Origin: Methyloceanibacter stevinii
Lineage (GTDB): Bacteria > Pseudomonadota > Alphaproteobacteria > Rhizobiales > Methyloligellaceae
Direction of reading: 5' to 3'
NCBI RefSeq assembly: GCF_001723355.1
Contig: NZ_LPWE01000003.1
Coordinates: 62,001 to 126,000 of the forward strand
DNA length: 64,000 nucleotides
Shown in pieces: positions 1 to 64,000 of the stretch. The position numbers were made by a program, and so were the translations under genes. Positions within the stretch are counted from its first letter, which is position 1. Every line of letters starts with the position of its first letter. The notes beneath the pieces are model-generated. The model was not told the DNA's origin and ran no database searches. It saw only the letters and a list, made by a program, of their open reading frames with translations.

Positions 1-43
1 GGCCAAGATCGCGAACCTCGAGAATGGGCGTTTGTGTCTGCAT
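1..43 (-). CDS. N-terminus of an ABC-transporter ATP-binding protein (partial)
   Basis: Only the first 14 codons are in the window. Reading leftward from the ATG at 43 gives MQTQTPILEVRDLGK-like sequence up to the window edge; the 'ILEVRDL' start is the usual first beta strand of ABC ATPase subunits. A second in-frame ATG lies at 46. A GGGGA ribosome-binding motif lies about 12 bases upstream. The Walker A motif would be outside the window, so the family call rests on a short stretch only. It is divergent from the APC permease at 255. Confidence 0.45.
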   Translation of the reverse strand, partial: MQTQTPILEVRDLG

Positions 44-254
44 CATCGGCGTGTGCGTGGTCCCCGGAAAATCAATTCTTGTCGAGATTTAGCACAGCTT
101 CACAGAGCACTGCATTCTTACAAGATCGTACCTCTTAGGAGTTACTTCGATCAGAGCATTGCTCGCTTTTGGCGGATGCGGGACCTTCGTGCGGACAACA
201 AAACAACAGGACGGGGCCTAGGAACCGTCCCAGTCGGGGAACGATCGAAAGCCG

Positions 255-1871
255 GTGGCCGTAGAAGACGTGGGACAAGACGCCGGCGAAAGCCCGCGAT
301 CGCTGCAGAGGCAGATTGGTTGGCGGGATGCATTCTGGGTCGCCAGTGGCGTCCCGGCCCTGGTTCTTTTCACCATGGGCGGCGTCGCCGCCACCTCAGG
401 CAAGGCCTCTTGGCTCGTCTGGGTCGCGGCCATCACCGTGGCCTTTATCCAAGCCTTCACCTACGCGGAAATCGCAGGTTTGTTCCCCGGCAAGTCCGGC
501 GGCGCGGCCATCCATAGTGCGATCGCCTGGTCGCGATACGGCAAGTTGTTCGCTCCGATCGCGGTGTGGTGCAATTGGTCGGCGTGGTCGGTGGTGCTGT
601 CGATCGGCGCCGGTCTTGGCGCCGGCTACGTTCTCAACCTGTTTTTCGCCCCGGACGCCGCCATCACCAGTTGGCAAATCGTGCTGGCCGATCTCGGATG
701 GCTGAAGGAGGGGCTCACCCTACGCATCAACGCGACGTTCATCGTCGCGGCCACGCTGCTGCTTGGCTGTTTCGCGATCCAGCGCGGCGGTATCCTTCGG
801 TCTGCGCGCGTGACGATGCTGCTTGGGATTGCCGCACTCGTGCCGCTCATTCTGATCGGCATCGTTCCGCTGTTCACCGGCGACATGCCGCGCGAGAATT
901 TCTTGCCGCTGGTCCCGCTGGCCTACGACGCGGCCGGTCAAGCGGTCGACGGCAGCTGGGACAAGGCGGGTTGGATCGCTGTCAGCGGCGCCTTGTTCGT
1001 CGCCTTGTGGTCCGCCAACGGATTCGAGACGGCCGCCTGCTATACGCGCGAATTCAAGGACCCGGCTCGGGATACGTTTCTGGCGCTGATGTCGTCGGGG
1101 CTGTTGTGCGTCGGGGTCTTCACGCTCGTGCCGCTGGCCTTTCAAGGCTCACTCGGGATCGAAGGCATGATCGCGCCGGGTATCCGCAGCGGCATGGATG
1201 TGGGGCATGTTCTGGCCGACATTCTCGGTGGCGGCTTGATCCTGGAAACCATCGTCGCGGTGCTGCTGATTCTCGCAATTATGCTTTGCATCATGACGGC
1301 TATGTCCGGCGCGGCGCGGACGTCCTATCAGGGGTCGGTCGAGGGATGGCTGCCGCGCTACCTCTCCCATGTGAACAAGGCAGGCGCCCCCACACACGCC
1401 ATGTGGACGGATCTGGTTCTCAACCTCGGCCTGCTCCTGATGTCCGACTACATCTTCGTCCTGGCCGCGACCAATGTCTCCTACATGGTCTTCACGTTTC
1501 TCTACGTGAACGCGGGTTGGATCCACCGGCTCGATCGCCCCCACTGGGTCCGGCCATATCGGGTCCCGCGGCTCCTTCTGATCGCCGGCGTCCTCATGTC
1601 GTTCGTCAACATGGCCGTGGCCGGGCTCGGTGCGAACATATGGGGGCAGGGCACCTTGCTGACCGGCTTCGTCATCGTGTTCCTGGCCGTGCCGTTCTTC
1701 ATCTACCGGCACTATGTGCAGGACAAAGGCGTCTATCCGGAGAACATGGCCGAGGACATGCATCTCGGCCCGGAGGCGGGAGTGGCGACGCGTGGGGGTC
1801 TGTTGCCTTATCTGGCCCTCGCCGGCGCGTTGGCCGTCACGCTAGCCTGCCATCTCTGGGTATCGGCTTGA
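255..1871 (+). CDS. APC-superfamily amino acid/amine permease (first of two paralogues)
   Basis: Integral membrane transporter of about 538 residues with roughly 12 hydrophobic helices. The N-terminal block IGWRDAFWVASGVPALVLF followed by GFIQAFTYAEIAGLFP-type sequence is the conserved TM1-TM2 region of the APC family. The start is a GTG at 255, with GGGGA about 14 bases upstream; a second in-frame GTG lies at 270. It is closely similar to the permease at 24945 over its whole length, including at the nucleotide level near the start. It converges on the GcvT-like gene and lies next to tmd, so a methylated amine or a related amino acid is a reasonable substrate, but nothing in the sequence identifies it. 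Confidence 0.85.
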   Translation: MAVEDVGQDAGESPRSLQRQIGWRDAFWVASGVPALVLFTMGGVAATSGKASWLVWVAAITVAFIQAFTYAEIAGLFPGKSGGAAIHSAIAWSRYGKLFAPIAVWCNWSAWSVVLSIGAGLGAGYVLNLFFAPDAAITSWQIVLADLGWLKEGLTLRINATFIVAATLLLGCFAIQRGGILRSARVTMLLGIAALVPLILIGIVPLFTGDMPRENFLPLVPLAYDAAGQAVDGSWDKAGWIAVSGALFVALWSANGFETAACYTREFKDPARDTFLALMSSGLLCVGVFTLVPLAFQGSLGIEGMIAPGIRSGMDVGHVLADILGGGLILETIVAVLLILAIMLCIMTAMSGAARTSYQGSVEGWLPRYLSHVNKAGAPTHAMWTDLVLNLGLLLMSDYIFVLAATNVSYMVFTFLYVNAGWIHRLDRPHWVRPYRVPRLLLIAGVLMSFVNMAVAGLGANIWGQGTLLTGFVIVFLAVPFFIYRHYVQDKGVYPENMAEDMHLGPEAGVATRGGLLPYLALAGALAVTLACHLWVSA

Positions 1872-1913
1872 TCGCGGCCGAGTACGGTTTCCGACCGAAC
1901 GCAACGAAAGGAA

Positions 1914-1948
1914 AGAGCCGGCCGCGTGACGTGCACACAACCGGCTCT
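1914..1948. terminator. Hairpin between convergent genes
   Basis: AGAGCCGG (1914-1921) pairs exactly with CCGGCTCT (1941-1948) across a 19-base loop. It lies in the 118-base gap between two convergent genes, where a bidirectional terminator is expected. There is no clear U tract on either strand, so this is tentative. Confidence 0.35.
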
Positions 1949-1989
1949 CGGTACCACCCGCGGCCAGTAGCAGGCGGCACTCGGGGCTA

Positions 1990-3099
1990 TTATTCCTCAA
2001 CACGCAGGCGCATTGGGTCGTAGAACGGGGTCCGCACCACCGTGCCGGTGCAAATGCCCGGTTCGCCGCCCAACGTCACCTGCGTGCCAAGTCCGGTACA
2101 GTCCGGGAGGAGATGAACCATAGCCAAGGACTTCATGAGGTACCGGCTGAAACTCGAACTGGTGACGACACCGACATCTTTGCCGTCCTTGAAGATGCGC
2201 GTGCCGGGTTCGACCGCGTCGTCGGTGTCACACACGATGCCGGCTTGTTTGACTCGCTCGCGGCCGCGAAGGGAAAGGACCGCCTGCTTGCCGATGTAGT
2301 CCGCTTGCTTGTCCTCGTCGATGCCCCAGCCCATGTTGACTTCCCACGGCGTCGTGTCGCCTTCGGGCATGTCGTAGGGGAAGAACAGAAGCGTGGACTC
2401 GACGCGGATGAGATCGAGCGATGTCCAAGAGGCCGGGACCACGCCGAACTCTTTGCCGGCGGCCAGAATGCTATCCCACATCTCACCCGCATCCGCCGAA
2501 GAGCAATAGACCTCGTAACCACGCTCTCCCGAATATCCGCAGCGGCCGATAATGACGTCCTTGCCGAACAGGGTCGTCTTGGCGTGATTGAAGAAGGGGA
2601 GCGTCTCCAGCGCCATGGGCGTGTGTGGGTTCAGCGTTTTCAGAGAAGCCGGACCTTGCAGCGAAAGAACATGGGTATCCCGGTCCCACTCGACGGAGAC
2701 ATTCTTGCCCGCGGAGACCTTCTTGAGATGCTCCGGCGTGGCCCCGCTGCCGTGGGTCACGCGATATTCGTCCGGCCCATCGCAAATAATCATGATGTCG
2801 TCGACGAGGGCGCCGTTCTCGTTCACTTCCGCGCCCAGCCGCGCCGTGCCCGGAGCGATCGTGGATACGTCGATGGCCACGAGGCCATTGAGCGTGGCGA
2901 CGGCGTCGGGGCCTGTCACGCGCACGATGTTCAGCGCCGAGACGTCGTAAAGCCCGGCGCAGGTCCGTACCGCGACGACTTCGTCGTTCGGGTCGGTGGC
3001 ATAGCTCCATGGTACGCGCATATCGCACCATGTCTCGCCGTCGAGTTTCGATCCCAAAGCTTCGTGTCGACTGTTCAATGCGGAGTTTCGCGTGCTCAT
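1990..3099 (-). CDS. GcvT-family folate-dependent aminomethyltransferase/demethylase
   Basis: A 369-residue protein of the glycine-cleavage T-protein/DmdA fold. Family landmarks are the folate-site acid pair in 'GALVDDIMI', the 'RCGYSGERGYEVY' motif in the middle, and 'YDMPEGDTTPWEVNMGWGI' followed by a C-terminal barrel domain. Members take a C1 unit from an amine or sulfonium donor to tetrahydrofolate. The gene is divergent from tmd with about 350 bases between the starts, and no gcvH or gcvP is nearby, so it is probably not part of a glycine cleavage complex. I infer that it captures C1 released in methylated-amine breakdown. It lacks the N-terminal domain of TMAO demethylase (Tdm). The ATG at 3099 has only a weak GGGGCGA upstream. 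Confidence 0.75.
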   Translation of the reverse strand: MSTRNSALNSRHEALGSKLDGETWCDMRVPWSYATDPNDEVVAVRTCAGLYDVSALNIVRVTGPDAVATLNGLVAIDVSTIAPGTARLGAEVNENGALVDDIMIICDGPDEYRVTHGSGATPEHLKKVSAGKNVSVEWDRDTHVLSLQGPASLKTLNPHTPMALETLPFFNHAKTTLFGKDVIIGRCGYSGERGYEVYCSSADAGEMWDSILAAGKEFGVVPASWTSLDLIRVESTLLFFPYDMPEGDTTPWEVNMGWGIDEDKQADYIGKQAVLSLRGRERVKQAGIVCDTDDAVEPGTRIFKDGKDVGVVTSSSFSRYLMKSLAMVHLLPDCTGLGTQVTLGGEPGICTGTVVRTPFYDPMRLRVEE

Positions 3100-3275
3100 G
3101 TCGCCCCAACGTGTGCGTGATTTCGATCAGAACCGCATCGTGGCGGCTATCCGCAGTGTCGAAGTGAATACGCCGAATGACAATTACTCTCGTGGAGGTA
3201 GCCCATTCTGAATAAGCGGCCGGTTCCTGCCGCGCGCCGGGCGGCGGCTAACCCCAAGTGGGTATCCATCCAAGG

Positions 3276-3298
3276 GAATTGGAATTGGGCCGAATTGG
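3276..3298. promoter_or_regulatory. Three GAATTGG direct repeats upstream of tmd
   Basis: GAATTGG occurs at 3276-3282, 3282-3288 and 3292-3298, the first two sharing one base and the third offset by about one helical turn from the second. They sit in the divergent control region between the GcvT-like gene and tmd, about 150 bases before the tmd start. Repeats of this kind can be regulator half-sites, but no regulator is identified. Confidence 0.35.
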
Positions 3299-3399
3299 CC
3301 GAGACTTGCATGGCCAAGATGTCTCGGGTTGGGCGGCCGGTTCGGCACATAACAATAAGCCGGACGAAACTTTTCCGGGCTCTGGCTGGTCGAGAATAG

Positions 3400-5646
<2,247 letters not shown>

Positions 5647-5655
5647 AACGACTTT

Positions 5656-5686
5656 GTCCCGGGCGGTGCTCTCCCCCGCCCGGGAC
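5656..5686 (+). terminator. Strong GC hairpin after tmd
   Basis: GTCCCGGGCGG (5656-5666) pairs perfectly with CCGCCCGGGAC (5676-5686) over a 9-base loop, ten bases after the tmd stop and followed by GATCTTTC. It could terminate part of transcription or protect the 3' end of tmd mRNA, so that tmd is made in excess over the downstream electron-transfer genes. Confidence 0.6.
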
Positions 5687-5812
5687 GATCTTTCAACAGC
5701 GAACTTTGGGGCTTTGGCACAAGGGAATCCGAACGGTCCGACCTGAGCGACACGACTCGCGATCAGGGAGCGCGGGTTCCAAGAAACGCCCTCAACCCGT
5801 CAGGAGACGACG

Positions 5813-7986
5813 TTGATCGAAGCGGGACAGAACCCGGAGCAGGTCACCCGAATTCTGTTCCAAGATTTTCCGACGTGGATGCTGGTGTCATTCTACGTCG
5901 TCGCGATCCTTGCGATCGCGGTCTTTGTCTACGGCTGCTACGCACAGGTCCGGAAATATGCCCGCGGCCGCGCGCAGACCGGAGAAGGTCTTTGGTCCGG
6001 CGTCAAAGGCATGATCGAGGCGATGCTGACGCATCGCACGATCCGCCGCCGCGACTCTGCTGCCGGCCGCAATCATGCGCTCATTTTCTTCGGCTTCGCC
6101 TTGCTCTTCATCGGTACGGCGACCATCACGCTCGAGTACGACATTCTCGAGCCGATCGCCGGCATCAAGTTTTGGCACGGCTCTTTCTATCTCTGGTTCT
6201 CGCTGGTGCTCGACATTGCGGGCGCGGGCTTCGTCGTCGGCCTCCTGTACATGATGTATCGAAGGAAGTGGCTGGCGCTTCCGAAGCTGAATTACCGGCG
6301 TCCCGACCGTGTCCCCTCCGATCCCGACTACGGCCGCGACTGGTACCGAATCGAGGACTGGCTATTTCTGTGGGCCCTGGTGCTGCTCGGCATCACCGGC
6401 TTTATGCTCGAGGCCGCGCGCCTGGTCTGGCTGCAAGCCGACCCCACGGTCTGGGACTACCGCTGGTGGTCGCCGGTAGGGGCGATCGTGGCTTACGGCT
6501 ACAAAGCGCTCGGCCTGACGCCGGCTGGGGCAGGGGAGCTGCGTATCGGGCTATGGTGGTTCCACGGCCTTCTGGCACTCACCTTCATCGCGGCCATTCC
6601 CTACACGAAGGCGAAGCACATCTTCACGGCGATGGCCTCGCTCGCGGTTCGCGATGCGAAGCCGGCCGCGCATCTTCCCGAAGCGGACCTGACCGCGAAG
6701 AAGGTCGGCGCGGATTTGATCACGGACTTTACCTGGAAGCAGCTTCTCAATCTCGACGCGTGCACGAAGTGCGGCCGCTGTCACGAGGCCTGTCCCGCCA
6801 ACGCGACGGGCTTTCCGCTGTCGCCCCGCGACCTCGTCCTGACGCTTCGCGAATTGTCGAACGCGACCCTCGAAGGGTTCAGCCTTCCGCCGCAGGACCG
6901 TCTGGCTGCGATCGGCGACGGCATCAATCAGGTGCGGCCGGAGACGTTGTGGTCGTGCCGGACCTGTGCGGCCTGTGTCGAGATCTGCCCGGTGGGCGTC
7001 GAGCATGTGCCGATCATCGTCGAGATGCGCCGGGCTCTGGTGGATGCCAGCGAAATGGAGCCCACGCTCCAGAAGGCGCTGCAGAACATCCACAGCAAGG
7101 GCAACTCGCTCGGCGAGAACAAGCGCAAGCGGCCTGGCTGGACGAAGAAGCTCGACTTCGAGATCAAGGATGCGCGGAAGGAGCCGGTCGACGTTCTTTG
7201 GTTTGTTGGCGATTTCGCGTCGTTCGATCCGCGCTATCAGCGGGTCTCGCAGGCCTTTGCGCGTCTGCTGCGCCATGCGGGCGTCGATTTCGGCATCCTC
7301 TACGAAGCCGAGATGAACGCGGGCAACGATGTCCGCCGCGTCGGTGAAGAGGGGCTGTTTCAGCACGTCGCCGAATCGAACATCGAGACGCTGCAGGGGT
7401 GCGAGTTCAATCGGATCGTGACGACCGATCCGCATTCCTACAACACGATCCGCAACGAGTACCCGGACTTCGAAGGCGTCTTTGAGATCGAGCACGCCAG
7501 CGCCATGATTCAGCAGATGCTCTCATCGGGGCAGCTCAAGCCGTCGAAGACGTTCGATGCGCGCGTGACCTATCACGACCCGTGTCATCTCGGGCGTCTG
7601 AACAAGGGGTTCGAGCCGCCGCGGGAATCCATCCGGATGCTCGGCGCGGAACTTGTCGAGATGGAGCGGTCGCGGGACAACTCCTTCTGCTGCGGCGCGG
7701 GCGGGGGACGCATTTGGATTGCCGATCCCACGGACAAGGAGAAGCCGTCCGAAAATCGCGTCCGCGAAGCGGCCAAGATCGACGGGCTCGATGTTCTCGT
7801 CGTGAACTGCCCCAAATGCATGAACATGTTCGAGACGCGCGCAAGTCCACCGGCAACGAAGACAATTTCCGTGTCATGGAGCTCATAGAGCTCGTCGAGG
7901 AGTGCATGGATTTCGGTGAGGACGCAGGCGCCGTTGCGGCTGAGGAGCAGCGCGCGGCGGATGCAGCGGTCCAAGGTGTCCAGTAG
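5813..7986 (+). CDS. Membrane Fe-S oxidoreductase, DgcB-like (frameshifted)
   Basis: About 724 residues once one base is restored near 7831. The first 260 residues hold about five to six membrane helices resembling a cytochrome b/NarI-type gamma subunit. Two 4Fe-4S motifs follow (CTKCGRCHEACP and CRTCAACVEICP), then a heterodisulfide-reductase-like C-terminal part with 'YHDPCHLGR', 'SFCCGAGGGR' and 'NCPKCMNMFE'. The layout matches DgcB of Pseudomonas dimethylglycine catabolism, which sits with a Tmd-like enzyme and ETF genes. I infer transfer of electrons from reduced ETF to quinone. TTG at 5813 is the start, with AGGAGA six bases upstream. Without the missing G the frame runs into wrong sequence after MNMFE; the true tail ends at 7986. 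Confidence 0.85.
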
Positions 7987-7993
7987 GACCGTC

Positions 7994-9337
7994 ATGAGCC
8001 TTGTGGATCGCGCACTAACCTCCGGCGACGTGTACCTGGCAGCCGCCGTTCACGGTGCCACTCCGCGCCCGGAGCGGCAGAAGCTCGAAGCGCTGCTGTT
8101 CCGGACGGCGAAGATCCGGCGTCAGTTCGGCGCCGCGCCCTATGTTCCGCGTTCGCTGCTGGACAGTCTGGCAACCGACGAAGACGGCAAGGTGCGCTTG
8201 CGGGTGGCGCGAAATCCCGCGGCCTCACCGCAAGCCTTGGCCACACTCGTCGAGAGCAGCCCCGTCGAAGAGATGGCCGTCGCCGTGGCTGCGCACGCGA
8301 ATGTGTCCCCTGACACGCTGGCAGGACTCGCGCAGTCTCCATCGCCTGCGGTCCGTCATGCACTTTGCGGCAATCCGAACACGCCGGCGGAGACGCTGCG
8401 CGCGCTCTATTCCGTGGCGGAGGCTGCAAACAAGAAGGCCCTGGCCGGAAACCCGAATACGCCCGCAGACGTCCTCAGTCTCCTTTGGAAAGAAGGCGAT
8501 GCCTACACGCGCGCTGAGGTCGCGGCACATCCGTCGGCGCCACAGGACGTCATGGACGCGGCCCTGACGGACTCCGAGGCACTTGTCCGGCGCAAGCTCG
8601 CGTCCAATCCGGCGGTCGAAACTGCGTCGCTCGAGAAGCTTTTGGGCGATCCTGACGGGACGGTTCGGGCGGCGGCCATCCGGGGGTTCGCGCCGGACGA
8701 GGCGCTACCCGATGCAGTCGCCGCGGATCCCTGTCTGCGGGTGCGGCGTGCGGAAGCCCGTCGAGATGGGTTGGCCGCAGATGTGGCGCGGCGGCTTGCA
8801 GACGATCCCGACGCCTGGGTCCGGCGCTGGCTGGCCCGAAATCCGACGGTACCAGAAGATGTCCTCGTTCGTCTTGCCGCCGACGAGGAGGCCGACGTAC
8901 GGCGTAGCGTGAGCCGCAATCGGTCGACCCCGCTCGGCCTGCTGCGGCAGTTGTCGCGGGATACGGTGGCTTGGGTCCGGGCAGGGGTCGCGCTTCGCGC
9001 CGATGTTCCGGATGACGTGATCGGCGTGCTCGGACTGGATGACGACGCCGACGTCTTGTCGGCATTGGGACGGAACCCGCGCGCGCCACTCGATCTACTC
9101 GTCCGTATCGCTGGCAGCGCCGACGCCGATGTCCGCCGCTCGGTCATCCTCAATCCAGACGCGCCCCGCGAGGCTTTGGTCCCGCTGCTCGAGGATCCGT
9201 ACCCGCTCAATCGCGCGTTTCTGGTGCGGCATCGGAACCTGGCGGAGGCCGACCTCGTCAGCATGCTGAGCGATCCCGAGCCACAAGTGCGCTTCTCGGC
9301 TGCAAGCGCATTGATCAAAAGAGCGAATTCGACCTGA
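7994..9337 (+). CDS. Leucine-rich-repeat-variant (LRV) solenoid protein
   Basis: A 447-residue protein built of about 15 repeats of roughly 24 residues with the pattern 'D.d..VR..vA.NP..P...L..L', typical of the LRV/HEAT-like family first seen near nif genes. Copies such as 'VRHALCGNPNTPAETLRAL' and 'VRRSVSRNRSTPLGLLRQL' are easy to see. The known Azotobacter LRV protein carries an N-terminal 4Fe-4S cluster; here only two scattered cysteines exist, so that cluster is absent. The gene lies seven bases after the Fe-S oxidoreductase and 39 bases before etfB, so it is in the electron-transfer operon. The role is unknown; an assembly or docking scaffold for the Fe-S oxidoreductase or ETF is one possibility. 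ATG at 7994 is chosen for its position just after the previous stop. Confidence 0.8.
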   Translation: MSLVDRALTSGDVYLAAAVHGATPRPERQKLEALLFRTAKIRRQFGAAPYVPRSLLDSLATDEDGKVRLRVARNPAASPQALATLVESSPVEEMAVAVAAHANVSPDTLAGLAQSPSPAVRHALCGNPNTPAETLRALYSVAEAANKKALAGNPNTPADVLSLLWKEGDAYTRAEVAAHPSAPQDVMDAALTDSEALVRRKLASNPAVETASLEKLLGDPDGTVRAAAIRGFAPDEALPDAVAADPCLRVRRAEARRDGLAADVARRLADDPDAWVRRWLARNPTVPEDVLVRLAADEEADVRRSVSRNRSTPLGLLRQLSRDTVAWVRAGVALRADVPDDVIGVLGLDDDADVLSALGRNPRAPLDLLVRIAGSADADVRRSVILNPDAPREALVPLLEDPYPLNRAFLVRHRNLAEADLVSMLSDPEPQVRFSAASALIKRANST

Positions 9338-9376
9338 GGACAACATCGGAAGGAATATTGGTGTGAGGGTAAGACC

Positions 9377-10168
9377 ATGAAAATCCTAGTTCCCGTCAAG
9401 CAAATCGCCGTCGTGGACGAGGACTTCGAGCTTCGCGATGACGGCAAGGACGTCGATCCCGACTATCTGAACTTCGAAGCGAATGAGTGGGACGACTATT
9501 CCTACGAAGCCGCGCTGAACATTATGGAAGCGTCGGACGGCGTCGAAGTCGTTCCCGTGACCGTCGGCCCGGACGATGCCGAGGATGTTCTGCGCCGTTG
9601 CCTCGCCAAGGGTGGCGATAGAGGCATTCGGGTGTGGGACGACGCGTTGGAAGACGCGAACCCTGCCGTCGTTGCGCAAGTCCTCGCCGGCGTCGCAGCG
9701 CGCGAAAAGCCGGACATGATCCTGACCGGGACGCTGTCCTCCGATCGGTCTTACGCGCAAACTGGCGTCGCCCTTGCGGCCGCTCTCGGCTGGCCGCATG
9801 TGGCGGTCGTCACGGGGATCGAGTGGACGCCCGGCGACCCCAAGGCCACGCTTCTGCGTGAACTCGAGGGCGGACTTGTGGAGAAGCTCTCGGTGGAGTG
9901 TCCCGCTGTCCTGACAATCCAGCTCGGCATCAACACGCCGCGCTACGCGTCGCTGCGAGGCCTGAAACAGGCGAAAGAGAAGCCCGTCGAGGAACTGTCT
10001 CTGGACGATCTCGGTCTATCCGGCGACAGCCTCGCCGAACAGGCTTCGTTTCGGGTGCGGCGTATGTACAAGCCGGAGACGGGTCAGGCCGAACTCATTG
10101 AAGGTACGCCGGCCGAGCAGGCCGCGCGTCTTGCGGAAATCATCAAAGAACTCAAGGGAGCGGCATAA
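9377..10168 (+). CDS. etfB: Electron transfer flavoprotein, beta subunit
   Basis: A 263-residue ETF beta subunit, AMP- and partner-binding, that accepts electrons from trimethylamine dehydrogenase. It matches the methylotroph W3A1 beta subunit closely: 'MKILVPVKQ', 'NEWDDYSYEAAL', 'CLAKGGDR', 'RELEGGLVEKL' and 'PAVLTIQLGINTPRYASLRG'. The last stretch holds the recognition loop with its leucine anchor. GAGGG lies nine bases before the ATG. Its stop overlaps the etfA start (TAATG), which suggests translational coupling. The W3A1-like type, not the housekeeping fatty-acid type, supports pairing with Tmd. Confidence 0.95.
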   Translation: MKILVPVKQIAVVDEDFELRDDGKDVDPDYLNFEANEWDDYSYEAALNIMEASDGVEVVPVTVGPDDAEDVLRRCLAKGGDRGIRVWDDALEDANPAVVAQVLAGVAAREKPDMILTGTLSSDRSYAQTGVALAAALGWPHVAVVTGIEWTPGDPKATLLRELEGGLVEKLSVECPAVLTIQLGINTPRYASLRGLKQAKEKPVEELSLDDLGLSGDSLAEQASFRVRRMYKPETGQAELIEGTPAEQAARLAEIIKELKGAA

Positions 10169-11129
10169 TGGGAGAGATCCTTGTGATCGCGGAGCATCGC
10201 CAGGGGCAACTCAACCCGGCGACGTTGGAAATCATCGCCGCGGCCGTCGCATTGAAGGAGGAGTCCGGCCACAAGGTGACCGTCGCGGTCATCGCAGAAT
10301 CGCCGGATGACTTCGCAGGCCTCGTTGCCAAGGCGGGTGTCGACGAAGTCGTAAAAGTTCCTGTCCCGGTGGCATCGTTTCAGAACGATACCTACGAGGC
10401 TGCCGTCTTGGCGCTGGCCGACGCGCGGAAACCGGCCGTCATCATGTGCGCGCACACCGTGGATGCCTGGGGCTATGCACCGGCAGTCGCGGCACGGGGC
10501 CAGTTCGGTTGTGCGACGGACGTCTTCGAAATGCGTTTCGAGGCCGAGGGCCTTGTTGCCGTCCGTGCCGCCTATGCGGAAAAACTGCATATGGAAGTCG
10601 ACTTCCCGGGCAAGGAAACCGTACTGCTGACTGTGCGGACGAATGTCTTCAAACCGTTGGAAGACGACGGAAGCCCGGCCGTGACCTCCTTCGAGGCGCC
10701 ATCGGCGGAAGCGCACACGGAGCACCTGCCTACGTCGAACCGGAGCAAACCGGCGACGTCGATATCACGCAAGCCGAGTACATGCTGTCGATCGGGCGTG
10801 GTGTCGGCGAGGAAGACAATGTCGAGGAGTTCAAGGAACTCGCCGACGCGTTCGGGTTCACCTTGGGCTGCTCTCGACCGATCGCCGACAATGGCTGGTT
10901 GCCAAAGTCACGCCAAGTCGGTCAGTCCGGAAAGACCGTGGCCAAGTGCAAGATCTATTTGGCGCTGGGTATTTCCGGCTCCGTCCAGCACATGGCCGGC
11001 ATGAAACACGTGCCGAACATCATCGCGGTCAACAAGGACGCTGAAGCATCCATCTTCACGATCGCGAAGTACGGCATCGTTGGAGACATGTTCGAAATCG
11101 CGGAGGAACTGCGCGACCAGGACTCCTGA
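10168..11129 (+). CDS. etfA: Electron transfer flavoprotein, alpha subunit (frameshifted)
   Basis: FAD-binding partner of EtfB, about 320 residues after restoring one base near 10731. The N-terminal half reads in one frame to 'EDDGSPAVTSFEAPSAEAH'. The FAD domain continues in the next frame with 'AEYMLSIGRGVGEEDN', 'CSRPIADNGWLPKSRQVG', 'GKTVAKCKIYLALGISGSVQH' and 'NKDAEASIFTIAKYGIVGD', the usual ETF-alpha signature order. The break falls at the domain linker and the repaired length is normal for the family. ATG at 10168 overlaps the etfB stop. Confidence 0.93.
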
Positions 11130-11168
11130 CGAGCTGGGGCGACGCGGCTGTCTCGCTATGATCGCGCG

Positions 11169-12550
11169 CTAGGCCGCAGGCGCGTCGTCCAGATTTGCAA
11201 TCTCGATACGGCCAAGTCCGAGATTGCTCGCGCGCGCCGCGGCGCCGGAGGCGACCCCAAGGACATCTTCGGCGCTGTCCGTCGTAGCGGCCTCGAAGCC
11301 GGTTGCCAGCCCGATGCTCGTTGTGAGGAAGAACGCGTCATCGCCATCGCCGATGGGCGCGCGCAGAGCCTTCTGGACCTTTTCGGCGAGCTTGATGGCG
11401 TCGTCGACGGACTGCGTTCTCGTGCGCAAGATGGCAAACTCATTGCGCGTCCAACGGCACAACGAGTCCGACCGGTCCAGAACGCCGTCGATACGTCGGC
11501 CGATGTTGAGCAGGGCCCGCTCTCTGTCTTCGGGTGCGAGAGACTCATGCCAGTTCTGTAGCTGGTTCAAATGGACGACCAGAACCGCCGGGTGCTCGCC
11601 GGGTGTGGCGTTCAGCAATGCCATTTTGATGCGATCGAGAAATAGCGCCGGCGTGGAAGTTCGCTGGCAGAATCGTAGAGGCTGTCGCCCCTCAGTCTCA
11701 GCTGTTCGTGCCTCTCCCGCGTGATGTCGGTGATGAAGCCCTCGACGCCAAGAAGTTCGCCGCTGGTATAGAAGTTGCCGTGCCCCCGCTCGAGGACCCA
11801 CTTCACGTCGCCGCTCGCGGTCTGAATACGATACATCAACTCGAACGGACGGTTCTCGCGTACGGCCGCCTGAACGTGTTCCCAGACCTGTTCCCGCTCT
11901 TGAGGCAGGATGAGGTCGGCATAAGTAAGTTGCTTGTTGTTGACCAGGGCCTCCGCCGGGTAGCCGGTCAATGCCTCACAGCCCTTACTCATATATTCCA
12001 TCGTCCACTGACGATTGTTGCGGCAACGGTAGACAAGGCCGGGCAGGTTGTTGATCAGGATATCGAGAGTCCGGTGGCTGGCTTCCCTGATATTCTCCTG
12101 CTGCACGCGGTTGCCGACTTCCGACAGCGTGCCAACGAAGCCGCGGCAGTTGTTGTCGTTGGAAATCAGCCCCTGCGCACTGGCTTCCAGGTAGACGGTT
12201 TCGCCCGAGCGCGTCAGAAAGCGAAGAACGAGAACAGGATGCCCTTCCGGGTCGCGCTTGGACGCATCCAAAAAGCGTATCCAGCGGTCTTGATCTCGTG
12301 GGTGGAGGTAGTAGGCGTTCGGAAGCCCGCGCGTGTCCGCAGGGCTAAATCCTGTGAGGCGCTCCCAAGCTGCGTTCGCATAGCGAAGCCGGCCATCAGT
12401 GTCAGCCACGAACACGATTGTCTCGATGGTGTCGAGAAGCAGTTCGAAGAGGTGTGGTTGGGTGGGTACGAGACCAGAGGGGCCGGTCTCAAGCAAGGAA
12501 CCTGCGCGCGCTAGGATCTCCGACAGTTGTTTGATTGTGGCATTTCCCAT
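11169..12550 (-). CDS. Tandem PAS protein with degenerate GGDEF domain (frameshifted)
   Basis: About 460 residues after one base is restored near 11657. Two PAS/PAC units fill residues ~30-290 ('VFVADTDGRLRYANAAWERLTGFSP', 'MEYMSKGCEALTGYP', then 'VEGFITDITRER'). A GGDEF-type fold follows ('ALFLDRIKMALLNATP', 'FAILRTRTQSVDDAIKLAEK', 'TSIGLATG'). The active loop reads RWTRNEF where a working diguanylate cyclase has R-GGDEF, so cyclase activity is unlikely; it may act as a sensor or GTP-binding effector. No membrane segments are visible. It converges on etfA with 39 bases between them. I chose the ATG at 12550; its ribosome site is weak. Confidence 0.8.
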
Positions 12551-12939
12551 TTCGCGAAAGCTCTTCTGGACTCTCCGGTGCGTCCGATCCTCAGGTCTTC
12601 ACCCTTAGCTTGCCGAAGATAGTCTCGCTCGGCAGATCGGTTAGTCAACAAGCAAAAGTGCTGATGATCTTAATGGGTACTACATTGGTGGTATCGAAGG
12701 AGGCGGGGATCAACTCGCCAAGTGTCTATTTGTAACGCGAGAGTTCCTGGTGGGACAAACGCAACAGTCTGGTTGCGGGAATAGGCGGACCATTCAGCGC
12801 GTGGATGCTTTGTGGTGTCTAAGTCCAAAGGGACGGTCGGGTCGGGTAGATACTCGGACATCTGCCTATGGAAAACTGCGGGACCAACAAGAGCGGCCTC
12901 TGCGTGGTGCCGATCGGCGCCAGGGCGCGCGATGTCGTA
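12551..12939. other. Intergenic gap without a supportable gene
   Basis: This 389-base stretch separates the PAS-GGDEF gene from the response regulator, both on the minus strand. It is less GC-rich than its flanks. A 23-codon plus-strand reading frame at 12664-12735 and an AAGGAGG at about 12697 were seen, but no start codon sits at a proper distance from it. It probably holds the promoter of the PAS-GGDEF gene. Confidence 0.4.
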
Positions 12940-13575
12940 TTAGGGCGTTAATGCCCAGACAGCCGCCTCAAGCCGCGACTGCAAATTCAGCTTTCGCAGA
13001 AGGTTCTTCACGTGAACCTTGACGGTTCCGTCGCTGATGTTGAGATCCCGCGCGATGTGCTTGTTGCTCTTGCCCGCAGCGATCAGTTGCAGGATCTGCT
13101 TTTCTCGGGTTGTGAGGCATTCGGCGTCGGGCGCGGGCTTCGGTGCTCCATCGCGCATGGCGCCCAGCAGAAGATTCATCAGGGGCTCGGTAAAAACCGA
13201 CTCGCCGCGCGCGGCAAGCCGAAGCTTGTTCAGGATTTCCTCCGGCTCGGATCCCTTCAGCAGATAGCCCTTGGCCCCGGCCCGCACGGCACGAAGAAAA
13301 TCCGTCTCTGCATCCGACACCGTCAGCATGATAACCTCGGTGCTGAGTTCGGCCTCCTTGATGCGCCGGAGCGCATCGAGTCCGCTTCCTTCGCCCATGT
13401 GCATATCCATGATGACGAGATCTGGGCCAAGCGATTCAGCAAGGGCCACGCCGTCGTCGCAGGTGGCGGCTTCGCCGACGACCTCGAAGTCCGGTTGAGA
13501 CGAGATCAACTGTGCGACGCCGGAGCGGAACAGAGGATGATCATCTACCAACAAGACTTTGCAGCACTCAGCCAT
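12940..13575 (-). CDS. NarL/LuxR-type response regulator
   Basis: A 211-residue two-component regulator. The receiver domain has the acid pair 'LLVDDHP', phospho-acceptor Asp57 in 'DLVIMDMHMG', 'MLTVSD' and Lys in 'GAKGYLLKG'. The C-terminal LuxR HTH is 'LTTREKQILQLIAAGKSN' followed by 'ISDGTVKVHVKNLLRKL'. It follows the histidine kinase gene by 12 bases on the same strand and is surely its partner. The target genes are unknown; the neighbouring amine-oxidation operons are the obvious candidates. Confidence 0.92.
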   Translation of the reverse strand: MAECCKVLLVDDHPLFRSGVAQLISSQPDFEVVGEAATCDDGVALAESLGPDLVIMDMHMGEGSGLDALRRIKEAELSTEVIMLTVSDAETDFLRAVRAGAKGYLLKGSEPEEILNKLRLAARGESVFTEPLMNLLLGAMRDGAPKPAPDAECLTTREKQILQLIAAGKSNKHIARDLNISDGTVKVHVKNLLRKLNLQSRLEAAVWALTP

Positions 13576-13587
13576 ACCAACACCTTC

Positions 13588-14781
13588 TCAGTCGACAATC
13601 GCATTGAAACCCGAGTCTTCCGTGCCGGGGCAATACACGTTGAGACGCGTGCCACCGCCAGTACGGTCCTCGATGCGGAACGTTCCGCCGAGCGCGCGGG
13701 CGCGCTCCTGCATGATGATGAGGCCGTGATGGTGCTCGCCGCCTTGCAGGGCGAGTTGCATGCCGACCCCGTTATCCTCGACCCGCATTAGAATGGCCCC
13801 ATCGTCGCGGACGCGGACGCTGACCCAGCAAAGACTCGCGTGGGAGTGGCGTACGACGTTGCAAAGCGCTTCGCGAAGAATAAGCAGCAGCTGCATCTCG
13901 TCGGAGACCGTCAGCCGTCCCGCCTTCAACCGGTTGTCCAAGTCGAAGGCGATGGAGCTACGGCGCTCGAACTCTTCGATGGAGTCTTCCAGCGCTTGCG
14001 AAAACGTCCTGCCGCGCATCGTCAGGCGGAAGGTCGTTATCAACTCGCGCAGTTGCAGGTCCGCGGTGCTGAGCGTGCTCCGCACTTCCTGAAGCGTCTT
14101 TTCGATATCGGGAACACTGTCGGTGCGCTTGCGCAGCGTGTCCTGCAGCAGGCTTACCTTCACTTTCAGATACGATATGGACTGCGCGAGCGAGTCGTGT
14201 AGCTCACGCGCTATCGCCGCGCGTTCCTCGCTCTGCGCGCTACGCAGTTTCATGCGAGCGCATCGTGCACTCTCGATGACGCCTGAGAGGTACTCGGTGA
14301 ACGATTCCAGCGTTGTCCTGGACACAGGGATTTCGCTGCTCTCGACGCGTAAGAGCAGAAGGCCGATTCCCGAAATGCCTTGGGAGAAACTCTGCACGAC
14401 GACGGAGGAGTGCGGGTCTGTCACATCGCCGACGATCTTGGGGCCCTCGGGCGTGTCCAAGGAGGAAAACAGACGGCTCTGCCGGATAATGTGGAGCCAG
14501 CGGGACCGATCGTCATCTCCCACGACCGCGAGCTGAACCAACTGCCGGCCGCTTTCGGTGCTGACGAAGATCGCACCGGACCGGGCATCGGTCATATCCA
14601 TGATGTGAGAAAGAACGAGCTCGAAGGGCTCTACGGAGTCCGGGTCGGAGAGGAGGCGCGTCAGAATCTTGTTGAGCAGGTTTATTGTCGTGCTCGGGCT
14701 TTGCTCTCGCTCGCTGCCGACCAGGCAGGGGGCGAACCATGCGGAACGCGGGGCCAGCTTTGTCCCTCGCGCTTCCGTCAT
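13588..14781 (-). CDS. Soluble NarX-like sensor histidine kinase (GAF-HisKA_3)
   Basis: About 397 residues. The N-terminal 170 residues form a GAF-like sensory domain ('DARSGAIFVSTESGRQLVQLAV'). The phospho-acceptor motif is 'ERAAIARELHDSLAQSISYLK' (HisKA_3 of the NarX/DesK group), then an ATPase domain with the N box 'LREALCNVVRHSHA' and G box 'VEDNGVGM'. No membrane helix is seen, so it senses a cytoplasmic signal. There is no obvious cysteine cluster for oxygen or nitrate sensing. It is the first gene of a two-gene operon with the response regulator and diverges from the XRE-cupin regulator. Confidence 0.9.
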   Translation of the reverse strand: MTEARGTKLAPRSAWFAPCLVGSEREQSPSTTINLLNKILTRLLSDPDSVEPFELVLSHIMDMTDARSGAIFVSTESGRQLVQLAVVGDDDRSRWLHIIRQSRLFSSLDTPEGPKIVGDVTDPHSSVVVQSFSQGISGIGLLLLRVESSEIPVSRTTLESFTEYLSGVIESARCARMKLRSAQSEERAAIARELHDSLAQSISYLKVKVSLLQDTLRKRTDSVPDIEKTLQEVRSTLSTADLQLRELITTFRLTMRGRTFSQALEDSIEEFERRSSIAFDLDNRLKAGRLTVSDEMQLLLILREALCNVVRHSHASLCWVSVRVRDDGAILMRVEDNGVGMQLALQGGEHHHGLIIMQERARALGGTFRIEDRTGGGTRLNVYCPGTEDSGFNAIVD

Positions 14782-14925
14782 GCCGCATTCCTCTCGGCAT
14801 TTTTCGTGTCTGGTGTCACCTTGCCCATCGCGACATCTCAGCGCGGAGATCCCTAGGAAAAAAGCCGCCCTCTCTTCGGCGCGGCGGACCTCCTCATTTG
14901 ACCTTGATCAAGCACAGCAGCATTG

Positions 14926-14940
14926 TTCAATATCATTGAA
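14926..14940. promoter_or_regulatory. Palindrome TTCAAT-ATC-ATTGAA
   Basis: A perfect 6+6 inverted repeat with a 3-base centre, in an AT-rich patch between the divergent histidine kinase and XRE-cupin genes. A second 10-base palindrome, CTTGATCAAG, lies at 14903-14912. Either could be an operator for the two-component system or for the XRE regulator. Confidence 0.4.
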
Positions 14941-15035
14941 TAATATTCATGGCCAGGGGTAATAGTAATCGGCTATGCTGGTATTCGCATGGCGTGTTGC
15001 GCTGCAGCACAGCGCCGCCCAACGGACACTAAGCA

Positions 15036-15683
15036 ATGGCCCTCGATAAGACTGACGCCCCTGCTGACGGCCGATACTGAAGAAACCTACGATGAAGCTT
15101 GGGCCGGGAAGTGGCTCTATCGATTGGTGTTCAGGTCCGGGCTGCGCGCAACCGGCACGGCATGACCGTGGCCAGAGTGGCCCAACTGACTGGATTATCT
15201 TCAGGAATGCTGTCGAAGGTCGAGAACGGCAACGCGTTCCCCTCGCTCACGACACTTCACGCCTTGTCCCGTGTTTTCCGGGTACCGATGACCTTCTTCT
15301 TCGAGACGCACCAGGAGACGCAGGGCTGCTGCTACGTCAAGAAGGATGGTGGGCTCTTTATCGAAAGCCGGGGGTCGAAGGTTGGCCACCAATATCAGCT
15401 GCTGGGACACGGCGTCGGCAAGGAGCTGTCGGTGTCGCCGTACATGATCGAACTGAACGACACGTCGGAGGTGTTTCCCCTGTTTCAACATCCGGGCGTG
15501 GAGTTCATCCACATGCTCGGCGGGGAAATGGTCTACGAGCATGGAGGAAAGCCCCATCGGCTGTCTCCAGGCGACTCTCTTTTCTTTGAGGGGACGACGG
15601 CGCACGGGCCGGTCGAGCTCATAGAGCTGCCGATCCGATTTCTCTCGATCATCGTCGAGCCCGGCCCGAAGGACGGGTCCTAG
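15036..15683 (+). CDS. XRE-family regulator with C-terminal cupin (frameshifted N-terminus)
   Basis: HTH regulator of about 215 residues. The HTH is clear in 'QVRAARNRHGMTVARVAQLTG' with 'LSSGMLSKVENGNAFPSLTTL', and residues ~120-200 form a ligand-binding cupin ('VEFIHMLGGEMVYEHGG', 'GDSLFFEGTTAHGP'). The frame containing the HTH has a stop just before a TTG at 15099. Upstream sequence in other frames reads MALDKTDAPAD and then TEETYDEA, so removing one G near 15069 and adding one base near 15098 gives a continuous protein from the ATG at 15036. If that repair is wrong, the gene starts at TTG 15099. Such regulators often sense small metabolites, and its place between the two amine operons suggests it may control them. 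Confidence 0.8.
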
Positions 15684-15750
15684 GCCGGCCCCGAGGGCGC
15701 CGGACACCGCGTCTTCCGCCGCCGCGCCAATACCGCGCCCGGAAATCCGA

Positions 15751-16542
15751 TCAATGGGACATGAGGACCGGGACCGTCATGGTCTTGATGATGGTCCGGG
15801 TAACGCCCCCGAGAAGAAGCTCGCGCATGCGGCTGTGGTGGTAGCCGCCCATGACCATGAGGTCCGCGCCAAGGTCCGCACTTTGTGACAAGAGGAGGTC
15901 CGCGGTCGGTGTGTCGGGATCGAGTGGAATGCGCCGGACCTCGACATTGAGGCCGTGCCGGGCCAGGTGATGCGCGATGTCGGCTCCCGGATCCGTGCCG
16001 AGGTCCGACTGCTGGTCGTCCGTGGCGACGAGGACAATCACCTTTTCCGCGAGGCTCAGAAGGGGCACGGCATCGGCCAACGCGCGCGCGGCCGTGCTGC
16101 TCGCATCCCAAGCGACGATTGCGGTGCGGGGCTTGGGCTTGGGATGTCCCGCCCACGGCACAACAAGGACGGGGCGACCGCTGTGAAACAGCAGTTCCTC
16201 GTAGAGAGCAGTCTGATGTTTGCCGTTGGCGCCCTCGGAGGACGGTTGGCCAATGATGGTCAAGTCCGCATGGCGCGCCTGAACCGACAGCTGCTCTGCG
16301 AATTTGCCCGTGGCGCATGTCGCAAGACGAGTCTCCCAGCTGATGCCGCGCTGGTCGCCGGCGCTCGCGAATCGATCCATCGCTCGTTGAGCTTCCGCGC
16401 GCGGCGCCGTCTCGCCTGCCGGCACGTGGGCGACGCCGATCGCGTGTGCACCCAGGGCCTCGGTCGCCTCAACGGCGTAGGGGAGTTGAGCGTCAGGGGC
16501 CGTGAGGGAGTCGAAACTGATAATCAGATCCTTGATGGCCAT
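15751..16542 (-). CDS. Universal stress protein, tandem UspA domains
   Basis: A 263-residue protein with two Usp folds. The first starts at 'MAIKDLIISFDS'. The second carries the nucleotide-binding motif 'MGGYHHSRMRELLLGGVTR' (G-2x-G-9x-G-T type) followed by 'VPVLMSH', the usual C-terminus. The first domain lacks that motif. It lies alone on the minus strand, 67 bases from the convergent XRE-cupin gene. Its role is general stress resilience; no direct link to amine metabolism is seen. Confidence 0.9.
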   Translation of the reverse strand: MAIKDLIISFDSLTAPDAQLPYAVEATEALGAHAIGVAHVPAGETAPRAEAQRAMDRFASAGDQRGISWETRLATCATGKFAEQLSVQARHADLTIIGQPSSEGANGKHQTALYEELLFHSGRPVLVVPWAGHPKPKPRTAIVAWDASSTAARALADAVPLLSLAEKVIVLVATDDQQSDLGTDPGADIAHHLARHGLNVEVRRIPLDPDTPTADLLLSQSADLGADLMVMGGYHHSRMRELLLGGVTRTIIKTMTVPVLMSH

Positions 16543-16628
16543 GGGGTCCTCAAGTGAGAGAGTTGGAAGGGATTTCGCGCTTCATCTCCGGCAGCCGAAA
16601 TGGCCGGATCACGCGCGCCGGTGAGGCG

Positions 16629-17909
16629 CTATCGGGTCGATTGTGTTCCATCCATTTCACCGCTCATCGCGTTCAGATGAGGCAATTGATGGCCCAGCTT
16701 GTCGCGCTTCGTTTCCAGATAGCGCTGGTTGGCGGCATTGGGTTCGATGCGGAGCGGCACGTTTTCGACGACCTGCAGCCCATCGGCCTTGAGCGCGTGA
16801 ACCTTGCGCGGATTGTTCGTCAGGAGACGGATGCGCTGGAGGCCGAGAAACTTCAGAATTTGCGCGCTGATCGTGTAGTCGCGCTTATCTGCCGGGAAGC
16901 CGAGATGAAGATTCGCCTCGACCGTATCGAGGCCTTCGTCTTGTAGCCTGTAGGCCGCCAACTTGTTGGCGAGCCCGATCCCGCGTCCTTCCTGGCGCAT
17001 ATAGAGCAGGACGCCGCAATCCGCCGCCGCGATGCGCTCGAGGGCGGCATCGCGTTGTTCGCCACAGTCGCAGCGCAGCGAGTGGAAGACGTCGCCCGTC
17101 ATGCACTCCGAGTGCAGGCGCACCAAGATAGGTTTCTGAACCGGTGAGGTGCCCATCACGGTTGGCCCGGGAATTCCGCGGGTCAGGGCAAGATGCTCGG
17201 AGCCATCGAGGATGCTGCGGAACAGATGCAGCATGAAGGTCCCGTACCGCGTGGGCATCGGGATGTTGAGCTCGATCGGTTCGAACAGCCGCTCGGTCTG
17301 CTGACGGTAGGCCACAAGGCTCTCGATCGTGCAGACCTTGAGGTCGAACTTCCGCGCGAACCTGTGCAGGTCCGGCGTCCGCGCCATGGTGCCATTATCG
17401 TTCATGATCTCGCAGATCACGCCCGCAGGCCGCGCACCGGCGAGTTTGGCGAAATCGACGATGGCTTCCGTATGACCCGGGCGCACCAAGACCCCGCCGC
17501 TCTTCGCCCGTAAGGGAAAGATGTGGCCGGGCCGGTTGAAATCGACCGAGGATGCCTCGGGATCCGCGGCACGCCGGACCGTGTGGGCCCGGGCCTGGGC
17601 ACTGATGCCGGGCCCCGGTGCGTCGGCAGCATCGATGGGAATCGTGAAGCCGGTGCCGAAGGCGTTGCTGTGGCGTTTCGGCTGCAGCTCGAGACCGAGC
17701 CGGTCGCAATCGTCCTCAAGAAGCGGAAGACAGATCAGGCCGCGTCCTTGCGTGGCCATGAAACTGATGGCTTCGGGTGTTGCGTGCTCGGCGAGCATCA
17801 CGAGGTCGCCCTCGTTCTCCCGGTCCGGATCGTCGATCAGGACGACCATTCGGCCCCGTTGCAAATCGTCGACGGCGTCGGCTACCGAGCAAAAGTGATC
17901 CTTCATCAT
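16629..17909 (-). CDS. ribBA: Bifunctional DHBP synthase / GTP cyclohydrolase II
   Basis: About 426 residues, catalysing two entry steps of riboflavin synthesis. The N-terminal RibB domain has the acidic loop 'DDPDRENEGDLVMLAE' and 'PGHIFPL'. The C-terminal RibA domain has the zinc cysteines in 'HSECMTGDVFHSLRCDCGEQ' and 'RQEGRGIGLANKL'. Both active sites look intact. I chose ATG 17909 (MMKDHF); the frame is open upstream to 17993 but family starts fit here. No FMN riboswitch is visible in the upstream 365 bases. It sits between two flavoenzyme-rich operons, so an extra flavin supply is a plausible role. Confidence 0.92.
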   Translation of the reverse strand: MMKDHFCSVADAVDDLQRGRMVVLIDDPDRENEGDLVMLAEHATPEAISFMATQGRGLICLPLLEDDCDRLGLELQPKRHSNAFGTGFTIPIDAADAPGPGISAQARAHTVRRAADPEASSVDFNRPGHIFPLRAKSGGVLVRPGHTEAIVDFAKLAGARPAGVICEIMNDNGTMARTPDLHRFARKFDLKVCTIESLVAYRQQTERLFEPIELNIPMPTRYGTFMLHLFRSILDGSEHLALTRGIPGPTVMGTSPVQKPILVRLHSECMTGDVFHSLRCDCGEQRDAALERIAAADCGVLLYMRQEGRGIGLANKLAAYRLQDEGLDTVEANLHLGFPADKRDYTISAQILKFLGLQRIRLLTNNPRKVHALKADGLQVVENVPLRIEPNAANQRYLETKRDKLGHQLPHLNAMSGEMDGTQSTR

Positions 17910-18154
17910 GTGAATCACGATAGCTGAGCTTTCAACTGATGAAACTACACCCGAAGAGATAGTCCCCAGGAGGAAGGCCGTTCCGGCCGCCATCTGGCAT
18001 TCGGCGTATGTCCTCAGAGTGAGGCCCCACGATCGCCGGCTCGGGAAGGCCCCGCAAACGTTGAGTTTGAGGGCGTTTTTGGCTTATGATCAGGGCTTAT
18101 GGGTGCGACAATCTTCGCCGGCGCTCGGACACAATTCCGACACCTACCCTCCAA

Positions 18155-18170
18155 TGGGTATGGAATTGCA
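18155..18170 (+). promoter_or_regulatory. Candidate sigma-54 promoter for the DAO-GS-Glx operon
   Basis: TGGGTATGGAATTGCA has the -24 GG and -12 GC elements exactly ten bases apart, and its TTGCA is a full match to the -12 consensus. The CACG part of the -24 box is not conserved. It lies 105 bases before the first start codon. A sigma-54 promoter would fit nitrogen control of methylamine use. Confidence 0.35.
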
Positions 18171-18187
18171 CGGAAGTGAATGGGTAA

Positions 18188-18204
18188 GTTGAACCAGGTT
18201 CAAC
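18188..18204. promoter_or_regulatory. 17-base perfect palindrome, likely operator
   Basis: GTTGAACC-A-GGTTCAAC is a perfect inverted repeat around one base, 18 bases downstream of the sigma-54-like element. Its length and symmetry fit a dimeric repressor or activator site. Confidence 0.5.
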
Positions 18205-18222
18205 AAACGAAGACTGACAAGA

Positions 18223-18241
18223 AACAACAGAATTTGTTGTT
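18223..18241. promoter_or_regulatory. Second palindrome AACAACA-GAATT-TGTTGTT
   Basis: A 7+7 perfect inverted repeat with a 5-base spacer, 19 bases after the first palindrome and about 34 bases before the start of the flavoenzyme gene. It could be an operator or a leader hairpin. Confidence 0.4.
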
Positions 18242-18274
18242 CGATATCAGCAGTTTAGGCGAGAAGACGGACTC

Positions 18275-19620
18275 ATGGAACAGTCAGCCAGCTCGAAATA
18301 CGTGATTATCGGGGCCGGAATCCACGGCCTGAGTACAGCGTATCACCTTGCCCTCCAGCTCAAGGCGACGGGCAAGGGGTCCGGTGAGGATATTCTCGTC
18401 ATTGACAAGGCGTCAATCGGCGGCGGTGCATCGGGAATTGCCTGCGGCGTGGTGCGCAACAATTACTTCCAGCCGGCCATGCGCGAGTTGATGGCGCACT
18501 CGGTCGGGGTGTGGGAGAGCGATCCCAAGGCATACAGCTACCACCCTGTCGGGTACATGCAGATCAGCGCCGAATGCATGCATTCGGATGTGGCGACGAT
18601 CTACGAACAGCAGCAGGCCATCGATTACGAGTCCACCTTCATCGAGGGGACCGACGACTGCCGCAAATACATGCTGGGCATCTTCGACGACTGGCAGGCC
18701 CAAGGCATTACCTCGGTCCTGCACGAAAAACGCGGCGCTACGCCAACAATACGGCCTCGCTCTATGGTCTGGCCGGTAAGGCCGAGGCAGAGGGCGTGCG
18801 GATCGCGACCGGTGTCGAGGTTCTCGGCTTCGAATACGGCAACAACTCCGGCGCCGTCACCGGCGTCGTGACGAACCGCGGCACGATCGCTTGCGATGCG
18901 GTGGTCGTTGGCGCAGGTCCTTGGGTGCTGAAATTCTGGGACATGCTTGAGCTGCCGAAAGCCATCTCCATCAAAGGGCCCGACGGCGAGATGCACGACG
19001 ACGTGCCGATGTGGAAATTCTGGTGCCTGGAGGAGGGGACGCTCGGCGTCGATCCCGACATGCACAAGACCAACAACGGCAGCATGCCGCCGGTCATTCA
19101 CGTGGATACCGACGCGCCGCTCTATTCGGACGTCGACGGGTCGTTGATCACCGACAAGCTGTGGGGCCTCTATTACAAGCCCGACTTCAACTTCGGTGGC
19201 ATTCAGGGCGGCGCCTCTCCGTACAAGGTGGACGAAGACCCCGACAAGGTCGCCCTCGATCCTTACGGGCCGGACTCGCCGGACTTCATCGTCGGCGACG
19301 ACTTCATCCACATGTGGTGTTCGATGCTGGCCCATTGCCAGAAGCGTTTCGAAGGCAAGATCTCCGCCTACAAACACAAAGAGAAGTCCGGCGGCCTTGG
19401 TTGCTTCACGCCGGACAACTTCCCGGTGTTCGATACCTTCCGGGAGAATGTCTACGTCATTGCCGACTCCAACCATGGTTACAAAATGATCGGGGTTGGT
19501 AAGCTCGTCGCGCAAGAGCTGGTTGGGGAGAAGAGCAAGCTACTGGAGCCGTTCCGCTTCGGGCGCTTTGCGAAGGGTGAGCTGCATCCGGTCTCCCACA
19601 GCCCATTTCCGTGGAGTTGA
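18275..19620 (+). CDS. DAO-family FAD-dependent amine/amino acid oxidoreductase (frameshifted)
   Basis: About 448 residues after one G is restored near 18736. The Rossmann start is 'YVIIGAGIHGLSTAYHL'. The substrate domain ends with 'GGLGCFTPDNFPVFD' and the C-terminal FAD motif 'ADSNHGYKMIGVGKL', as in sarcosine oxidase-like enzymes. The covalent-flavin cysteine position of monomeric sarcosine oxidase does not appear to be matched. It is first in an operon with a GS-family ligase and GlxBCD. Members of this family oxidise secondary amines, so N-methylglutamate is an attractive substrate, replacing the four-subunit MgdABCD enzyme, which is absent here. That substrate is inference. The stop is 16 bases before the next ATG. 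Confidence 0.85.
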
Positions 19621-19636
19621 TGTTAGGGAGACGTCA

Positions 19637-21109
19637 ATGGATATCGAAACCTATGTAGATGACCCGCAACGCCAGGAGCTGGTCAAAGAAGTTCGGAAGA
19701 AGATCGACGAACTTGGAATTGAGTATCTGTACCTGCAGTTCGTGTCGATCACGGGCCGCATCATGGGCAAGGGCATCCCGGCCGATCACTGGGAGAGCGT
19801 TGCGAAGAAGGGCTTCCAGCTCGTTTACGGCGCGACGGTCAACCTGTTCCTCAACAGGCATGGCGAATATTTCGGCTACGGCCCCGAGGCTGCCGAGCTC
19901 GTCGGCATCCCCGACCCGGAAACCTTCATGCAGCTGCCATGGGACAAGCGCGTCGCGCGCATGTACTGCACGCTGTTCCGGAACCGCGAGGAAAAAGAGA
20001 ATCCGGGCGGCTTCCTGACCGCGGATTGCCGCGGCAACCTTCGCCGTCTCCATCAGGACTTCCAGAAGAAGCACGACGGCCTGCAGCTCCGCGTCGGCAC
20101 CGAGCCGGAGATGATGTGGCTGAAGAAGGACGAGGACGGCAAGCCGAACGGCGGCTACTCCGAGCCCTACTGCTACCACATCGATCAGTTCGAGAGCCTT
20201 CGCCCCGTCTACATGAAGGTGATGGAGTATTCCCGCAAGATGGGTCTCGACATGATCCAGGGCGACCACGAAGACGCGCCCGGCCAGCTCGAGCTGAACT
20301 GGATGTACGACGATGTGCTGCGTAATGCGGACCGTCTGACCACCTACCGTCAGATCTGTGCGCAGGTCGCGCGCGAGTTCAACATCATCGCCTGCTTCAT
20401 GACCAAGCCCTTCATGGGTGTGTCGGCGAGTGGCTGTCACCACAACATGTCGCTGTGGCGCGGCGGTGAGGACGTGTTCCGTCGGACCGGCAACGACCCC
20501 GACGACCTGCCGGGCATGCGCGAAAACTACATGTACGTCTCGGGCGGCGACAACACGTTCATGCCCGACGGCGACGACCCGCAATTGCCTGGCAAGGCGG
20601 GGCTCGCGGCCATCGGCGGCATCGTGCATCACCTGCGCGCCCTGACCGCGGTCGGCTCCTCGACGGTGAACTCTTATCGCCGTCTCTGGGACACCGGCTT
20701 CTGGGCGCCGATCTTTGCCGACTGGGGCTTCCAGAACCGCACCACGGGCTTGCGCGTTTCGGCGCCTGGCCGGTTCGAGTACCGCTCCGTGGACTCGATG
20801 GTGAACCCTTATCTGATGGGATCCACGATCCTGGCGGCCGCCGACGACGGCATCGACAACAATCTCGATCCGGGCGAGCCCGAGGAGCGCAATATCTACG
20901 AAGCCATCGCGGCCGGAAAGGAAGTGAAGCGGCTGCCGATGAATCTCGGCGAGGCGCTCCAGGCTTTGAAGGACGACGAAGTCGTGCAGCGTGGCATGCC
21001 CGGCGAAATGTACCGTCTCTACAGCGAATACAAACGGGACGAGTGGGAGCGTTTCAACCACACCGTCACCGAATGGGATGTGGAGACCTACCTCAACTGC
21101 CTGCCATAG
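19637..21109 (+). CDS. Glutamine synthetase-family ligase, candidate gamma-glutamylmethylamide synthetase
   Basis: A 490-residue ATP-dependent glutamate-amine ligase. Catalytic blocks are 'VGTEPEMMWL', 'QGDHEDAPGQLELNW', 'GVSASGCHHNMSLW', 'NSYRRLWD' and 'FEYRSVDSMVNPYL', in the order seen in glutamine synthetases. The N-terminal domain ('IEYLYLQFVSITGRIMGKG') looks distant from the GlnA and GlnT/GmaS proteins I know, and the protein is somewhat longer. The gene order with a class II amidotransferase, a GXGXG protein and an FMN glutamate-synthase domain is that of the gamma-glutamylmethylamide/N-methylglutamate pathway. Substrate (methylamine, ammonia or another amine) cannot be settled from sequence. 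ATG 19637 has GGGAG seven bases upstream. Confidence 0.85.
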   Translation: MDIETYVDDPQRQELVKEVRKKIDELGIEYLYLQFVSITGRIMGKGIPADHWESVAKKGFQLVYGATVNLFLNRHGEYFGYGPEAAELVGIPDPETFMQLPWDKRVARMYCTLFRNREEKENPGGFLTADCRGNLRRLHQDFQKKHDGLQLRVGTEPEMMWLKKDEDGKPNGGYSEPYCYHIDQFESLRPVYMKVMEYSRKMGLDMIQGDHEDAPGQLELNWMYDDVLRNADRLTTYRQICAQVAREFNIIACFMTKPFMGVSASGCHHNMSLWRGGEDVFRRTGNDPDDLPGMRENYMYVSGGDNTFMPDGDDPQLPGKAGLAAIGGIVHHLRALTAVGSSTVNSYRRLWDTGFWAPIFADWGFQNRTTGLRVSAPGRFEYRSVDSMVNPYLMGSTILAAADDGIDNNLDPGEPEERNIYEAIAAGKEVKRLPMNLGEALQALKDDEVVQRGMPGEMYRLYSEYKRDEWERFNHTVTEWDVETYLNCLP

Positions 21110-21180
21110 CAGCTGAACAACGAGTTGAACGCGTCGCGCACTTTGCGCGGCGCGCTTGGTGAAACGGAGGAACAAAAACA

Positions 21181-22116
21181 ATGTGCGGGATTGCTGGTGT
21201 CATTCATCGCGGTAAAGCGGTGGGCGTCGGTCAAGAGATGACCGCGATGCTCCAAAGTCTGAAGCATCGTGGACCCGACTCGACTGGGTTTGCCGTTTAC
21301 GGCGTGACGAAGCCTGACGAGTACGTCATGCGCTTGAAGCTCGCCGAAGCAGAGGACTTCGAAACGGATTACAACATCCGTGACAAGATCCGCGACCGTC
21401 AGGCCTTGGTCGACAATCGGCTGGCCGAACTCGGTGCGCAGACGATCGAAGTCGAGCAGCCGACGCCTTATGCATTTCGTTATCGCCTGCGCTTTTCGGG
21501 CGACACGAAGCAACTGGCCTCGGACCTGGAGCATATCGAGGGCGGTGAAGTCCTGTCTTTCGGTAACTCCCTTGAGCTGATCAAGGATCTGGGCGACGCC
21601 ACGGTCGTGTCCCAGCAGTACGGCCTTGCCGATTTCCAGGGTACGCACGGCATCGGGCACACGCGCATGGCCACGGAATCGGATGTCGATATCCGTTCGG
21701 CGCATCCGTACTGGGCTTATCCCTACAACGACATCAGTGTCGTCCATAACGGGCAGATCACGAACTATTGGATCATGCGCCGCGAAATGGAGCGACTTGG
21801 TCATCGGTTCATGTCGAACTGCGACTCCGAACTGCTGGCGGTTTATACGGCCAACAATCTGGAGCAGGGCGCGACGCTCGAAGACTCCCTGAGGGCGTCG
21901 ATCAAGGAGATCGACGGCGTCTTCACCTACATCGTCGCCACGGACAAAGAACTGGGCATGGCCAAGGACACGATGGCCGCGAAGCCCATGGTTCTCTACG
22001 AAAGCGACGACATCGTTGCGCTCGCCTCGGAGGAAGTGGCCATCCGCGCCATCGTTCCCCGGGAAATCGATACGTCTGATCCCTATGATGAGGAGGTGCG
22101 GGTATGGCAACGCTAA
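21181..22116 (+). CDS. glxB: Class II glutamine amidotransferase, GlxB/MgsA-type subunit
   Basis: A 311-residue Ntn-hydrolase that should release the amine from a gamma-glutamyl amide. The N-terminal nucleophile is Cys2 in 'MCGIAGVIHRGK', with 'LKHRGPDSTGFAV', 'GIGHTRMATESDVD', 'HNGQITNYW' and 'NCDSELLA' downstream. It is the stand-alone counterpart of the amidotransferase domain of glutamate synthase. It has a strong GGAGGAA eight bases upstream and overlaps the next gene by 13 bases. In N-methylglutamate synthase the equivalent subunit is MgsA. Confidence 0.9.
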   Translation: MCGIAGVIHRGKAVGVGQEMTAMLQSLKHRGPDSTGFAVYGVTKPDEYVMRLKLAEAEDFETDYNIRDKIRDRQALVDNRLAELGAQTIEVEQPTPYAFRYRLRFSGDTKQLASDLEHIEGGEVLSFGNSLELIKDLGDATVVSQQYGLADFQGTHGIGHTRMATESDVDIRSAHPYWAYPYNDISVVHNGQITNYWIMRREMERLGHRFMSNCDSELLAVYTANNLEQGATLEDSLRASIKEIDGVFTYIVATDKELGMAKDTMAAKPMVLYESDDIVALASEEVAIRAIVPREIDTSDPYDEEVRVWQR

Positions 22117-22976
22117 CGCAAGCTGCGCCGTCTGAGCAGGAACGCAAGTCCCATGAAATGGGCATGCATACGGAACAGCTCACCGGTCGTTCGCAGCAGG
22201 TTTTCTTCGATATTGATCTCAACGAGGCCCATCACGGGTTCAGTCTGCCCGACGCGTTCGACGTGGACTTCAACAAGCGCGGTGAGATCGATGCGTCCAA
22301 TATGGATGCGAAGCATGTCAACGCCCGCATCCGTGAGATGATGGGCGAGGGCTACGGGACGATCGTTCTGAAGAATCCCGCTGCCAAGCATTCCTTGGCG
22401 GTCGGCATTCTCAATCGGCTCAATCTCATCATCGAAGGCTCGCTCGGCTATTTTGGCTGTGGCTTGGTCGACGGACCGAATATCCGCATCAACGGCCGCG
22501 TCGGCTGGTCCTGCGGCGAAAACATGATGAGCGGAACCATTCTCATCGAGAAGAACGCGGGTTCGCAGTTCGGTGCCGCGCTCCGCGGTGGCGACCTCGT
22601 CTGCAAAGGCGATGTCGGCTCGCGCACGGGCATCGACATGAAGGGCGGCAACATCATCGTCGGCGGCGACACAGGTTCGTTCACCGGCTTCATGATGCAG
22701 CGCGGCCGCATGGTGATCTGCGGCAATGCCGGCAAGAACCTTGGCGACTCCATGTACGACGGAACCATCTTCCTGGGTGGAGAACCGAGAAGCCTTGGCG
22801 TTGACGCGGTCTGGAGCGACATGACCGATCTCGATCGGGAGTGGCTCGAGAAAAAACTCACGAAGTACGACGTGATGCCGAAAGGCGGCATCGGATCGTT
22901 CCGCAAAATCGTCGCCGGTAAGCAGCTCTGGAACTACGACAATCTAGAGCCGACCGAGAAGAAATTGGTTCTGTAA
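22104..22976 (+). CDS. glxC: GXGXG-domain protein, GlxC/MgsB-type subunit
   Basis: A 290-residue protein equal to the C-terminal right-handed beta-helix domain of glutamate synthase. The repeats of glycine turns are clear from about residue 110 to 235 ('GYFGCGLVDGPNIRINGRVG', 'GSQFGAALRGGDLVCKGDVG', 'GNIIVGGDTGSFTG', 'MVICGNAGKNLGDSMYDG'). It has no catalytic residues and acts structurally, linking the amidotransferase and FMN subunits. Translation is coupled to glxB by the 13-base overlap, with GGAGG inside glxB as ribosome site. Confidence 0.9.
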   Translation: MATLTQAAPSEQERKSHEMGMHTEQLTGRSQQVFFDIDLNEAHHGFSLPDAFDVDFNKRGEIDASNMDAKHVNARIREMMGEGYGTIVLKNPAAKHSLAVGILNRLNLIIEGSLGYFGCGLVDGPNIRINGRVGWSCGENMMSGTILIEKNAGSQFGAALRGGDLVCKGDVGSRTGIDMKGGNIIVGGDTGSFTGFMMQRGRMVICGNAGKNLGDSMYDGTIFLGGEPRSLGVDAVWSDMTDLDREWLEKKLTKYDVMPKGGIGSFRKIVAGKQLWNYDNLEPTEKKLVL

Positions 22977-22991
22977 GGGGAGCTTGCTGAG

Positions 22992-24371
22992 ATGGCTAAG
23001 GATAAGAAGCAGAAGGCGAACGGCGCGAAAGAGCCCGCCGAACAAAGCCGGTTTCTGCTGGGTAAGAGTCAGATCTTCACACCGGAGGTCATGAACGATA
23101 TCCACGTGAAGGCAGAGTTGGGCCGCTACAGAATGCGCGGCTTCTCGCTCTTCAAGAAGATCCCGCACTGGGATGACCTCACCTTCCTGCCGGGTACGCT
23201 GACGCGTTTCGTCATCGAAGGGTATCGCGAGAAGTGCGATACCAAGACGGTGATCGGGCCGCAGGCGAAACGCCCGCTGCAGTTGGATATTCCGGTCTAC
23301 GTGACCGGCATGAGCTTTGGTGCGCTGTCCTACGAGGCGAAAATCGCGCTGGCGCGTGGTGCCACGATGGCGGGTACGGCAACGTGCTCGGGCGAAGGCG
23401 GCATGATCCCGGACGAGCGCCGCTATTCGTCGAAATGGCTCTACCAGTGCATCCAGTCGCGCTACGGCTTCAATCCGCATCATCTGCGGCTGGCCGACTG
23501 TTGCGAGTTCTTCATCGGACAAGGCTGTAAGGTCGGCCTTGGCGGCCACTTGATGGGCCAGAAGGTGACCGACCAGGTCGCCGAGATGCGCTCCTTGCCC
23601 GCCGGTATCGATCAGCGGTCGCCCGCGCGGCATCCCGATTGGCTGGGTCCGGACGATCTGGCGCTGAAGATCGAGGAAATTCGCGAAGCGACCAATTGGG
23701 AAATTCCCATTCAGCTGAAGCTCGGCGCCGCGCGTGTCTACGACGACGTGCGCATGGCCGTGAAGTGCGGTCCGGATTCCATCTATATCGACGGCATGGA
23801 AGGTTCGACGGGTGCGGGTCCGCACATCGCGACGGAAGATACGGGCGTGCCAGGTATCGCCGCGATCCGTCAGGCACGCCGGGCCATCGATGAGCTCGGC
23901 ATGCGGGGCAAGGTCAGCCTTGTCTACGCGGGCGGCATCCGCAACGGCGGCGACGTCGCCAAGGCGCTTGCACTTGGTGCGGACGCGATCGCCATCGGCC
24001 ACTCGGTCATGATGGCGCTCAACTGCAACAAGGAAATTCCGGAGTCGGATTTCGAGGCTGAGATGGGCGTGCCCGCCGGCCGCTGTTACCACTGCCACAC
24101 GGGCCGTTGCCCGGTGGGCGTGGCGACGCAAGATCCGGAGCTGCGCAAGCGGCTCGATCCGGAAGAGGCGGCGGAGCGGGTCTACAACTTCCTGCACACG
24201 CTGACCTTGGAAGCGCAGCTTCTGGCCCGTGCGTGCGGCAAGACCGACATCCACAGCCTGGAGCCGGAAGACCTTGCGGCGCTGACAATGGAAGCCTCCG
24301 CCATGGCCCAGGTGCCGCTGGCGGGAACCGACATGACCGTCGGTGTCGAGAACTATCACAAGCTGGGGTGA
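22992..24371 (+). CDS. glxD: FMN-binding glutamate synthase-like subunit, GlxD/MgsC-type
   Basis: A 459-residue FMN TIM-barrel protein. Family motifs are 'VYVTGMSFGALSYEAKIAL', 'CSGEGGMIPDER', 'YIDGMEGSTGAGPH', 'YAGGIRNGGDVAKALALGAD' and 'CYHCHTGRCPVGVATQDPEL'; the last matches the cysteine region of the glutamate synthase Fe-S site. It would transfer the released amine to 2-oxoglutarate and reduce the imine. GGGGAG lies about nine bases before the ATG. It is the third of the three co-translated subunits that together resemble N-methylglutamate synthase. Confidence 0.9.
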   Translation: MAKDKKQKANGAKEPAEQSRFLLGKSQIFTPEVMNDIHVKAELGRYRMRGFSLFKKIPHWDDLTFLPGTLTRFVIEGYREKCDTKTVIGPQAKRPLQLDIPVYVTGMSFGALSYEAKIALARGATMAGTATCSGEGGMIPDERRYSSKWLYQCIQSRYGFNPHHLRLADCCEFFIGQGCKVGLGGHLMGQKVTDQVAEMRSLPAGIDQRSPARHPDWLGPDDLALKIEEIREATNWEIPIQLKLGAARVYDDVRMAVKCGPDSIYIDGMEGSTGAGPHIATEDTGVPGIAAIRQARRAIDELGMRGKVSLVYAGGIRNGGDVAKALALGADAIAIGHSVMMALNCNKEIPESDFEAEMGVPAGRCYHCHTGRCPVGVATQDPELRKRLDPEEAAERVYNFLHTLTLEAQLLARACGKTDIHSLEPEDLAALTMEASAMAQVPLAGTDMTVGVENYHKLG

Positions 24372-24379
24372 GGAAGACG

Positions 24380-24778
24380 ATGTCCAAGAAAGATCAGAAC
24401 GACGTCGATAAGTACTTGAAGGACTCCGCCGGTCTCGACACCGAGCGCGAGAAGGTCATCGGTCAGCACATCGGCTACCGCTACGACGTGAACCTGTTGC
24501 CCGACGACGACAAGATCACGCCGTTCCTCAAAGAGTACATGGAGTTCATGGGTTGGGACGACCTCAACTGGTTGGAGGACGTCCACATGGGCTACGAGGA
24601 AGGTCAGCCCGCGATCTTCGATCGCAACATCAACGGCTGGGTCCGTATTCCGAAGTCAATGGCGCTTCCGAATAACCAGCAGGACCGGGACATGATCGCC
24701 CGCGAACTGCTGATCCGTTTCCAGACTTCGCCGAACCATCCACTTCACGACCTGAACAAGGCTTACCGCAAGTTCTAA
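24380..24778 (+). CDS. Uncharacterised 132-aa protein of the GS-Glx operon
   Basis: I do not recognise this protein. It is soluble, acidic and rich in Asp, Trp and Tyr in the middle ('FMGWDDLNWLEDVHMGYEEG'), with a C-terminal helix rich in Arg and Lys. There is no signal peptide, membrane segment or cysteine motif. The ATG is eight bases after the glxD stop with AGGAAG upstream, so it belongs to the operon. Its position suggests an accessory subunit or regulator of the synthase, or an enzyme acting on the same substrate. A strong hairpin overlaps its stop codon. Confidence 0.8.
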   Translation: MSKKDQNDVDKYLKDSAGLDTEREKVIGQHIGYRYDVNLLPDDDKITPFLKEYMEFMGWDDLNWLEDVHMGYEEGQPAIFDRNINGWVRIPKSMALPNNQQDRDMIARELLIRFQTSPNHPLHDLNKAYRKF

Positions 24779-24790
24779 CGAACTTGCGGT
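24765..24790 (+). terminator. 11-bp perfect hairpin across the stop codon of the 132-aa gene
   Basis: ACCGCAAGTTC (24765-24775) pairs exactly with GAACTTGCGGT (24780-24790) over a TAAC loop, and the TAA stop is inside that loop. There is no U tract after it, so a classical terminator is uncertain. It may set mRNA stability or reduce read-through into the permease gene. Confidence 0.5.
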
Positions 24791-24944
24791 TCGCCGCGTC
24801 GAAAGAACCAGAGTCAATCAACAGAGGAGGTGTGTCCGCAGCTACGACTTAACAATGCAAACGCAGAACGCCCGAGCACAAAAAAAACAGCGAGGGCGAC
24901 ATCAGAGCCGCCTAGTGCGGCCGATTCCTTGAGGGAGGAACAAA

Positions 24945-26552
24945 ATGTCAGATGCAACCACGGCTTCCGCTGCCGGAAGTCCGGGCACGGAGTCTACGCT
25001 TCATCGTGTGATTGGTTGGAAGGATGCATTCTGGGTCGCTAGTGGCGTCCCGGCGCTTGTGCTCTTTTCAATCGGCGGCATCGCCGCCACCGTCGGAACA
25101 CCGTCCGTTCTTGTTTGGACGCTTTCGGTTCTGTTCGGATTCATTCAGGCTTTCACCTATGCGGAAATTGCAGGCCTCTTCCCGACTAAGTCGGGTGGAG
25201 CATCGGTCTACGGTGCTGCCGCTTGGGTTCGATACAGCCGGTTGATCGCGCCGCTTTCGGTCTGGTGCAACTGGTTGGCTTGGACTCCGGTTCTGGCGAT
25301 CGGTTGCGGCATCGCGGCCGGTTACATTCTGACGGCACTGTTCCCCGCGGACTCGGCGATCCGAGCCTGGGAAATTCAGTTCCTCGACCTGTCCTTCTTC
25401 AAGGAGGGGCTCAGCCTTCGCGTCGATGCGACGTTCTTCATCGGTGCGATTCTTATGTTGATCTCGTTTGCCATTCAGCATCGGGGAATTCTGTCGACCG
25501 CCAAGGTGCAGACCATCGTGGGCGCGTCGGTCCTGATCCCGCTTCTGATCATCGGCATCGTGCCGCTGATCACCGGCGATGTGGCGATGGAAGCGTTCAA
25601 GCCGTTCGCGCCTGGCACGGACCCGGCAACGGCGGCTTGGGACAAGGCAGGCTGGACATTGTTCTTCGGCGGACTCTTCATCGCCGCCTGGTCCGCCTAT
25701 GCGTTCGAAACGGCCATCTGCTACACGAGCGAGTTTCGCGATCCGGCGACGGACACCTACAAGGCGATCCTCTATTCGGGGCTTCTGTGTATTGCCGTGT
25801 ACGTGCTGGTGCCGCTGTCGTTCCAGGGTGCGCTCGGTCTTGCCGGGGTTATCGCGCCGGGCATCGTCGATGGCTCGGGCGTTGCCCAGGCCATGGCCGG
25901 CATGGTCGGTGGCGGTGCCTTCATCACCAATCTGCTCGTGGTGATGCTGTTGCTGGCTTTGATGCTCGCCATTACGACGGCCATGGCCGGCAGCTCGCGG
26001 ACGCTCTACCAAGGCTCCGTAGACGGATGGCTTCCGCGCTACCTCAGCCGCGTTAACAAGCACGGTGCGCCGACGAGCGGCATGGGAACGGATCTCGCTT
26101 TCAATCTGATCCTGCTCCTCATGTCGGATTATCTGTTCGTGCTGGCGGTCTCGAATGTCTGCTACATCGTATTCAACTTCTTGAACCTGAACGCAGGCTG
26201 GATCCACCGGATCGACAATGCGCATGTGAAGCGCCCGTGGAAGGCGCCCACCTTCCTCATGGGCATTGGCGTGGTGCTGGCCTTCGTCAACGCGTTCCTC
26301 TTGGGCGCGGGCGCGGAGGTTTGGGGATCGGGGACCTTGGTCGCAGGTGCGATCGCCATCGGCCTCGTCATCCCGGTCTTTATTTTCCGGCACTACATCC
26401 AAGACAAGGGACAGTTTCCGCCTCAGATGTTGTCGGATTTGTCAGTAGACGGAAAGACGATCTCGCAAGCGAAGGCAGGCGCGTTGCCCTATATCGCCTT
26501 GGTGGGCGGCGTCCTGTCGGCCGGTATCGGTTACGTGATTTTCTGGACGTAG
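24945..26552 (+). CDS. APC-superfamily permease (second paralogue)
   Basis: A 535-residue transporter with about 12 membrane helices and the same TM1-TM2 signature as the permease at 255 ('IGWKDAFWVASGVPALVLF', 'FAFTYAEIAGLFP'-type). GGGAGGAA lies just upstream of the ATG. It ends 22 bases before a good terminator. It is downstream of the GS-Glx operon and upstream of an Amt-family transporter. Two paralogous permeases at the two ends of the amine island suggest uptake of related substrates, one per operon. The substrate is not known. Confidence 0.88.
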   Translation: MSDATTASAAGSPGTESTLHRVIGWKDAFWVASGVPALVLFSIGGIAATVGTPSVLVWTLSVLFGFIQAFTYAEIAGLFPTKSGGASVYGAAAWVRYSRLIAPLSVWCNWLAWTPVLAIGCGIAAGYILTALFPADSAIRAWEIQFLDLSFFKEGLSLRVDATFFIGAILMLISFAIQHRGILSTAKVQTIVGASVLIPLLIIGIVPLITGDVAMEAFKPFAPGTDPATAAWDKAGWTLFFGGLFIAAWSAYAFETAICYTSEFRDPATDTYKAILYSGLLCIAVYVLVPLSFQGALGLAGVIAPGIVDGSGVAQAMAGMVGGGAFITNLLVVMLLLALMLAITTAMAGSSRTLYQGSVDGWLPRYLSRVNKHGAPTSGMGTDLAFNLILLLMSDYLFVLAVSNVCYIVFNFLNLNAGWIHRIDNAHVKRPWKAPTFLMGIGVVLAFVNAFLLGAGAEVWGSGTLVAGAIAIGLVIPVFIFRHYIQDKGQFPPQMLSDLSVDGKTISQAKAGALPYIALVGGVLSAGIGYVIFWT

Positions 26553-26573
26553 CGCGCACCTAGACAACACGGG

Positions 26574-26597
26574 AAGGCGCCGTTGCGGCGCCTTTCT
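26574..26597 (+). terminator. Intrinsic terminator after the second APC permease
   Basis: AAGGCGCC (26574-26581) pairs with GGCGCCTT (26587-26594) over GTTGC and is followed by TCTC. It closes the operon 22 bases after the permease stop. Confidence 0.75.
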
Positions 26598-27014
26598 CAA
26601 GCGATGGCCGGGATCCTGAAATATGGGTCTCGGCCGTTTTTGATTCTGCGGCGATGAAGGGTGTCTTGCCCGCTGCGCGACCCGGGACGTGCACTTAATT
26701 TCTGGCGCAGATCGGGGCTTTTCACATCAGGAAACTAGGTGTTTTCATAGGGCCAAATTGCCCCTGGGAGCAGCGCCATGACGCGGCAATATTTCCTGTT
26801 GGTAAAAAATTTTGCACACAATTGACGGAGCCGTTGGCGGCGCTTAGCATGCCAGATTAATCGGTGTGTTCCCCAAGTATAACCTGGGGCGGGTCCGATG
26901 GATTTCGAAGGAGGTGTGCTAGCGACCAACTTACCAACATAACGTCCAATCAACATGGCAAAGGGACAGATCTAAATATAAGTCCCGCCACTGAACCCTA
27001 GGGGGGTTACAAAT
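26598..27014. other. Long leader/control region of the Amt gene
   Basis: A 417-base gap with no supportable gene. It is clearly richer in A and T than its flanks between 26700 and 27000, as expected for a promoter region. A TGG-N11-TTTTGCA stretch at 26800-26816 resembles a sigma-54 site but is one base too long. A GGGGGG run at about 27001-27006 precedes the Amt ATG and may serve as its ribosome site. Confidence 0.4.
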
Positions 27015-28366
27015 ATGGGCAATAACTTAGACGCGCTGACAACCGTCTTTACCGAGTTCTATTACTGGGTAACGGTTGTCTTCATGTTTCTTATTCACGT
27101 TGGGTTTTGCATGTACGAGGTCGGCGTCAGCCGGCGGCGGAATCATATGCATACCCTCATGAAGAACACGATGCTGATCCCGTTGGTGACCATCACGTTC
27201 TTCTTCTTCGGCTGGTGGATTTATTGGGCGTTCCCCAACGGGCCGTTCATCACCGGCGGACTCGATACGGAGACGGCGGCCGCGAATTTGCCCACCTCTC
27301 CGACGATGGCGACTGACCTTTCCGATCGAATTACCGGCGTGTTTTGGGCAGCTTTCCTCCTGTTCTCTTGGACGGCAGCCTCTATCGTTTCCGGTTCGGT
27401 GATTGAGCGTATCCGTTCCGGTGCGTTCTGGATCATCGCGGTCATGATCGGTTCCGTAACCTGGATCATCGATGCGGCCTGGGGCTGGAGCGCCAATGGC
27501 TGGATGGTCAAGCTTCTCGGCTATCACGATGCGTATGCGTCCGGCGTCATCCACGCCATTGCCGGCGGTACCGCGCTCGGCGTTCTCGTCGTACTCGGGC
27601 CGAGGCTCGGCCGCTTCCGGGCGGACGGCACGGCGCGGGACTTCGTACCGCATAATCCCTGGCTGGTGACGGTGGGTCTGTTCCTGATCTACACGGGCTT
27701 CTGGGGCTTCTATGCCGCTTGTAACGTTCCGATCATTTCGCCGGAAGGTATCGGCGGCCTGATCACCGGTGAGACGTGGACGGCGACGACCATCTATCTC
27801 ACACCGACCACGCTTGGCGCGATCACCTTCAACTTCCTGATGTCTCTGTCGGGCGGTCTGATGGTGGCTTACATCATCTCGAAAGGCGATCCGTTCTGGA
27901 CGTATTCGGGTGGCCTCGCGGGCATCATCACGGCCTCTGCGGGCAACGATTTGTACCATCCGATCCAGGCGATGTTCATCGCGGGCATCGGTACGTTCAT
28001 TGCCTACAAGATGCACTATTGGGTGGAGCGGACATTCAAGATCGATGACGCGGTCGGTGCGGTGGCCGTTCACGGCTACGCCGGCTTTGTCGGTCTTGTG
28101 ATCGCAGGGTTCATGCTCTGGGGTTACCCGTCCTCGCCCTATGAAGGCTACGCGGCGATCAATCCGCTCGGTAACACGATCGGTGCGGTCATCATGTTCT
28201 TCGTTCTCGGCTTTGTTCCCGCCTGGATCGTTGCCAAGATCCTGAACGGGATGGGGCTCCTCCGGGTGCCGCGCGAATCGAACTCATGGGTCTGGACTTC
28301 AAGACCCTGGCCGACGAAGAGCAGGCACGGGAAGACGTGCGCGAAGCCGAAAAGGCGCTCGTGTAA
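27015..28366 (+). CDS. amt: Amt-family ammonium/methylammonium transporter (C-terminus frameshifted)
   Basis: About 450 residues and 11 membrane helices after one A is restored near 28276. The site Asp in 'GYHDAYASGVIHAIAG' lies eight residues before the first pore His, and the twin His is in 'DDAVGAVAVHGYAG', as in E. coli AmtB. The Phe-gate region 'GFWGFYAACN' is also kept. After repair the tail reads REIELMGLDFKTLADEEQ and ends at 28366. There is no glnK nearby. It carries ammonium or methylammonium; its place after the amine operon suggests uptake or recapture of methylamine/ammonia. Confidence 0.92.
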
Positions 28367-28399
28367 CGGTGACGGCAAGATATAGAAAGGAAAACCACT

Positions 28400-28612
28400 A
28401 TGGGTAGCACTTGGGCAGTCGATCTTGCCAACGTAAGCGCGATCTATCCTTGGCAAGGCAGTGAACTGATCATGGTGATCGCCGGTGTCGCGGCGTGGAT
28501 CCTCTGGCACATCATCCAACTCCGTGAGGAGAAGGAAGAGTTCCAGGAGGATGTGGCTAAGTACGGCAGCAAGGAAGCCATCCGTAAGGCTCTCGACGAT
28601 CACTCGGTCTAA
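28400..28612 (+). CDS. Small single-pass membrane protein paired with Amt
   Basis: A 70-residue protein: a short N-terminus, one membrane helix ('SELIMVIAGVAAWILWHII'), and a charged cytoplasmic helix 'QLREEKEEFQEDVAKYG'. AAAGGA lies seven to eight bases before the ATG. It starts 33 bases after the repaired Amt stop, with the terminator after it, so the two are co-transcribed. I do not know a named family. The layout suggests an accessory subunit or regulator that binds Amt from the membrane. Confidence 0.75.
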   Translation: MGSTWAVDLANVSAIYPWQGSELIMVIAGVAAWILWHIIQLREEKEEFQEDVAKYGSKEAIRKALDDHSV

Positions 28613-28639
28613 GCCCTCACTTAGACCGCCAGCAGAGGG

Positions 28640-28668
28640 GGGCGCCCGCCGTTTGCGGGCGCCCTTCT
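28640..28668 (+). terminator. Intrinsic terminator after amt and the small membrane gene
   Basis: GGGCGCCCGC (28640-28649) pairs perfectly with GCGGGCGCCC (28655-28664) over CGTTT, followed by TTCT. It marks the end of the amt transcript and of the amine island. Confidence 0.8.
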
Positions 28669-28731
28669 ACGTTCACGGTTCGGTTGGGTGAGAGAGAGTG
28701 TCGGGCCGGCGCCGGCTTCCGCGCCGCGCGT

Positions 28732-29334
28732 TTAGAAGTTCGTTTCGACCGACTTCCAATCGGGCTTGAAGGCCAGCACCTGCATGCCGTCGGGCAGGGC
28801 GGGGTTGAACACGCGATTGTGCCAGATCGCGGCCTCGTGGTTGGCGTTGCCTTCCTTCACAGCCTTGACCTTGCAGGGGATGCGGAAGGCGTGCCGTCCT
28901 TGAGAAAAATCGAGGATGCACCGGCCGTCCTCGATAAGCATACCGGTAAGCGGCGCGTCGGGCGGTAGTACCGCCAATAGGCGGTCGGTGAACTGCTTCG
29001 TCTCTTGATAGTACTCCGACTGGAGAAAGCGCAGCGCCTTCTCATAGGTCTCGCGCGGGTCTGCCGATTTCTGAACCTGAAAGCGGAAGAAGGCGGTGCT
29101 TTCCTCCGGCTCTTCAGGCGCCAGCAAGACGGTGAGGGCGGAGAGCTGTTCCTTCCCGGAGTCGCTCAACACGCGGGGACACATGCCGCTTGACGGCCGT
29201 CCCCCTTGTTCCCGCATTGCCGTCTTCCTTAACTGACACTGCCACTCCAGGAAACGGTCTCTCAGCTTTCGCGATCCGCTCTTGCCCACGATGATGTACT
29301 GCCTTGATTTATCTAACTGTTGTGCGGTCACCAT
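28732..29334 (-). CDS. Conserved hypothetical protein
   Basis: About 200 residues, not recognised. It begins MVTAQQLDKSRQY. The C-terminal half reads like a small beta-rich domain ('GMLIEDGRCILDFSQGRHAFR', 'VFNPALPDGMQVLAFKPDW'), after a helical middle part. It has no signal peptide or membrane helix. An in-frame ATG at 29355 would add seven residues; neither start has a good ribosome site. Codon use is like its neighbours. Confidence 0.6.
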   Translation of the reverse strand: MVTAQQLDKSRQYIIVGKSGSRKLRDRFLEWQCQLRKTAMREQGGRPSSGMCPRVLSDSGKEQLSALTVLLAPEEPEESTAFFRFQVQKSADPRETYEKALRFLQSEYYQETKQFTDRLLAVLPPDAPLTGMLIEDGRCILDFSQGRHAFRIPCKVKAVKEGNANHEAAIWHNRVFNPALPDGMQVLAFKPDWKSVETNF

Positions 29335-29645
29335 AGCGCGTCTTGGCCGCACCATCAGTCCCGCCGAAGGGGTATTGCAAGGGACTTAGCGCGGCAACGT
29401 GCAGGCGCCAAGTCGATGCGTTTGCATTACGGCGACAGGCCGGTTGCGGCACGGTTTCGACCGCCCATCGCGCCCCTGCCGTCGCCGCGCTGACGCCCTT
29501 AACCCGCCACTAACCATACGAAGTTTTGCCGCCCTTCATCGTTAAGAGACGTTTAGGGGCGGGCTCTATCCTTCGGGGGGTGAGGCCTGGTTTCGTAACG
29601 GGATTTGGGACGAAACCGGCGCTCGATCCATTGAGGGAGTAACTA

Positions 29646-30332
29646 ATGCGTACGGGATTTTACCGGGCGATCGCCTTTTCCGCGGCTCTTGGCATTTGTG
29701 CTACGGCCTCCATGCCTGCCAGCGCGCAGGACTACGGACTGTACGACAGCACGTCGTATTACGGCTCAAGCACGATGGGCTCTGACTCGACGTTCGAGGG
29801 GTGGTGGCTTGGCGCGACGATCGGCGGTTCCACCGTCAGCTACAGCACATCGCCGGGTTCGGTCGATTCCGACGGCTTCGTCGGCGGTGTCATCGGCGGC
29901 TTCAGCTGGCAGCACGGCCCGTTCGTGATTGGCCTCGAGGGCGACTACATGGGCGCCGATATCGAAGGCGGCGGCAGCATCAACAACGGGGTCAATAAAG
30001 CCAAAATCGGTTTCGACAATCTCGCCGATCTGCGCATGCGCTTGGGCTACACCATCACGCCGAACCTGCTGTTGTTCGGCACCTTGGGCGGTGCCTGGGC
30101 CGGCGCCGATGTGTATATGAGCGGTCCCGGCGGCGGTTTTCGCGAAACCTCGTTCACCGGTTGGAGCGCGGGCGGCGGCGCCGAATACGCGTTTCAAAAG
30201 GACTGGAGCCTGCGCCTCGATTATCAGTTCACGGATTTTGGCGAAGAGTCCGTCAAATTCCAGGGCGGCAACAAGCAGACCTTCGATCCGGATTCGAACT
30301 CGTTCCGTGGCTCGGTCATCTATCGCTTCTAG
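29646..30332 (+). CDS. Outer-membrane beta-barrel protein (Omp25/OmpW-like porin family)
   Basis: A 228-residue protein with a signal peptide (cleavage near ASA-QDYG), then alternating beta strands typical of an 8-stranded barrel. It ends with phenylalanine ('FRGSVIYRF'), the usual BAM-recognised C-terminus. The middle has 'GGVIGGFSWQHGPFVIGLEGD', as in rhizobial Omp25/Omp31 proteins. GAGGGAG is just before the ATG. Its 3' end overlaps the convergent RNase T2 gene by 17 bases. Confidence 0.88.
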   Translation: MRTGFYRAIAFSAALGICATASMPASAQDYGLYDSTSYYGSSTMGSDSTFEGWWLGATIGGSTVSYSTSPGSVDSDGFVGGVIGGFSWQHGPFVIGLEGDYMGADIEGGGSINNGVNKAKIGFDNLADLRMRLGYTITPNLLLFGTLGGAWAGADVYMSGPGGGFRETSFTGWSAGGGAEYAFQKDWSLRLDYQFTDFGEESVKFQGGNKQTFDPDSNSFRGSVIYRF

Positions 30333-31017
30333 AAACCGGCACCGTGATGCGTTGAAGCGGGCATAACCGTTTCTGGTCGATGTTCGCCCCGCATGCCTGC
30401 GGCTCCAACTCCGTGCTGAAGCAAATCCGCACGTCGAAGAGATTGCCGCGCCGGCAGCTCACCGCGATCATGTCCGGCTGCATCCAGTCGTTGGCGGCCT
30501 GGAACTCGCTCTCGATCTTCTCGGGCGACAGGAAGAGCTGCGTCTGCGGGTCGTCGAGAGAACCGGGGATCGTGACCTGTTCGTAAGCCTTCCGCGCCTT
30601 GGCGAAGTAGGCGGACGGCGAGAGACCGGTGCATGTGCCGTGGGTCTTGTACTCGTGGATGACGATTTCCTTGTCGGGCATGATGCCCCGCATCTCCTGG
30701 ATCACGTCTGACGAAATCCACGGACGTTCGCCATGGTAGCAGTTTTCCGGCCAGCCGAGATCGTATTGCGGCCATAGGCCGTGCAGGACGAAGTCGGCCT
30801 GCCGGTCTTCGTCGCACTGGTCGTCGCCGCGCTCGTGCCCTTCGGTGAGGCAGTGGGTCGGGGACCAACTCAGAACGAGGGCGTAGTAATCGACGTCGCC
30901 GGGATCGGCGTGGCGGAAGGCGTGCGGTTCGGGGCCGTTGTCGGCGCACGCCGGCGCGATGCCGAGGAGCGACGCCGCCAGGGCGAGGGCGCAGACAGAC
31001 GCGCTACGCCGCGGCAT
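30316..31017 (-). CDS. Secreted ribonuclease T2
   Basis: About 233 residues with a signal peptide (MPRRSASVCALALAASLLG, cut near ACA-DN). The two catalytic segments are present: 'FVLHGLWPQ' (CAS I) and 'IHEYKTHGTC' (CAS II), each with its His, and six or more cysteines for disulfides. It is a periplasmic RNA-degrading enzyme. It overlaps the upstream M20 peptidase gene by 14 bases, so the two are probably co-transcribed. Start 31017 is chosen to give a normal signal peptide; longer frames add arginine-rich sequence. Confidence 0.88.
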   Translation of the reverse strand: MPRRSASVCALALAASLLGIAPACADNGPEPHAFRHADPGDVDYYALVLSWSPTHCLTEGHERGDDQCDEDRQADFVLHGLWPQYDLGWPENCYHGERPWISSDVIQEMRGIMPDKEIVIHEYKTHGTCTGLSPSAYFAKARKAYEQVTIPGSLDDPQTQLFLSPEKIESEFQAANDWMQPDMIAVSCRRGNLFDVRICFSTELEPQACGANIDQKRLCPLQRITVPVSRSDR

Positions 31018-32451
31018 CGGCGGCTCCGAGCGCAGCCAGGATGCGCACCCAGCTCCGCGCCCCCTCCTCGAAACTCGAGAGATTGTATTTCTCGTTCGGC
31101 GAATGAATCGCATCGTCCTCCAAGGCGAAGCCGACCAGCAGCGCGTCCATGCCGAGCCGTGTGCTAAACGCCTCGACGATCGGGATGGAGGCGCCGCAGC
31201 CGACGATCACCGGCGCCTTGCCCCATTCCGCCGCGAGCGCTTGCGCCGTGGCGCGAAAGGCCGGCGCATTGGTATCGAAACCGACGGCCGGTGATCCGCC
31301 TTCGCCCTTGTAAGTGACGTCGACATCGGCGGGCAGGCGCGCCGCGATGTATTGGTGGAGACCTTCGATGACCTTGCTCGGCTCTTGGCCCGGCACGAGC
31401 CGGAAGGAGAACTTCGCCGACGCTTCGGCGGGAATGACGGTCTTGGTGCCGGGGCCCGTGTAACCGCCGAGGATTCCGTTCACCTCGATGGTCGGCCGGC
31501 TCCAGAGCTGTTCGACGACGCTCCGATCCGTTTCGCCGGCGGGCACGCTCAGGCCGACTTCGCCGAGGAAAGCCTCTCCGTCGAAATTGAGCGCACGCCA
31601 GGCGTCGCGTTGTTCAGGCGAGGGCTCCGAAACGCCGTCGTAGAAATTGGGGATCGTGATGCGGCCGTTGTCGTCGTGCAGGCCCGCGATCAGCTCGGCC
31701 AGAACGCGAATGGGATTTTGAGCGGGGCCGCCGTAGATGCCCGAATGCAGATCACGCGAGGGTCCATGCAAGGTGACTTCCGAAAAAGCCAAGCCGCGCA
31801 GGAAAGCCGTGATCGCCGGCGTCTCGGCATCCCATTGGCCCGTATCGCAGACGAGCGCGATGTCGGCCTTGAGAGAGTCTCCATGCGCTTGAAGAAACGG
31901 TTCCAGGCTCGGGCTTCCGGATTCCTCTTCGCCCTCGAGCAGGACCGTGACATCGACGGGCAGGGCGCCGGTCGCGTCCATCCACGCGCGGCATGCCTCG
32001 ACGAAGGTCATGACCTGGCCTTTGTCGTCGGAGGCGCCGCGGGCCACGATGATCTTGCCGTGGGTCGGGTCGTCCACAATCTGCGCATCGAAGGGCGGCG
32101 CGTTCCAGGCCTCCAACGGATCCGGTGGCTGCACGTCGTAGTGACCGTAGAAGAGGACATGCGGGCGCGGCTGTCCGTTCGTTTCGCCGCGCCACCGCGC
32201 CACGACCATAGGCTTGCCGTCGGTCGGCTCGACGCTGGCTTCGAAGCCGATGCCGCGCAACGTCTCTGCGCACCAGCCGGCCGCCTCGAGGCAGGCGTCG
32301 TGATAGGCCGGGTCGGTCGAAATGCTGGGAATGGCCAGGAACGCAGTGAGGCGGGCGAGCGCGTCAGCCCGATCTTTCTCGAGCGTGTCCAGAACGCTGT
32401 CTGCGCAAGGTCCGCCCCGCGTTGCGTCACGCCGTTGTCCTGCACTGTCAT
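31004..32451 (-). CDS. M20-family metallopeptidase/dipeptidase (N-terminus frameshifted)
   Basis: About 482 residues after one base is restored near 32397. Metal-site motifs are 'VLFYGHYDVQP' (His, Asp), 'GASDDKGQV' and 'LLEGEEESGSPSL', with a lid domain and C-terminal 'DAIHSPNEKYNLSSF'. The first ~60 residues lie in another frame: MTVQDNGVTQRG, then 'ALARLTAFLAIPSIS', typical of M20 dipeptidases. It hydrolyses dipeptides or N-acyl amino acids in the cytoplasm. It precedes the RNase T2 gene in the same direction. Confidence 0.9.
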
Positions 32452-32572
32452 GAACTCGCTCGTCTTGTATCTGGCCGTGCTGCGTCGACCGGCCAACAAA
32501 AACCCGCCGTCGACATTAGCGTCCAATGACGCCAGAGTCGCGGCGGGTAAACAACTTCAGGTATTCGGGACG

Positions 32573-32788
32573 TTATTCTCCGAGCTGGACATTGATCGCC
32601 TGGGGTCCCTTGCCCCGGCGGTCCGGCTCCGTCTCGAACGAGACCCGTGCCCCTTCGTCGAGTGCTGGCAGACCGGATCGCTGCAGAGAAGAGATATGCA
32701 AGAACACATCTTTTCCGCCGTCGTCTGGCGTAATAAAGCCGAAGCCTCGCGTGTGATTGAAAAACTTGACCGTACCGGTCTGACGCAT
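32573..32788 (-). CDS. Cold-shock domain protein
   Basis: A 71-residue single CSD protein. RNP1 'RGFGFITPDD' and RNP2 'DVFLHISSL' are intact. Start 32788 (MRQTGTVKFF) has AAAGGAG seven bases upstream; the frame is open further up but without family sequence. It binds single-stranded nucleic acids and acts as an RNA chaperone. Confidence 0.93.
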   Translation of the reverse strand: MRQTGTVKFFNHTRGFGFITPDDGGKDVFLHISSLQRSGLPALDEGARVSFETEPDRRGKGPQAINVQLGE

Positions 32789-33014
32789 GGGAAGCTCCTT
32801 TCCCCCTCCAATAGGTCCCGCGCGCGCGGGAAATATAGGCAAGTCTAGGAAACGGGAAAAGAAACCACGTCACTTCCCACGGAGCGTGAGCGGCCAGCCT
32901 CAACCCTGGTTCGCAGTCTGCCCAATAAAGCGCCTCACTCTAGTTGTGTCTGCTAGTCATGCGCAAGACCCCAAGTTGTTCTTGGGCGAGGCTAGGGCAA
33001 TACAAACGAGGCGT

Positions 33015-33314
33015 TTAGTTGGGGTAGGGCGACTGGTTCGGCGGCCCATTGAGCTCGTAACCACCGGCGCCGTAATCGAAGCCAGGCGCTTCGACGGACG
33101 GCTCGGGCATTTCCGGCGTACCCCAGACATCGCTCAAGGTCCAGGAGGTGCCGCCAATGGCCGGTCCGCGATGGGGCTTCTGCAAGAGGCCGCCGGAGCG
33201 TTCGCTGCGGGCGCCGTTCTGGGCTTCGGCCGTCTCGACCGAAAGGCCAATAGAGGTCGCGACGATCAGGGTCGCGAGGGGGAGCGCTCTGAAGAAAGCC
33301 GCTAGCGTGAGCAT
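33015..33314 (-). CDS. Small secreted protein of unknown function
   Basis: A 99-residue protein with a clear signal peptide (MLTLAAFFRALPLATLIVAT, cut near AEA-QN) and a mature part rich in Gly, Pro and Ser without a recognised domain. GGAGG lies seven bases before the ATG at 33314. It is upstream, and on the same strand, of the cold-shock gene. No cysteines. Confidence 0.65.
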   Translation of the reverse strand: MLTLAAFFRALPLATLIVATSIGLSVETAEAQNGARSERSGGLLQKPHRGPAIGGTSWTLSDVWGTPEMPEPSVEAPGFDYGAGGYELNGPPNQSPYPN

Positions 33315-33600
33315 TTGGGTAGCCTCCGGTCGGGCCGGGCCCGCATGGCCCGACATTCGATTCTCACAGTATTTGGTTCGGGCGTCACTTGCACGCACGA
33401 TCGAAGACAATGCCTTCGAAAACCATTCGAATGGAGAATATGAAGGCTTTTTCGGCCCGTGCCTGTGGCATCCGGGCAACGGTCGGAAATCTTCTGCGTA
33501 TTGCGCGCCGGCCTCTCAACGAAAAGAGGGACGCCCGGTCCTCCCAGGCATCCCTCTCAGCATGTGACCCCGCCTCTTGGCGAGAGATCCGGCCGGCCCG

Positions 33601-33960
33601 CTAGTTCAGGCGGGTCAGGCTCACCTTTGCGGTGCCCGAGCTGATCATGCCGAGCTTCGAGGCGGCAGCTTTGGACACGTCGATGATCCGGCCGCCGGTA
33701 AAGGGGCCGCGGTCATTGATGCGCACGACCACGGAGCGGCCGTTGTGCAGGTTTTTCACGCGCACCTTGGTGCCGAACGGCAGCGAGCGGTGGGCGGCGG
33801 TGAGGGCGTTGGGATTCATGCGCTCGCCACTCGCAGTCATCGAGTGGAGGGCGTACCAAGACGCGTTGCCCACCTGGGCAGCGTTCGCGGCGTTGAGCGG
33901 CAGCAGGAACGCCGCCGAAAGAAGTCCCACCAACAACAGTCTTACGCGCATTTTCAACAT
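33601..33960 (-). CDS. RlpA-like double-psi beta-barrel protein
   Basis: A 119-residue secreted protein: signal peptide to about residue 28, then one RlpA domain ('[20 protein letters not shown]', '[18 protein letters not shown]', 'RINDRGPF'). The Asp and Arg of 'INDRGPF' are kept. There is no lipobox or SPOR domain, so it is a minimal form of the septal lytic transglycosylase family, acting on glycan strands in the periplasm. Confidence 0.9.
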
Positions 33961-34411
33961 GCGTTTCTTATCTCCTTCAATCTTGGGAGGGGTTCGAGCT
34001 TGGGGACTCGGTCGTTCGCGAGTCAGCAGTGCTCGTTCTGCGCAGACTGGAATTTATGGAAGAAGGCGGCGGAAAGCTGGCGGCCGCGCGGTCTTTGGAA
34101 GGCCATTTGCTGGCGGCGTGGCCACGCTTTTATCAAATATTACAAAAGCTTATCTTTTTGCGCCAAATTGTGCCAGCGCGATGCCCGAAAGGACTGTGGC
34201 GCGATACCACGGCATGACCACAAGCTTTCGCGGTCGGATGGCCGTTCTTGGCGCCGGCAAGTCTCGACGATATCTGCCGTCAGTTTAGGCTGTCCGAATC
34301 TGTGCCCAAATCATTGACTTACATCACCTAATGCTTGCCCTTTTTAGTCCCTATTGTAACACTCTTATGTACAAACAGATTCCAATGGGGAAAGCCAAGG
34401 ACGCGTGAGAG
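33961..34411. other. AT-richer intergenic region
   Basis: This 451-base stretch between rlpA and the DUF3072 gene holds no reading frame I can support. It has A/T-rich segments at 34130-34160 and 34310-34390 that probably carry the divergent promoters. A TTGACT at 34313 has no well-spaced -10 partner. Confidence 0.4.
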
Positions 34412-34645
34412 ATGGAACAAGAGAAGAGGATGCCTGAAGGTCAGGAAAGTCAGTATATGGCGGGGGACGCCAATGGGCTGGAGCCGATGACCGTGACGCA
34501 GGCAACTTACCTCAAGACACTCGCCGACCAGATGCACGAACCGAAGGCCTTCGAGCAGGGGCTGAGCCGCAGCGAGGCATCCCGGCGCATCGACGTGCTG
34601 CGAGAGAAGATCAGGATTTGGGAACTCCCGCCGCACACCGATTAG
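34412..34645 (+). CDS. DUF3072 domain protein
   Basis: A 77-residue small protein. The second half reads 'PMTVTQATYLKTLADQMHEP' followed by 'LSRSEASRRIDVLREK', the conserved pattern of DUF3072. No function is known for the family. No membrane segment or signal peptide. Confidence 0.75.
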   Translation: MEQEKRMPEGQESQYMAGDANGLEPMTVTQATYLKTLADQMHEPKAFEQGLSRSEASRRIDVLREKIRIWELPPHTD

Positions 34646-34833
34646 CATCGGTTTTCGCGGGGCACGTTCCCACAGGTGGCGGCGCGTATATCACGCGCTC
34701 CCGCTCTGATTTGCCGGACACGGCCTCTATGCGGTCGGGCCATTTTACGATGGCATGACAAGCATTCGCCGATCTGTTCGAACTCATTCCTCTTTGCTTG
34801 ACGGATGCCGTCCGACTGGGTTCAGTGGCGCGC

Positions 34834-36066
34834 ATGTCTACACACCCCCTGACTCGCGTCATTCGATTCTCAGTGCTTGCTGGCCTGTGTGCGGCGGTGC
34901 TGTTCGGTTCCGCTTCGTCTGCGCTCGCGCAGAAGTGCCCCGGCCCCGCAGGCTTCAATAAGTGGCTGCAAGGCTTCAAACAGCAAGCCATAGCGGCAGG
35001 GGTCTCGCCGCAGACCGTGGCCACCGCCCTGAACGGCGTCACATACGATCCGCGGGTCGTCGCGAAAGACCGTGCCCAAGGTGTGTTCGCGCAGGACTAC
35101 CTGACCTTCACCAATCGGATGGTGAACAAGAACCGCCTGGCGTCGGGCCGGGCGCGGCTTCAGAAGTACGCGCCGGTCTTCAAGCGTATCGAACAGCAAT
35201 ACGGCGTGCCCGGCCCCGTGCTGGTGGCCTACTGGGGCCTCGAGACCGACTTCGGCGCCTTCATGGGCAACATGGACAGCATCCGCTCATTGGCGACGCT
35301 GAGTTACGACTGCCGCCGTCCCGAGGAATTTCGCGAGCAGCTGCTGGATGCCTTGAAGGTGCTCGACCGGGGCGACCTTCACCGTTCGCAGATGCGCGGG
35401 CCGACCCACGGTGAGGTGGGGCAGTTCCAGTTCCAGCCCAGCACCTATTACAACTTCGCCGTCGACTACGATGGCGACGGGCGCCGCGACCTCGTCAAGA
35501 GCGTACCGGACTCGCTCGCCTCGGCGGCGAACTACATCGCCTCGAAGGGCTGGCAGGCCGGTCAGCCCTGGCTGGAAGAAGTGATTGTGCCGCAGAACCT
35601 GCCGTGGGATCAGGCCGACGTGACCATCCAGCGGCCGCGGCTGTTCTGGTCCAAATACGGGGTGAAGTATCGCAACGGGCAGCCCGTGCCCGCGGACGCG
35701 ACGCCCGCCTCGCTGCTCCTGCCGATGGGACGCAACGGACCGGCCTTCCTCGCCTATCCCAACTTCATCAATGTCTACCTCGACTGGAACAATTCGCTGG
35801 TCTACTCGACGGCCGCCGGCTACTTCGCCACGCGGCTGGCAGGGGCGCCGCCGCTTCGCACCGGCAACCCCGAACCTTTCAGCGGTGAGGAGAGCAAGCA
35901 GCTGCAGCGGCTGCTCGTGCAGCGCGGCTACGATGTCGGCAAGGTCGACGGCGTGATCGGCGCAGCGACCCGGGATTCGATCCGCGCTATGCAGCTTCAA
36001 TACGGGCTGCCTGCGGACGGCTATCCGAGCCACGCGCTGTTGCGGAAATTGCAGGCCGGCGGCTAG
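34834..36066 (+). CDS. MltB-type lytic murein transglycosylase with peptidoglycan-binding domain
   Basis: About 410 residues. A signal peptide ends near ALA-QKCPG. The GH103 catalytic domain has the acid Glu in 'YWGLETDFGAFMG' and 'GPTHGEVGQFQFQP'. Residues ~350-410 form a PG_binding_1 domain ('LQRLLVQRGYDVGKVDGVIG'). It cleaves glycan strands to 1,6-anhydromuropeptides. There is no lipobox, so it is soluble in the periplasm. It is a paralogue of the shorter gene at 58102. The frame is open to TTG 34798, but ATG 34834 gives a normal signal peptide. Confidence 0.92.
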   Translation: MSTHPLTRVIRFSVLAGLCAAVLFGSASSALAQKCPGPAGFNKWLQGFKQQAIAAGVSPQTVATALNGVTYDPRVVAKDRAQGVFAQDYLTFTNRMVNKNRLASGRARLQKYAPVFKRIEQQYGVPGPVLVAYWGLETDFGAFMGNMDSIRSLATLSYDCRRPEEFREQLLDALKVLDRGDLHRSQMRGPTHGEVGQFQFQPSTYYNFAVDYDGDGRRDLVKSVPDSLASAANYIASKGWQAGQPWLEEVIVPQNLPWDQADVTIQRPRLFWSKYGVKYRNGQPVPADATPASLLLPMGRNGPAFLAYPNFINVYLDWNNSLVYSTAAGYFATRLAGAPPLRTGNPEPFSGEESKQLQRLLVQRGYDVGKVDGVIGAATRDSIRAMQLQYGLPADGYPSHALLRKLQAGG

Positions 36067-36076
36067 GCGCGCACCG

Positions 36077-36096
36077 GCCCGCATTTCTTTGCGGGC
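36077..36096. terminator. Hairpin between convergent mltB and doxX
   Basis: GCCCGCA (36077-36083) pairs with TGCGGGC (36090-36096) over TTTCTT in the 41-base gap between convergent genes. It likely works in both directions, though the U tract is weak. Confidence 0.5.
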
Positions 36097-36107
36097 ACAG
36101 CCCTTCC

Positions 36108-36551
36108 TTACGTCACGCGCCGCCAGATGAGGTGATCGACCGAGATCGCTCCGGGGCCGCGCGCGACGAGGAGGAACAGCAGCGCAAACCACAGGATGTG
36201 ATCGGGCCAGCCCTGCGGATAGACGAAGACCTGAATGACGGCGACCATGCCGATAAAGGCCAGCGCCGTCAGGCGGGTCGCCAGGCCGATCGCCAGCAAA
36301 ACAGCGCCGATGAGCTCCTGGTAGGTGGCGAGATAGGCCAAGACCTCCGGCGGAATGACGGGCACCTTGTATTCCTCCTTGAAGAGGAAGAACGTGGTGC
36401 TCCTCAGCTGGAAGTACTCGTCTACCTTTGTCAGGCCCGAGCGCCAGAACACGGAGGCCACGGACAGACGCGCGATCAGCGCGACCAGGCTGTAGGGGAT
36501 TCCTTCGGCCAAGTTCCGGCCGCTCTTCAGTAAACGGACGAGTGCAGACAT
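36108..36551 (-). CDS. DoxX-family membrane protein
   Basis: A 147-residue protein with four membrane helices. The DoxX pattern is 'LIARLSVASVFWRSGLTKV' in TM1 and 'TYQELIGAVLLAIGLATRLTAL' in the middle. GGGAG is eight bases before the ATG. The family function is loosely tied to quinone or redox chemistry. Confidence 0.88.
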   Translation of the reverse strand: MSALVRLLKSGRNLAEGIPYSLVALIARLSVASVFWRSGLTKVDEYFQLRSTTFFLFKEEYKVPVIPPEVLAYLATYQELIGAVLLAIGLATRLTALAFIGMVAVIQVFVYPQGWPDHILWFALLFLLVARGPGAISVDHLIWRRVT

Positions 36552-36662
36552 TTCGACTCCCTGCTGCCAATTTGATCTGCAGCCAAGCTAGCCGACCTTG
36601 CCGTCACGTAAGGCTCATATCTCCTCACAAGCGCTTGACCGCTGCGCGAGGGAGCGCCCACG

Positions 36663-36691
36663 AAAAAGCCCGGCGCGGAGGCCGAGCTTTT
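36663..36691 (-). terminator. Minus-strand intrinsic terminator
   Basis: On the minus strand AAAAGC-tCGGC pairs with GCCG-gGCTTTTT, ending in a five-T run. It lies about 100 bases downstream of the small lipoprotein gene and is its likely terminator. Confidence 0.55.
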
Positions 36692-36789
36692 CGACGCAAA
36701 ACTTTTGCTTTCCGGTCTCCGGGGACTGTCCACGCGAGTGGGCGCGGACGAGGGGAGGCAAAACCGGGAAGGCTTACGACGACAACAGA

Positions 36790-36909
36790 CTACTTGTACG
36801 GCACGGGGGCCGGGGGAAGCTCCGTGACAACAGCCTGCTGGTGCAAATGGAAACACCCGCCAAGGGCGAGCGTCGCGGTAACGACCGCAAGAGCGATGAT
36901 GGTGCGCAT
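36790..36909 (-). CDS. 39-aa small lipoprotein
   Basis: A short gene with a good ribosome site (AGAGGGAA, eight bases upstream). It encodes MRTIIALAVVTATLALGGC and then about 20 residues ending PPAPVPYK. The lipobox L-G-G-C predicts lipidation at Cys19, leaving a 21-residue tail. A terminator follows. It resembles the entericidin-size lipoproteins of proteobacteria, but I cannot assign a family. Confidence 0.65.
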   Translation of the reverse strand: MRTIIALAVVTATLALGGCFHLHQQAVVTELPPAPVPYK

Positions 36910-37333
36910 AACTGATTCCCTCTACGCGTTGCGTACTCAAATCGGTACGCAACCACTTTCGCTTCATAGGCTTGAAAAAGCGTTAAAGGGGGGATCGGTT
37001 TGGAACGGCCTGTTTTCCGCGGCGTTCCTGGGCCCAATAACCTAGAAGCCCGGCGCGAACGCCAGGCTTCCGGGTCGATAGGCTTCCCCTCGCTTGTGGC
37101 ACGAGGAGTTGGGGGCGAAGAGCCATGTCCTTTTGGATGCGTTCGCTGGATCCTCAAGGACATGCGGCAGGAGACGTCATGGCGCGGCCCATCTCTCCAC
37201 CCAAAGCGAAGATTGGCGCGCCGCACGCAAGCCGGCCTTGCGTTGGATCAAGTGGCAATCGTCCAAACTTGCAATTCAGGTGACCCAATTTTCCTATGGT
37301 ACTATGGACTTTTGCAACATCAGGTTGACGCCT
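36910..37333. other. Gap with a hairpin at 37045-37070
   Basis: A 424-base region between the small lipoprotein and the Shedu-like gene. GAAGCC-c-GGCG (37045-37055) pairs with CGCC-a-GGCTTC (37060-37070) over CGAA. It resembles the terminator at 36663 in its AAGCCCGGCGC half. No gene is supportable here. Confidence 0.4.
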
Positions 37334-38185
37334 ATGACAGAAGAATCTTGGCTGGAAGCTTTCAGTGTGCCTCGACCCAGTCCGACTGAGGGGCTTGCTG
37401 ACGAGTTTGAGAAGTTGTTGAACGATGCAACGTCCGAGGAAGAGATTCAGCGCTTTCTGACCGCCAACCCTTTCATCCTCGCCGAGCAGCTACCCCATTG
37501 CCACCACGTGATTCCAAAGTTCCGTTTTGGTGGAAAGTATGTGTCCGATTATCTACTCCCAGAAATGACTTCCGGTGGGACCTTTTGGACCTTGGTAGAA
37601 CTTGAGCCTGCCAATGCTCAGCTTGTCACGGCGTCTGGCCATCTGGGGGAGAGAGTTAGAGGCGGAGTGCAGCAGGTCAAGGACTGGCGCGATTGGTTGC
37701 TGAACAACCTCGATCACGCCATTAGACCGCGGGACCAAGATGGCCTCGGACTGGACAACATGGCCGGGATTTGGGGTTGGGTCATTGTTGGACGGCGCTC
37801 GATGGTCACGGGTCGATTCAATCAGCTGCGAAAGCAGATATGGGACGATTCGAAAATAACTATCATGACCTACGACCGGGTACTTGAGTGGTACAGGCGG
37901 CGCGAAGAGCACTGGCAAGCATGGGACGCGCAATTGCAGGCTTGGGCTGATTCGAATCAGCGACCGGTGAGCGCTAGTCACGTCCGGTTTGTCTTGAACG
38001 TCCGCGTGCCGGGCTTGCCGGAGCGCGAGCGGGGCTTTGCCCTCCGCAACGGGATCTCGCGGTTGTGCGGTCCCATCTCATCGAGGCTCGGCTTATGCGG
38101 GCGGGAGATGTCGGTCGATGCCGCCGAGCGTTCCAGCTCCGATTGCCGGGCCAGCGGGTCGTTGGCGATGGCGAGCTCCATCTGA
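37334..38185 (+). CDS. Shedu-like (DUF4263) nuclease-domain protein, 3' end uncertain
   Basis: The recognisable part runs from 37334 to about 37970. It has the core '[20 protein letters not shown]', then '[11 protein letters not shown]' and '[15 protein letters not shown]', and '[13 protein letters not shown]', in the order expected for a Shedu/DUF4263 PD-(D/E)XK-like fold. The usual Glu-X-Lys is Glu-Leu-Glu here, so catalysis is uncertain. Codon use is visibly more AT-rich than the neighbours, which suggests transfer. After about 37977 the frame runs antisense through uvrB for 208 bases, so a frameshift near the 3' end or truncation is likely. Shedu proteins act in phage defence. The start (37334 or 37304) lacks a clear ribosome site. 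Confidence 0.6.
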
Positions 38186-40380
38186 CGCAGCCGTTTGACC
38201 TCGTCGCGCAGGCGGGCGGCCTCCTCGAATTCGAGGTCGGCGGCGGCGGTGCGCATGCGTTTCTCCATGTCCTGGATGACGCTTTCGATATTGTGACCGA
38301 CCGTGCCTTCGAGGGGCGTTTGGCCGTCCTCGGCGAAGCCCGCGCCCGCGTCCACCAGCACGTGGTCGCGCTCGTATACGCTCGAGAGAATGTCACCAAT
38401 ATTCTTCTTCACGCTTTCCGGCGTGATGCCGTTGGCCTCGTTCCAGGCGACCTGCTTTTCGCGCCGCCGCGAGGTCTCGGCCATGGCGCGCTCCATGGAG
38501 CCGGTTATGCCGTCCGCATAGAGGATCACCTTGCCGTCCACGTTACGGGCGGCGCGGCCGATGGTTTGCACGAGCGAGGTCTCGGAGCGCAGGAAGCCTT
38601 CCTTGTCCGCATCGAGAATGGCGACAAGCGCGCATTCGGGAATGTCCAGGCCCTCGCGCAACAGGTTGATGCCGATCAGCACGTCGAAGGCGCCGAGCCG
38701 AAGATCGCGGATGATCTCGATGCGCTCCAGCGTCTCCACGTCCGAATGCATGTAGCGCACGCGCAAGCCCTGCTCGTGCATGTATTCGGTCAGGTCCTCG
38801 GCCATGCGTTTCGTCAGTGTGGTGACGAGGACGCGGTAGCCGTTGGCCACCACTTTGCGGGTCTCGTCGATGAGGTCGTCCACCTGGGTGGTGGCGGGGC
38901 GGATTTCGACCGGCGGGTCGACAAGCCCTGTGGGTCGGATGACCTGCTCGGCAAACACGCCGCCGGTCTGATCGAGTTCCCAGCCGCCCGGCGTCGCCGA
39001 GACGTAGACGGTCTGCGGGCGCATTGCGTCCCATTCCTCGAAGCGCAACGGACGATTGTCCATGCAGGAGGGCAGGCGGAAACCGTATTCCGCGAGTGTG
39101 GACTTGCGCTTGTAGTCGCCGCGGAACATGGCGCCGATCTGGGGCACGGTGACGTGGCTCTCGTCCACGAAGACAAGCGCGTTGTCGGGCAGATACTCGA
39201 ACAGGGTCGGCGGCGGCTCGCCGGGTTTGCGGCCGGTGAGGTAGCGCGAATAGTTCTCGATGCCGGCGCAGGACCGGTGGCTCGATCATCTCCAGATCGA
39301 ACAGGGTCCGTTGCTCGAGGCGCTGCGCCTCCAGAAGCCGTCCGGCGCCGTTCAACTCGATAAGGCGCTGCTTCAGCTCCTCCTTGATGCCGCGTACGGC
39401 CTGTTTCAGCGTGGGCTTCGGCGTCACGTAGTGCGAGTTGGCGTAGATCTTCACGATGGCGAATTCGTCGGTCTTGGCGCCGGTCAGGGGATCGAACTCA
39501 ACGATGGATTCGATCTCGTCGCCGAACAGCGAGATGCGCCAGGCCCGGTCGTCCAGATGGGCCGGCCACAGCTCGATCGTGTCCCCGCGGACGCGGAAAG
39601 AGCCGCGCGCGAAGTTCACGTCGTTGCGCCGGTATTGCAGCGCCACGAGATCAGCCATCAGCTGCCGCTGCTCGATGCGGTCGCCGCGCTTCAGGCTGAA
39701 CGTCATGGCCGTGTAGGTCTCGACCGAGCCGATACCGTAGATGCAGGACACGCTGGCGACGATCACCACGTCGTCCCGCTCCATGACCGCGCGCGTCGCA
39801 GCATGGCGCATGCGGTCGATCTGCTCGTTGATGGACGAGTCCTTCTCGATATAGGTGTCCGTGCGCGGGATGTAGGCTTCCGGCTGGTAGTAGTCGTAAT
39901 AGGAGACGAAATACTCCACGGCGTTGTCGGGGAAGAAGCTCTTGAACTCCCCGTAGAGCTGGGCGGCGAGCGTTTTGTTGGGTGCCAGGATCAGCGCCGG
40001 CCGCTGGGTGCGCGCGATGACCTGGGCCATGGTGAAGGTCTTGCCCGAGCCGGTGACGCCGAGCAGCACCTGATCGCGTTCCTGCGCATCCGCCTGGGCC
40101 ACGAGTTCGGCGATGGCTTGGGGCTGGTCGCCCTTCGGCTCCATCTCCGTCTGGAGGTTGAGCTCGATGCCGCCTTCGGATTTCTCCGGGCGCGCGGGCC
40201 GATGGGGCGTGAAGGCCATGGCCGCGCCCGTGACGAGCGGGTGGTCCTGGATCAGGGGTTGGGACGCTTCGCCGAAACCGGGGTCGCGCCGTCGCCGGAC
40301 ACGGGCATGCCGGCCGCTTCGCCGGTTACGGCGCGCGGTTCGGCGCGGGATCCGAAAGTCTTGGGTGGGCGAGGGGGCAT
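37978..40380 (-). CDS. uvrB: Excinuclease ABC subunit B (three indels)
   Basis: DNA repair helicase-like subunit, about 801 residues when repaired. The N-terminal part has Walker A '[13 protein letters not shown]', '[11 protein letters not shown]' and 'YEKDSSINE'-type damage-binding hairpin sequence. The C-terminal part has '[14 protein letters not shown]', '[13 protein letters not shown]', 'QTIGRAARN' and a final UvrC-binding helix '[13 protein letters not shown]'-like. The halves lie in different frames with two bases missing near 39276-39286. A third break near 40285 separates an alphaproteobacterial N-terminal extension that starts at ATG 40380 and continues into '[15 protein letters not shown]'. 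Three breaks in an essential repair gene argue for sequence error. Confidence 0.93.
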
Positions 40381-40573
40381 GCTCGCGAATATGGCGACCG
40401 GGAAGGGCGTTGGCTAGGGGCGAGAGGTCGCTCTTCGGAGGGGGCCTAGTTGCGGCGCGCAGCGGCTCTCGTCACGCGTTGTTGCCATGCCAGTTCTAAC
40501 GATTGTCTTCACGGTTTCTTGGGCAGGGTGTGCGCACAGTGAGGGTGTCGAACTCACGAGAAAGGGACTTCAG

Positions 40574-41032
40574 ATGACGCGTCGGACGTACTTGTTGGCC
40601 GGAGTCGCCGTTTTGGCCCTGTCTGCTCAGTCTGTTGCGAAGGAACAGCCCGCGCCGGGCGAGCCCGTGACCTGGCATGCCACCAGCAAGACGGCAGACT
40701 CCATCACGGGAGACGTGGTGTATCTCCCCAACAGCCTAACCTTTGCCAACGGTACCTCGCTGACGATGACCGCCGTGGCCAATGCGCCGGCCCCTTGGGC
40801 CAGTTTTAGTGGCGGCTCGGATGGCGACGGGGAGATCTACAAGCTTGAGAGCCCGGCCGATCCGGAACTTCTCAACGGCAACAAGCTCTGCGGCATGCCC
40901 GACCAGCCCGTGACCTATGTGATGATCGCACCCAATCCGAAAGGCGACGAGATGGTCTTGGGGGTGTTCACGGGCGAAGACGCGCCGACGGCCACATCCG
41001 AACCATGCGCGACGTACAGTTACGAACTCTGA
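40574..41032 (+). CDS. Secreted protein of unknown function
   Basis: A 152-residue protein with a signal peptide (MTRRTYLLAGVAVLALSAQ, cut near VAK). The mature part is beta-rich with two cysteines ('KLCGMPDQPVTYVMIAPN', 'SEPCATYSYEL') and no recognised family. AAAGGGA lies about eight bases upstream. It is divergent from uvrB and convergent with the ferritin-like pair. Confidence 0.65.
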   Translation: MTRRTYLLAGVAVLALSAQSVAKEQPAPGEPVTWHATSKTADSITGDVVYLPNSLTFANGTSLTMTAVANAPAPWASFSGGSDGDGEIYKLESPADPELLNGNKLCGMPDQPVTYVMIAPNPKGDEMVLGVFTGEDAPTATSEPCATYSYEL

Positions 41033-41076
41033 CGCGCCAGTTGGACAGCGCTCGCGGGTAGGGGCTGCCTAGCTGG

Positions 41077-41571
41077 CTAGGGAGCGGTCAAGACGATGTC
41101 CACGGGCAGCGGCTTGCCGGCCTTGTGGGCCGCGATCCACCGCTTCAGTTCCGTGACATGCCCGCGTTCTTCCTCGACGAACTCCTTGGCCAGCGCCTTG
41201 ATCTCCGGGTCCTTGGTGGTGTCGAGAACGGTCTTGTAAAAATCGAAGCCTGCGGTCTCGGCGTCCAACGCAATTTCCAACGCCGCGTCGCGGCCGATCA
41301 TGGGGTCCGCGGCCCAGATCGCGGCTGTCTCGGGGCTCTCGAGCTCGGGCCAGCTGAAGTCCCCCGGTTTCAGATCGGGGATTTCACGGAACCCGGAGCG
41401 GGCTTTTGCCTCGCCGTAGTGGAGCCTCGAATATTCCGACAGTTGCCGGAACAACTTCCCGACGTTTCGATTGCCAGATGCGTCCATGGCGTCCGCGAGC
41501 TGGCCGAAACGTTCGGCCGCCTCGCGTTCCAGGTTCATAGCGTAGGCGAGAAACTCCTCTACACTTTCCAT
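41077..41571 (-). CDS. Ferritin-like (rubrerythrin-type) di-iron protein
   Basis: A 164-residue four-helix protein. Metal-ligand candidates are in 'NLEREAAERFGQLADAM', 'EYSRLHYGEAKAR', 'DAETAGFDFYKTV' and 'KEFVEEERGHVTELKRW' (Glu-x-x-His type). No rubredoxin cysteines are present. Start 41571 has GGAGG eight bases upstream. It is 52 bases downstream of the ferredoxin-ferritin fusion and shares its internal layout, so the two are tandem paralogues in one operon. Confidence 0.82.
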   Translation of the reverse strand: MESVEEFLAYAMNLEREAAERFGQLADAMDASGNRNVGKLFRQLSEYSRLHYGEAKARSGFREIPDLKPGDFSWPELESPETAAIWAADPMIGRDAALEIALDAETAGFDFYKTVLDTTKDPEIKALAKEFVEEERGHVTELKRWIAAHKAGKPLPVDIVLTAP

Positions 41572-41623
41572 TGCGCTTTCCTCCACAGGTTCGCTGCTGC
41601 CCAGCCGGTGGCTGTGAACTCGC

Positions 41624-42532
41624 TCACACGGTGGCGGGTTGCTTGGCGCTCTTCTCCGCCCATTCCTCACGCGTGATCCAGGCCTCGATGACCTTGAGCC
41701 GCTCCGCCTTGTGCGCGACGAAGTCCCTGGCCACCGACGCGACCTCGGGGTTTTTGGTCGTGGCGGTCACCGAGACGTAGAACTCGTAGGCCCGCGTGGC
41801 GCCTTGCAACGCGACGCGGAGCACGCCGAGCCTTCTCAGCGTGGAATCGCCCGCGAAAGACGAACTTTGCTCCGGCCCAACCTGTTCGGGCCAAACATAG
41901 TCGGGGGGAACCGACTTGCCGTCGTCGATGCTTCCGGCGCGTGCTTTCGCCTCGCCAAGATGCATCCGCGCCGAGTCTGCCAGCTGCTCAAAGAGGCTCT
42001 CGAGCTCGGAGTCGCCACAGGCGCCCATGTCCTTGGCCAGCTGGTTGTAATGGTCGGCGGCATCTTCCTCGACCTTGACCGCGTAGCTGAGGAACTCATC
42101 CACCGTGGCGATCTGCAAGCCGCCGGCGAAGACCTTGGCCGCAGGGGTGATGTAGGGACCCTGATCGGGCACCGTGTCGTCGCCTTGGAAGGTGACGACG
42201 ATGTCCTCGTGCCGCACGAAGCACTGGCAGGCGAGCCGGTAGCGCGGCGGCATGTCGTTGACCTCCGCGTCGTAGATCTCGTCCTTGGTGATCTTGCCGA
42301 GCTGCTTGAGGAGTTCCTTCTCCTTTTCCGTCAGCGCGATCGCGTTCTTGGTCGTCGGGCTGAGATGGCTGACCTCCACGAGGCACGAGCCGCATTCACC
42401 GTCCTGACAATCGAACGGGATGGGCACTTTGTGCGCCTTGGCCAGAGAGAGAATGGTCCCGCGATCTCCGGCGATCGCGTAAACGGTGACGTCCTTCGCC
42501 AGCTTCGGCGAGGAGAAGGTGACGTTGGCCAC
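41624..42532 (-). CDS. 2Fe-2S ferredoxin fused to a ferritin-like domain
   Basis: About 302 residues. Residues 1-125 are a plant-type ferredoxin: 'FDCQDGECGSCLVEV' supplies three cysteines and 'RLACQCFVR' the fourth. Residues ~145-300 are a ferritin-like four-helix domain with 'VKVEEDAADHYNQLAKDM' and 'ADSARMHLGEAKAR'; the last ligand helix is altered (DFVAHKAERLK) compared with its neighbour. The start is GTG 42532 with GGAGG seven bases upstream. I infer electron delivery from the ferredoxin to a di-iron or storage centre, perhaps in the partner at 41077. Confidence 0.85.
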   Translation of the reverse strand: MANVTFSSPKLAKDVTVYAIAGDRGTILSLAKAHKVPIPFDCQDGECGSCLVEVSHLSPTTKNAIALTEKEKELLKQLGKITKDEIYDAEVNDMPPRYRLACQCFVRHEDIVVTFQGDDTVPDQGPYITPAAKVFAGGLQIATVDEFLSYAVKVEEDAADHYNQLAKDMGACGDSELESLFEQLADSARMHLGEAKARAGSIDDGKSVPPDYVWPEQVGPEQSSSFAGDSTLRRLGVLRVALQGATRAYEFYVSVTATTKNPEVASVARDFVAHKAERLKVIEAWITREEWAEKSAKQPATV

Positions 42533-42731
42533 GGCGTGCCTCCGATCCTGACAGTTTGCCCAGCGAGGCCGCTTGGCCTCCGTCACTGGAAAGCAATCGC
42601 CATGCCAGGAGGAAAACGGCCCGATTTCAGGACACGCGCTCACCTCTCGGCGCCCCCGTTTGAGGGGAAACCGACAATCGCCGCGCGTTTGCTTGAGCCA
42701 GATCAAGAATTGGCGGAAGTCGGCCGAAGAC

Positions 42732-43580
42732 CTAGCCTTCCAGTTCCTGCCGGACTTGCGCGTAGCTGATCATGGCGAAGAGAACGGTGCCGCCAGCGAC
42801 ATTGCCGAGCAGCGTCGGTATGAAGAAGCCGCCGAACGCCTGCCAGAAGCCCACCTCGCCGATGAGGACCATGTAGATCGCCTCCACCGAGCCGGCGATG
42901 ATGTGGGTGAAGTCGCCGAGCGCGATGATGTAGGTGATCAGCGTGATGATGAATATCTCGGTTCCTTCGGAGGAGGGCAGCATCCACACCAGCGCGGCGA
43001 TCAGCCAGCCGGCCATGATGCCCTTCATGAACATTTCGGTCGGGCTGTTGGCCATCAGATGCCGCCCGATCTCGGTGATCGCGTGTTGCGTGGTGTCGGA
43101 GAACGCGCCCGAATAGGCGAGGAAGGCAGCGAAGAAGAAACAGCCGACAAGGTTGCCGCCAAGGACGATGGCCCACAGGCGCAACACGTCCCACACGGCG
43201 CTCCAGTCCTTTCGCACCATGACGGGCAGGACAGCGGTGAGTGTGTTCTCCGTGAAGAGCTGCTGCCGGGCGAGGATGACGATCAGGAAGCCGACGCAAT
43301 AGCCGAAGTCGGCGATGATCGCCGCGCTGGGGAAGCGTTGCAACTGCGCCTCGAGCAGCGCCTGCGACAGCACGGAGAAGCCGATCGATAGCCCTGCGGC
43401 CAGGGCGGACCACCACAGCGCGTTGAACCTGCGCGACAGTTCAGCTTCGCCCTCCAGGCGAATGATCTCGTACACCACGGCGGCGCGAAGCCGGCGGCGC
43501 TCCTTCGCCTCCTTGCTCTCCCGTCGTGTCAGCCCTTCTTGCGGCTGGGGTTCGTTTGAGCTTGAACCTTTGTCGGCCAT
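42732..43580 (-). CDS. Formate/nitrite transporter (FNT) family channel
   Basis: A 282-residue protein with six membrane helices and a ~60-residue charged N-terminus, as in the YfdC branch. Channel signatures are 'FTENTLTAVLPVM', 'WAIVLGGNLVGCFFFAAFL' and 'HIIAGSVEAIYMVLIGE'. Members move formate, nitrite or related small anions. In a methylotroph formate is made by C1 oxidation, so formate handling is plausible, but YfdC-type substrates are not settled. The ATG at 43580 has a weak ribosome site. Confidence 0.88.
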   Translation of the reverse strand: MADKGSSSNEPQPQEGLTRRESKEAKERRRLRAAVVYEIIRLEGEAELSRRFNALWWSALAAGLSIGFSVLSQALLEAQLQRFPSAAIIADFGYCVGFLIVILARQQLFTENTLTAVLPVMVRKDWSAVWDVLRLWAIVLGGNLVGCFFFAAFLAYSGAFSDTTQHAITEIGRHLMANSPTEMFMKGIMAGWLIAALVWMLPSSEGTEIFIITLITYIIALGDFTHIIAGSVEAIYMVLIGEVGFWQAFGGFFIPTLLGNVAGGTVLFAMISYAQVRQELEG

Positions 43581-43674
43581 AGGTTTCTGTGTCCCGAATC
43601 GCTTTGAGTGCCGGCGAAGTCTAGCGGACACGGCCGGACGCGCCCAACACCGCCGACGCGAGGATTGCCGCCTC

Positions 43675-44475
43675 ATGGTAGACGCCGCTCCCCCAATCGC
43701 CTTCCTCAGCTTGATGCGCGACACGCCCCTGTGGGTGATCGGCGCCGTCGTGACGGCCGTGGTGGTGGGCTACGCGGTCGGGCTCATGCTGCTCACGCGC
43801 TTTCATTACGGCGCCGACCGTCTGAAGGAGAACAACGAGGTCGCAGGGTTCAAATATGCCGTGGTCGGTGTTTTGTACGCGGTGCTGCTGGCATTCGTCG
43901 TCATCGCCGTCTGGGAGGATTACACCCATACGGAGGACTCGGTACGCGACGAGGCCAAGGCAACCATCGACCTCTATCACGTCGCGTTGGCGTTGCCGGA
44001 CGAGGGCAGCAATGTCCGTGAGGCGGTTCTGCGCTACACGAAGAGCGTCTACGACACTTCGTGGGATTCCATGGCGCTCGGCGGACGAAGCGAGGTCGTC
44101 GGCCGCAACCTCGTCGCCCTCAACCAGGCGATACTCGACCTGGAGCCCTCGAGCCGCAAGGAGCAGGTGCTGTTTCAGCAAGCACTCGACCTGCTTACGC
44201 TGATCACGGACAACCGCAACGAACGGCTGGACAGCGCCAATGGGTCGGTGCCGGGGGTGCTCTGGTTCGTGCTCATCGTCGGCGGCTTCATCACTCTCGG
44301 CTATCCCGCCTTCTTCGCGTCGTCCAATCTGGACGCGCAAGTTCTCATGACCGGGTCACTGGCGGCGCTGCTGGCGTTGACGCTGTTTCTCGGCATCGCC
44401 TTCGACTTTCCGTTCACGGGCGATCCGCACATTTCACGAGGGCCATTCGCCGACGCCTTGCTGCAGATGGACTAA
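43675..44475 (+). CDS. DUF4239 (bestrophin-like) membrane protein
   Basis: A 266-residue protein with two membrane helices at the N-terminus ('WVIGAVVTAVVVGYAVGLML', 'GFKYAVVGVLYAVLLAFVVI') and two at the C-terminus, separated by a helical soluble domain ('DEAKATIDLYHVALALPDEG'). This is the DUF4239 layout. Function is unknown. It is divergent from the FNT gene. Confidence 0.8.
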   Translation: MVDAAPPIAFLSLMRDTPLWVIGAVVTAVVVGYAVGLMLLTRFHYGADRLKENNEVAGFKYAVVGVLYAVLLAFVVIAVWEDYTHTEDSVRDEAKATIDLYHVALALPDEGSNVREAVLRYTKSVYDTSWDSMALGGRSEVVGRNLVALNQAILDLEPSSRKEQVLFQQALDLLTLITDNRNERLDSANGSVPGVLWFVLIVGGFITLGYPAFFASSNLDAQVLMTGSLAALLALTLFLGIAFDFPFTGDPHISRGPFADALLQMD

Positions 44476-44747
44476 GTCCGCGGTGCGCGCCAACCGGCGC
44501 GTATGCGTGAAAAGCCGTATACGGTCCAACCGGTTGGCGCAGAGGTTCGGAAGGCGTCTTGCACTGCAATATGATTGCGGCGTTTCCTCTGCACAAAGCG
44601 AATCGGTTGGTGTCCGTGAGGCACGAACGGCTGTATCGTGGAGCGCGCTGTGAAAGATTCGCGTGTTGCAGTTCAACGGTGTGATCTGTTGAATTGCCAC
44701 AATGCGCATTATATGTGCGTATACCAAAAAAAAGGAGTTCACTTGCC
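44476..44747. other. Intergenic leader region
   Basis: A 272-base stretch with no long reading frame. It becomes A-rich toward 44720-44740, ending in an eight-A run that precedes a GGAG. It likely holds the promoter for the small reading frame and the histone-like gene. Confidence 0.4.
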
Positions 44748-44807
44748 ATGTGGTGCGGCAAGCCTGGAGCACTAGTGAAGCGTAATCTGGAGTACGCGTC
44801 CTCGTGA
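44748..44807 (+). CDS. Possible 19-aa leader peptide
   Basis: AAAGGAG lies ten bases before an ATG that opens 19 codons (MWCGKPGALVKRNLEYASS) and stops 41 bases before the histone-like gene. The ribosome site is good, but the peptide has no known family. It may be a translated leader. Confidence 0.3.
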   Translation: MWCGKPGALVKRNLEYASS

Positions 44808-44848
44808 ACGGGTCGCTGAGCGACACCAAACAGCATCGGAGCAAACCA

Positions 44849-45684
44849 ATGGCTACGAGAACAACTGGGAAGAAACGTACAGCGAGTAAGAAGTCACCAG
44901 CCCGCCGGACGGCGGCACGACGAACGGCGGCGCGTAGGCCGGCCGCTCGCAAGACGGCAGCCCGGAAGACGGCTGCTCGCAAGACCGGCGGCGCGGAAAT
45001 CGACGGCTCGCAAATCCACTGCGCGCAAGTCCACCGCACGCAAGTCAACCGCACGCAAATCGACAGCGCGGAAATCGACGGCGCGGAAGAGTGCGGCCCG
45101 GAGGGGCACGGCACGAAAGTCCGCGGCCAAGAAATCCGCGGCCAAGAAGTCGGCACGAAAGGCCTCCGCTCGAAAAGCGCCAGCCAAGAAGTCGGCCGCT
45201 AAGAAGAAAACTGTCGCCAAAAAAGTCGGCAGTGAAGAAGGCGGCCGCGAAGAAGAAGGCCCCAGCGCGGAAGACGGCAGCCAGGAAGACGGCAGCCAAG
45301 AAAACTGTCGCGAAGAAGAAGACGGTCGCGAAGAAAGCGGCGCCGAAAAAGGCCGCTCCGAAAAGAGCTGCCCCGAAGAAGGTCGCCCCGAAGGCCGTGG
45401 CGCCAAAGACCGTGGCACCGGCACCGAAGCCTGCTGCGCCGCCGATGGCGCGGCCGGCACCAAGACCGCCTGTGGCCCAGCCGGTGCAACGGCCGCCATT
45501 GGCACAGCCGTCGCCGTCGCAGCCGTCGTCGCCCGGATTGGGCAGTACCCCATCGCGGCCAGGTGGTCCCGGAAGCGCCATACCCGGGTACACGCCGCCA
45601 CGGCCGCCGATGCCCGGAACGACGCCGGGTCCGGCGCCCACGCCGATGCCTTATCGGCCTTCCTGGGCGCGGGACGACGACTAG
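44849..45684 (+). CDS. Histone H1-like DNA-binding protein, Lys/Ala/Pro-rich (two indels)
   Basis: About 277 residues after removing one base near 44988 and one A near 45225. The N-terminal part is 'MATRTTGKKRTASKKSPARR', then AARKT-type repeats and six exact RKSTA repeats, then KKSAA and KKAAP repeats. The last 90 residues are Pro-rich with few charges and end in WARDDD. The lysine/alanine part resembles Hc1/AlgP-type nucleoid proteins that wrap DNA non-specifically. CGGAG precedes the ATG. A strong terminator follows. Confidence 0.82.
44994..45083 (+). repeat. Six tandem 15-base units encoding RKSTA
   Basis: Six exact pentapeptide copies, each 15 bases with synonymous changes (cgg/cgc, aaa/aag, tcg/tcc/tca), followed by RKSAA. 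The synonymous differences show that the amino-acid repeat is kept by selection and not by recent slippage. Confidence 0.85.
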
Positions 45685-45706
45685 ACCGGTTGTCGCTGAA
45701 AACACG

Positions 45707-45740
45707 AAGGGCCAGCAGCGATGCTGGCCCTTCTTATTTT
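45707..45740 (+). terminator. Strong intrinsic terminator
   Basis: AAGGGCCAGCA (45707-45717) pairs perfectly with TGCTGGCCCTT (45722-45732) over GCGA, followed by CTTATTTT. It ends the histone-like gene. Confidence 0.9.
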
Positions 45741-45847
45741 GTGCGCCTTCAAGTTTTGTGCGCTCTCAAGCAGTTGCGGCGTCCGTCCACGGACGGTACG
45801 CGGCGGGTTTTCTCCCGCCGGCAGGCCGAGCCGCGTGGGACCGGCCC

Positions 45848-46018
45848 CTAGACGCCCCTGAAGATATTGCCGACCGCGAGGATTACATAGGCGGCGATCG
45901 CCACCCAGAACTTGTACTCGCCGATGATCGGCAGCGGCATGAACGTGCTGAGCACCGCCAGAATCGCCAGAACGATCGAAATGACGAAGACCATGGTGGT
46001 TGGCGGAGATAGATTCAT
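45848..46018 (-). CDS. 56-aa membrane protein
   Basis: Two hydrophobic helices ('MVFVISIVLAILAVLST' and 'FWVAIAAYVILAVGNIF') joined by a short turn. GGGAGGG lies eight bases before the ATG at 46018. A longer open frame extends upstream to 46879, but it is antisense to the SRPBCC gene, so the short start is right. No function known. Confidence 0.65.
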   Translation of the reverse strand: MNLSPPTTMVFVISIVLAILAVLSTFMPLPIIGEYKFWVAIAAYVILAVGNIFRGV

Positions 46019-46153
46019 TGTCAAACCCTCCCTCATGTTGACGTTGAAACTGTAATCGTTTTCTGTGACTTTGCGAGCGCGGAACCGTGGCGCTCGTGCC
46101 ACAGTGGCGGCCGTTTGCAGGGGCTCATCGCCGGGAATACAGGAGACGTGGGT

Positions 46154-46837
46154 ATGGCGCCGATGATGCGGCTCATCCTTGGGCTTGGTGTACTTGTTCT
46201 GATTCTTTCGGCGGTAGCGCTTGGACTCCCGGCCTATGTCACAGCCACGCGGTCGGTGGTCATCAACGCACCGGAATACGTGATCTATCCGTACTTGAAC
46301 AATCTGCGGAACCAGAAGGAATGGGCGCCGTGGGCGGTCAAGGACGAGAATATCAAGATGACCTATTCGGGGCCGCCCGAGGGCAACGGTGCAAAGGTTC
46401 AGTGGGAGAGCGACGTCGCCTCCGTTGGGGACGGCAGCATCCAGATCGTCGAGTCCGATCCGCCTCATAGCCTGACGCTGGCTGCGGATGTCAAAGGCGT
46501 CCAGGGGACGAGTAATTTCCAGCTGGTGCCCGACGGCGCCGGATCCAAAGTCACCTGGTCGTTTGAATTCGAATCCGGATCCAGCCCGATCAAGCGCTGG
46601 AAGGGCTTGATGCTCGACGGCTATATCGGAGAGGTCTACGAGGACGGCCTGGAGAAGCTGAAGCAGACCGTCGAATCCACAAGAGCACAGGCGAGGCCGC
46701 AGCCCGCGCCCGTCGCGCCGGTGGCGCCAGCGGAAACCCCCGAGGCCGGAACGCCTGAAGGCGGTGAATCGGTGGTGCCGGAACAGGCGCCGGCTTCTGA
46801 TGCCCCGGCCGCCGAGGCCCCCGCAGAGCAGCCTTAA
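46154..46837 (+). CDS. SRPBCC (START-like) protein with N-terminal anchor
   Basis: A 227-residue protein: one N-terminal helix (MRLILGLGVLVLILSAVAL), then a polyketide-cyclase/START-like ligand-binding fold ('ATRSVVINAPEYVIYPYLNN', 'QKEWAPWAV') to about residue 185, then a 40-residue Pro/Ala/Glu tail. AGGAG precedes the ATG at 46154. The ligand is unknown; the fold is a hydrophobic cavity. Confidence 0.82.
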   Translation: MAPMMRLILGLGVLVLILSAVALGLPAYVTATRSVVINAPEYVIYPYLNNLRNQKEWAPWAVKDENIKMTYSGPPEGNGAKVQWESDVASVGDGSIQIVESDPPHSLTLAADVKGVQGTSNFQLVPDGAGSKVTWSFEFESGSSPIKRWKGLMLDGYIGEVYEDGLEKLKQTVESTRAQARPQPAPVAPVAPAETPEAGTPEGGESVVPEQAPASDAPAAEAPAEQP

Positions 46838-46924
46838 ACGGCCGAGCGTCTTGCCGGGCAGCACTGAGCGCGGCCGCAAGCGGGCCTGCGTCGTGCGGGC
46901 TTAAGCCTAATTGCCGTCAGAGAT

Positions 46925-47580
46925 CTAGAGTTTGCGCTGGTGCTCGATCGCGTGCGCTTCGGGTGCAGCCTTTGGGGCCGCTTGCGTTGCGCGCATGATC
47001 AAGGTGTCGAGCGGGCTGCAATCGAACAGTCCTGCTTCGCCCTTGGCGCCCTCGGCTTGGCGCGAGTCGAGGTGCGGATCCACGACCGGGCGCCCCGTGA
47101 CGCGATAGACGCACGTCGCGCCGTCGTCAGCCGTAAAGGTGATGCTGTCGCCGATGCCCACCTTGCCGGAGCCGACATCGCCGAGCGCCACGTCGCCTTG
47201 CGCGGAACGCGGGCTGGATTTCTGGCTGGCCAGGGACGGGTTGGCGTCGCGGCTGGGCTCGGCGGCGACTTCCGTCATGTCACGGAATGAGGCGCTCAGT
47301 CCCAGCCGGCGCACCTTCGCCGACGGCAACGCCGACATGTGCTGCGAAACGTTCTGCCACGGCCACGCCTCGGCGGCGATTGATCGGACAGGGCCTTGGT
47401 CCACGCGCTCTGACGCAAGGACTGCGCGAGCCCGTCCTCGTTCATGGTGGGAAAGGCGTCGCGCACGTTGGACGCTGCGAACAACGCGACCAGCGCGGCG
47501 GAAGCGGCCAGGCACGTCTTTGCGGCAAGCCGCCGGCGCGGTGCCGGCATGGAAGACGGCTTCAAAGTCTGCTTTCGCAT
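46925..47580 (-). CDS. Unrecognised exported or anchored protein (frameshifted)
   Basis: About 218 residues after one base is restored near 47381. The N-terminus is basic followed by a hydrophobic helix ('CLAASAALVALFAA'). The centre has 'AWPWQNVSQHM' and 'VRRLGLSASF'. The C-terminal part, 'KVGIGDSITFTADDGATC' then 'VYRVTGRPVVDPHL' and 'GLFDCSPLDTLIMRA', is beta-rich and slightly recalls a sortase fold, but no sortase Cys-His-Arg arrangement is visible. It overlaps the upstream 40-aa frame by TGATG. Confidence 0.55.
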
Positions 47581-47702
47581 CAGACGCTCCTCCGGCTGCG
47601 CCGCGGCGCGGCCTTCGCGCGGGCGGGCTGCCGCTGCATCTGCAGCGCAACAAAGCCCAGCGTTCCGAGCAGAACAACACACACTGCCAAGGCTTCCAGC
47701 AT
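47580..47702 (-). CDS. 40-aa single-helix membrane peptide
   Basis: Encodes MLEALAVCVVLLGTLGFVAL followed by about 20 basic residues. The stop overlaps the next ATG (TGATG), a sign of translational coupling with the 46925 gene. The ribosome site is a GGGA close to the ATG. No family recognised. Confidence 0.5.
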   Translation of the reverse strand: MLEALAVCVVLLGTLGFVALQMQRQPARAKAAPRRSRRSV

Positions 47703-49380
<1,678 letters not shown>

Positions 49381-49426
49381 GCGCGCGACACTGACAAAAC
49401 AAAAAACGAATGAAGAGGCGGGGACG

Positions 49427-49663
49427 ATGTCAGACGAACCAAAGATGAAGCTCTCCAAGCTCAGCACCGCGAACCAGTTCGCGGGCAAGATCATGGAGAT
49501 CCGCAAAGGGGCCGTGACGGCCATCGTTTACGTGCAGATTGCCGGCGATACGATGGTGGAAGTCAGCGTGACGATCGCCTCGCTCGAGACGCTCAAGCTT
49601 TACGAGGGCAAGGCGGTCACGTTGATCGTCAACCCCGTCGACATCATGATCGGTTGCGAATAG
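49427..49663 (+). CDS. Mop-domain molybdate-binding protein
   Basis: A 78-residue single Mop/TOBE domain ('KLSTANQFAGKIMEIRKGAV', 'MVEVSVTIASLETL', 'LIVNPVDIMIGCE'). These small proteins bind molybdate and act in storage or homeostasis. It has a short AGGCGGGGACG leader region and lies 46 bases after the aminotransferase. Confidence 0.88.
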   Translation: MSDEPKMKLSKLSTANQFAGKIMEIRKGAVTAIVYVQIAGDTMVEVSVTIASLETLKLYEGKAVTLIVNPVDIMIGCE

Positions 49664-49767
49664 CGCTGGACTCCCGTCCGTGCCTTTGACGGCGGAGGCC
49701 GTCCGGAGCGGGGCGCACGGCACAGCTATTGCATCGAGTCTCTAAGCCAGACCAACCCAGCAAGGCC

Positions 49768-50706
49768 ATGGACAAGCTCGTCTTGGACGAACCCCATACT
49801 ATTGTTGACCGCACCGCATGCGTGCTGCGGCTGGAAAAGGGACGTCGCATCGGATTTGCGGAGTACGGGGCGCCCGAAGGGCTGCCGGTAATTGTGCTGC
49901 ACGGAACGCCGGGGTCGCGGATGCTGTTCGAAAGCACGGACTCCGTTGCACGTAAAATGGGATTCAGGATCGTTGCGCCCGACCGGGCCGGCTATGGCCT
50001 GTCGGATCCGCACCACCACGCAACCCTGAAGGATACAGCCTACGATATCCAAGCCTTGGTGAACGGTCTGGGCATCAACCGCTTCTTCCTGGTCGGTTTC
50101 TCCGGCGGCGGTCCCCATGCCTTGGCGGCGGCGCTTCTCATGCGAGACCGGATCCAGCAGGTTGGCCTGATCTCGCCGGTCGGGCTCGTTGCCGATGCCG
50201 AACGCGTATCCATGACCAGCCTGCAGCACTTCATCTTCTCCTATCTGGGGCATTCCGAGACCGCGGCGCGCGTCTATTTCGAGGGTGTGCGTTCGATGGT
50301 CACGTGGTTCCCGCACAGCGCCGAATATCTGGTGACCCAATACGCGACCGAGACGGACCGCGCCATTTTGGATCAATACGGTCTCCGCCATTCCTTGGGC
50401 ACCAGCATGCGCGAAGGTCTGAGCCATTCGGTCGAGGGCGCCGTGCAGGATTTGCGCCTCTACTGCCATCCTTGGGGCTTGAACCTGCACAAGTTGGAGA
50501 CGCCGGTTACGATTTGGCAGGGTAGTGAAGACACGATTGTGCCGCCCGAAGCGGCCTATCGTCTTGCGGAGGTGCTGCCGAATTGCCGGCTCGAAGTCAT
50601 CGAGGGCATGGGACACTACTGGCTCTTCGGCGCATTTGAGCGAATCCTGGATCGGATCCGGACAAAGCCGCCACGCCGCAGCCGCGCAGCGCCACCCGCG
50701 CCGTAG
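49768..50706 (+). CDS. Alpha/beta hydrolase
   Basis: About 312 residues. The oxyanion segment is 'VIVLHGTPGSRMLF', the nucleophile elbow 'FFLVGFSGGGPHALA' (Ser), the acid Asp in 'WQGSEDTIVPPEAA', and the His in 'EGMGHYWLF'. No signal peptide. The substrate is unknown. ATG 49768 is preferred over an upstream TTG at 49729. Confidence 0.9.
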   Translation: MDKLVLDEPHTIVDRTACVLRLEKGRRIGFAEYGAPEGLPVIVLHGTPGSRMLFESTDSVARKMGFRIVAPDRAGYGLSDPHHHATLKDTAYDIQALVNGLGINRFFLVGFSGGGPHALAAALLMRDRIQQVGLISPVGLVADAERVSMTSLQHFIFSYLGHSETAARVYFEGVRSMVTWFPHSAEYLVTQYATETDRAILDQYGLRHSLGTSMREGLSHSVEGAVQDLRLYCHPWGLNLHKLETPVTIWQGSEDTIVPPEAAYRLAEVLPNCRLEVIEGMGHYWLFGAFERILDRIRTKPPRRSRAAPPAP

Positions 50707-50754
50707 CGCCGGGACTTACGTCTCCCCTCCCGTCTGTGGTCCAATACGGTCGTG

Positions 50755-51168
50755 ATGACCGTGGCATTCACCCATTGCGCCCTTCAGGCGGCAGACCTCG
50801 ACAAGTCCATCGACTTCTATGCGCGTTATTGCGGCATGGAGATCGTCAAGGAACACGGTGAGGACGACAAGCGCGTGGTCTGGCTGGCGAGCCCCGGTGC
50901 AAGCGGCCGGTTCGTTCTCGTTCTCCTTGGCGGCGGCGCCTTGCGGGCACAGGACGAAAGCGACATGACCCATTACGGGTTCGGCGTCGCGACGCGCGAA
51001 GAGGTGGACCGGATCGCGGCTCTTGCCCGGGACGACGGTTGCCTCCACTGGGAGCCGCACGAATACGCCCCGCCCACCGGCTATCTGTGCGGGGTCAAGG
51101 ACCCCACCGGTTACATCGTCGAGTTCTCGTACGGGCAGCCGCTCGGGCCGCACGCGGTTTCGGAGTAG
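50755..51168 (+). CDS. VOC (glyoxalase/bleomycin resistance) family protein
   Basis: A 137-residue vicinal-oxygen-chelate protein with two beta-alpha-beta-beta-beta modules: 'FTHCALQAADLDKSIDFYAR' and 'THYGFGVATREEVDRIAALA', ending 'VKDPTGYIVEFSYGQP'. The metal ligands His7 (FTHCAL) and the C-terminal Glu (IVEFSY) are present. The substrate is unknown. A GTG lies three bases upstream of the chosen ATG. Confidence 0.88.
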   Translation: MTVAFTHCALQAADLDKSIDFYARYCGMEIVKEHGEDDKRVVWLASPGASGRFVLVLLGGGALRAQDESDMTHYGFGVATREEVDRIAALARDDGCLHWEPHEYAPPTGYLCGVKDPTGYIVEFSYGQPLGPHAVSE

Positions 51169-51178
51169 AGGTGAGCCG

Positions 51179-51736
51179 TCAGTTCTGGCTGTAGATGCGG
51201 CAGCAGCAGTCCTTCAGCCCGTCGGCGCGGAAATCGCACACGAGCTTCTCCTGGGCGCTGCGGCAGGACTGCGGCGGGGCGTTCGCGGCCAGGCCCCGGC
51301 TGCAGGTTTGCTTGTAGGGGATGCAATGGCCGCCGAGCATTTCGGAGTTCGGAGGACAGCCGCCCGCGGCAGCGCTGCCCGCACCGCCGGTCGACGGCGC
51401 AGCTGCCGGGGCCTCGTTCTTGTTGCCGCCCCAGAGCGATCCGCCGCCCCAGAGCCCGCCACCGCCGCCCCAGAGGCCGCCGCCCGAGGACCCGTCGCTC
51501 GGTGCGCTCGGCTTACCGCTGTCCGGGATGTCCGGCATCTTGCCGCGCCGGATGGCGCCGCCTTCGCTGCGGCAGCGATATCCTGTGCCGTCGTCGCCGC
51601 ACACGATCTTCGCCCGTTGCACGAGGGTCTGGCCCGGTTGGGGCGGTGCGGAGAGGGCCGCGGCCCGGTCCTGGCCGACGGCGACCGGCGACAACCAAAG
51701 AACACTCAACAGCACGAAGGCGGTGACAAGACGCAT
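51179..51736 (-). CDS. Secreted Gly-rich/Cys-rich protein of unknown function
   Basis: A 185-residue protein with a signal peptide (MRLVTAFVLLSVLWLSPVA). The middle has tandem GGGLWGGG turns, and the last 60 residues have ten cysteines ('GCPPNSEMLGGHCIPYKQTC', 'CDFRADGLKDCCCRIYSQN'), which suggests a disulfide-stabilised domain. No family recognised. Confidence 0.65.
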   Translation of the reverse strand: MRLVTAFVLLSVLWLSPVAVGQDRAAALSAPPQPGQTLVQRAKIVCGDDGTGYRCRSEGGAIRRGKMPDIPDSGKPSAPSDGSSGGGLWGGGGGLWGGGSLWGGNKNEAPAAAPSTGGAGSAAAGGCPPNSEMLGGHCIPYKQTCSRGLAANAPPQSCRSAQEKLVCDFRADGLKDCCCRIYSQN

Positions 51737-51951
51737 GAGGAACTCCCGGCAGCTTTCGGCGACACCATACTGTCTCAGCGAGTGGATCAGAAGAGGCGAG
51801 GGGCCATTTGGGGGAGTCGAAGACGGGGCCCTTGCCAGACCCGATTTCCCTTGTCACGATGGTGTCGTCAAGGCTCGCGTAAGGACGAAGGGCCGGAACA
51901 AATCGGCCCACCTCGCGCGTTTTGCCTTGGCGCAAAACATGGGAGGAAGAT

Positions 51952-54000
51952 ATGGGCCAAGCGCAGGGCCAACCAGCCCGCAGCGCTCGCTGCATCGCAC
52001 TGGTTGGCCCCTATCTCAGCGGAAAAACAACACTTCTTGAAGCCATTCTGGCGCGGACCGACGCCATCAAGAGGCAAGGTTCGGCGGCGGCCGGCAACAC
52101 GGTCGGAGATGCCTCGGACGAGGCCCGCCATCACGGCATGAGTGTGGAGCTCAACGCCGCCACGGTCGAATTTCTCGGCGACACATTCACATTTCTCGAC
52201 TGTCCGGGCTCGATCGAGTTCCAGGCCGATGCCGCCAATGTGCTTAGCGCCTGCGACGCGGCGGTCGTGGTGTGCGAGCCGGACGAGAAGAAGGTTCCGG
52301 CCCTGCAGCTCATCCTGAAGCAGCTCGAGGACCGGGGCATCCCCCACTTCCTGTTCCTGAACAAGATCGACAAGGCCGAAACCCGCGTGCGCGACATCGT
52401 GCCGATGCTGCAGCCCGCATCGACCGTGCCGCTGGTGCTGCGCCAGGTGCCGATCTGGGAAAACAGCATCGTCACGGGCTTCATCGATCTCGCCCTGGAG
52501 CGCGCGCACGTCTATCGCGAGCACGCGCCGTCCAAGGTGGTCGACATCCCCGACGCTCTCACCGACCGGGAGCAGGAGCGCCGCTTCTCGATGCTGGAGC
52601 AGCTTGCCGATTACGACGACGAGCTGATGGAACAGCTTCTCGAGGATGTGCCGCCGCCGCGCGACAAGGTCTTTGACGATTTGGCGGAGGACCTGCGCGA
52701 AGGCGTGATCTGTCCCGTGCTGTTGGGGTCGGCGGAGAACGGCAACGGTATTGCCCGGCTCCTGAAGGCCCTTCGCCACGAAGCCCCTTTTGTCGAAACG
52801 GCGGCTGAACGGCTCGGTGTGGCGGATGCCGCATCCTGCGCCTTCGTGATGAAGACGTTCCACACGGCTCATGCGGGCAAGCTGTCGCTCGTGCGGATTC
52901 TCGCCGGCACCTTCGCCGACGGGGATGCGGTCTTCGGCGGCGCGGCCGAGGAGCGTATCGCCGGGACCTTCGATGTCCTGGGTCAGGAGCCGGTCAAGCG
53001 CGGTCCGGGCAAGCCGGGTGACACGGTCGCTTTCGGGCGGCTCGAAAGCGTGCAGACCGGCGACACCTTGTCGACCGACAAGGCCGCGGTCCCGTCGATC
53101 GACCGGGCGGTCATGCCCGAGCCTGTTTTCGGCTTGGCGCTCGTCGCCAAGGAGAAGAAGGACGAGGTGAAGCTGACCACGGGCCTCGCCAAGATCGTCG
53201 AGGAGGATCCGTCGATCTCCGTCGCCCACGATCAGGACATGGGTCAGATGATCCTGTGGGGGCAGGGTGAGATGCATTTGCGCGTCGCCCTGGAACGCCT
53301 GATCCGCAAATACGGGGCGGCGGCCTCCACCTATCCGCGGGAGGTTCCCTACAAGGAATCGATCCGGAAGCAGGCGCAGGTGCGCGGGCGCCACAAGAAG
53401 CAGTCGGGCGGTCACGGCCAGTTCGGCGACGTGGTGCTCGACATCAAGCCGTTGCCGCGCGGGAGCGGCTTCACCTTCGCCGAGACCATCACCGGCGGCG
53501 TGGTGCCGAAGAACTACATCCCGTCCGTCGAACACGGTGTGCGCGACTATCTGCACACGGGGCCGTTGGGTTTCCAGGTGGTGGATGTGGCGGTGTGCCT
53601 GGTCGATGGGTCCTACCACTCGGTCGACAGCTCCGACATGGCGTTCCGCCAGGCCGGCCGGCTGGCGATGGCCGAGGGGATGCCGCAGTGTCAGCCGGTG
53701 CTGCTGGAGCCCATCATGGCCGTGGAGATCGCGGTTCCGTCGGAGGCGACCCCCCGGGTCAATTCCATCGTCTCCTCGCACCGCGGCCAGATTCTCGGCT
53801 TCGATGCCCGTCCGGGCTGGCCGGGCTGGGACGTGGTTCAAGCCCATATTCCCGAAGCCGAAATCCAGACCCTGATCGTGGAATTGCGGTCGGCGACGGC
53901 GGGCGTGGGAACGTTCCAGGCCCGGCACGATCATTTGGCCGAATTGGTGGGCAAAGCCGCCGATCAGGTGCTGTCCCACCGGCGCGATCAGGCTGCCTGA
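51952..54000 (+). CDS. EF-G-like GTPase (FusA2 type) lacking the catalytic His
   Basis: A 682-residue translation-factor-like GTPase. G1 is GPYLSGKTT (GHVDAGKTT in EF-G). G3 is DCPGSIEF, where EF-G has DTPGHVDF, so the catalytic His is Ser. G4 is NKID. Domains II to V follow, with 'WGQGEMHLRVALERL', 'KKQSGGHGQFGDVVLDIKPL' and 'MAEGMPQCQPVLLEPIM'. GGGAGGAA precedes the ATG. It is a paralogue of EF-G; family members are poorly understood, with roles possibly in ribosome recycling or stress. Confidence 0.9.
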   Translation: MGQAQGQPARSARCIALVGPYLSGKTTLLEAILARTDAIKRQGSAAAGNTVGDASDEARHHGMSVELNAATVEFLGDTFTFLDCPGSIEFQADAANVLSACDAAVVVCEPDEKKVPALQLILKQLEDRGIPHFLFLNKIDKAETRVRDIVPMLQPASTVPLVLRQVPIWENSIVTGFIDLALERAHVYREHAPSKVVDIPDALTDREQERRFSMLEQLADYDDELMEQLLEDVPPPRDKVFDDLAEDLREGVICPVLLGSAENGNGIARLLKALRHEAPFVETAAERLGVADAASCAFVMKTFHTAHAGKLSLVRILAGTFADGDAVFGGAAEERIAGTFDVLGQEPVKRGPGKPGDTVAFGRLESVQTGDTLSTDKAAVPSIDRAVMPEPVFGLALVAKEKKDEVKLTTGLAKIVEEDPSISVAHDQDMGQMILWGQGEMHLRVALERLIRKYGAAASTYPREVPYKESIRKQAQVRGRHKKQSGGHGQFGDVVLDIKPLPRGSGFTFAETITGGVVPKNYIPSVEHGVRDYLHTGPLGFQVVDVAVCLVDGSYHSVDSSDMAFRQAGRLAMAEGMPQCQPVLLEPIMAVEIAVPSEATPRVNSIVSSHRGQILGFDARPGWPGWDVVQAHIPEAEIQTLIVELRSATAGVGTFQARHDHLAELVGKAADQVLSHRRDQAA

Positions 54001-54163
54001 TTGCGCTGGATCAAGGGTGGGCGGGGTGATTCGTTCTGGGTCGTCTGGTAGGCTTGGAGCTACCAAATTTTGGCCCCGGGCCTTGCCCCGCGTCTCCCAT
54101 ACCGGTAGACGATGGTGCCTTATACTTTCGTCTGATGTCAGTTAGCTTCCAGAGGGTAATCCC

Positions 54164-55393
54164 ATGACTGTATTTCCAGCTCTCGTAATCCCGGAGACAC
54201 TTGCCGCAGGCCCCGGGCCCGGCAACACGGATCCCCGCGTGCTCGAGGCTTTCGCCAAGACCGGCGTCGCCGACCACATGCAAGCCGACGTGCTGCGCGG
54301 CATGAAGGAGGCGAAGCTGATGCTCCGCGAATTGTGGGGCACCAAGAATGTCTACACCTTTGGCGTTGCGGGCACGGGCTGGGACGGTCTGGATTGCGTG
54401 CACAGCCTGATCCTTCCGGGCGACGAGGTCGTGGCGTTCGTCAACGGCACCTTCTCCAGCATCGACGGCCTGACCATTCGCATGAAGGCCGCCACCCAGG
54501 AGGAACTCGCCGAGAATTCGCTCGATCCGAAGCCGGCCAGCGTGAAGATCATCGATACGCCGCACGGCCAGTCGATCTCCGCCGAAACCATCGACAAGGC
54601 GCTTGCCGAGCACAAGCCCATGTGGGCCTTCATGGCGCATTGGGAGACGGGCTCGGGCCGCGTGAACGACCTCAAGGGCTTCTCCGACGCCTGCGTGAAG
54701 CACGGTGTCATGGGCATCGTCGATGCCGTGTCGAGCCTTGGCGTCGGCGATTTCAATATCGACGACTATCCGGGCGTGGTGGCCTGGGCGTCCTGTCCGC
54801 AGAAGGGCGTGCTGTCCCTGCCGTTGACTTACGCGCCGGTCAGCTTCACCGACAAGGCGATCGAGATGGTCAAGAAGCGGGGCTGCCGGACTTTCGTCCA
54901 TCATCCGATTCTGGACGCGCGTCACTGGGGCATCATCGACGGCAAGGACGTCGACACCCCCGTCTACCACCAGACCCATTCCGGCTATGCCGTGGCCGCC
55001 TTCCACGAGGCGCTGCGCATCATTCTGGGCTACGGCCGCGCCCGCAAGGCGTCGGACTACAAGTATCACGAGGCTGCGCTGCGCCAGGCCGTTGAGGCCA
55101 TGGGCTGCGAGGTCACGTCGAACATGCCGAGCCTCGTGGTGCTGAACCTGCCGGGCAAGCTGGCCGGTCGCGAGAAGGAACTGGTCCAGGGCGCACGTGC
55201 GCAGGGCTTCGGCATCTGGCCGACCCTGTCCGAGCCCGTTCAGGTCCGTATCGGTATCCTCAACCAGCTTTCGCCGGAGCAGATCACCGAGATCGTCAGC
55301 CGTTTCGCCGACTCCATGCTCGCCATGGGCGCCGAGTTCGACAAGGCGACCGTGTTGAACCAGCTGAAGTCCTACTACGCCAAAGCCGCGTAA
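54164..55393 (+). CDS. Class V aminotransferase, alanine/serine-glyoxylate type
   Basis: A 409-residue PLP enzyme. The N-terminus 'AAGPGPGNTDPRVLEAF' and 'MWAFMAHWETGSGRVNDLKG', and the PLP lysine in 'VAWASCPQKGVLSLPL', fit the SGA/AGT family. In a serine-cycle methylotroph serine-glyoxylate aminotransferase is central, making hydroxypyruvate and glycine. However, the N-terminal sequence departs from the typical SgaA opening, and no serine-cycle gene (glyA, hprA, mtkAB) is beside it, so the substrate is open. Confidence 0.82.
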   Translation: MTVFPALVIPETLAAGPGPGNTDPRVLEAFAKTGVADHMQADVLRGMKEAKLMLRELWGTKNVYTFGVAGTGWDGLDCVHSLILPGDEVVAFVNGTFSSIDGLTIRMKAATQEELAENSLDPKPASVKIIDTPHGQSISAETIDKALAEHKPMWAFMAHWETGSGRVNDLKGFSDACVKHGVMGIVDAVSSLGVGDFNIDDYPGVVAWASCPQKGVLSLPLTYAPVSFTDKAIEMVKKRGCRTFVHHPILDARHWGIIDGKDVDTPVYHQTHSGYAVAAFHEALRIILGYGRARKASDYKYHEAALRQAVEAMGCEVTSNMPSLVVLNLPGKLAGREKELVQGARAQGFGIWPTLSEPVQVRIGILNQLSPEQITEIVSRFADSMLAMGAEFDKATVLNQLKSYYAKAA

Positions 55394-55450
55394 GGGTGGC
55401 CGCGTAAGACGGATCAGCCCGGCGATCCTCTTCCCGATTGGGAAAGTTGA

Positions 55451-57468
55451 ATGGCTTCGCAAAGCCGCCGGAATGTTAGAACACTGCGATCAGCGCCCGT
55501 GCCCCTGGCCGTGGCGCTGATCGCGCTTTCCTTCCTCCTCGTTCCAGGCATCCGCGCGCAAGCGGAGGAGCCTGAGGACTTTTCCGAGATCAGCCGCGAA
55601 ATTCCGGCGCTCGCCGCCCGTGCCAAAATGAATGAGGCCGAGGCGCTGGCTGAGCGCTATGTGGCGGACGCGGCGCTGAGGCCGGCAAAGACAGTCCCGA
55701 ATACGCCACGGCGCTGACCTGGCTCGGCTGGGTCTACAAGCAGCAACAGCGCTACGCCGACGCCGAGCCACTGCTCAAGCAGGCGCTTGCGATCCGCGAG
55801 AAGGCCTATGGGCCCAATCATCCCCTCGTCGCGACCAGCCTGAATAATCTCGCCGGGCTCTACGAGCAGCAGGACCGGTTCGCGGACGCCGAGTCGCTCC
55901 TGGTCCGCGTGGAGGCCATTCGCGCCAAGGCGGTCGGGCGCGGCATGCTCGAGGCGCTGCCGCTCGAAATTCAGGAGCTTCAGGCGAAGGGCAAAGATGC
56001 GGAAGCTGCCCGTCTGGCCGACCATTACGTCGCGCTGTCCAAGGAGCGCTACGGCGCCGATCAGCCGGGCGTGGTGCCGGCGCTGGTCGAAGCTGCATTC
56101 GTGTTCCAGCAGCAGGGCAAGCTCGGCAAGGCGGAGGCACTGCTGAAGAAGGCTCTCGCGATCCGCGTCGCCGCGTTCGGCCCGCGCAGCGTCGAGGTGG
56201 CCGACAGCGCCGAGCAGCTTGCCTATCTCTATAAGAACGCCAAGCGCTACAAGGACGCCGTGCGCGCCATGAAGCGCGCGCTGTCCATCCGGCAGGCCGA
56301 GTATGGCGCGCGCAACGAAAAGTCCATTGCGACCATGGAGGCGCTGGCCGGTGTCTACATGGCCGCAGGCCGCACCAAGGAGGCGGAGAAGACGTTTGCC
56401 GCCGCCCGCAAGCTCGAAGGCAAGAAGGTGCGGCGCTACGCCTATATGCGCCAGGAGACCTCCTACGCGGTAGTGAAGGTCTTCTATGCCACGGACCGCA
56501 AGAACACCGGCAAGACCGATCCCGCCTCCGTCTATGGCGGCGACAGGGGCCCGCTGACATTCGGCGTCGCGGCGGTCGGCATCCCGCCTGGACACCAGGT
56601 CGGCGTGGTCGAAACGCCGTCGATCTGGCGGCTCGAATGGTGCAACGATCCAGACCAGTTCGTGGTGCTGCTTTCGGTGGACGAGGTCGACAAGACCAAA
56701 TTCTTCGATGACGTCGCGGCCCGTGTGAAGAGTTCGGACCGCAAGTCCGCCTTCGTCTTCGTGCATGGCTACAACGTGGCCTTCGTCGATGCTGCGCGGC
56801 GGACGGCGCAGATCACCTACGACCTCGGCTTCGGTGGTGCGCCGGTACTCTACAGCTGGCCGTCACAAGCTAGCTACGCCTCGTACAAGGTGGACGAGAC
56901 CAACGCGGAGTGGGCGCGGCTCGACTTCAAGAACTTCCTGAAAGACTTCGTCGCGCAGTCCGGCGCGGAGCACATCTATCTCATCGCCCACAGCATGGGT
57001 ACGCGCGTCCTGACGGGCGCGCTGAAGGAACTCGTGCTGGAAGACCCGAGCATCCGCGAGAAGTTCGACGAGATCATTCTTGCGGCGCCCGATATCGACG
57101 CGGACACGTTCAAGCGCGACATCGCGCCGAAGATCCTGGCGGGCGAGGGCGGGACGACGCTCTATGCCTCCTCGGGCGACTACGCGCTGCTGGCGTCGAA
57201 GACCTTTGCCGGCTATCCGCGCGCGGGCGATACGGCCGACGGCGTGATTATCGCGCCCGGCGTCGACACGATCGATGCGAGCGCCATCCGTACCGACTTC
57301 GTCGGCCACGGCTATTACGGGGACTCGGACACGGTGCTCGGCGATCTGCGCGATCTCATTCTCGAAGGCAAGCGCCCGGACAAGCGCTCGCGCCTTGCGC
57401 CGGTGAAAACCGATGGCGGGCGCTACTGGACCTTCACGGAAAAGCCAAAGCCGGCCGCCACGCCATAG
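55451..57468 (+). CDS. TPR protein fused to DUF900-type alpha/beta hydrolase (frameshifted)
   Basis: About 672 residues after one base is restored near 55682. A signal peptide ends near ALA/RAQA. Residues ~60-340 hold about six TPR units of the kinesin-light-chain type ('ALTWLGWVYKQQQRYADAEP', 'LNNLAGLYEQQDRFADAESL'). A DUF900 hydrolase domain follows with 'FVFVHGYNVAFVDAARRTAQ', the nucleophile 'LIAHSMGTRVL' and 'AAPDIDADTF'. It is likely periplasmic. Substrate and partners are unknown. Confidence 0.88.
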
Positions 57469-57501
57469 GCGGCGACAGCCGGTCCGCGTCAGAGCCAGGC
57501 G

Positions 57502-58040
57502 TCAGTTCGTGCGGGGGTTCTGCTGGCGCCATTCGCCGGGGCGCTGGAAGGTGCCGGCCCAGATGCCTTTGCCGGCCGCGCGGGCCTCGCTTTCCGCACC
57601 GGCATAGGCGTAGCCCGTTTGCCGGCCGAGATCGATCGCGTAGCCTCCCGCACCATGGCCTCGCCGATATCCGGCACGCCCTTGGCCCCGCACTGGGCGA
57701 CGTTGCGGCCGTATTTGTCGGTTGCCTGCTCGACGCAGGAGACATCGCCGCCCTTGATGAGCTTGGCGAGTTCGGTTTTCGCGGCGCGGCCGCACGACCA
57801 TTCCTTGCCCTTGGCGTCGGTGCAGGTCTGGTGGAGTTCCGGCGCGTCGATGGCGAAGATGCGGTAATCCTCACCGTTGCTGGCGCGCAAGGAATCGCCA
57901 TCGACGGCGACGAGCTTCGCGCCCGGACCGATCATCTCGGATTCCATCCCGCAATAGCGGTTCAGCAGCAAGACCAGACCCAGCACGAGCAGCAGGGCGA
58001 TCGCGCGCCCCAGCTGATTGATGAGCGTCCGCCGCGTCAT
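57502..58040 (-). CDS. Thermonuclease (SNase)-family protein (frameshifted C-terminus)
   Basis: About 179 residues after one base is restored near 57648. An N-terminal membrane helix ('AIALLLVLGLVLLLNRYCGM') anchors it. The fold has 'VDGDSLRASNGEDYRIFAID' (Arg, Asp), the Glu in 'DAPELHQTC', and the Arg in 'DKYGRNVAQC', which are the staphylococcal nuclease catalytic residues. The tail reads 'AYAGAESEARAAGKGIWAG' in the second frame and ends at 57502. Confidence 0.88.
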
Positions 58041-58101
58041 CGGCGTAGACCGCCGCCGGGTCGACGTACTACTCCGGGTCTGGAAGTTGTCTTTCGGGCC
58101 A

Positions 58102-58908
58102 TCAGCCGCCATCGATCTGGGCGCCGACAATCGCGATCGTCTGTTGGTAGACGCCAGCGGCATTCCAGCCCTGGATGGCCCGATAGTTCGGCTGACCGGG
58201 CTGATAGCCGGCGCCGGGCCGCCAGCCGTGACCGCGCAGGAAGTTGGCGGTGGAGGCCAGGGCGTCGGCCTTGTTGTTGAGATCGACGCGGCCGTCACCG
58301 CTGCCGTCGACGCCGTAGAGCAGGACGTTGCGCGGCAGAAACTGTGTATGGCCGACTTCGCCATGCATGGCGCCGACCTGGCTCGGGCTCAAGGCGCCCC
58401 GGTCGACGAGCTGCAGGGCCGCGTAGAGATGCGGCCGGAAGAAGTCGGGCCGCCGGCAGTCATAGGCGAGGGTGGCGACCGCCGAGATCGTGTTCTGGCG
58501 GCCCATGTAGCGCCCAAAGCCCGTCTCCATGCCCCAGATCGCGATCAACGGTCCGGGCGGCACGCCGTACCGGCGCTCGATTGCGTTGAAGAGGGCCGCG
58601 TTCGAGGCCTTATAGCGCCTGCCTTGCGAAGCGATGGCGGAGGCGCCGCGCTTCTTCATGAACTGGTCCAGGGACAGCTTGAAGCTGTGCTGGCCTCGGT
58701 CGGCCTTGATGGTGCCGTAGGCGTAACGGGTGCCCATGAGCGCATTGATGCCGCGCTGGCCGATGCCGTTGGCCTTGGCTTCCTGTGCGAAGGAGCGTTT
58801 CCACGCTTCGAAACCGTTGGCGTTGTTGCCGCAGCGCGCGGCGAGCGCCGGGGCGGCGGTCAGAATAAGAAGGGCGCTCGCGAGCGCGATCAGTCGGGTG
58901 TACGCCAT
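58102..58908 (-). CDS. MltB-type lytic murein transglycosylase (short form)
   Basis: A 268-residue periplasmic enzyme. Signal peptide to near ALA-ARCG. The GH103 core has the catalytic Glu in 'IWGMETGFGRYMGRQ' and 'GAMHGEVGHTQFLP'. It lacks the C-terminal PG_binding_1 domain of the paralogue at 34834. GGAAGG is six bases upstream of the ATG. Confidence 0.9.
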   Translation of the reverse strand: MAYTRLIALASALLILTAAPALAARCGNNANGFEAWKRSFAQEAKANGIGQRGINALMGTRYAYGTIKADRGQHSFKLSLDQFMKKRGASAIASQGRRYKASNAALFNAIERRYGVPPGPLIAIWGMETGFGRYMGRQNTISAVATLAYDCRRPDFFRPHLYAALQLVDRGALSPSQVGAMHGEVGHTQFLPRNVLLYGVDGSGDGRVDLNNKADALASTANFLRGHGWRPGAGYQPGQPNYRAIQGWNAAGVYQQTIAIVGAQIDGG

Positions 58909-59113
58909 CAGGGCCTTCCATCGTTCAGGAGGCACCGGGCGAGAGCCGTCCCGAGCCACCGTCCTTGAGTGTCCTCCGCCCGAGCGTTCTCGATTCGCTC
59001 AAGCCTATCAAGCAAAGCTCCGTTCCCCGCGGCAGCCGTTGTAGCGTGAGGATTCGCCGCTTGGCAATCGGCGCCTGATGCCTCCAGCGCGTAATTTTGC
59101 GCGCATGACAGCG

Positions 59114-59139
59114 CGTGCATGGCCGATGCGCCATGCACG
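59114..59139. terminator. 10-bp inverted repeat downstream of the phasin gene
   Basis: CGTGCATGGC (59114-59123) pairs exactly with GCCATGCACG (59130-59139) over CGATGC, about 80 bases past the phasin stop on the minus strand. There is no U tract. It could be a terminator or an mRNA-protecting hairpin. Confidence 0.4.
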
Positions 59140-59217
59140 TAGGAGACCCTTGGATTGGGGGTGACCATGCGCGCCGTGGCATGGCGCACGAGGGGCCATG
59201 TGCGCGTTCGGCGTCGC

Positions 59218-59601
59218 TTAGCGCTTCGGGCGGCCCGTCTGCATGTTTTGCAGGGCGTCCGCCATTAGCCACGACAATTGCTGCGCCTGGATGCCGAAGG
59301 TCTGCATCTGCGTTTGCACGTAGCGGCTCTGCAGCGTCATGACCTCCTGCAGATCGTGGGCCTTGGCCATGTCGCTCGCCAGCGCAAACGAGCGCTCGGC
59401 GTTTTCCTTGGCGAAGCCAATCGCGCGATCCTGAATCGTCTTGAAGTTCTTCGCCTCTGGCACGCCGGACGCGGACCAAGCGTTCATCGCTTGGCTCATG
59501 AACTCCATGAACTGGCCATAAGCCACGCGTGCTTGCTCGACGTTCTTCTCGGCCAAGTCACGCATGTCTGTTGGAAATTCGAACATTTGTTTCTTATTCA
59601 T
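59218..59601 (-). CDS. Phasin family protein
   Basis: A 127-residue amphipathic helical protein ('RDLAEKNVEQARVAYGQFME', 'FAKENAERSFALASDMAKAH', 'LQSRYVQTQMQTFGIQ'), typical of phasin_2, which coats polyhydroxyalkanoate granules. AAGGGAA is six bases upstream of the ATG at 59601. It indicates PHA storage, common in serine-cycle methylotrophs. Confidence 0.92.
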   Translation of the reverse strand: MNKKQMFEFPTDMRDLAEKNVEQARVAYGQFMEFMSQAMNAWSASGVPEAKNFKTIQDRAIGFAKENAERSFALASDMAKAHDLQEVMTLQSRYVQTQMQTFGIQAQQLSWLMADALQNMQTGRPKR

Positions 59602-59819
59602 GGGTTCCCTTTCAGCCCGGCTCTCTTCTTCAAAGGGCCCTGAGCCCAACGCGATACGGGACATAGAATACAGCATATTCGGCCACGAAAGCTATGTCAG
59701 GGGCCTTAAGGAACGCTTGCCGCCCCGCCCCCCCAAAGGCCCGTAAACCGTGCTTTTGGGGCCTTCCGGGCCCGTTCTCGCTTGGTATGGTGAACTGATC
59801 GTGGCAGTTAGCTGAAGCC

Positions 59820-61591
59820 ATGGCGGGGATTCACGACAGCTTGACGGCGGGTTCGGCGTCCAAGGCGGATGCCGCTCCCTCCCAGAGGGAGCCTACGCCA
59901 AGGGTGCCATCAGCAAGGGAGCTAACACCAAGGGCGCTGGCCACCGGCCTGATCCTCGGCGCGCTCCTGGCCCCCTGCAATGTCTATTCAGGCTGAAGAT
60001 CGGCTGGTCGTTCAACATGTCGATCACCGCCTTGCTGCTGGCCTTTGCGTTTTGGGCGCCCATAACGCGGCTTCTGCGGCGCCCGTCCTGGGGCATGCTC
60101 GAGAGCAACATCAATCAAACCACGGCCTCGGCCGCCGCGGCCATTACGTCGAGCGGCCTCGTCGCGCCGATCCCGGCGCTGGCGGCGATGACGGGCGAGA
60201 ACCTGCCCTGGCTACCCCTCATCGTCTGGGTGTTCTCGGTGAGCTTCCTCGGCGTGTGGATCGGCTGGTTCCTGCGGCCGCGGATGATCGAGCAGTCCGA
60301 TCTCGTCTTTCCCGCCGGCATGGCGGCGGCACAGACCATGCGCGATATGTTCGCCCATGCGGACGAGGCGATGTCGCGGGTCAAGGTCCTGATGTCGTCT
60401 CTGGTGGGCGCGATCCTGTTCAACGTACTCGACAAGCTGGTCTGGCAAATCCCGAGGGTGGGGCCCACCCTGACCGCCTCGAAGCTGACCTTCGTGTTCG
60501 ATCCATCGCTGCTGCTGCTGGGCTTCGGCGGCATCATCGGCTTGCGGGCGGGCCTCGGCTTGCTGATCGGCGCGCTGCTCGCGTGGGGTCTGATCGGGCC
60601 CGTGTTGATCGAGCACGGGATCGTTCAGGTCTCGGAAAGCCAGGTGAGCTGGTTCGAGCCGCTGGTCGGCTGGCTGCTCTGGCCGGGGGTCGCCGTGATG
60701 GTGGCGGCCAGTCTCACCAGCTTCGCCGCCTCGCTGTTCGCGGTCTCGAAACACCATCCGCACGGTCAGGCGCCCACACGCGCATCCGGGAACGGCTGGT
60801 TTCAGTTCGCCGGGTTTACCGTCGCGGCGGCGCTCGCCATCGTGCTCCAGGTCGTCCTGTTCAATGTGCATTGGACGATGGCGCTGGCGTCCATCCCCGT
60901 GGCCTTCGTGCTGGCCACGGTGGCCGCCCGCGTCGTCGGAGAGACATCGGTCGCGCCGATCGGGGCGATCGGCAAGGTCTCACAGCTGACATTTGGGGCT
61001 ATGGCCCCGGGCCAGCCCATCACCAATCTCATGACCGCCAATGTAGCGGGCGGGTCGGCGGGCCAGTCTGCGGACCTTCTCAACGATTTTCGCGCGGGCC
61101 ATGAGGTCGGTGCGCATCCGGCGCGCCAGGTCGTGGCCCAGTGCGCGGGCGTCGTGGTCGGCAGCATCGTCAGCAGTCTCGTGTACCTGATGCTGATCCC
61201 GGATCCGGCCACGCAACTGTTCACGCCGGAATGGCCCGCGCCCGCCGTCGCCGTTTGGAAGGCAGTGGCGGAGGCCCTCAGCGACGGACTTGGCGGGATC
61301 GCCCCGTCCGCGCTTTGGGCCATGGCCGTCGGCGGGGTGCTCGGCGTGGTGCTGGCTCTGTTGGAGCGCTGGCTGGACCCGAAACGTCTGATCTTCGTGC
61401 CGAGCGGGGCGGCACTGGGCCTCGCCTTCGTGATCCCGGCCAGCACGTCGCTGATGCTGTTCGCGGGCGCGGGGCTGGCCGCCATCGCGCATAAATTCGC
61501 ACCCCACTGGGCCGCGCGTTTTCTCTTGAGCGTGGCCGCAGGATTGGTGGCGGGCGAAAGCCTGTTCGGCGTCGTTTCGGTGTGGTTCTGA
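59820..61591 (+). CDS. OPT-family oligopeptide transporter (N-terminus frameshifted)
   Basis: About 590 residues after one C is restored near 59992. The first 57 residues (MAGIHDSLTAGSA, then 'LATGLILGALLAPCNVYSGL') lie in a separate frame and include the conserved OPT motif 'NVYSGLKIGWSFN'. About 14 membrane helices follow, with 'SNINQTTASAAAAITSSGLV' and 'NLMTANVAGGSAGQSADLL'. Members import small peptides or metal chelates. No operon partners are evident. Confidence 0.9.
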
Positions 61592-61607
61592 GGGCTACCG
61601 AGAGCCG

Positions 61608-62672
<1,065 letters not shown>

Positions 62673-63638
62673 TTATCCTCTCGAATCAAGACCGAGCGCC
62701 GCGCGGATCGGGGCGGCGACGGCTTCGGTGTCGTTGACTGGTGCATAGTCGAACGGATCGACGTGGCCCTCGAACGGGCGCGTGGCGCCACGTTCGCGCA
62801 TCAGGGCATGGAATCGGGACAGCCGCGCGGACCGGCCGGAGAGGGCCTGCGTGTAGACGGGCTTGCCCGTACCCGTGGCCTCGGTGACCATATTGACGGA
62901 GTCCTCGGTGACGACGATGGCGTCCGCCAGCGACAGAAACGCGAGATAGGGATTCTCGCCGGTCCCGTCCCAGACCACGTGCGGCACGTCCGCGACTGCT
63001 TCGGCGACGGCACGCAGCGTGTCGGGGCGGGTGCGGCGCGAGGGTGTGATCAGGAGGGATCCGCCGGTCTCTCGGGCGGCCGCTGCCAGCGACGCCCCAA
63101 ATCGTGCGCCGGCCTCCGGCGGGAAGCTGAAGGCGCGGCTCTCGCCGCCCAGAAGCACGGTGATGCGGGGGTGAGGCAGATCGGCGATGCGTGGCGCGTA
63201 GCGCGCGCCGGCCTCGGCCAGCTTATCTGCCGTTACCCTATGGACGGCCCCGAACGTCGTGATCACGTTCGGCCCCTCGAAATCGTCATGCACCGGCGCG
63301 GCGACGAGGTCGAATAAGCGTGCCGGGACCTTGGGGTTTTGGATGTGGACTCCATAGGCGCCGCCGAGCTGCTTGATGGCGAGGGCCAGCGGCACGCTGC
63401 GCCGCCCGATCGAAATGACCAGACGCGGCCAAGGCGGGGCGAGGGGGCTGTTCGACTGCGAGGCCGAAATCCGGCCCTTCGCGGGCACAAGGTGCTGGAA
63501 ACGGGTCGGAATCAGCTGCATCGGCCCGGTGGGCTTCACGCGCTTCAGGACATAGGGCAGGCCTACCGCTTCAGCCACGGCGATGCCTTGTGCCTCCATG
63601 CCCACCGCGCCGTCCGTGACGATCCAGGTTTCCGGCAT
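62673..63638 (-). CDS. ELM1/DUF1022 family protein
   Basis: A 321-residue protein with the GT-B-like ELM1 fold: 'WIVTDGAVGMEAQGIAVAEA', 'VHIQNPKVPARLFDLV', 'ITVLLGGESRAFSF' and 'AIVVTEDSVNMVTEATGTGK'. Plant ELM1 acts in mitochondrial division; bacterial members are probably nucleotide-sugar transferases or have an unknown role. The pair with trxB is common in alphaproteobacteria. Confidence 0.88.
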   Translation of the reverse strand: MPETWIVTDGAVGMEAQGIAVAEAVGLPYVLKRVKPTGPMQLIPTRFQHLVPAKGRISASQSNSPLAPPWPRLVISIGRRSVPLALAIKQLGGAYGVHIQNPKVPARLFDLVAAPVHDDFEGPNVITTFGAVHRVTADKLAEAGARYAPRIADLPHPRITVLLGGESRAFSFPPEAGARFGASLAAAARETGGSLLITPSRRTRPDTLRAVAEAVADVPHVVWDGTGENPYLAFLSLADAIVVTEDSVNMVTEATGTGKPVYTQALSGRSARLSRFHALMRERGATRPFEGHVDPFDYAPVNDTEAVAAPIRAALGLDSRG

Positions 63639-63815
63639 GGGTTTCCTTAAATCCTACTCACGAGAATTTCCAGAATGGAAAATGCTCAAATTCTTTTCGA
63701 TTCCGTTGTGTGGGAGGCACAAAAGTATGCAAAACTTCCCCACTGAACGTCAGTGACCTGCCATCGCGCCTTCTACCGCGATGCGCCCGCGATCGTCTAG
63801 GGAGCATGGGGCCCG

Positions 63816-64000
63816 ATGCGTGCCGCCCGCCTCGATTCCACGGATTGGCTGATCTTGCGTGAATTGCAGGCTGACGGCCGCATCACGAACATCGAATTGG
63901 CGCGCAAAGTGGGCATTTCCGCGCCGCCCTGCCTGCGCCGTGTCCGGGCGCTGGAAGAGGCGGGCATTATCAAGGGCTTCACGGTCCTGCTCAACGATCG
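63816..64000 (+). CDS. Lrp/AsnC-family regulator (partial, 3' end outside window)
   Basis: The first 61 residues: 'LDSTDWLILRELQADGRITN' and 'IELARKVGISAPPCLRRVRA', the HTH of Lrp-type regulators, then 'EEAGIIKGFTVLLND' as the start of the RAM domain. The window ends here. GGGAGC is about ten bases upstream of the ATG. It is divergent from the ELM1/trxB pair. Confidence 0.92.
   Translation, partial: MRAARLDSTDWLILRELQADGRITNIELARKVGISAPPCLRRVRALEEAGIIKGFTVLLND

Follow-up and report, generated by a model that had tools for sequence, protein, structure and literature searches.

The six-gene operon at positions 18275–24778 of the analysed stretch (64,000 nucleotides of a Methyloceanibacter stevinii contig, hereafter the window) looks like a previously undescribed system for dimethylamine (DMA) breakdown in marine bacteria, many relatives of which carry an oxygen-using enzyme instead. 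We put at about 0.6 the probability that it encodes a glutamate-linked DMA route that substitutes for DmmDABC, the oxygen-dependent DMA monooxygenase. What was observed is which genes are present and in what order, how their families are related, and which systems co-occur or exclude one another; from these we infer the substrate, the intermediates and the roles of the 132-aa protein (H132) and the DAO-family enzyme. The operon runs in the order DAO, glutamine-synthetase (GS)-like ligase, class II amidotransferase, GXGXG subunit, FMN subunit and H132; downstream of the H132 gene lie a trimethylamine N-oxide (TMAO)-permease-like gene and then an ammonium transporter. The features of the window are:

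255..1871, + strand, second TMAO-permease-like transporter (NF053774)
1990..3099, − strand, GcvT-like folate protein adjoining the TMADH gene (PF01571, 210 bits)
3403..5646, + strand, trimethylamine dehydrogenase, TMADH (full-length match to PDB 1djn, 1257 bits)
9377..11004, + strand, electron-transfer flavoprotein pair (first ORF EtfB; second EtfA by position and content)
15099..15683, + strand, HTH-cupin regulator, PuuR-like (49% identical to the regulator preceding the canonical mgs genes)
18275..19620, + strand, DAO-family FAD enzyme (PF01266 in both parts)
19637..21109, + strand, glutamine-synthetase-like ligase (TIGR03105, 318 bits, below the cut-off of 469.6)
21181..22116, + strand, class II glutamine amidotransferase subunit (GAT), MgsA/GlxB type, Cys2 kept (PF13522/PF13537)
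22104..22976, + strand, GXGXG-domain subunit, MgsB/GlxC type (PF01493, 59 bits)
22992..24371, + strand, FMN glutamate-synthase-domain subunit, MgsC/GlxD type (PF01645, 304 bits)
24380..24778, + strand, H132, 132-aa protein, specific to the variant version (no family match)
24945..26552, + strand, APC-family permease, trimethylamine N-oxide permease equivalog (NF053774)
27015..28385, + strand, ammonium/methylammonium transporter family protein (PF00909)
28732..29355, − strand, p196-family neighbour, predicted FMN/heme split-barrel fold (cluster in 51 of 80 loci)

Composition of the operon and the canonical genes of the same genome

The ORFs and the Pfam and NCBIfam profiles bear out the gene content, order and coordinates given in the preliminary description, including the 132-aa protein and the permease. 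Both TMAO-permease-like transporters of the window exceed the NF053774 cut-off of 690 bits (884 bits for the one beside the operon and 810 bits for the other), in line with the amine-like permease that had been described. A search for the six-gene order in other genomes had also been proposed; among the 80 loci fetched, the 62 that are complete for the five core genes (ligase–GAT–GXG–FMN–H132) all have them in the same order and on the same strand, an arrangement that is more than chance. Of the 80 loci, 18 have the ammonium transporter cluster within the flanks that were fetched.

The ligase scores 317.9 bits against TIGR03105 (GmaS/type III glutamate–ammonia ligase; cut-off 469.6), by comparison with 646.9 bits for the canonical GmaS-type ligase of the same genome, to which it is 28.8% identical. 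Its best 80 of 563 relatives are 77–94% identical, and more distant, plasmid-borne ligases (53–55% and about 40%) adjoin genes for cytochrome P450, ABC transporters, aldehyde dehydrogenases or class I amidotransferases. In a comparison of the pocket, the flap Trp is common to GmaS and the other two GSIII rows and gives no separation. We propose the ligase as a candidate gamma-glutamyldimethylamide synthetase. The next three genes have the composition of MgsABC, with separate class II amidotransferase, GXGXG and FMN glutamate-synthase-domain subunits. The amidotransferase (Cys2 kept in 99% of 76 homologues) and the GXGXG subunit are 34% and 36% identical to the genome's own MgsA and MgsB homologues, respectively, and the FMN subunit is 49% identical to the MgsC homologue (387 bits) and 30% to the genome's own long glutamate synthase (121 bits).

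H132 matches no Pfam, NCBIfam or PHROG family, has a single, chance-level match among PDB sequences (E = 0.028) and none among PDB folds at E ≤ 0.001, its model reaching a pLDDT of only 70.5. It is 67–78% identical among 41 aligned homologues. The 20 kb surrounding the canonical mgs genes yielded no such protein, and we propose H132 as an additional synthase subunit or a chaperone of that enzyme.

The single DAO-family enzyme said to open the operon stands as to position and family, but not as one open frame, since a G present in four relatives with intact genes (L047–L050) is missing at about position 18737, which puts the N- and C-terminal parts out of frame with each other. As the continuous gene of L047 is 100% and 99.7% identical to these two parts, the deletion either arose very recently or is an artefact of sequencing. 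Against TIGR01373 (heterotetrameric sarcosine oxidase beta/MgdA; cut-off 529), the N- and C-terminal parts score 43.5 and 30.3 bits and the intact DAO of a further relative (L118) scores 66.7 bits; the intact L047 protein matches PDB 1y56 with an E value of 1e-11. By these scores the DAO is apparently only distantly like sarcosine oxidase beta, and it is proposed to act as an N,N-dimethylglutamate (or N-alkylglutamate) oxidase or dehydrogenase. It is present in 30 of the 70 loci with at least 3 kb upstream.

The preliminary description had read the operon as a compact methylamine pathway, with the DAO standing in for an absent four-subunit N-methylglutamate dehydrogenase (MgdABCD). That absence holds locally, as the DAO is found in the operon instead of the MgdABCD that the standard N-methylglutamate pathway has there, but not genome-wide: other parts of the genome hold soxB/mgdA (676 bits against a cut-off of 529), fragments of soxA at the C10 and C1 contig ends, and a ligase of the GSIII/GmaS type (647 bits against a cut-off of 470). 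The canonical gmaS–mgsABC homologues, soxB and the soxA pieces were located at G000:C10:1-9602 and C1:123908-125014, the soxBDAG/mgd genes lying on contigs other than that of the operon. Because these canonical genes exist elsewhere in the genome, the window operon is a second, paralogous set and no replacement for mgdABCD. Replacement of MgdABCD by the DAO was rejected, both being present in the genome; among the 62 complete loci, moreover, the fetched stretch contains both DAO and soxB in 12 and shows no DAO in 30. A full mgdABCD set elsewhere, together with DAO activity on an unrelated amino acid, had been named as evidence against the earlier reading, and half of this was found, in the sox/mgd genes outside the window. 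What survives of that reading is glutamate-linked amine oxidation as the type of pathway, and the operon keeps its standing as a candidate for an undescribed system. Among relatives, L052, L053 (= L124), L111, L134 and L136 have canonical genes close to the variant and L143 has part of them there, whereas in L060 they adjoin the variant's permease, its ammonium transporter and a 20-residue H132 tail.

Supply of dimethylamine and the proposed route

TMADH converts trimethylamine (TMA) to DMA and formaldehyde, and the window enzyme, which keeps Cys30, Tyr60, Trp264 and Trp355, is the predicted supplier of DMA in this genome. In DMA dehydrogenase (DMADH) the position of Tyr60 is occupied by Gln. 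The genome contains no second TMADH-family flavoprotein at E ≤ 1e-80, the sole match being TMADH itself, with Tyr60, and thus no second copy to serve as DMADH. The electron-transfer flavoprotein pair, whose second ORF has no NCBIfam match at 1e-10, is the probable TMADH acceptor, and the GcvT-like folate protein scores 198 bits against the GcvT half of TMAO demethylase.

In the proposed route, DMA would arise from TMADH, encoded about 13 kb upstream of the operon, and the GS-like ligase would couple it, with ATP, to glutamate, giving gamma-glutamyldimethylamide. The amidotransferase, GXGXG and FMN subunits, together with H132, would then free DMA within the complex and swap it for the alpha-amino group of glutamate, yielding N,N-dimethylglutamate and ammonia, as N-methylglutamate (NMG) synthase does with methylamine. 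The DAO, or MgdABCD or another flavoenzyme where the DAO is missing, would take off one methyl group to leave N-methylglutamate, from which the known MgdABCD would take off the second. In this regard, Rhodovulum GmaS is reported to accept DMA weakly, with a Km of 16 mM versus 27 μM for methylamine (PMC7948447). A literature search, mostly of papers open without subscription, found no paper on a dimethylglutamate or glutamyl-dimethylamide route.

A wider proposal, on which we regard the odds as even, would comprise a monooxygenase-free DMA pathway whose intermediates are gamma-glutamyldimethylamide and N,N-dimethylglutamate, which has a ligase clade of its own and, in the 132-aa protein, a novel component of the synthase, and a second version in which a P450 demethylates the glutamyl amide; it would provide the DMA step, where dmmDABC is lacking, in many marine Alphaproteobacteria (Roseobacters, SAR116, Hyphomicrobiales) and in some Gammaproteobacteria.

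Distribution relative to DmmA and alternative readings

DmmA (NF041259) was detected in none of the 51 genomes carrying the operon or its ligase, including the window genome. Ruegeria arenilitoris and Roseovarius atlanticus are examples of cultured carriers. As a positive control, the model detected DmmA in 39 of 296 genomes (completeness 95 or more) of one family, that of Roseovarius and of G073; six of the 296 are also among the 51 carriers. Tdm makes DMA, and 68 of the 296 family genomes have a Tdm above the cut-off, a count that leaves out Tdm-like proteins at 987–1061 bits (the best match in 11 genomes). Among the 68, DmmA occurs in 38 and H132 in 24, with no overlap, and all 24 H132 genomes of the sample have Tdm. 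The ligase, at 71% identity or more, is present in 26 family genomes, none with DmmA, which comprise 22 of the 24 H132 genomes and four of the six Tdm genomes without DmmA or H132. Consequently, 28 of the 68 Tdm genomes have the ligase or H132, 66 have exactly one of the two systems and two have neither. The two H132 genomes outside the ligase list (G188 and G251) are one at a contig end and one with the ligase partly matched, and one DmmA genome (G175) has no Tdm above the cut-off. This mutual exclusion points to DMA as the substrate rather than methylamine, which the preliminary description had favoured.

On the Tdm tree, the Dmm genomes G338, G114 and G381+G372, which have no H132 or ligase match, fall inside the ligase clade; the loci fetched from G114, G338 and G381 contain dmm genes and those of their kin G371, G377 and G106 the ligase operon. 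The Dmm and ligase labels require seven changes in all on this tree, compared with 24.9 in shuffles. As the split tracks the tree closely, it reflects few independent events, possibly swaps of whole cassettes, and with so few independent switches the co-occurrence statistics overstate the evidence. PF11927, the superfamily of DmmC, occurs in 20 of the 51 carriers and was rejected as a Dmm marker; the four of these 20 matches that were examined are only 26–31% identical to the presumed DmmC (assigned by its place after DmmA), versus 75–81% among the Dmm loci themselves.

Canonical mgs genes lie beside dmm in six of seven fetched Dmm loci (L227–L229 and L299–L301, not L226) and in none of eight fetched ligase loci of the same family (L219–L223 and L302–L304), and the operon might therefore replace gmaS–mgs as well as, or instead of, dmm. 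This contrast, and the best matches of the three synthase subunits to MgsABC homologues among the proteins compared, would fit a divergent, isofunctional methylamine pathway replacing gmaS–mgsABC in Roseobacters, with the ligase as GmaS, the GAT, GXG and FMN subunits as NMG synthase and the DAO as a one-subunit NMG dehydrogenase. We consider this unlikely, however: the window genome also has the canonical gmaS–mgs and sox/mgd genes, which would make a further methylamine route superfluous, canonical genes stand near the variant in several of the relatives named above, soxB accompanies DAO-bearing operons, the ligase falls below the GmaS cut-off, and 28 of the 68 Tdm genomes would be left with no known DMA step.

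The ligase is joined by a cytochrome P450 in three further Tdm genomes and in six of the 80 fetched loci. In the ligase tree, eight of nine P450-type ligases nest among synthase-type ones, which suggests one ligase product feeding two downstream modules; on this reading the P450 version would depend on MgsABC, whereas the synthase version would not. The P450 and p196, which has a model (pLDDT 90) with a predicted FMN/heme-binding split-barrel fold and occurs in 51 of 80 loci, also leave room for a cassette that replaces Dmm with p196, the DAO or the P450 as DMA demethylase and the ligase handling the resulting methylamine. This seems improbable, as the fetched P450 loci have no p196, making it an unlikely common DMA step, the similarity of p196 to pyridoxamine-phosphate-oxidase-like PDB proteins is weak (best E 0.003), and the canonical genes already serve methylamine in the window genome. 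Least probable of all is another secondary or bulkier amine, with co-occurrence with TMA clusters a chance of cassette inheritance: the more distant ligases in other contexts suggest that the wider family may serve other amines, but every H132 genome of the family sample has Tdm and none DmmA, and TMADH and TMAO-type permeases are encoded in the same region as the operon.

Relation to known systems

DMA is an intermediate of marine TMA and TMAO breakdown, and the published scheme places DmmDABC at this step. DmmDABC (Ruegeria pomeroyi SPO1579–1582) and the operon have matching positions within the TMA/TMAO cluster, with an AraC regulator and mgdABCD close by, and are proposed to do the same overall job; the operon has no homologous subunit that we found, and its proposed chemistry uses ATP and glutamate rather than NADPH and O2. 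The TMADH/DMADH family handles the same methylated amines, with the DMA-forming member encoded in the window. According to published work, tmm, tdm and gmaS greatly outnumber dmmDABC in marine metagenomes (PMC5520151), and SAR11 strain HTCC1062, which grows with TMAO and lacks dmmDABC, "may recruit an isoenzyme" (PMC8918994). The glutamate-linked route, if true, would account for how many dmm-less Tdm genomes process DMA, change metagenome counts of DMA users, bypass free methylamine as an intermediate, give the N-methylglutamate enzyme plan a new substrate and make the question of the missing DMA isoenzyme directly testable.

The module plan of the operon (GS-like ligase, class II amidotransferase, GXGXG and FMN subunits, flavin demethylase) is that of gmaS–mgsABC–mgdABCD in Methyloversatilis and R. 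pomeroyi (gmaS SPO1573, mgdABCD SPO1585–1588). The operon differs in the extra 132-aa protein, the one-subunit DAO and a ligase 29% identical to the genome's own GmaS, in not having been found with DmmA, and in occurring alongside the canonical genes of the window genome. The rhizobial glxBCD and glnT genes encode the same domain families, and GlnT-type ligases of rhizobial plasmids are, among the matches listed, about 30–32% identical to the window ligase.

Organization and distribution of the operon

We regard the operon as a variant of the N-methylglutamate (NMG) type of pathway, dimethylamine (DMA) being its most likely substrate. All six genes of the preliminary description were found at the following position, near a conserved neighbour.

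18275–24778: operon encoding a DAO-family enzyme, a GS-like ligase, a class II amidotransferase (GAT), a GXGXG subunit (GXG), an FMN subunit and a 132-residue protein (H132)
28732–29355, minus strand: p196, a conserved protein of 196–207 residues

A single DAO gene does open the operon, as described there, but a one-base deletion at about 18737 (within 18735–18740) breaks its frame. The gene is intact in four relatives (loci L047–L050), and L047 matches the two parts at 100% and 99.7% identity, indicating either a very recent mutation or an assembly error. Computed from the gene coordinates with the ligase start taken as 19637, the gaps are 16 bp (DAO–ligase), 71 bp (ligase–GAT), 15 bp (GXG–FMN) and 8 bp (FMN–H132), and the GAT and GXG genes overlap. 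Downstream lie genes for a transporter of the TMAO-permease class (884 bits against a cut-off of 690) and an ammonium transporter.

H132 is present in 14 of 61 genomes (the window's own and 60 relatives). A scan of named genomes with the ligase returned at least 563 relatives, the best 80 of which (77–94% identity) were kept; their loci fall in Roseobacters, SAR116, Hyphomicrobiales and Granulosicoccaceae, among others, with a 94% match in Hyphomicrobiaceae UBA7697 (L066). The five core genes are complete in 62 of these 80 loci, and the search proposed earlier for the gene order in other genomes recovered ligase–GAT–GXG–FMN–H132 on one strand in all 62; several of the 18 incomplete loci are truncated where their contigs stop. 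The DAO gene is present in 36 of the 80 loci, directly upstream in 32 and elsewhere in 4. The fetched flanks contain TMA/TMAO genes (tmm, tdm or tmoXWV) in 35/80 loci, soxB in 19/80, and one or the other in 42/80.

In R. pomeroyi, dmmDABC lies in a stretch beside the AraC regulator TmaR (SPO1584) and mgdABCD (SPO1585–1588), according to excerpts of PMC13390433 and PMC5520151. The arrangement sox/mgd–AraC–class I amidotransferase–DAO–ligase operon is found in eight loci (L074, L079, L084, L109, L114, L129, L137 and L139), with one extra GS gene in L082, and without DAO in L099, L102, L106 and L112. The protein p196 (sequence cluster 6) is conserved near the operon in 51 of the 80 loci; it has no Pfam match and is predicted to adopt a split-barrel fold of the FMN/heme type.

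The operon is not named in the excerpts of PMC5520151, on Dmm and its rarity, PMC8918994, where SAR11 may use another enzyme, or PMC3160333, on SAR11 glxBCD/glnT and duplicated sox genes, nor in those of the related literature compared (PMC13390433, PMC7574528, PMC7948447, PMC12661815, PMC9964916, PMC11264602 and PMC9699525).

Relation to the canonical methylamine genes

The operon is not the sole set of its kind in its own genome (3.2 Mb, 14 contigs, 99.6% complete). Contig C10 (1–9602) carries a GSIII/GmaS-type ligase gene (647 bits) along with soxB, one part of soxA, a regulator gene and genes resembling mgsA, mgsB and mgsC. A further part of soxA is found at the end of contig C1; as the two parts occupy contig ends, the start of C10 and the end of C1 probably adjoin. 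The earlier claim that mgdABCD is absent thus holds for the operon but not for the genome. The place of the sox set beside mgs–gmaS favours an NMG dehydrogenase over a sarcosine oxidase, which sequence does not separate. Besides the window's genome, variant and canonical genes occur together in L052, L053 (the contig of L124), L060, L111, L134 and L136, near the variant or its flank, and in part near the variant in L143.

The synthase subunits GAT, GXG and FMN are paralogues of the genome's own MgsABC, with 34, 36 and 49% identity, respectively, whereas the FMN subunit is 30% identical to the own long glutamate synthase. The operon ligase is 29% identical to the own GmaS-type ligase, and its profile score of 318 lies below the GmaS-type cut-off of 470. 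H132 matches no known family or fold, and no copy of it was found in the 20 kb that surround the canonical set. In L044, two more GSIII-type ligases over the cut-off (10978–12363 and 14159–15598) are encoded downstream of canonical gmaS in the same genome.

Supply of dimethylamine and non-overlap with DmmA

DMA is released by trimethylamine dehydrogenase (TMADH), and the window encodes a TMADH (1257 bits to PDB 1djn) with the key residues kept.

255–11004: TMA module with a TMAO-type permease (the second of the window), a GcvT-like protein, TMADH, an Fe–S-type electron-transfer protein, an LRV-repeat protein and an ETF pair
7916–9337: the LRV-repeat protein of this module

Neither DmmA nor, at E≤1e-80, a second TMADH-family protein was found in the genome, leaving the operon as the only candidate found for DMA use. 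The genus relatives G008 and G009 have the operon, and TMADH was not found in them at E≤1e-80.

If the operon stands in for the O2-dependent DMA monooxygenase DmmDABC, the two should not co-occur. DmmA (NF041259) was found in none of the 51 carriers of the operon or its ligase that were searched (6 from the window's genus and 45 others, taken from the 80 loci); PF11927 matches occur in 20 of the 51, and the 4 that were compared are 26–31% identical to the protein taken as DmmC. We further sampled 296 genomes from the family of Roseovarius atlanticus (G073), which we take to be Rhodobacteraceae; 6 of them are also among the 51 carriers. DmmA is present in 39, H132 in 24 and the TMAO demethylase Tdm, over its cut-off, in 68, and no genome has both DmmA and H132. 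Tdm accompanies H132 in 24/24 genomes and DmmA in 38/39. Six Tdm genomes have neither marker. The ligase (71–81%) was found in four of these, one with the operon broken at a contig end and three with the ligase and a cytochrome P450 in a stretch that also holds tmm and tdm, or sox/mgd genes; the other two (G322 and G324) lie inside the Dmm clade on the Tdm tree. Ligase-like proteins of 53–55% identity (G307, G332, G143 and G349; G143 has DmmA) group with two plasmid ligases in a clade of their own and were left out of the ligase count.

Under independence, zero overlap has a chance of 4e-13 for H132 and 4e-17 with the ligase added, figures that overstate the case because the DmmA/ligase labels need only 7 changes on the Tdm tree. 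Independent switches between the two systems are few, and those inside the ligase clade are the informative cases for the exclusion: G338, G114, and G381 together with G372 have DmmA and no match for H132 or the ligase, and their close kin G371, G377 and G106 carry the operon but lack DmmA. In the same family sample, dmm has canonical mgs genes as neighbours in 6/7 fetched Dmm loci, and such genes were seen in 0/8 fetched ligase loci, so part of the exclusion may reflect swapping of whole cassettes.

Proposed route and its P450 version

In a scheme modelled on GmaS and NMG synthase, the ligase would convert DMA to gamma-glutamyldimethylamide, from which the synthase would form N,N-dimethylglutamate and ammonia; DAO would then yield NMG, and MgdABCD glutamate. 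A GmaS can use DMA with a Km of 16 mM and a kcat of 2.6 per s (excerpt of PMC7948447). Our literature search for the two proposed intermediates found no relevant report. DAO is present in 32 of the 62 complete loci and was not seen in the other 30, where the third step must fall to something else.

A ligase of this clade is followed by a cytochrome P450 in place of the synthase genes in L090, L092, L096, L097, L101, L120, L220, L222 and L223 (identified by Pfam in the first three and by similarity in the other six), and L089 has the synthase genes plus a P450 of the same cluster. We propose the P450 as an alternative module to the synthase genes, one that could demethylate the amide to gamma-glutamylmethylamide for entry into canonical MgsABC. 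On the ligase tree, 8 of 9 P450-type ligases are nested in the synthase-type clade, with the long-branched ninth (G174) at the margin of that clade, a topology compatible with one product having two fates.

More distantly, plasmids of Ruegeria (L061, 6428–15468) and Paracoccus (L062, 6900–13687) encode a paralogous ligase (54%) paired with another GS-like protein. The neighbouring genes encode a P450 or an aldehyde dehydrogenase, a class I amidotransferase and, in Ruegeria, an ABC transporter; together they probably form a pathway for another amine. In Gordonia pGKT2 (L065, 9001–11370), a ligase relative (40%) is flanked on one side by a P450 gene and on the other by an FAD-oxidoreductase gene.
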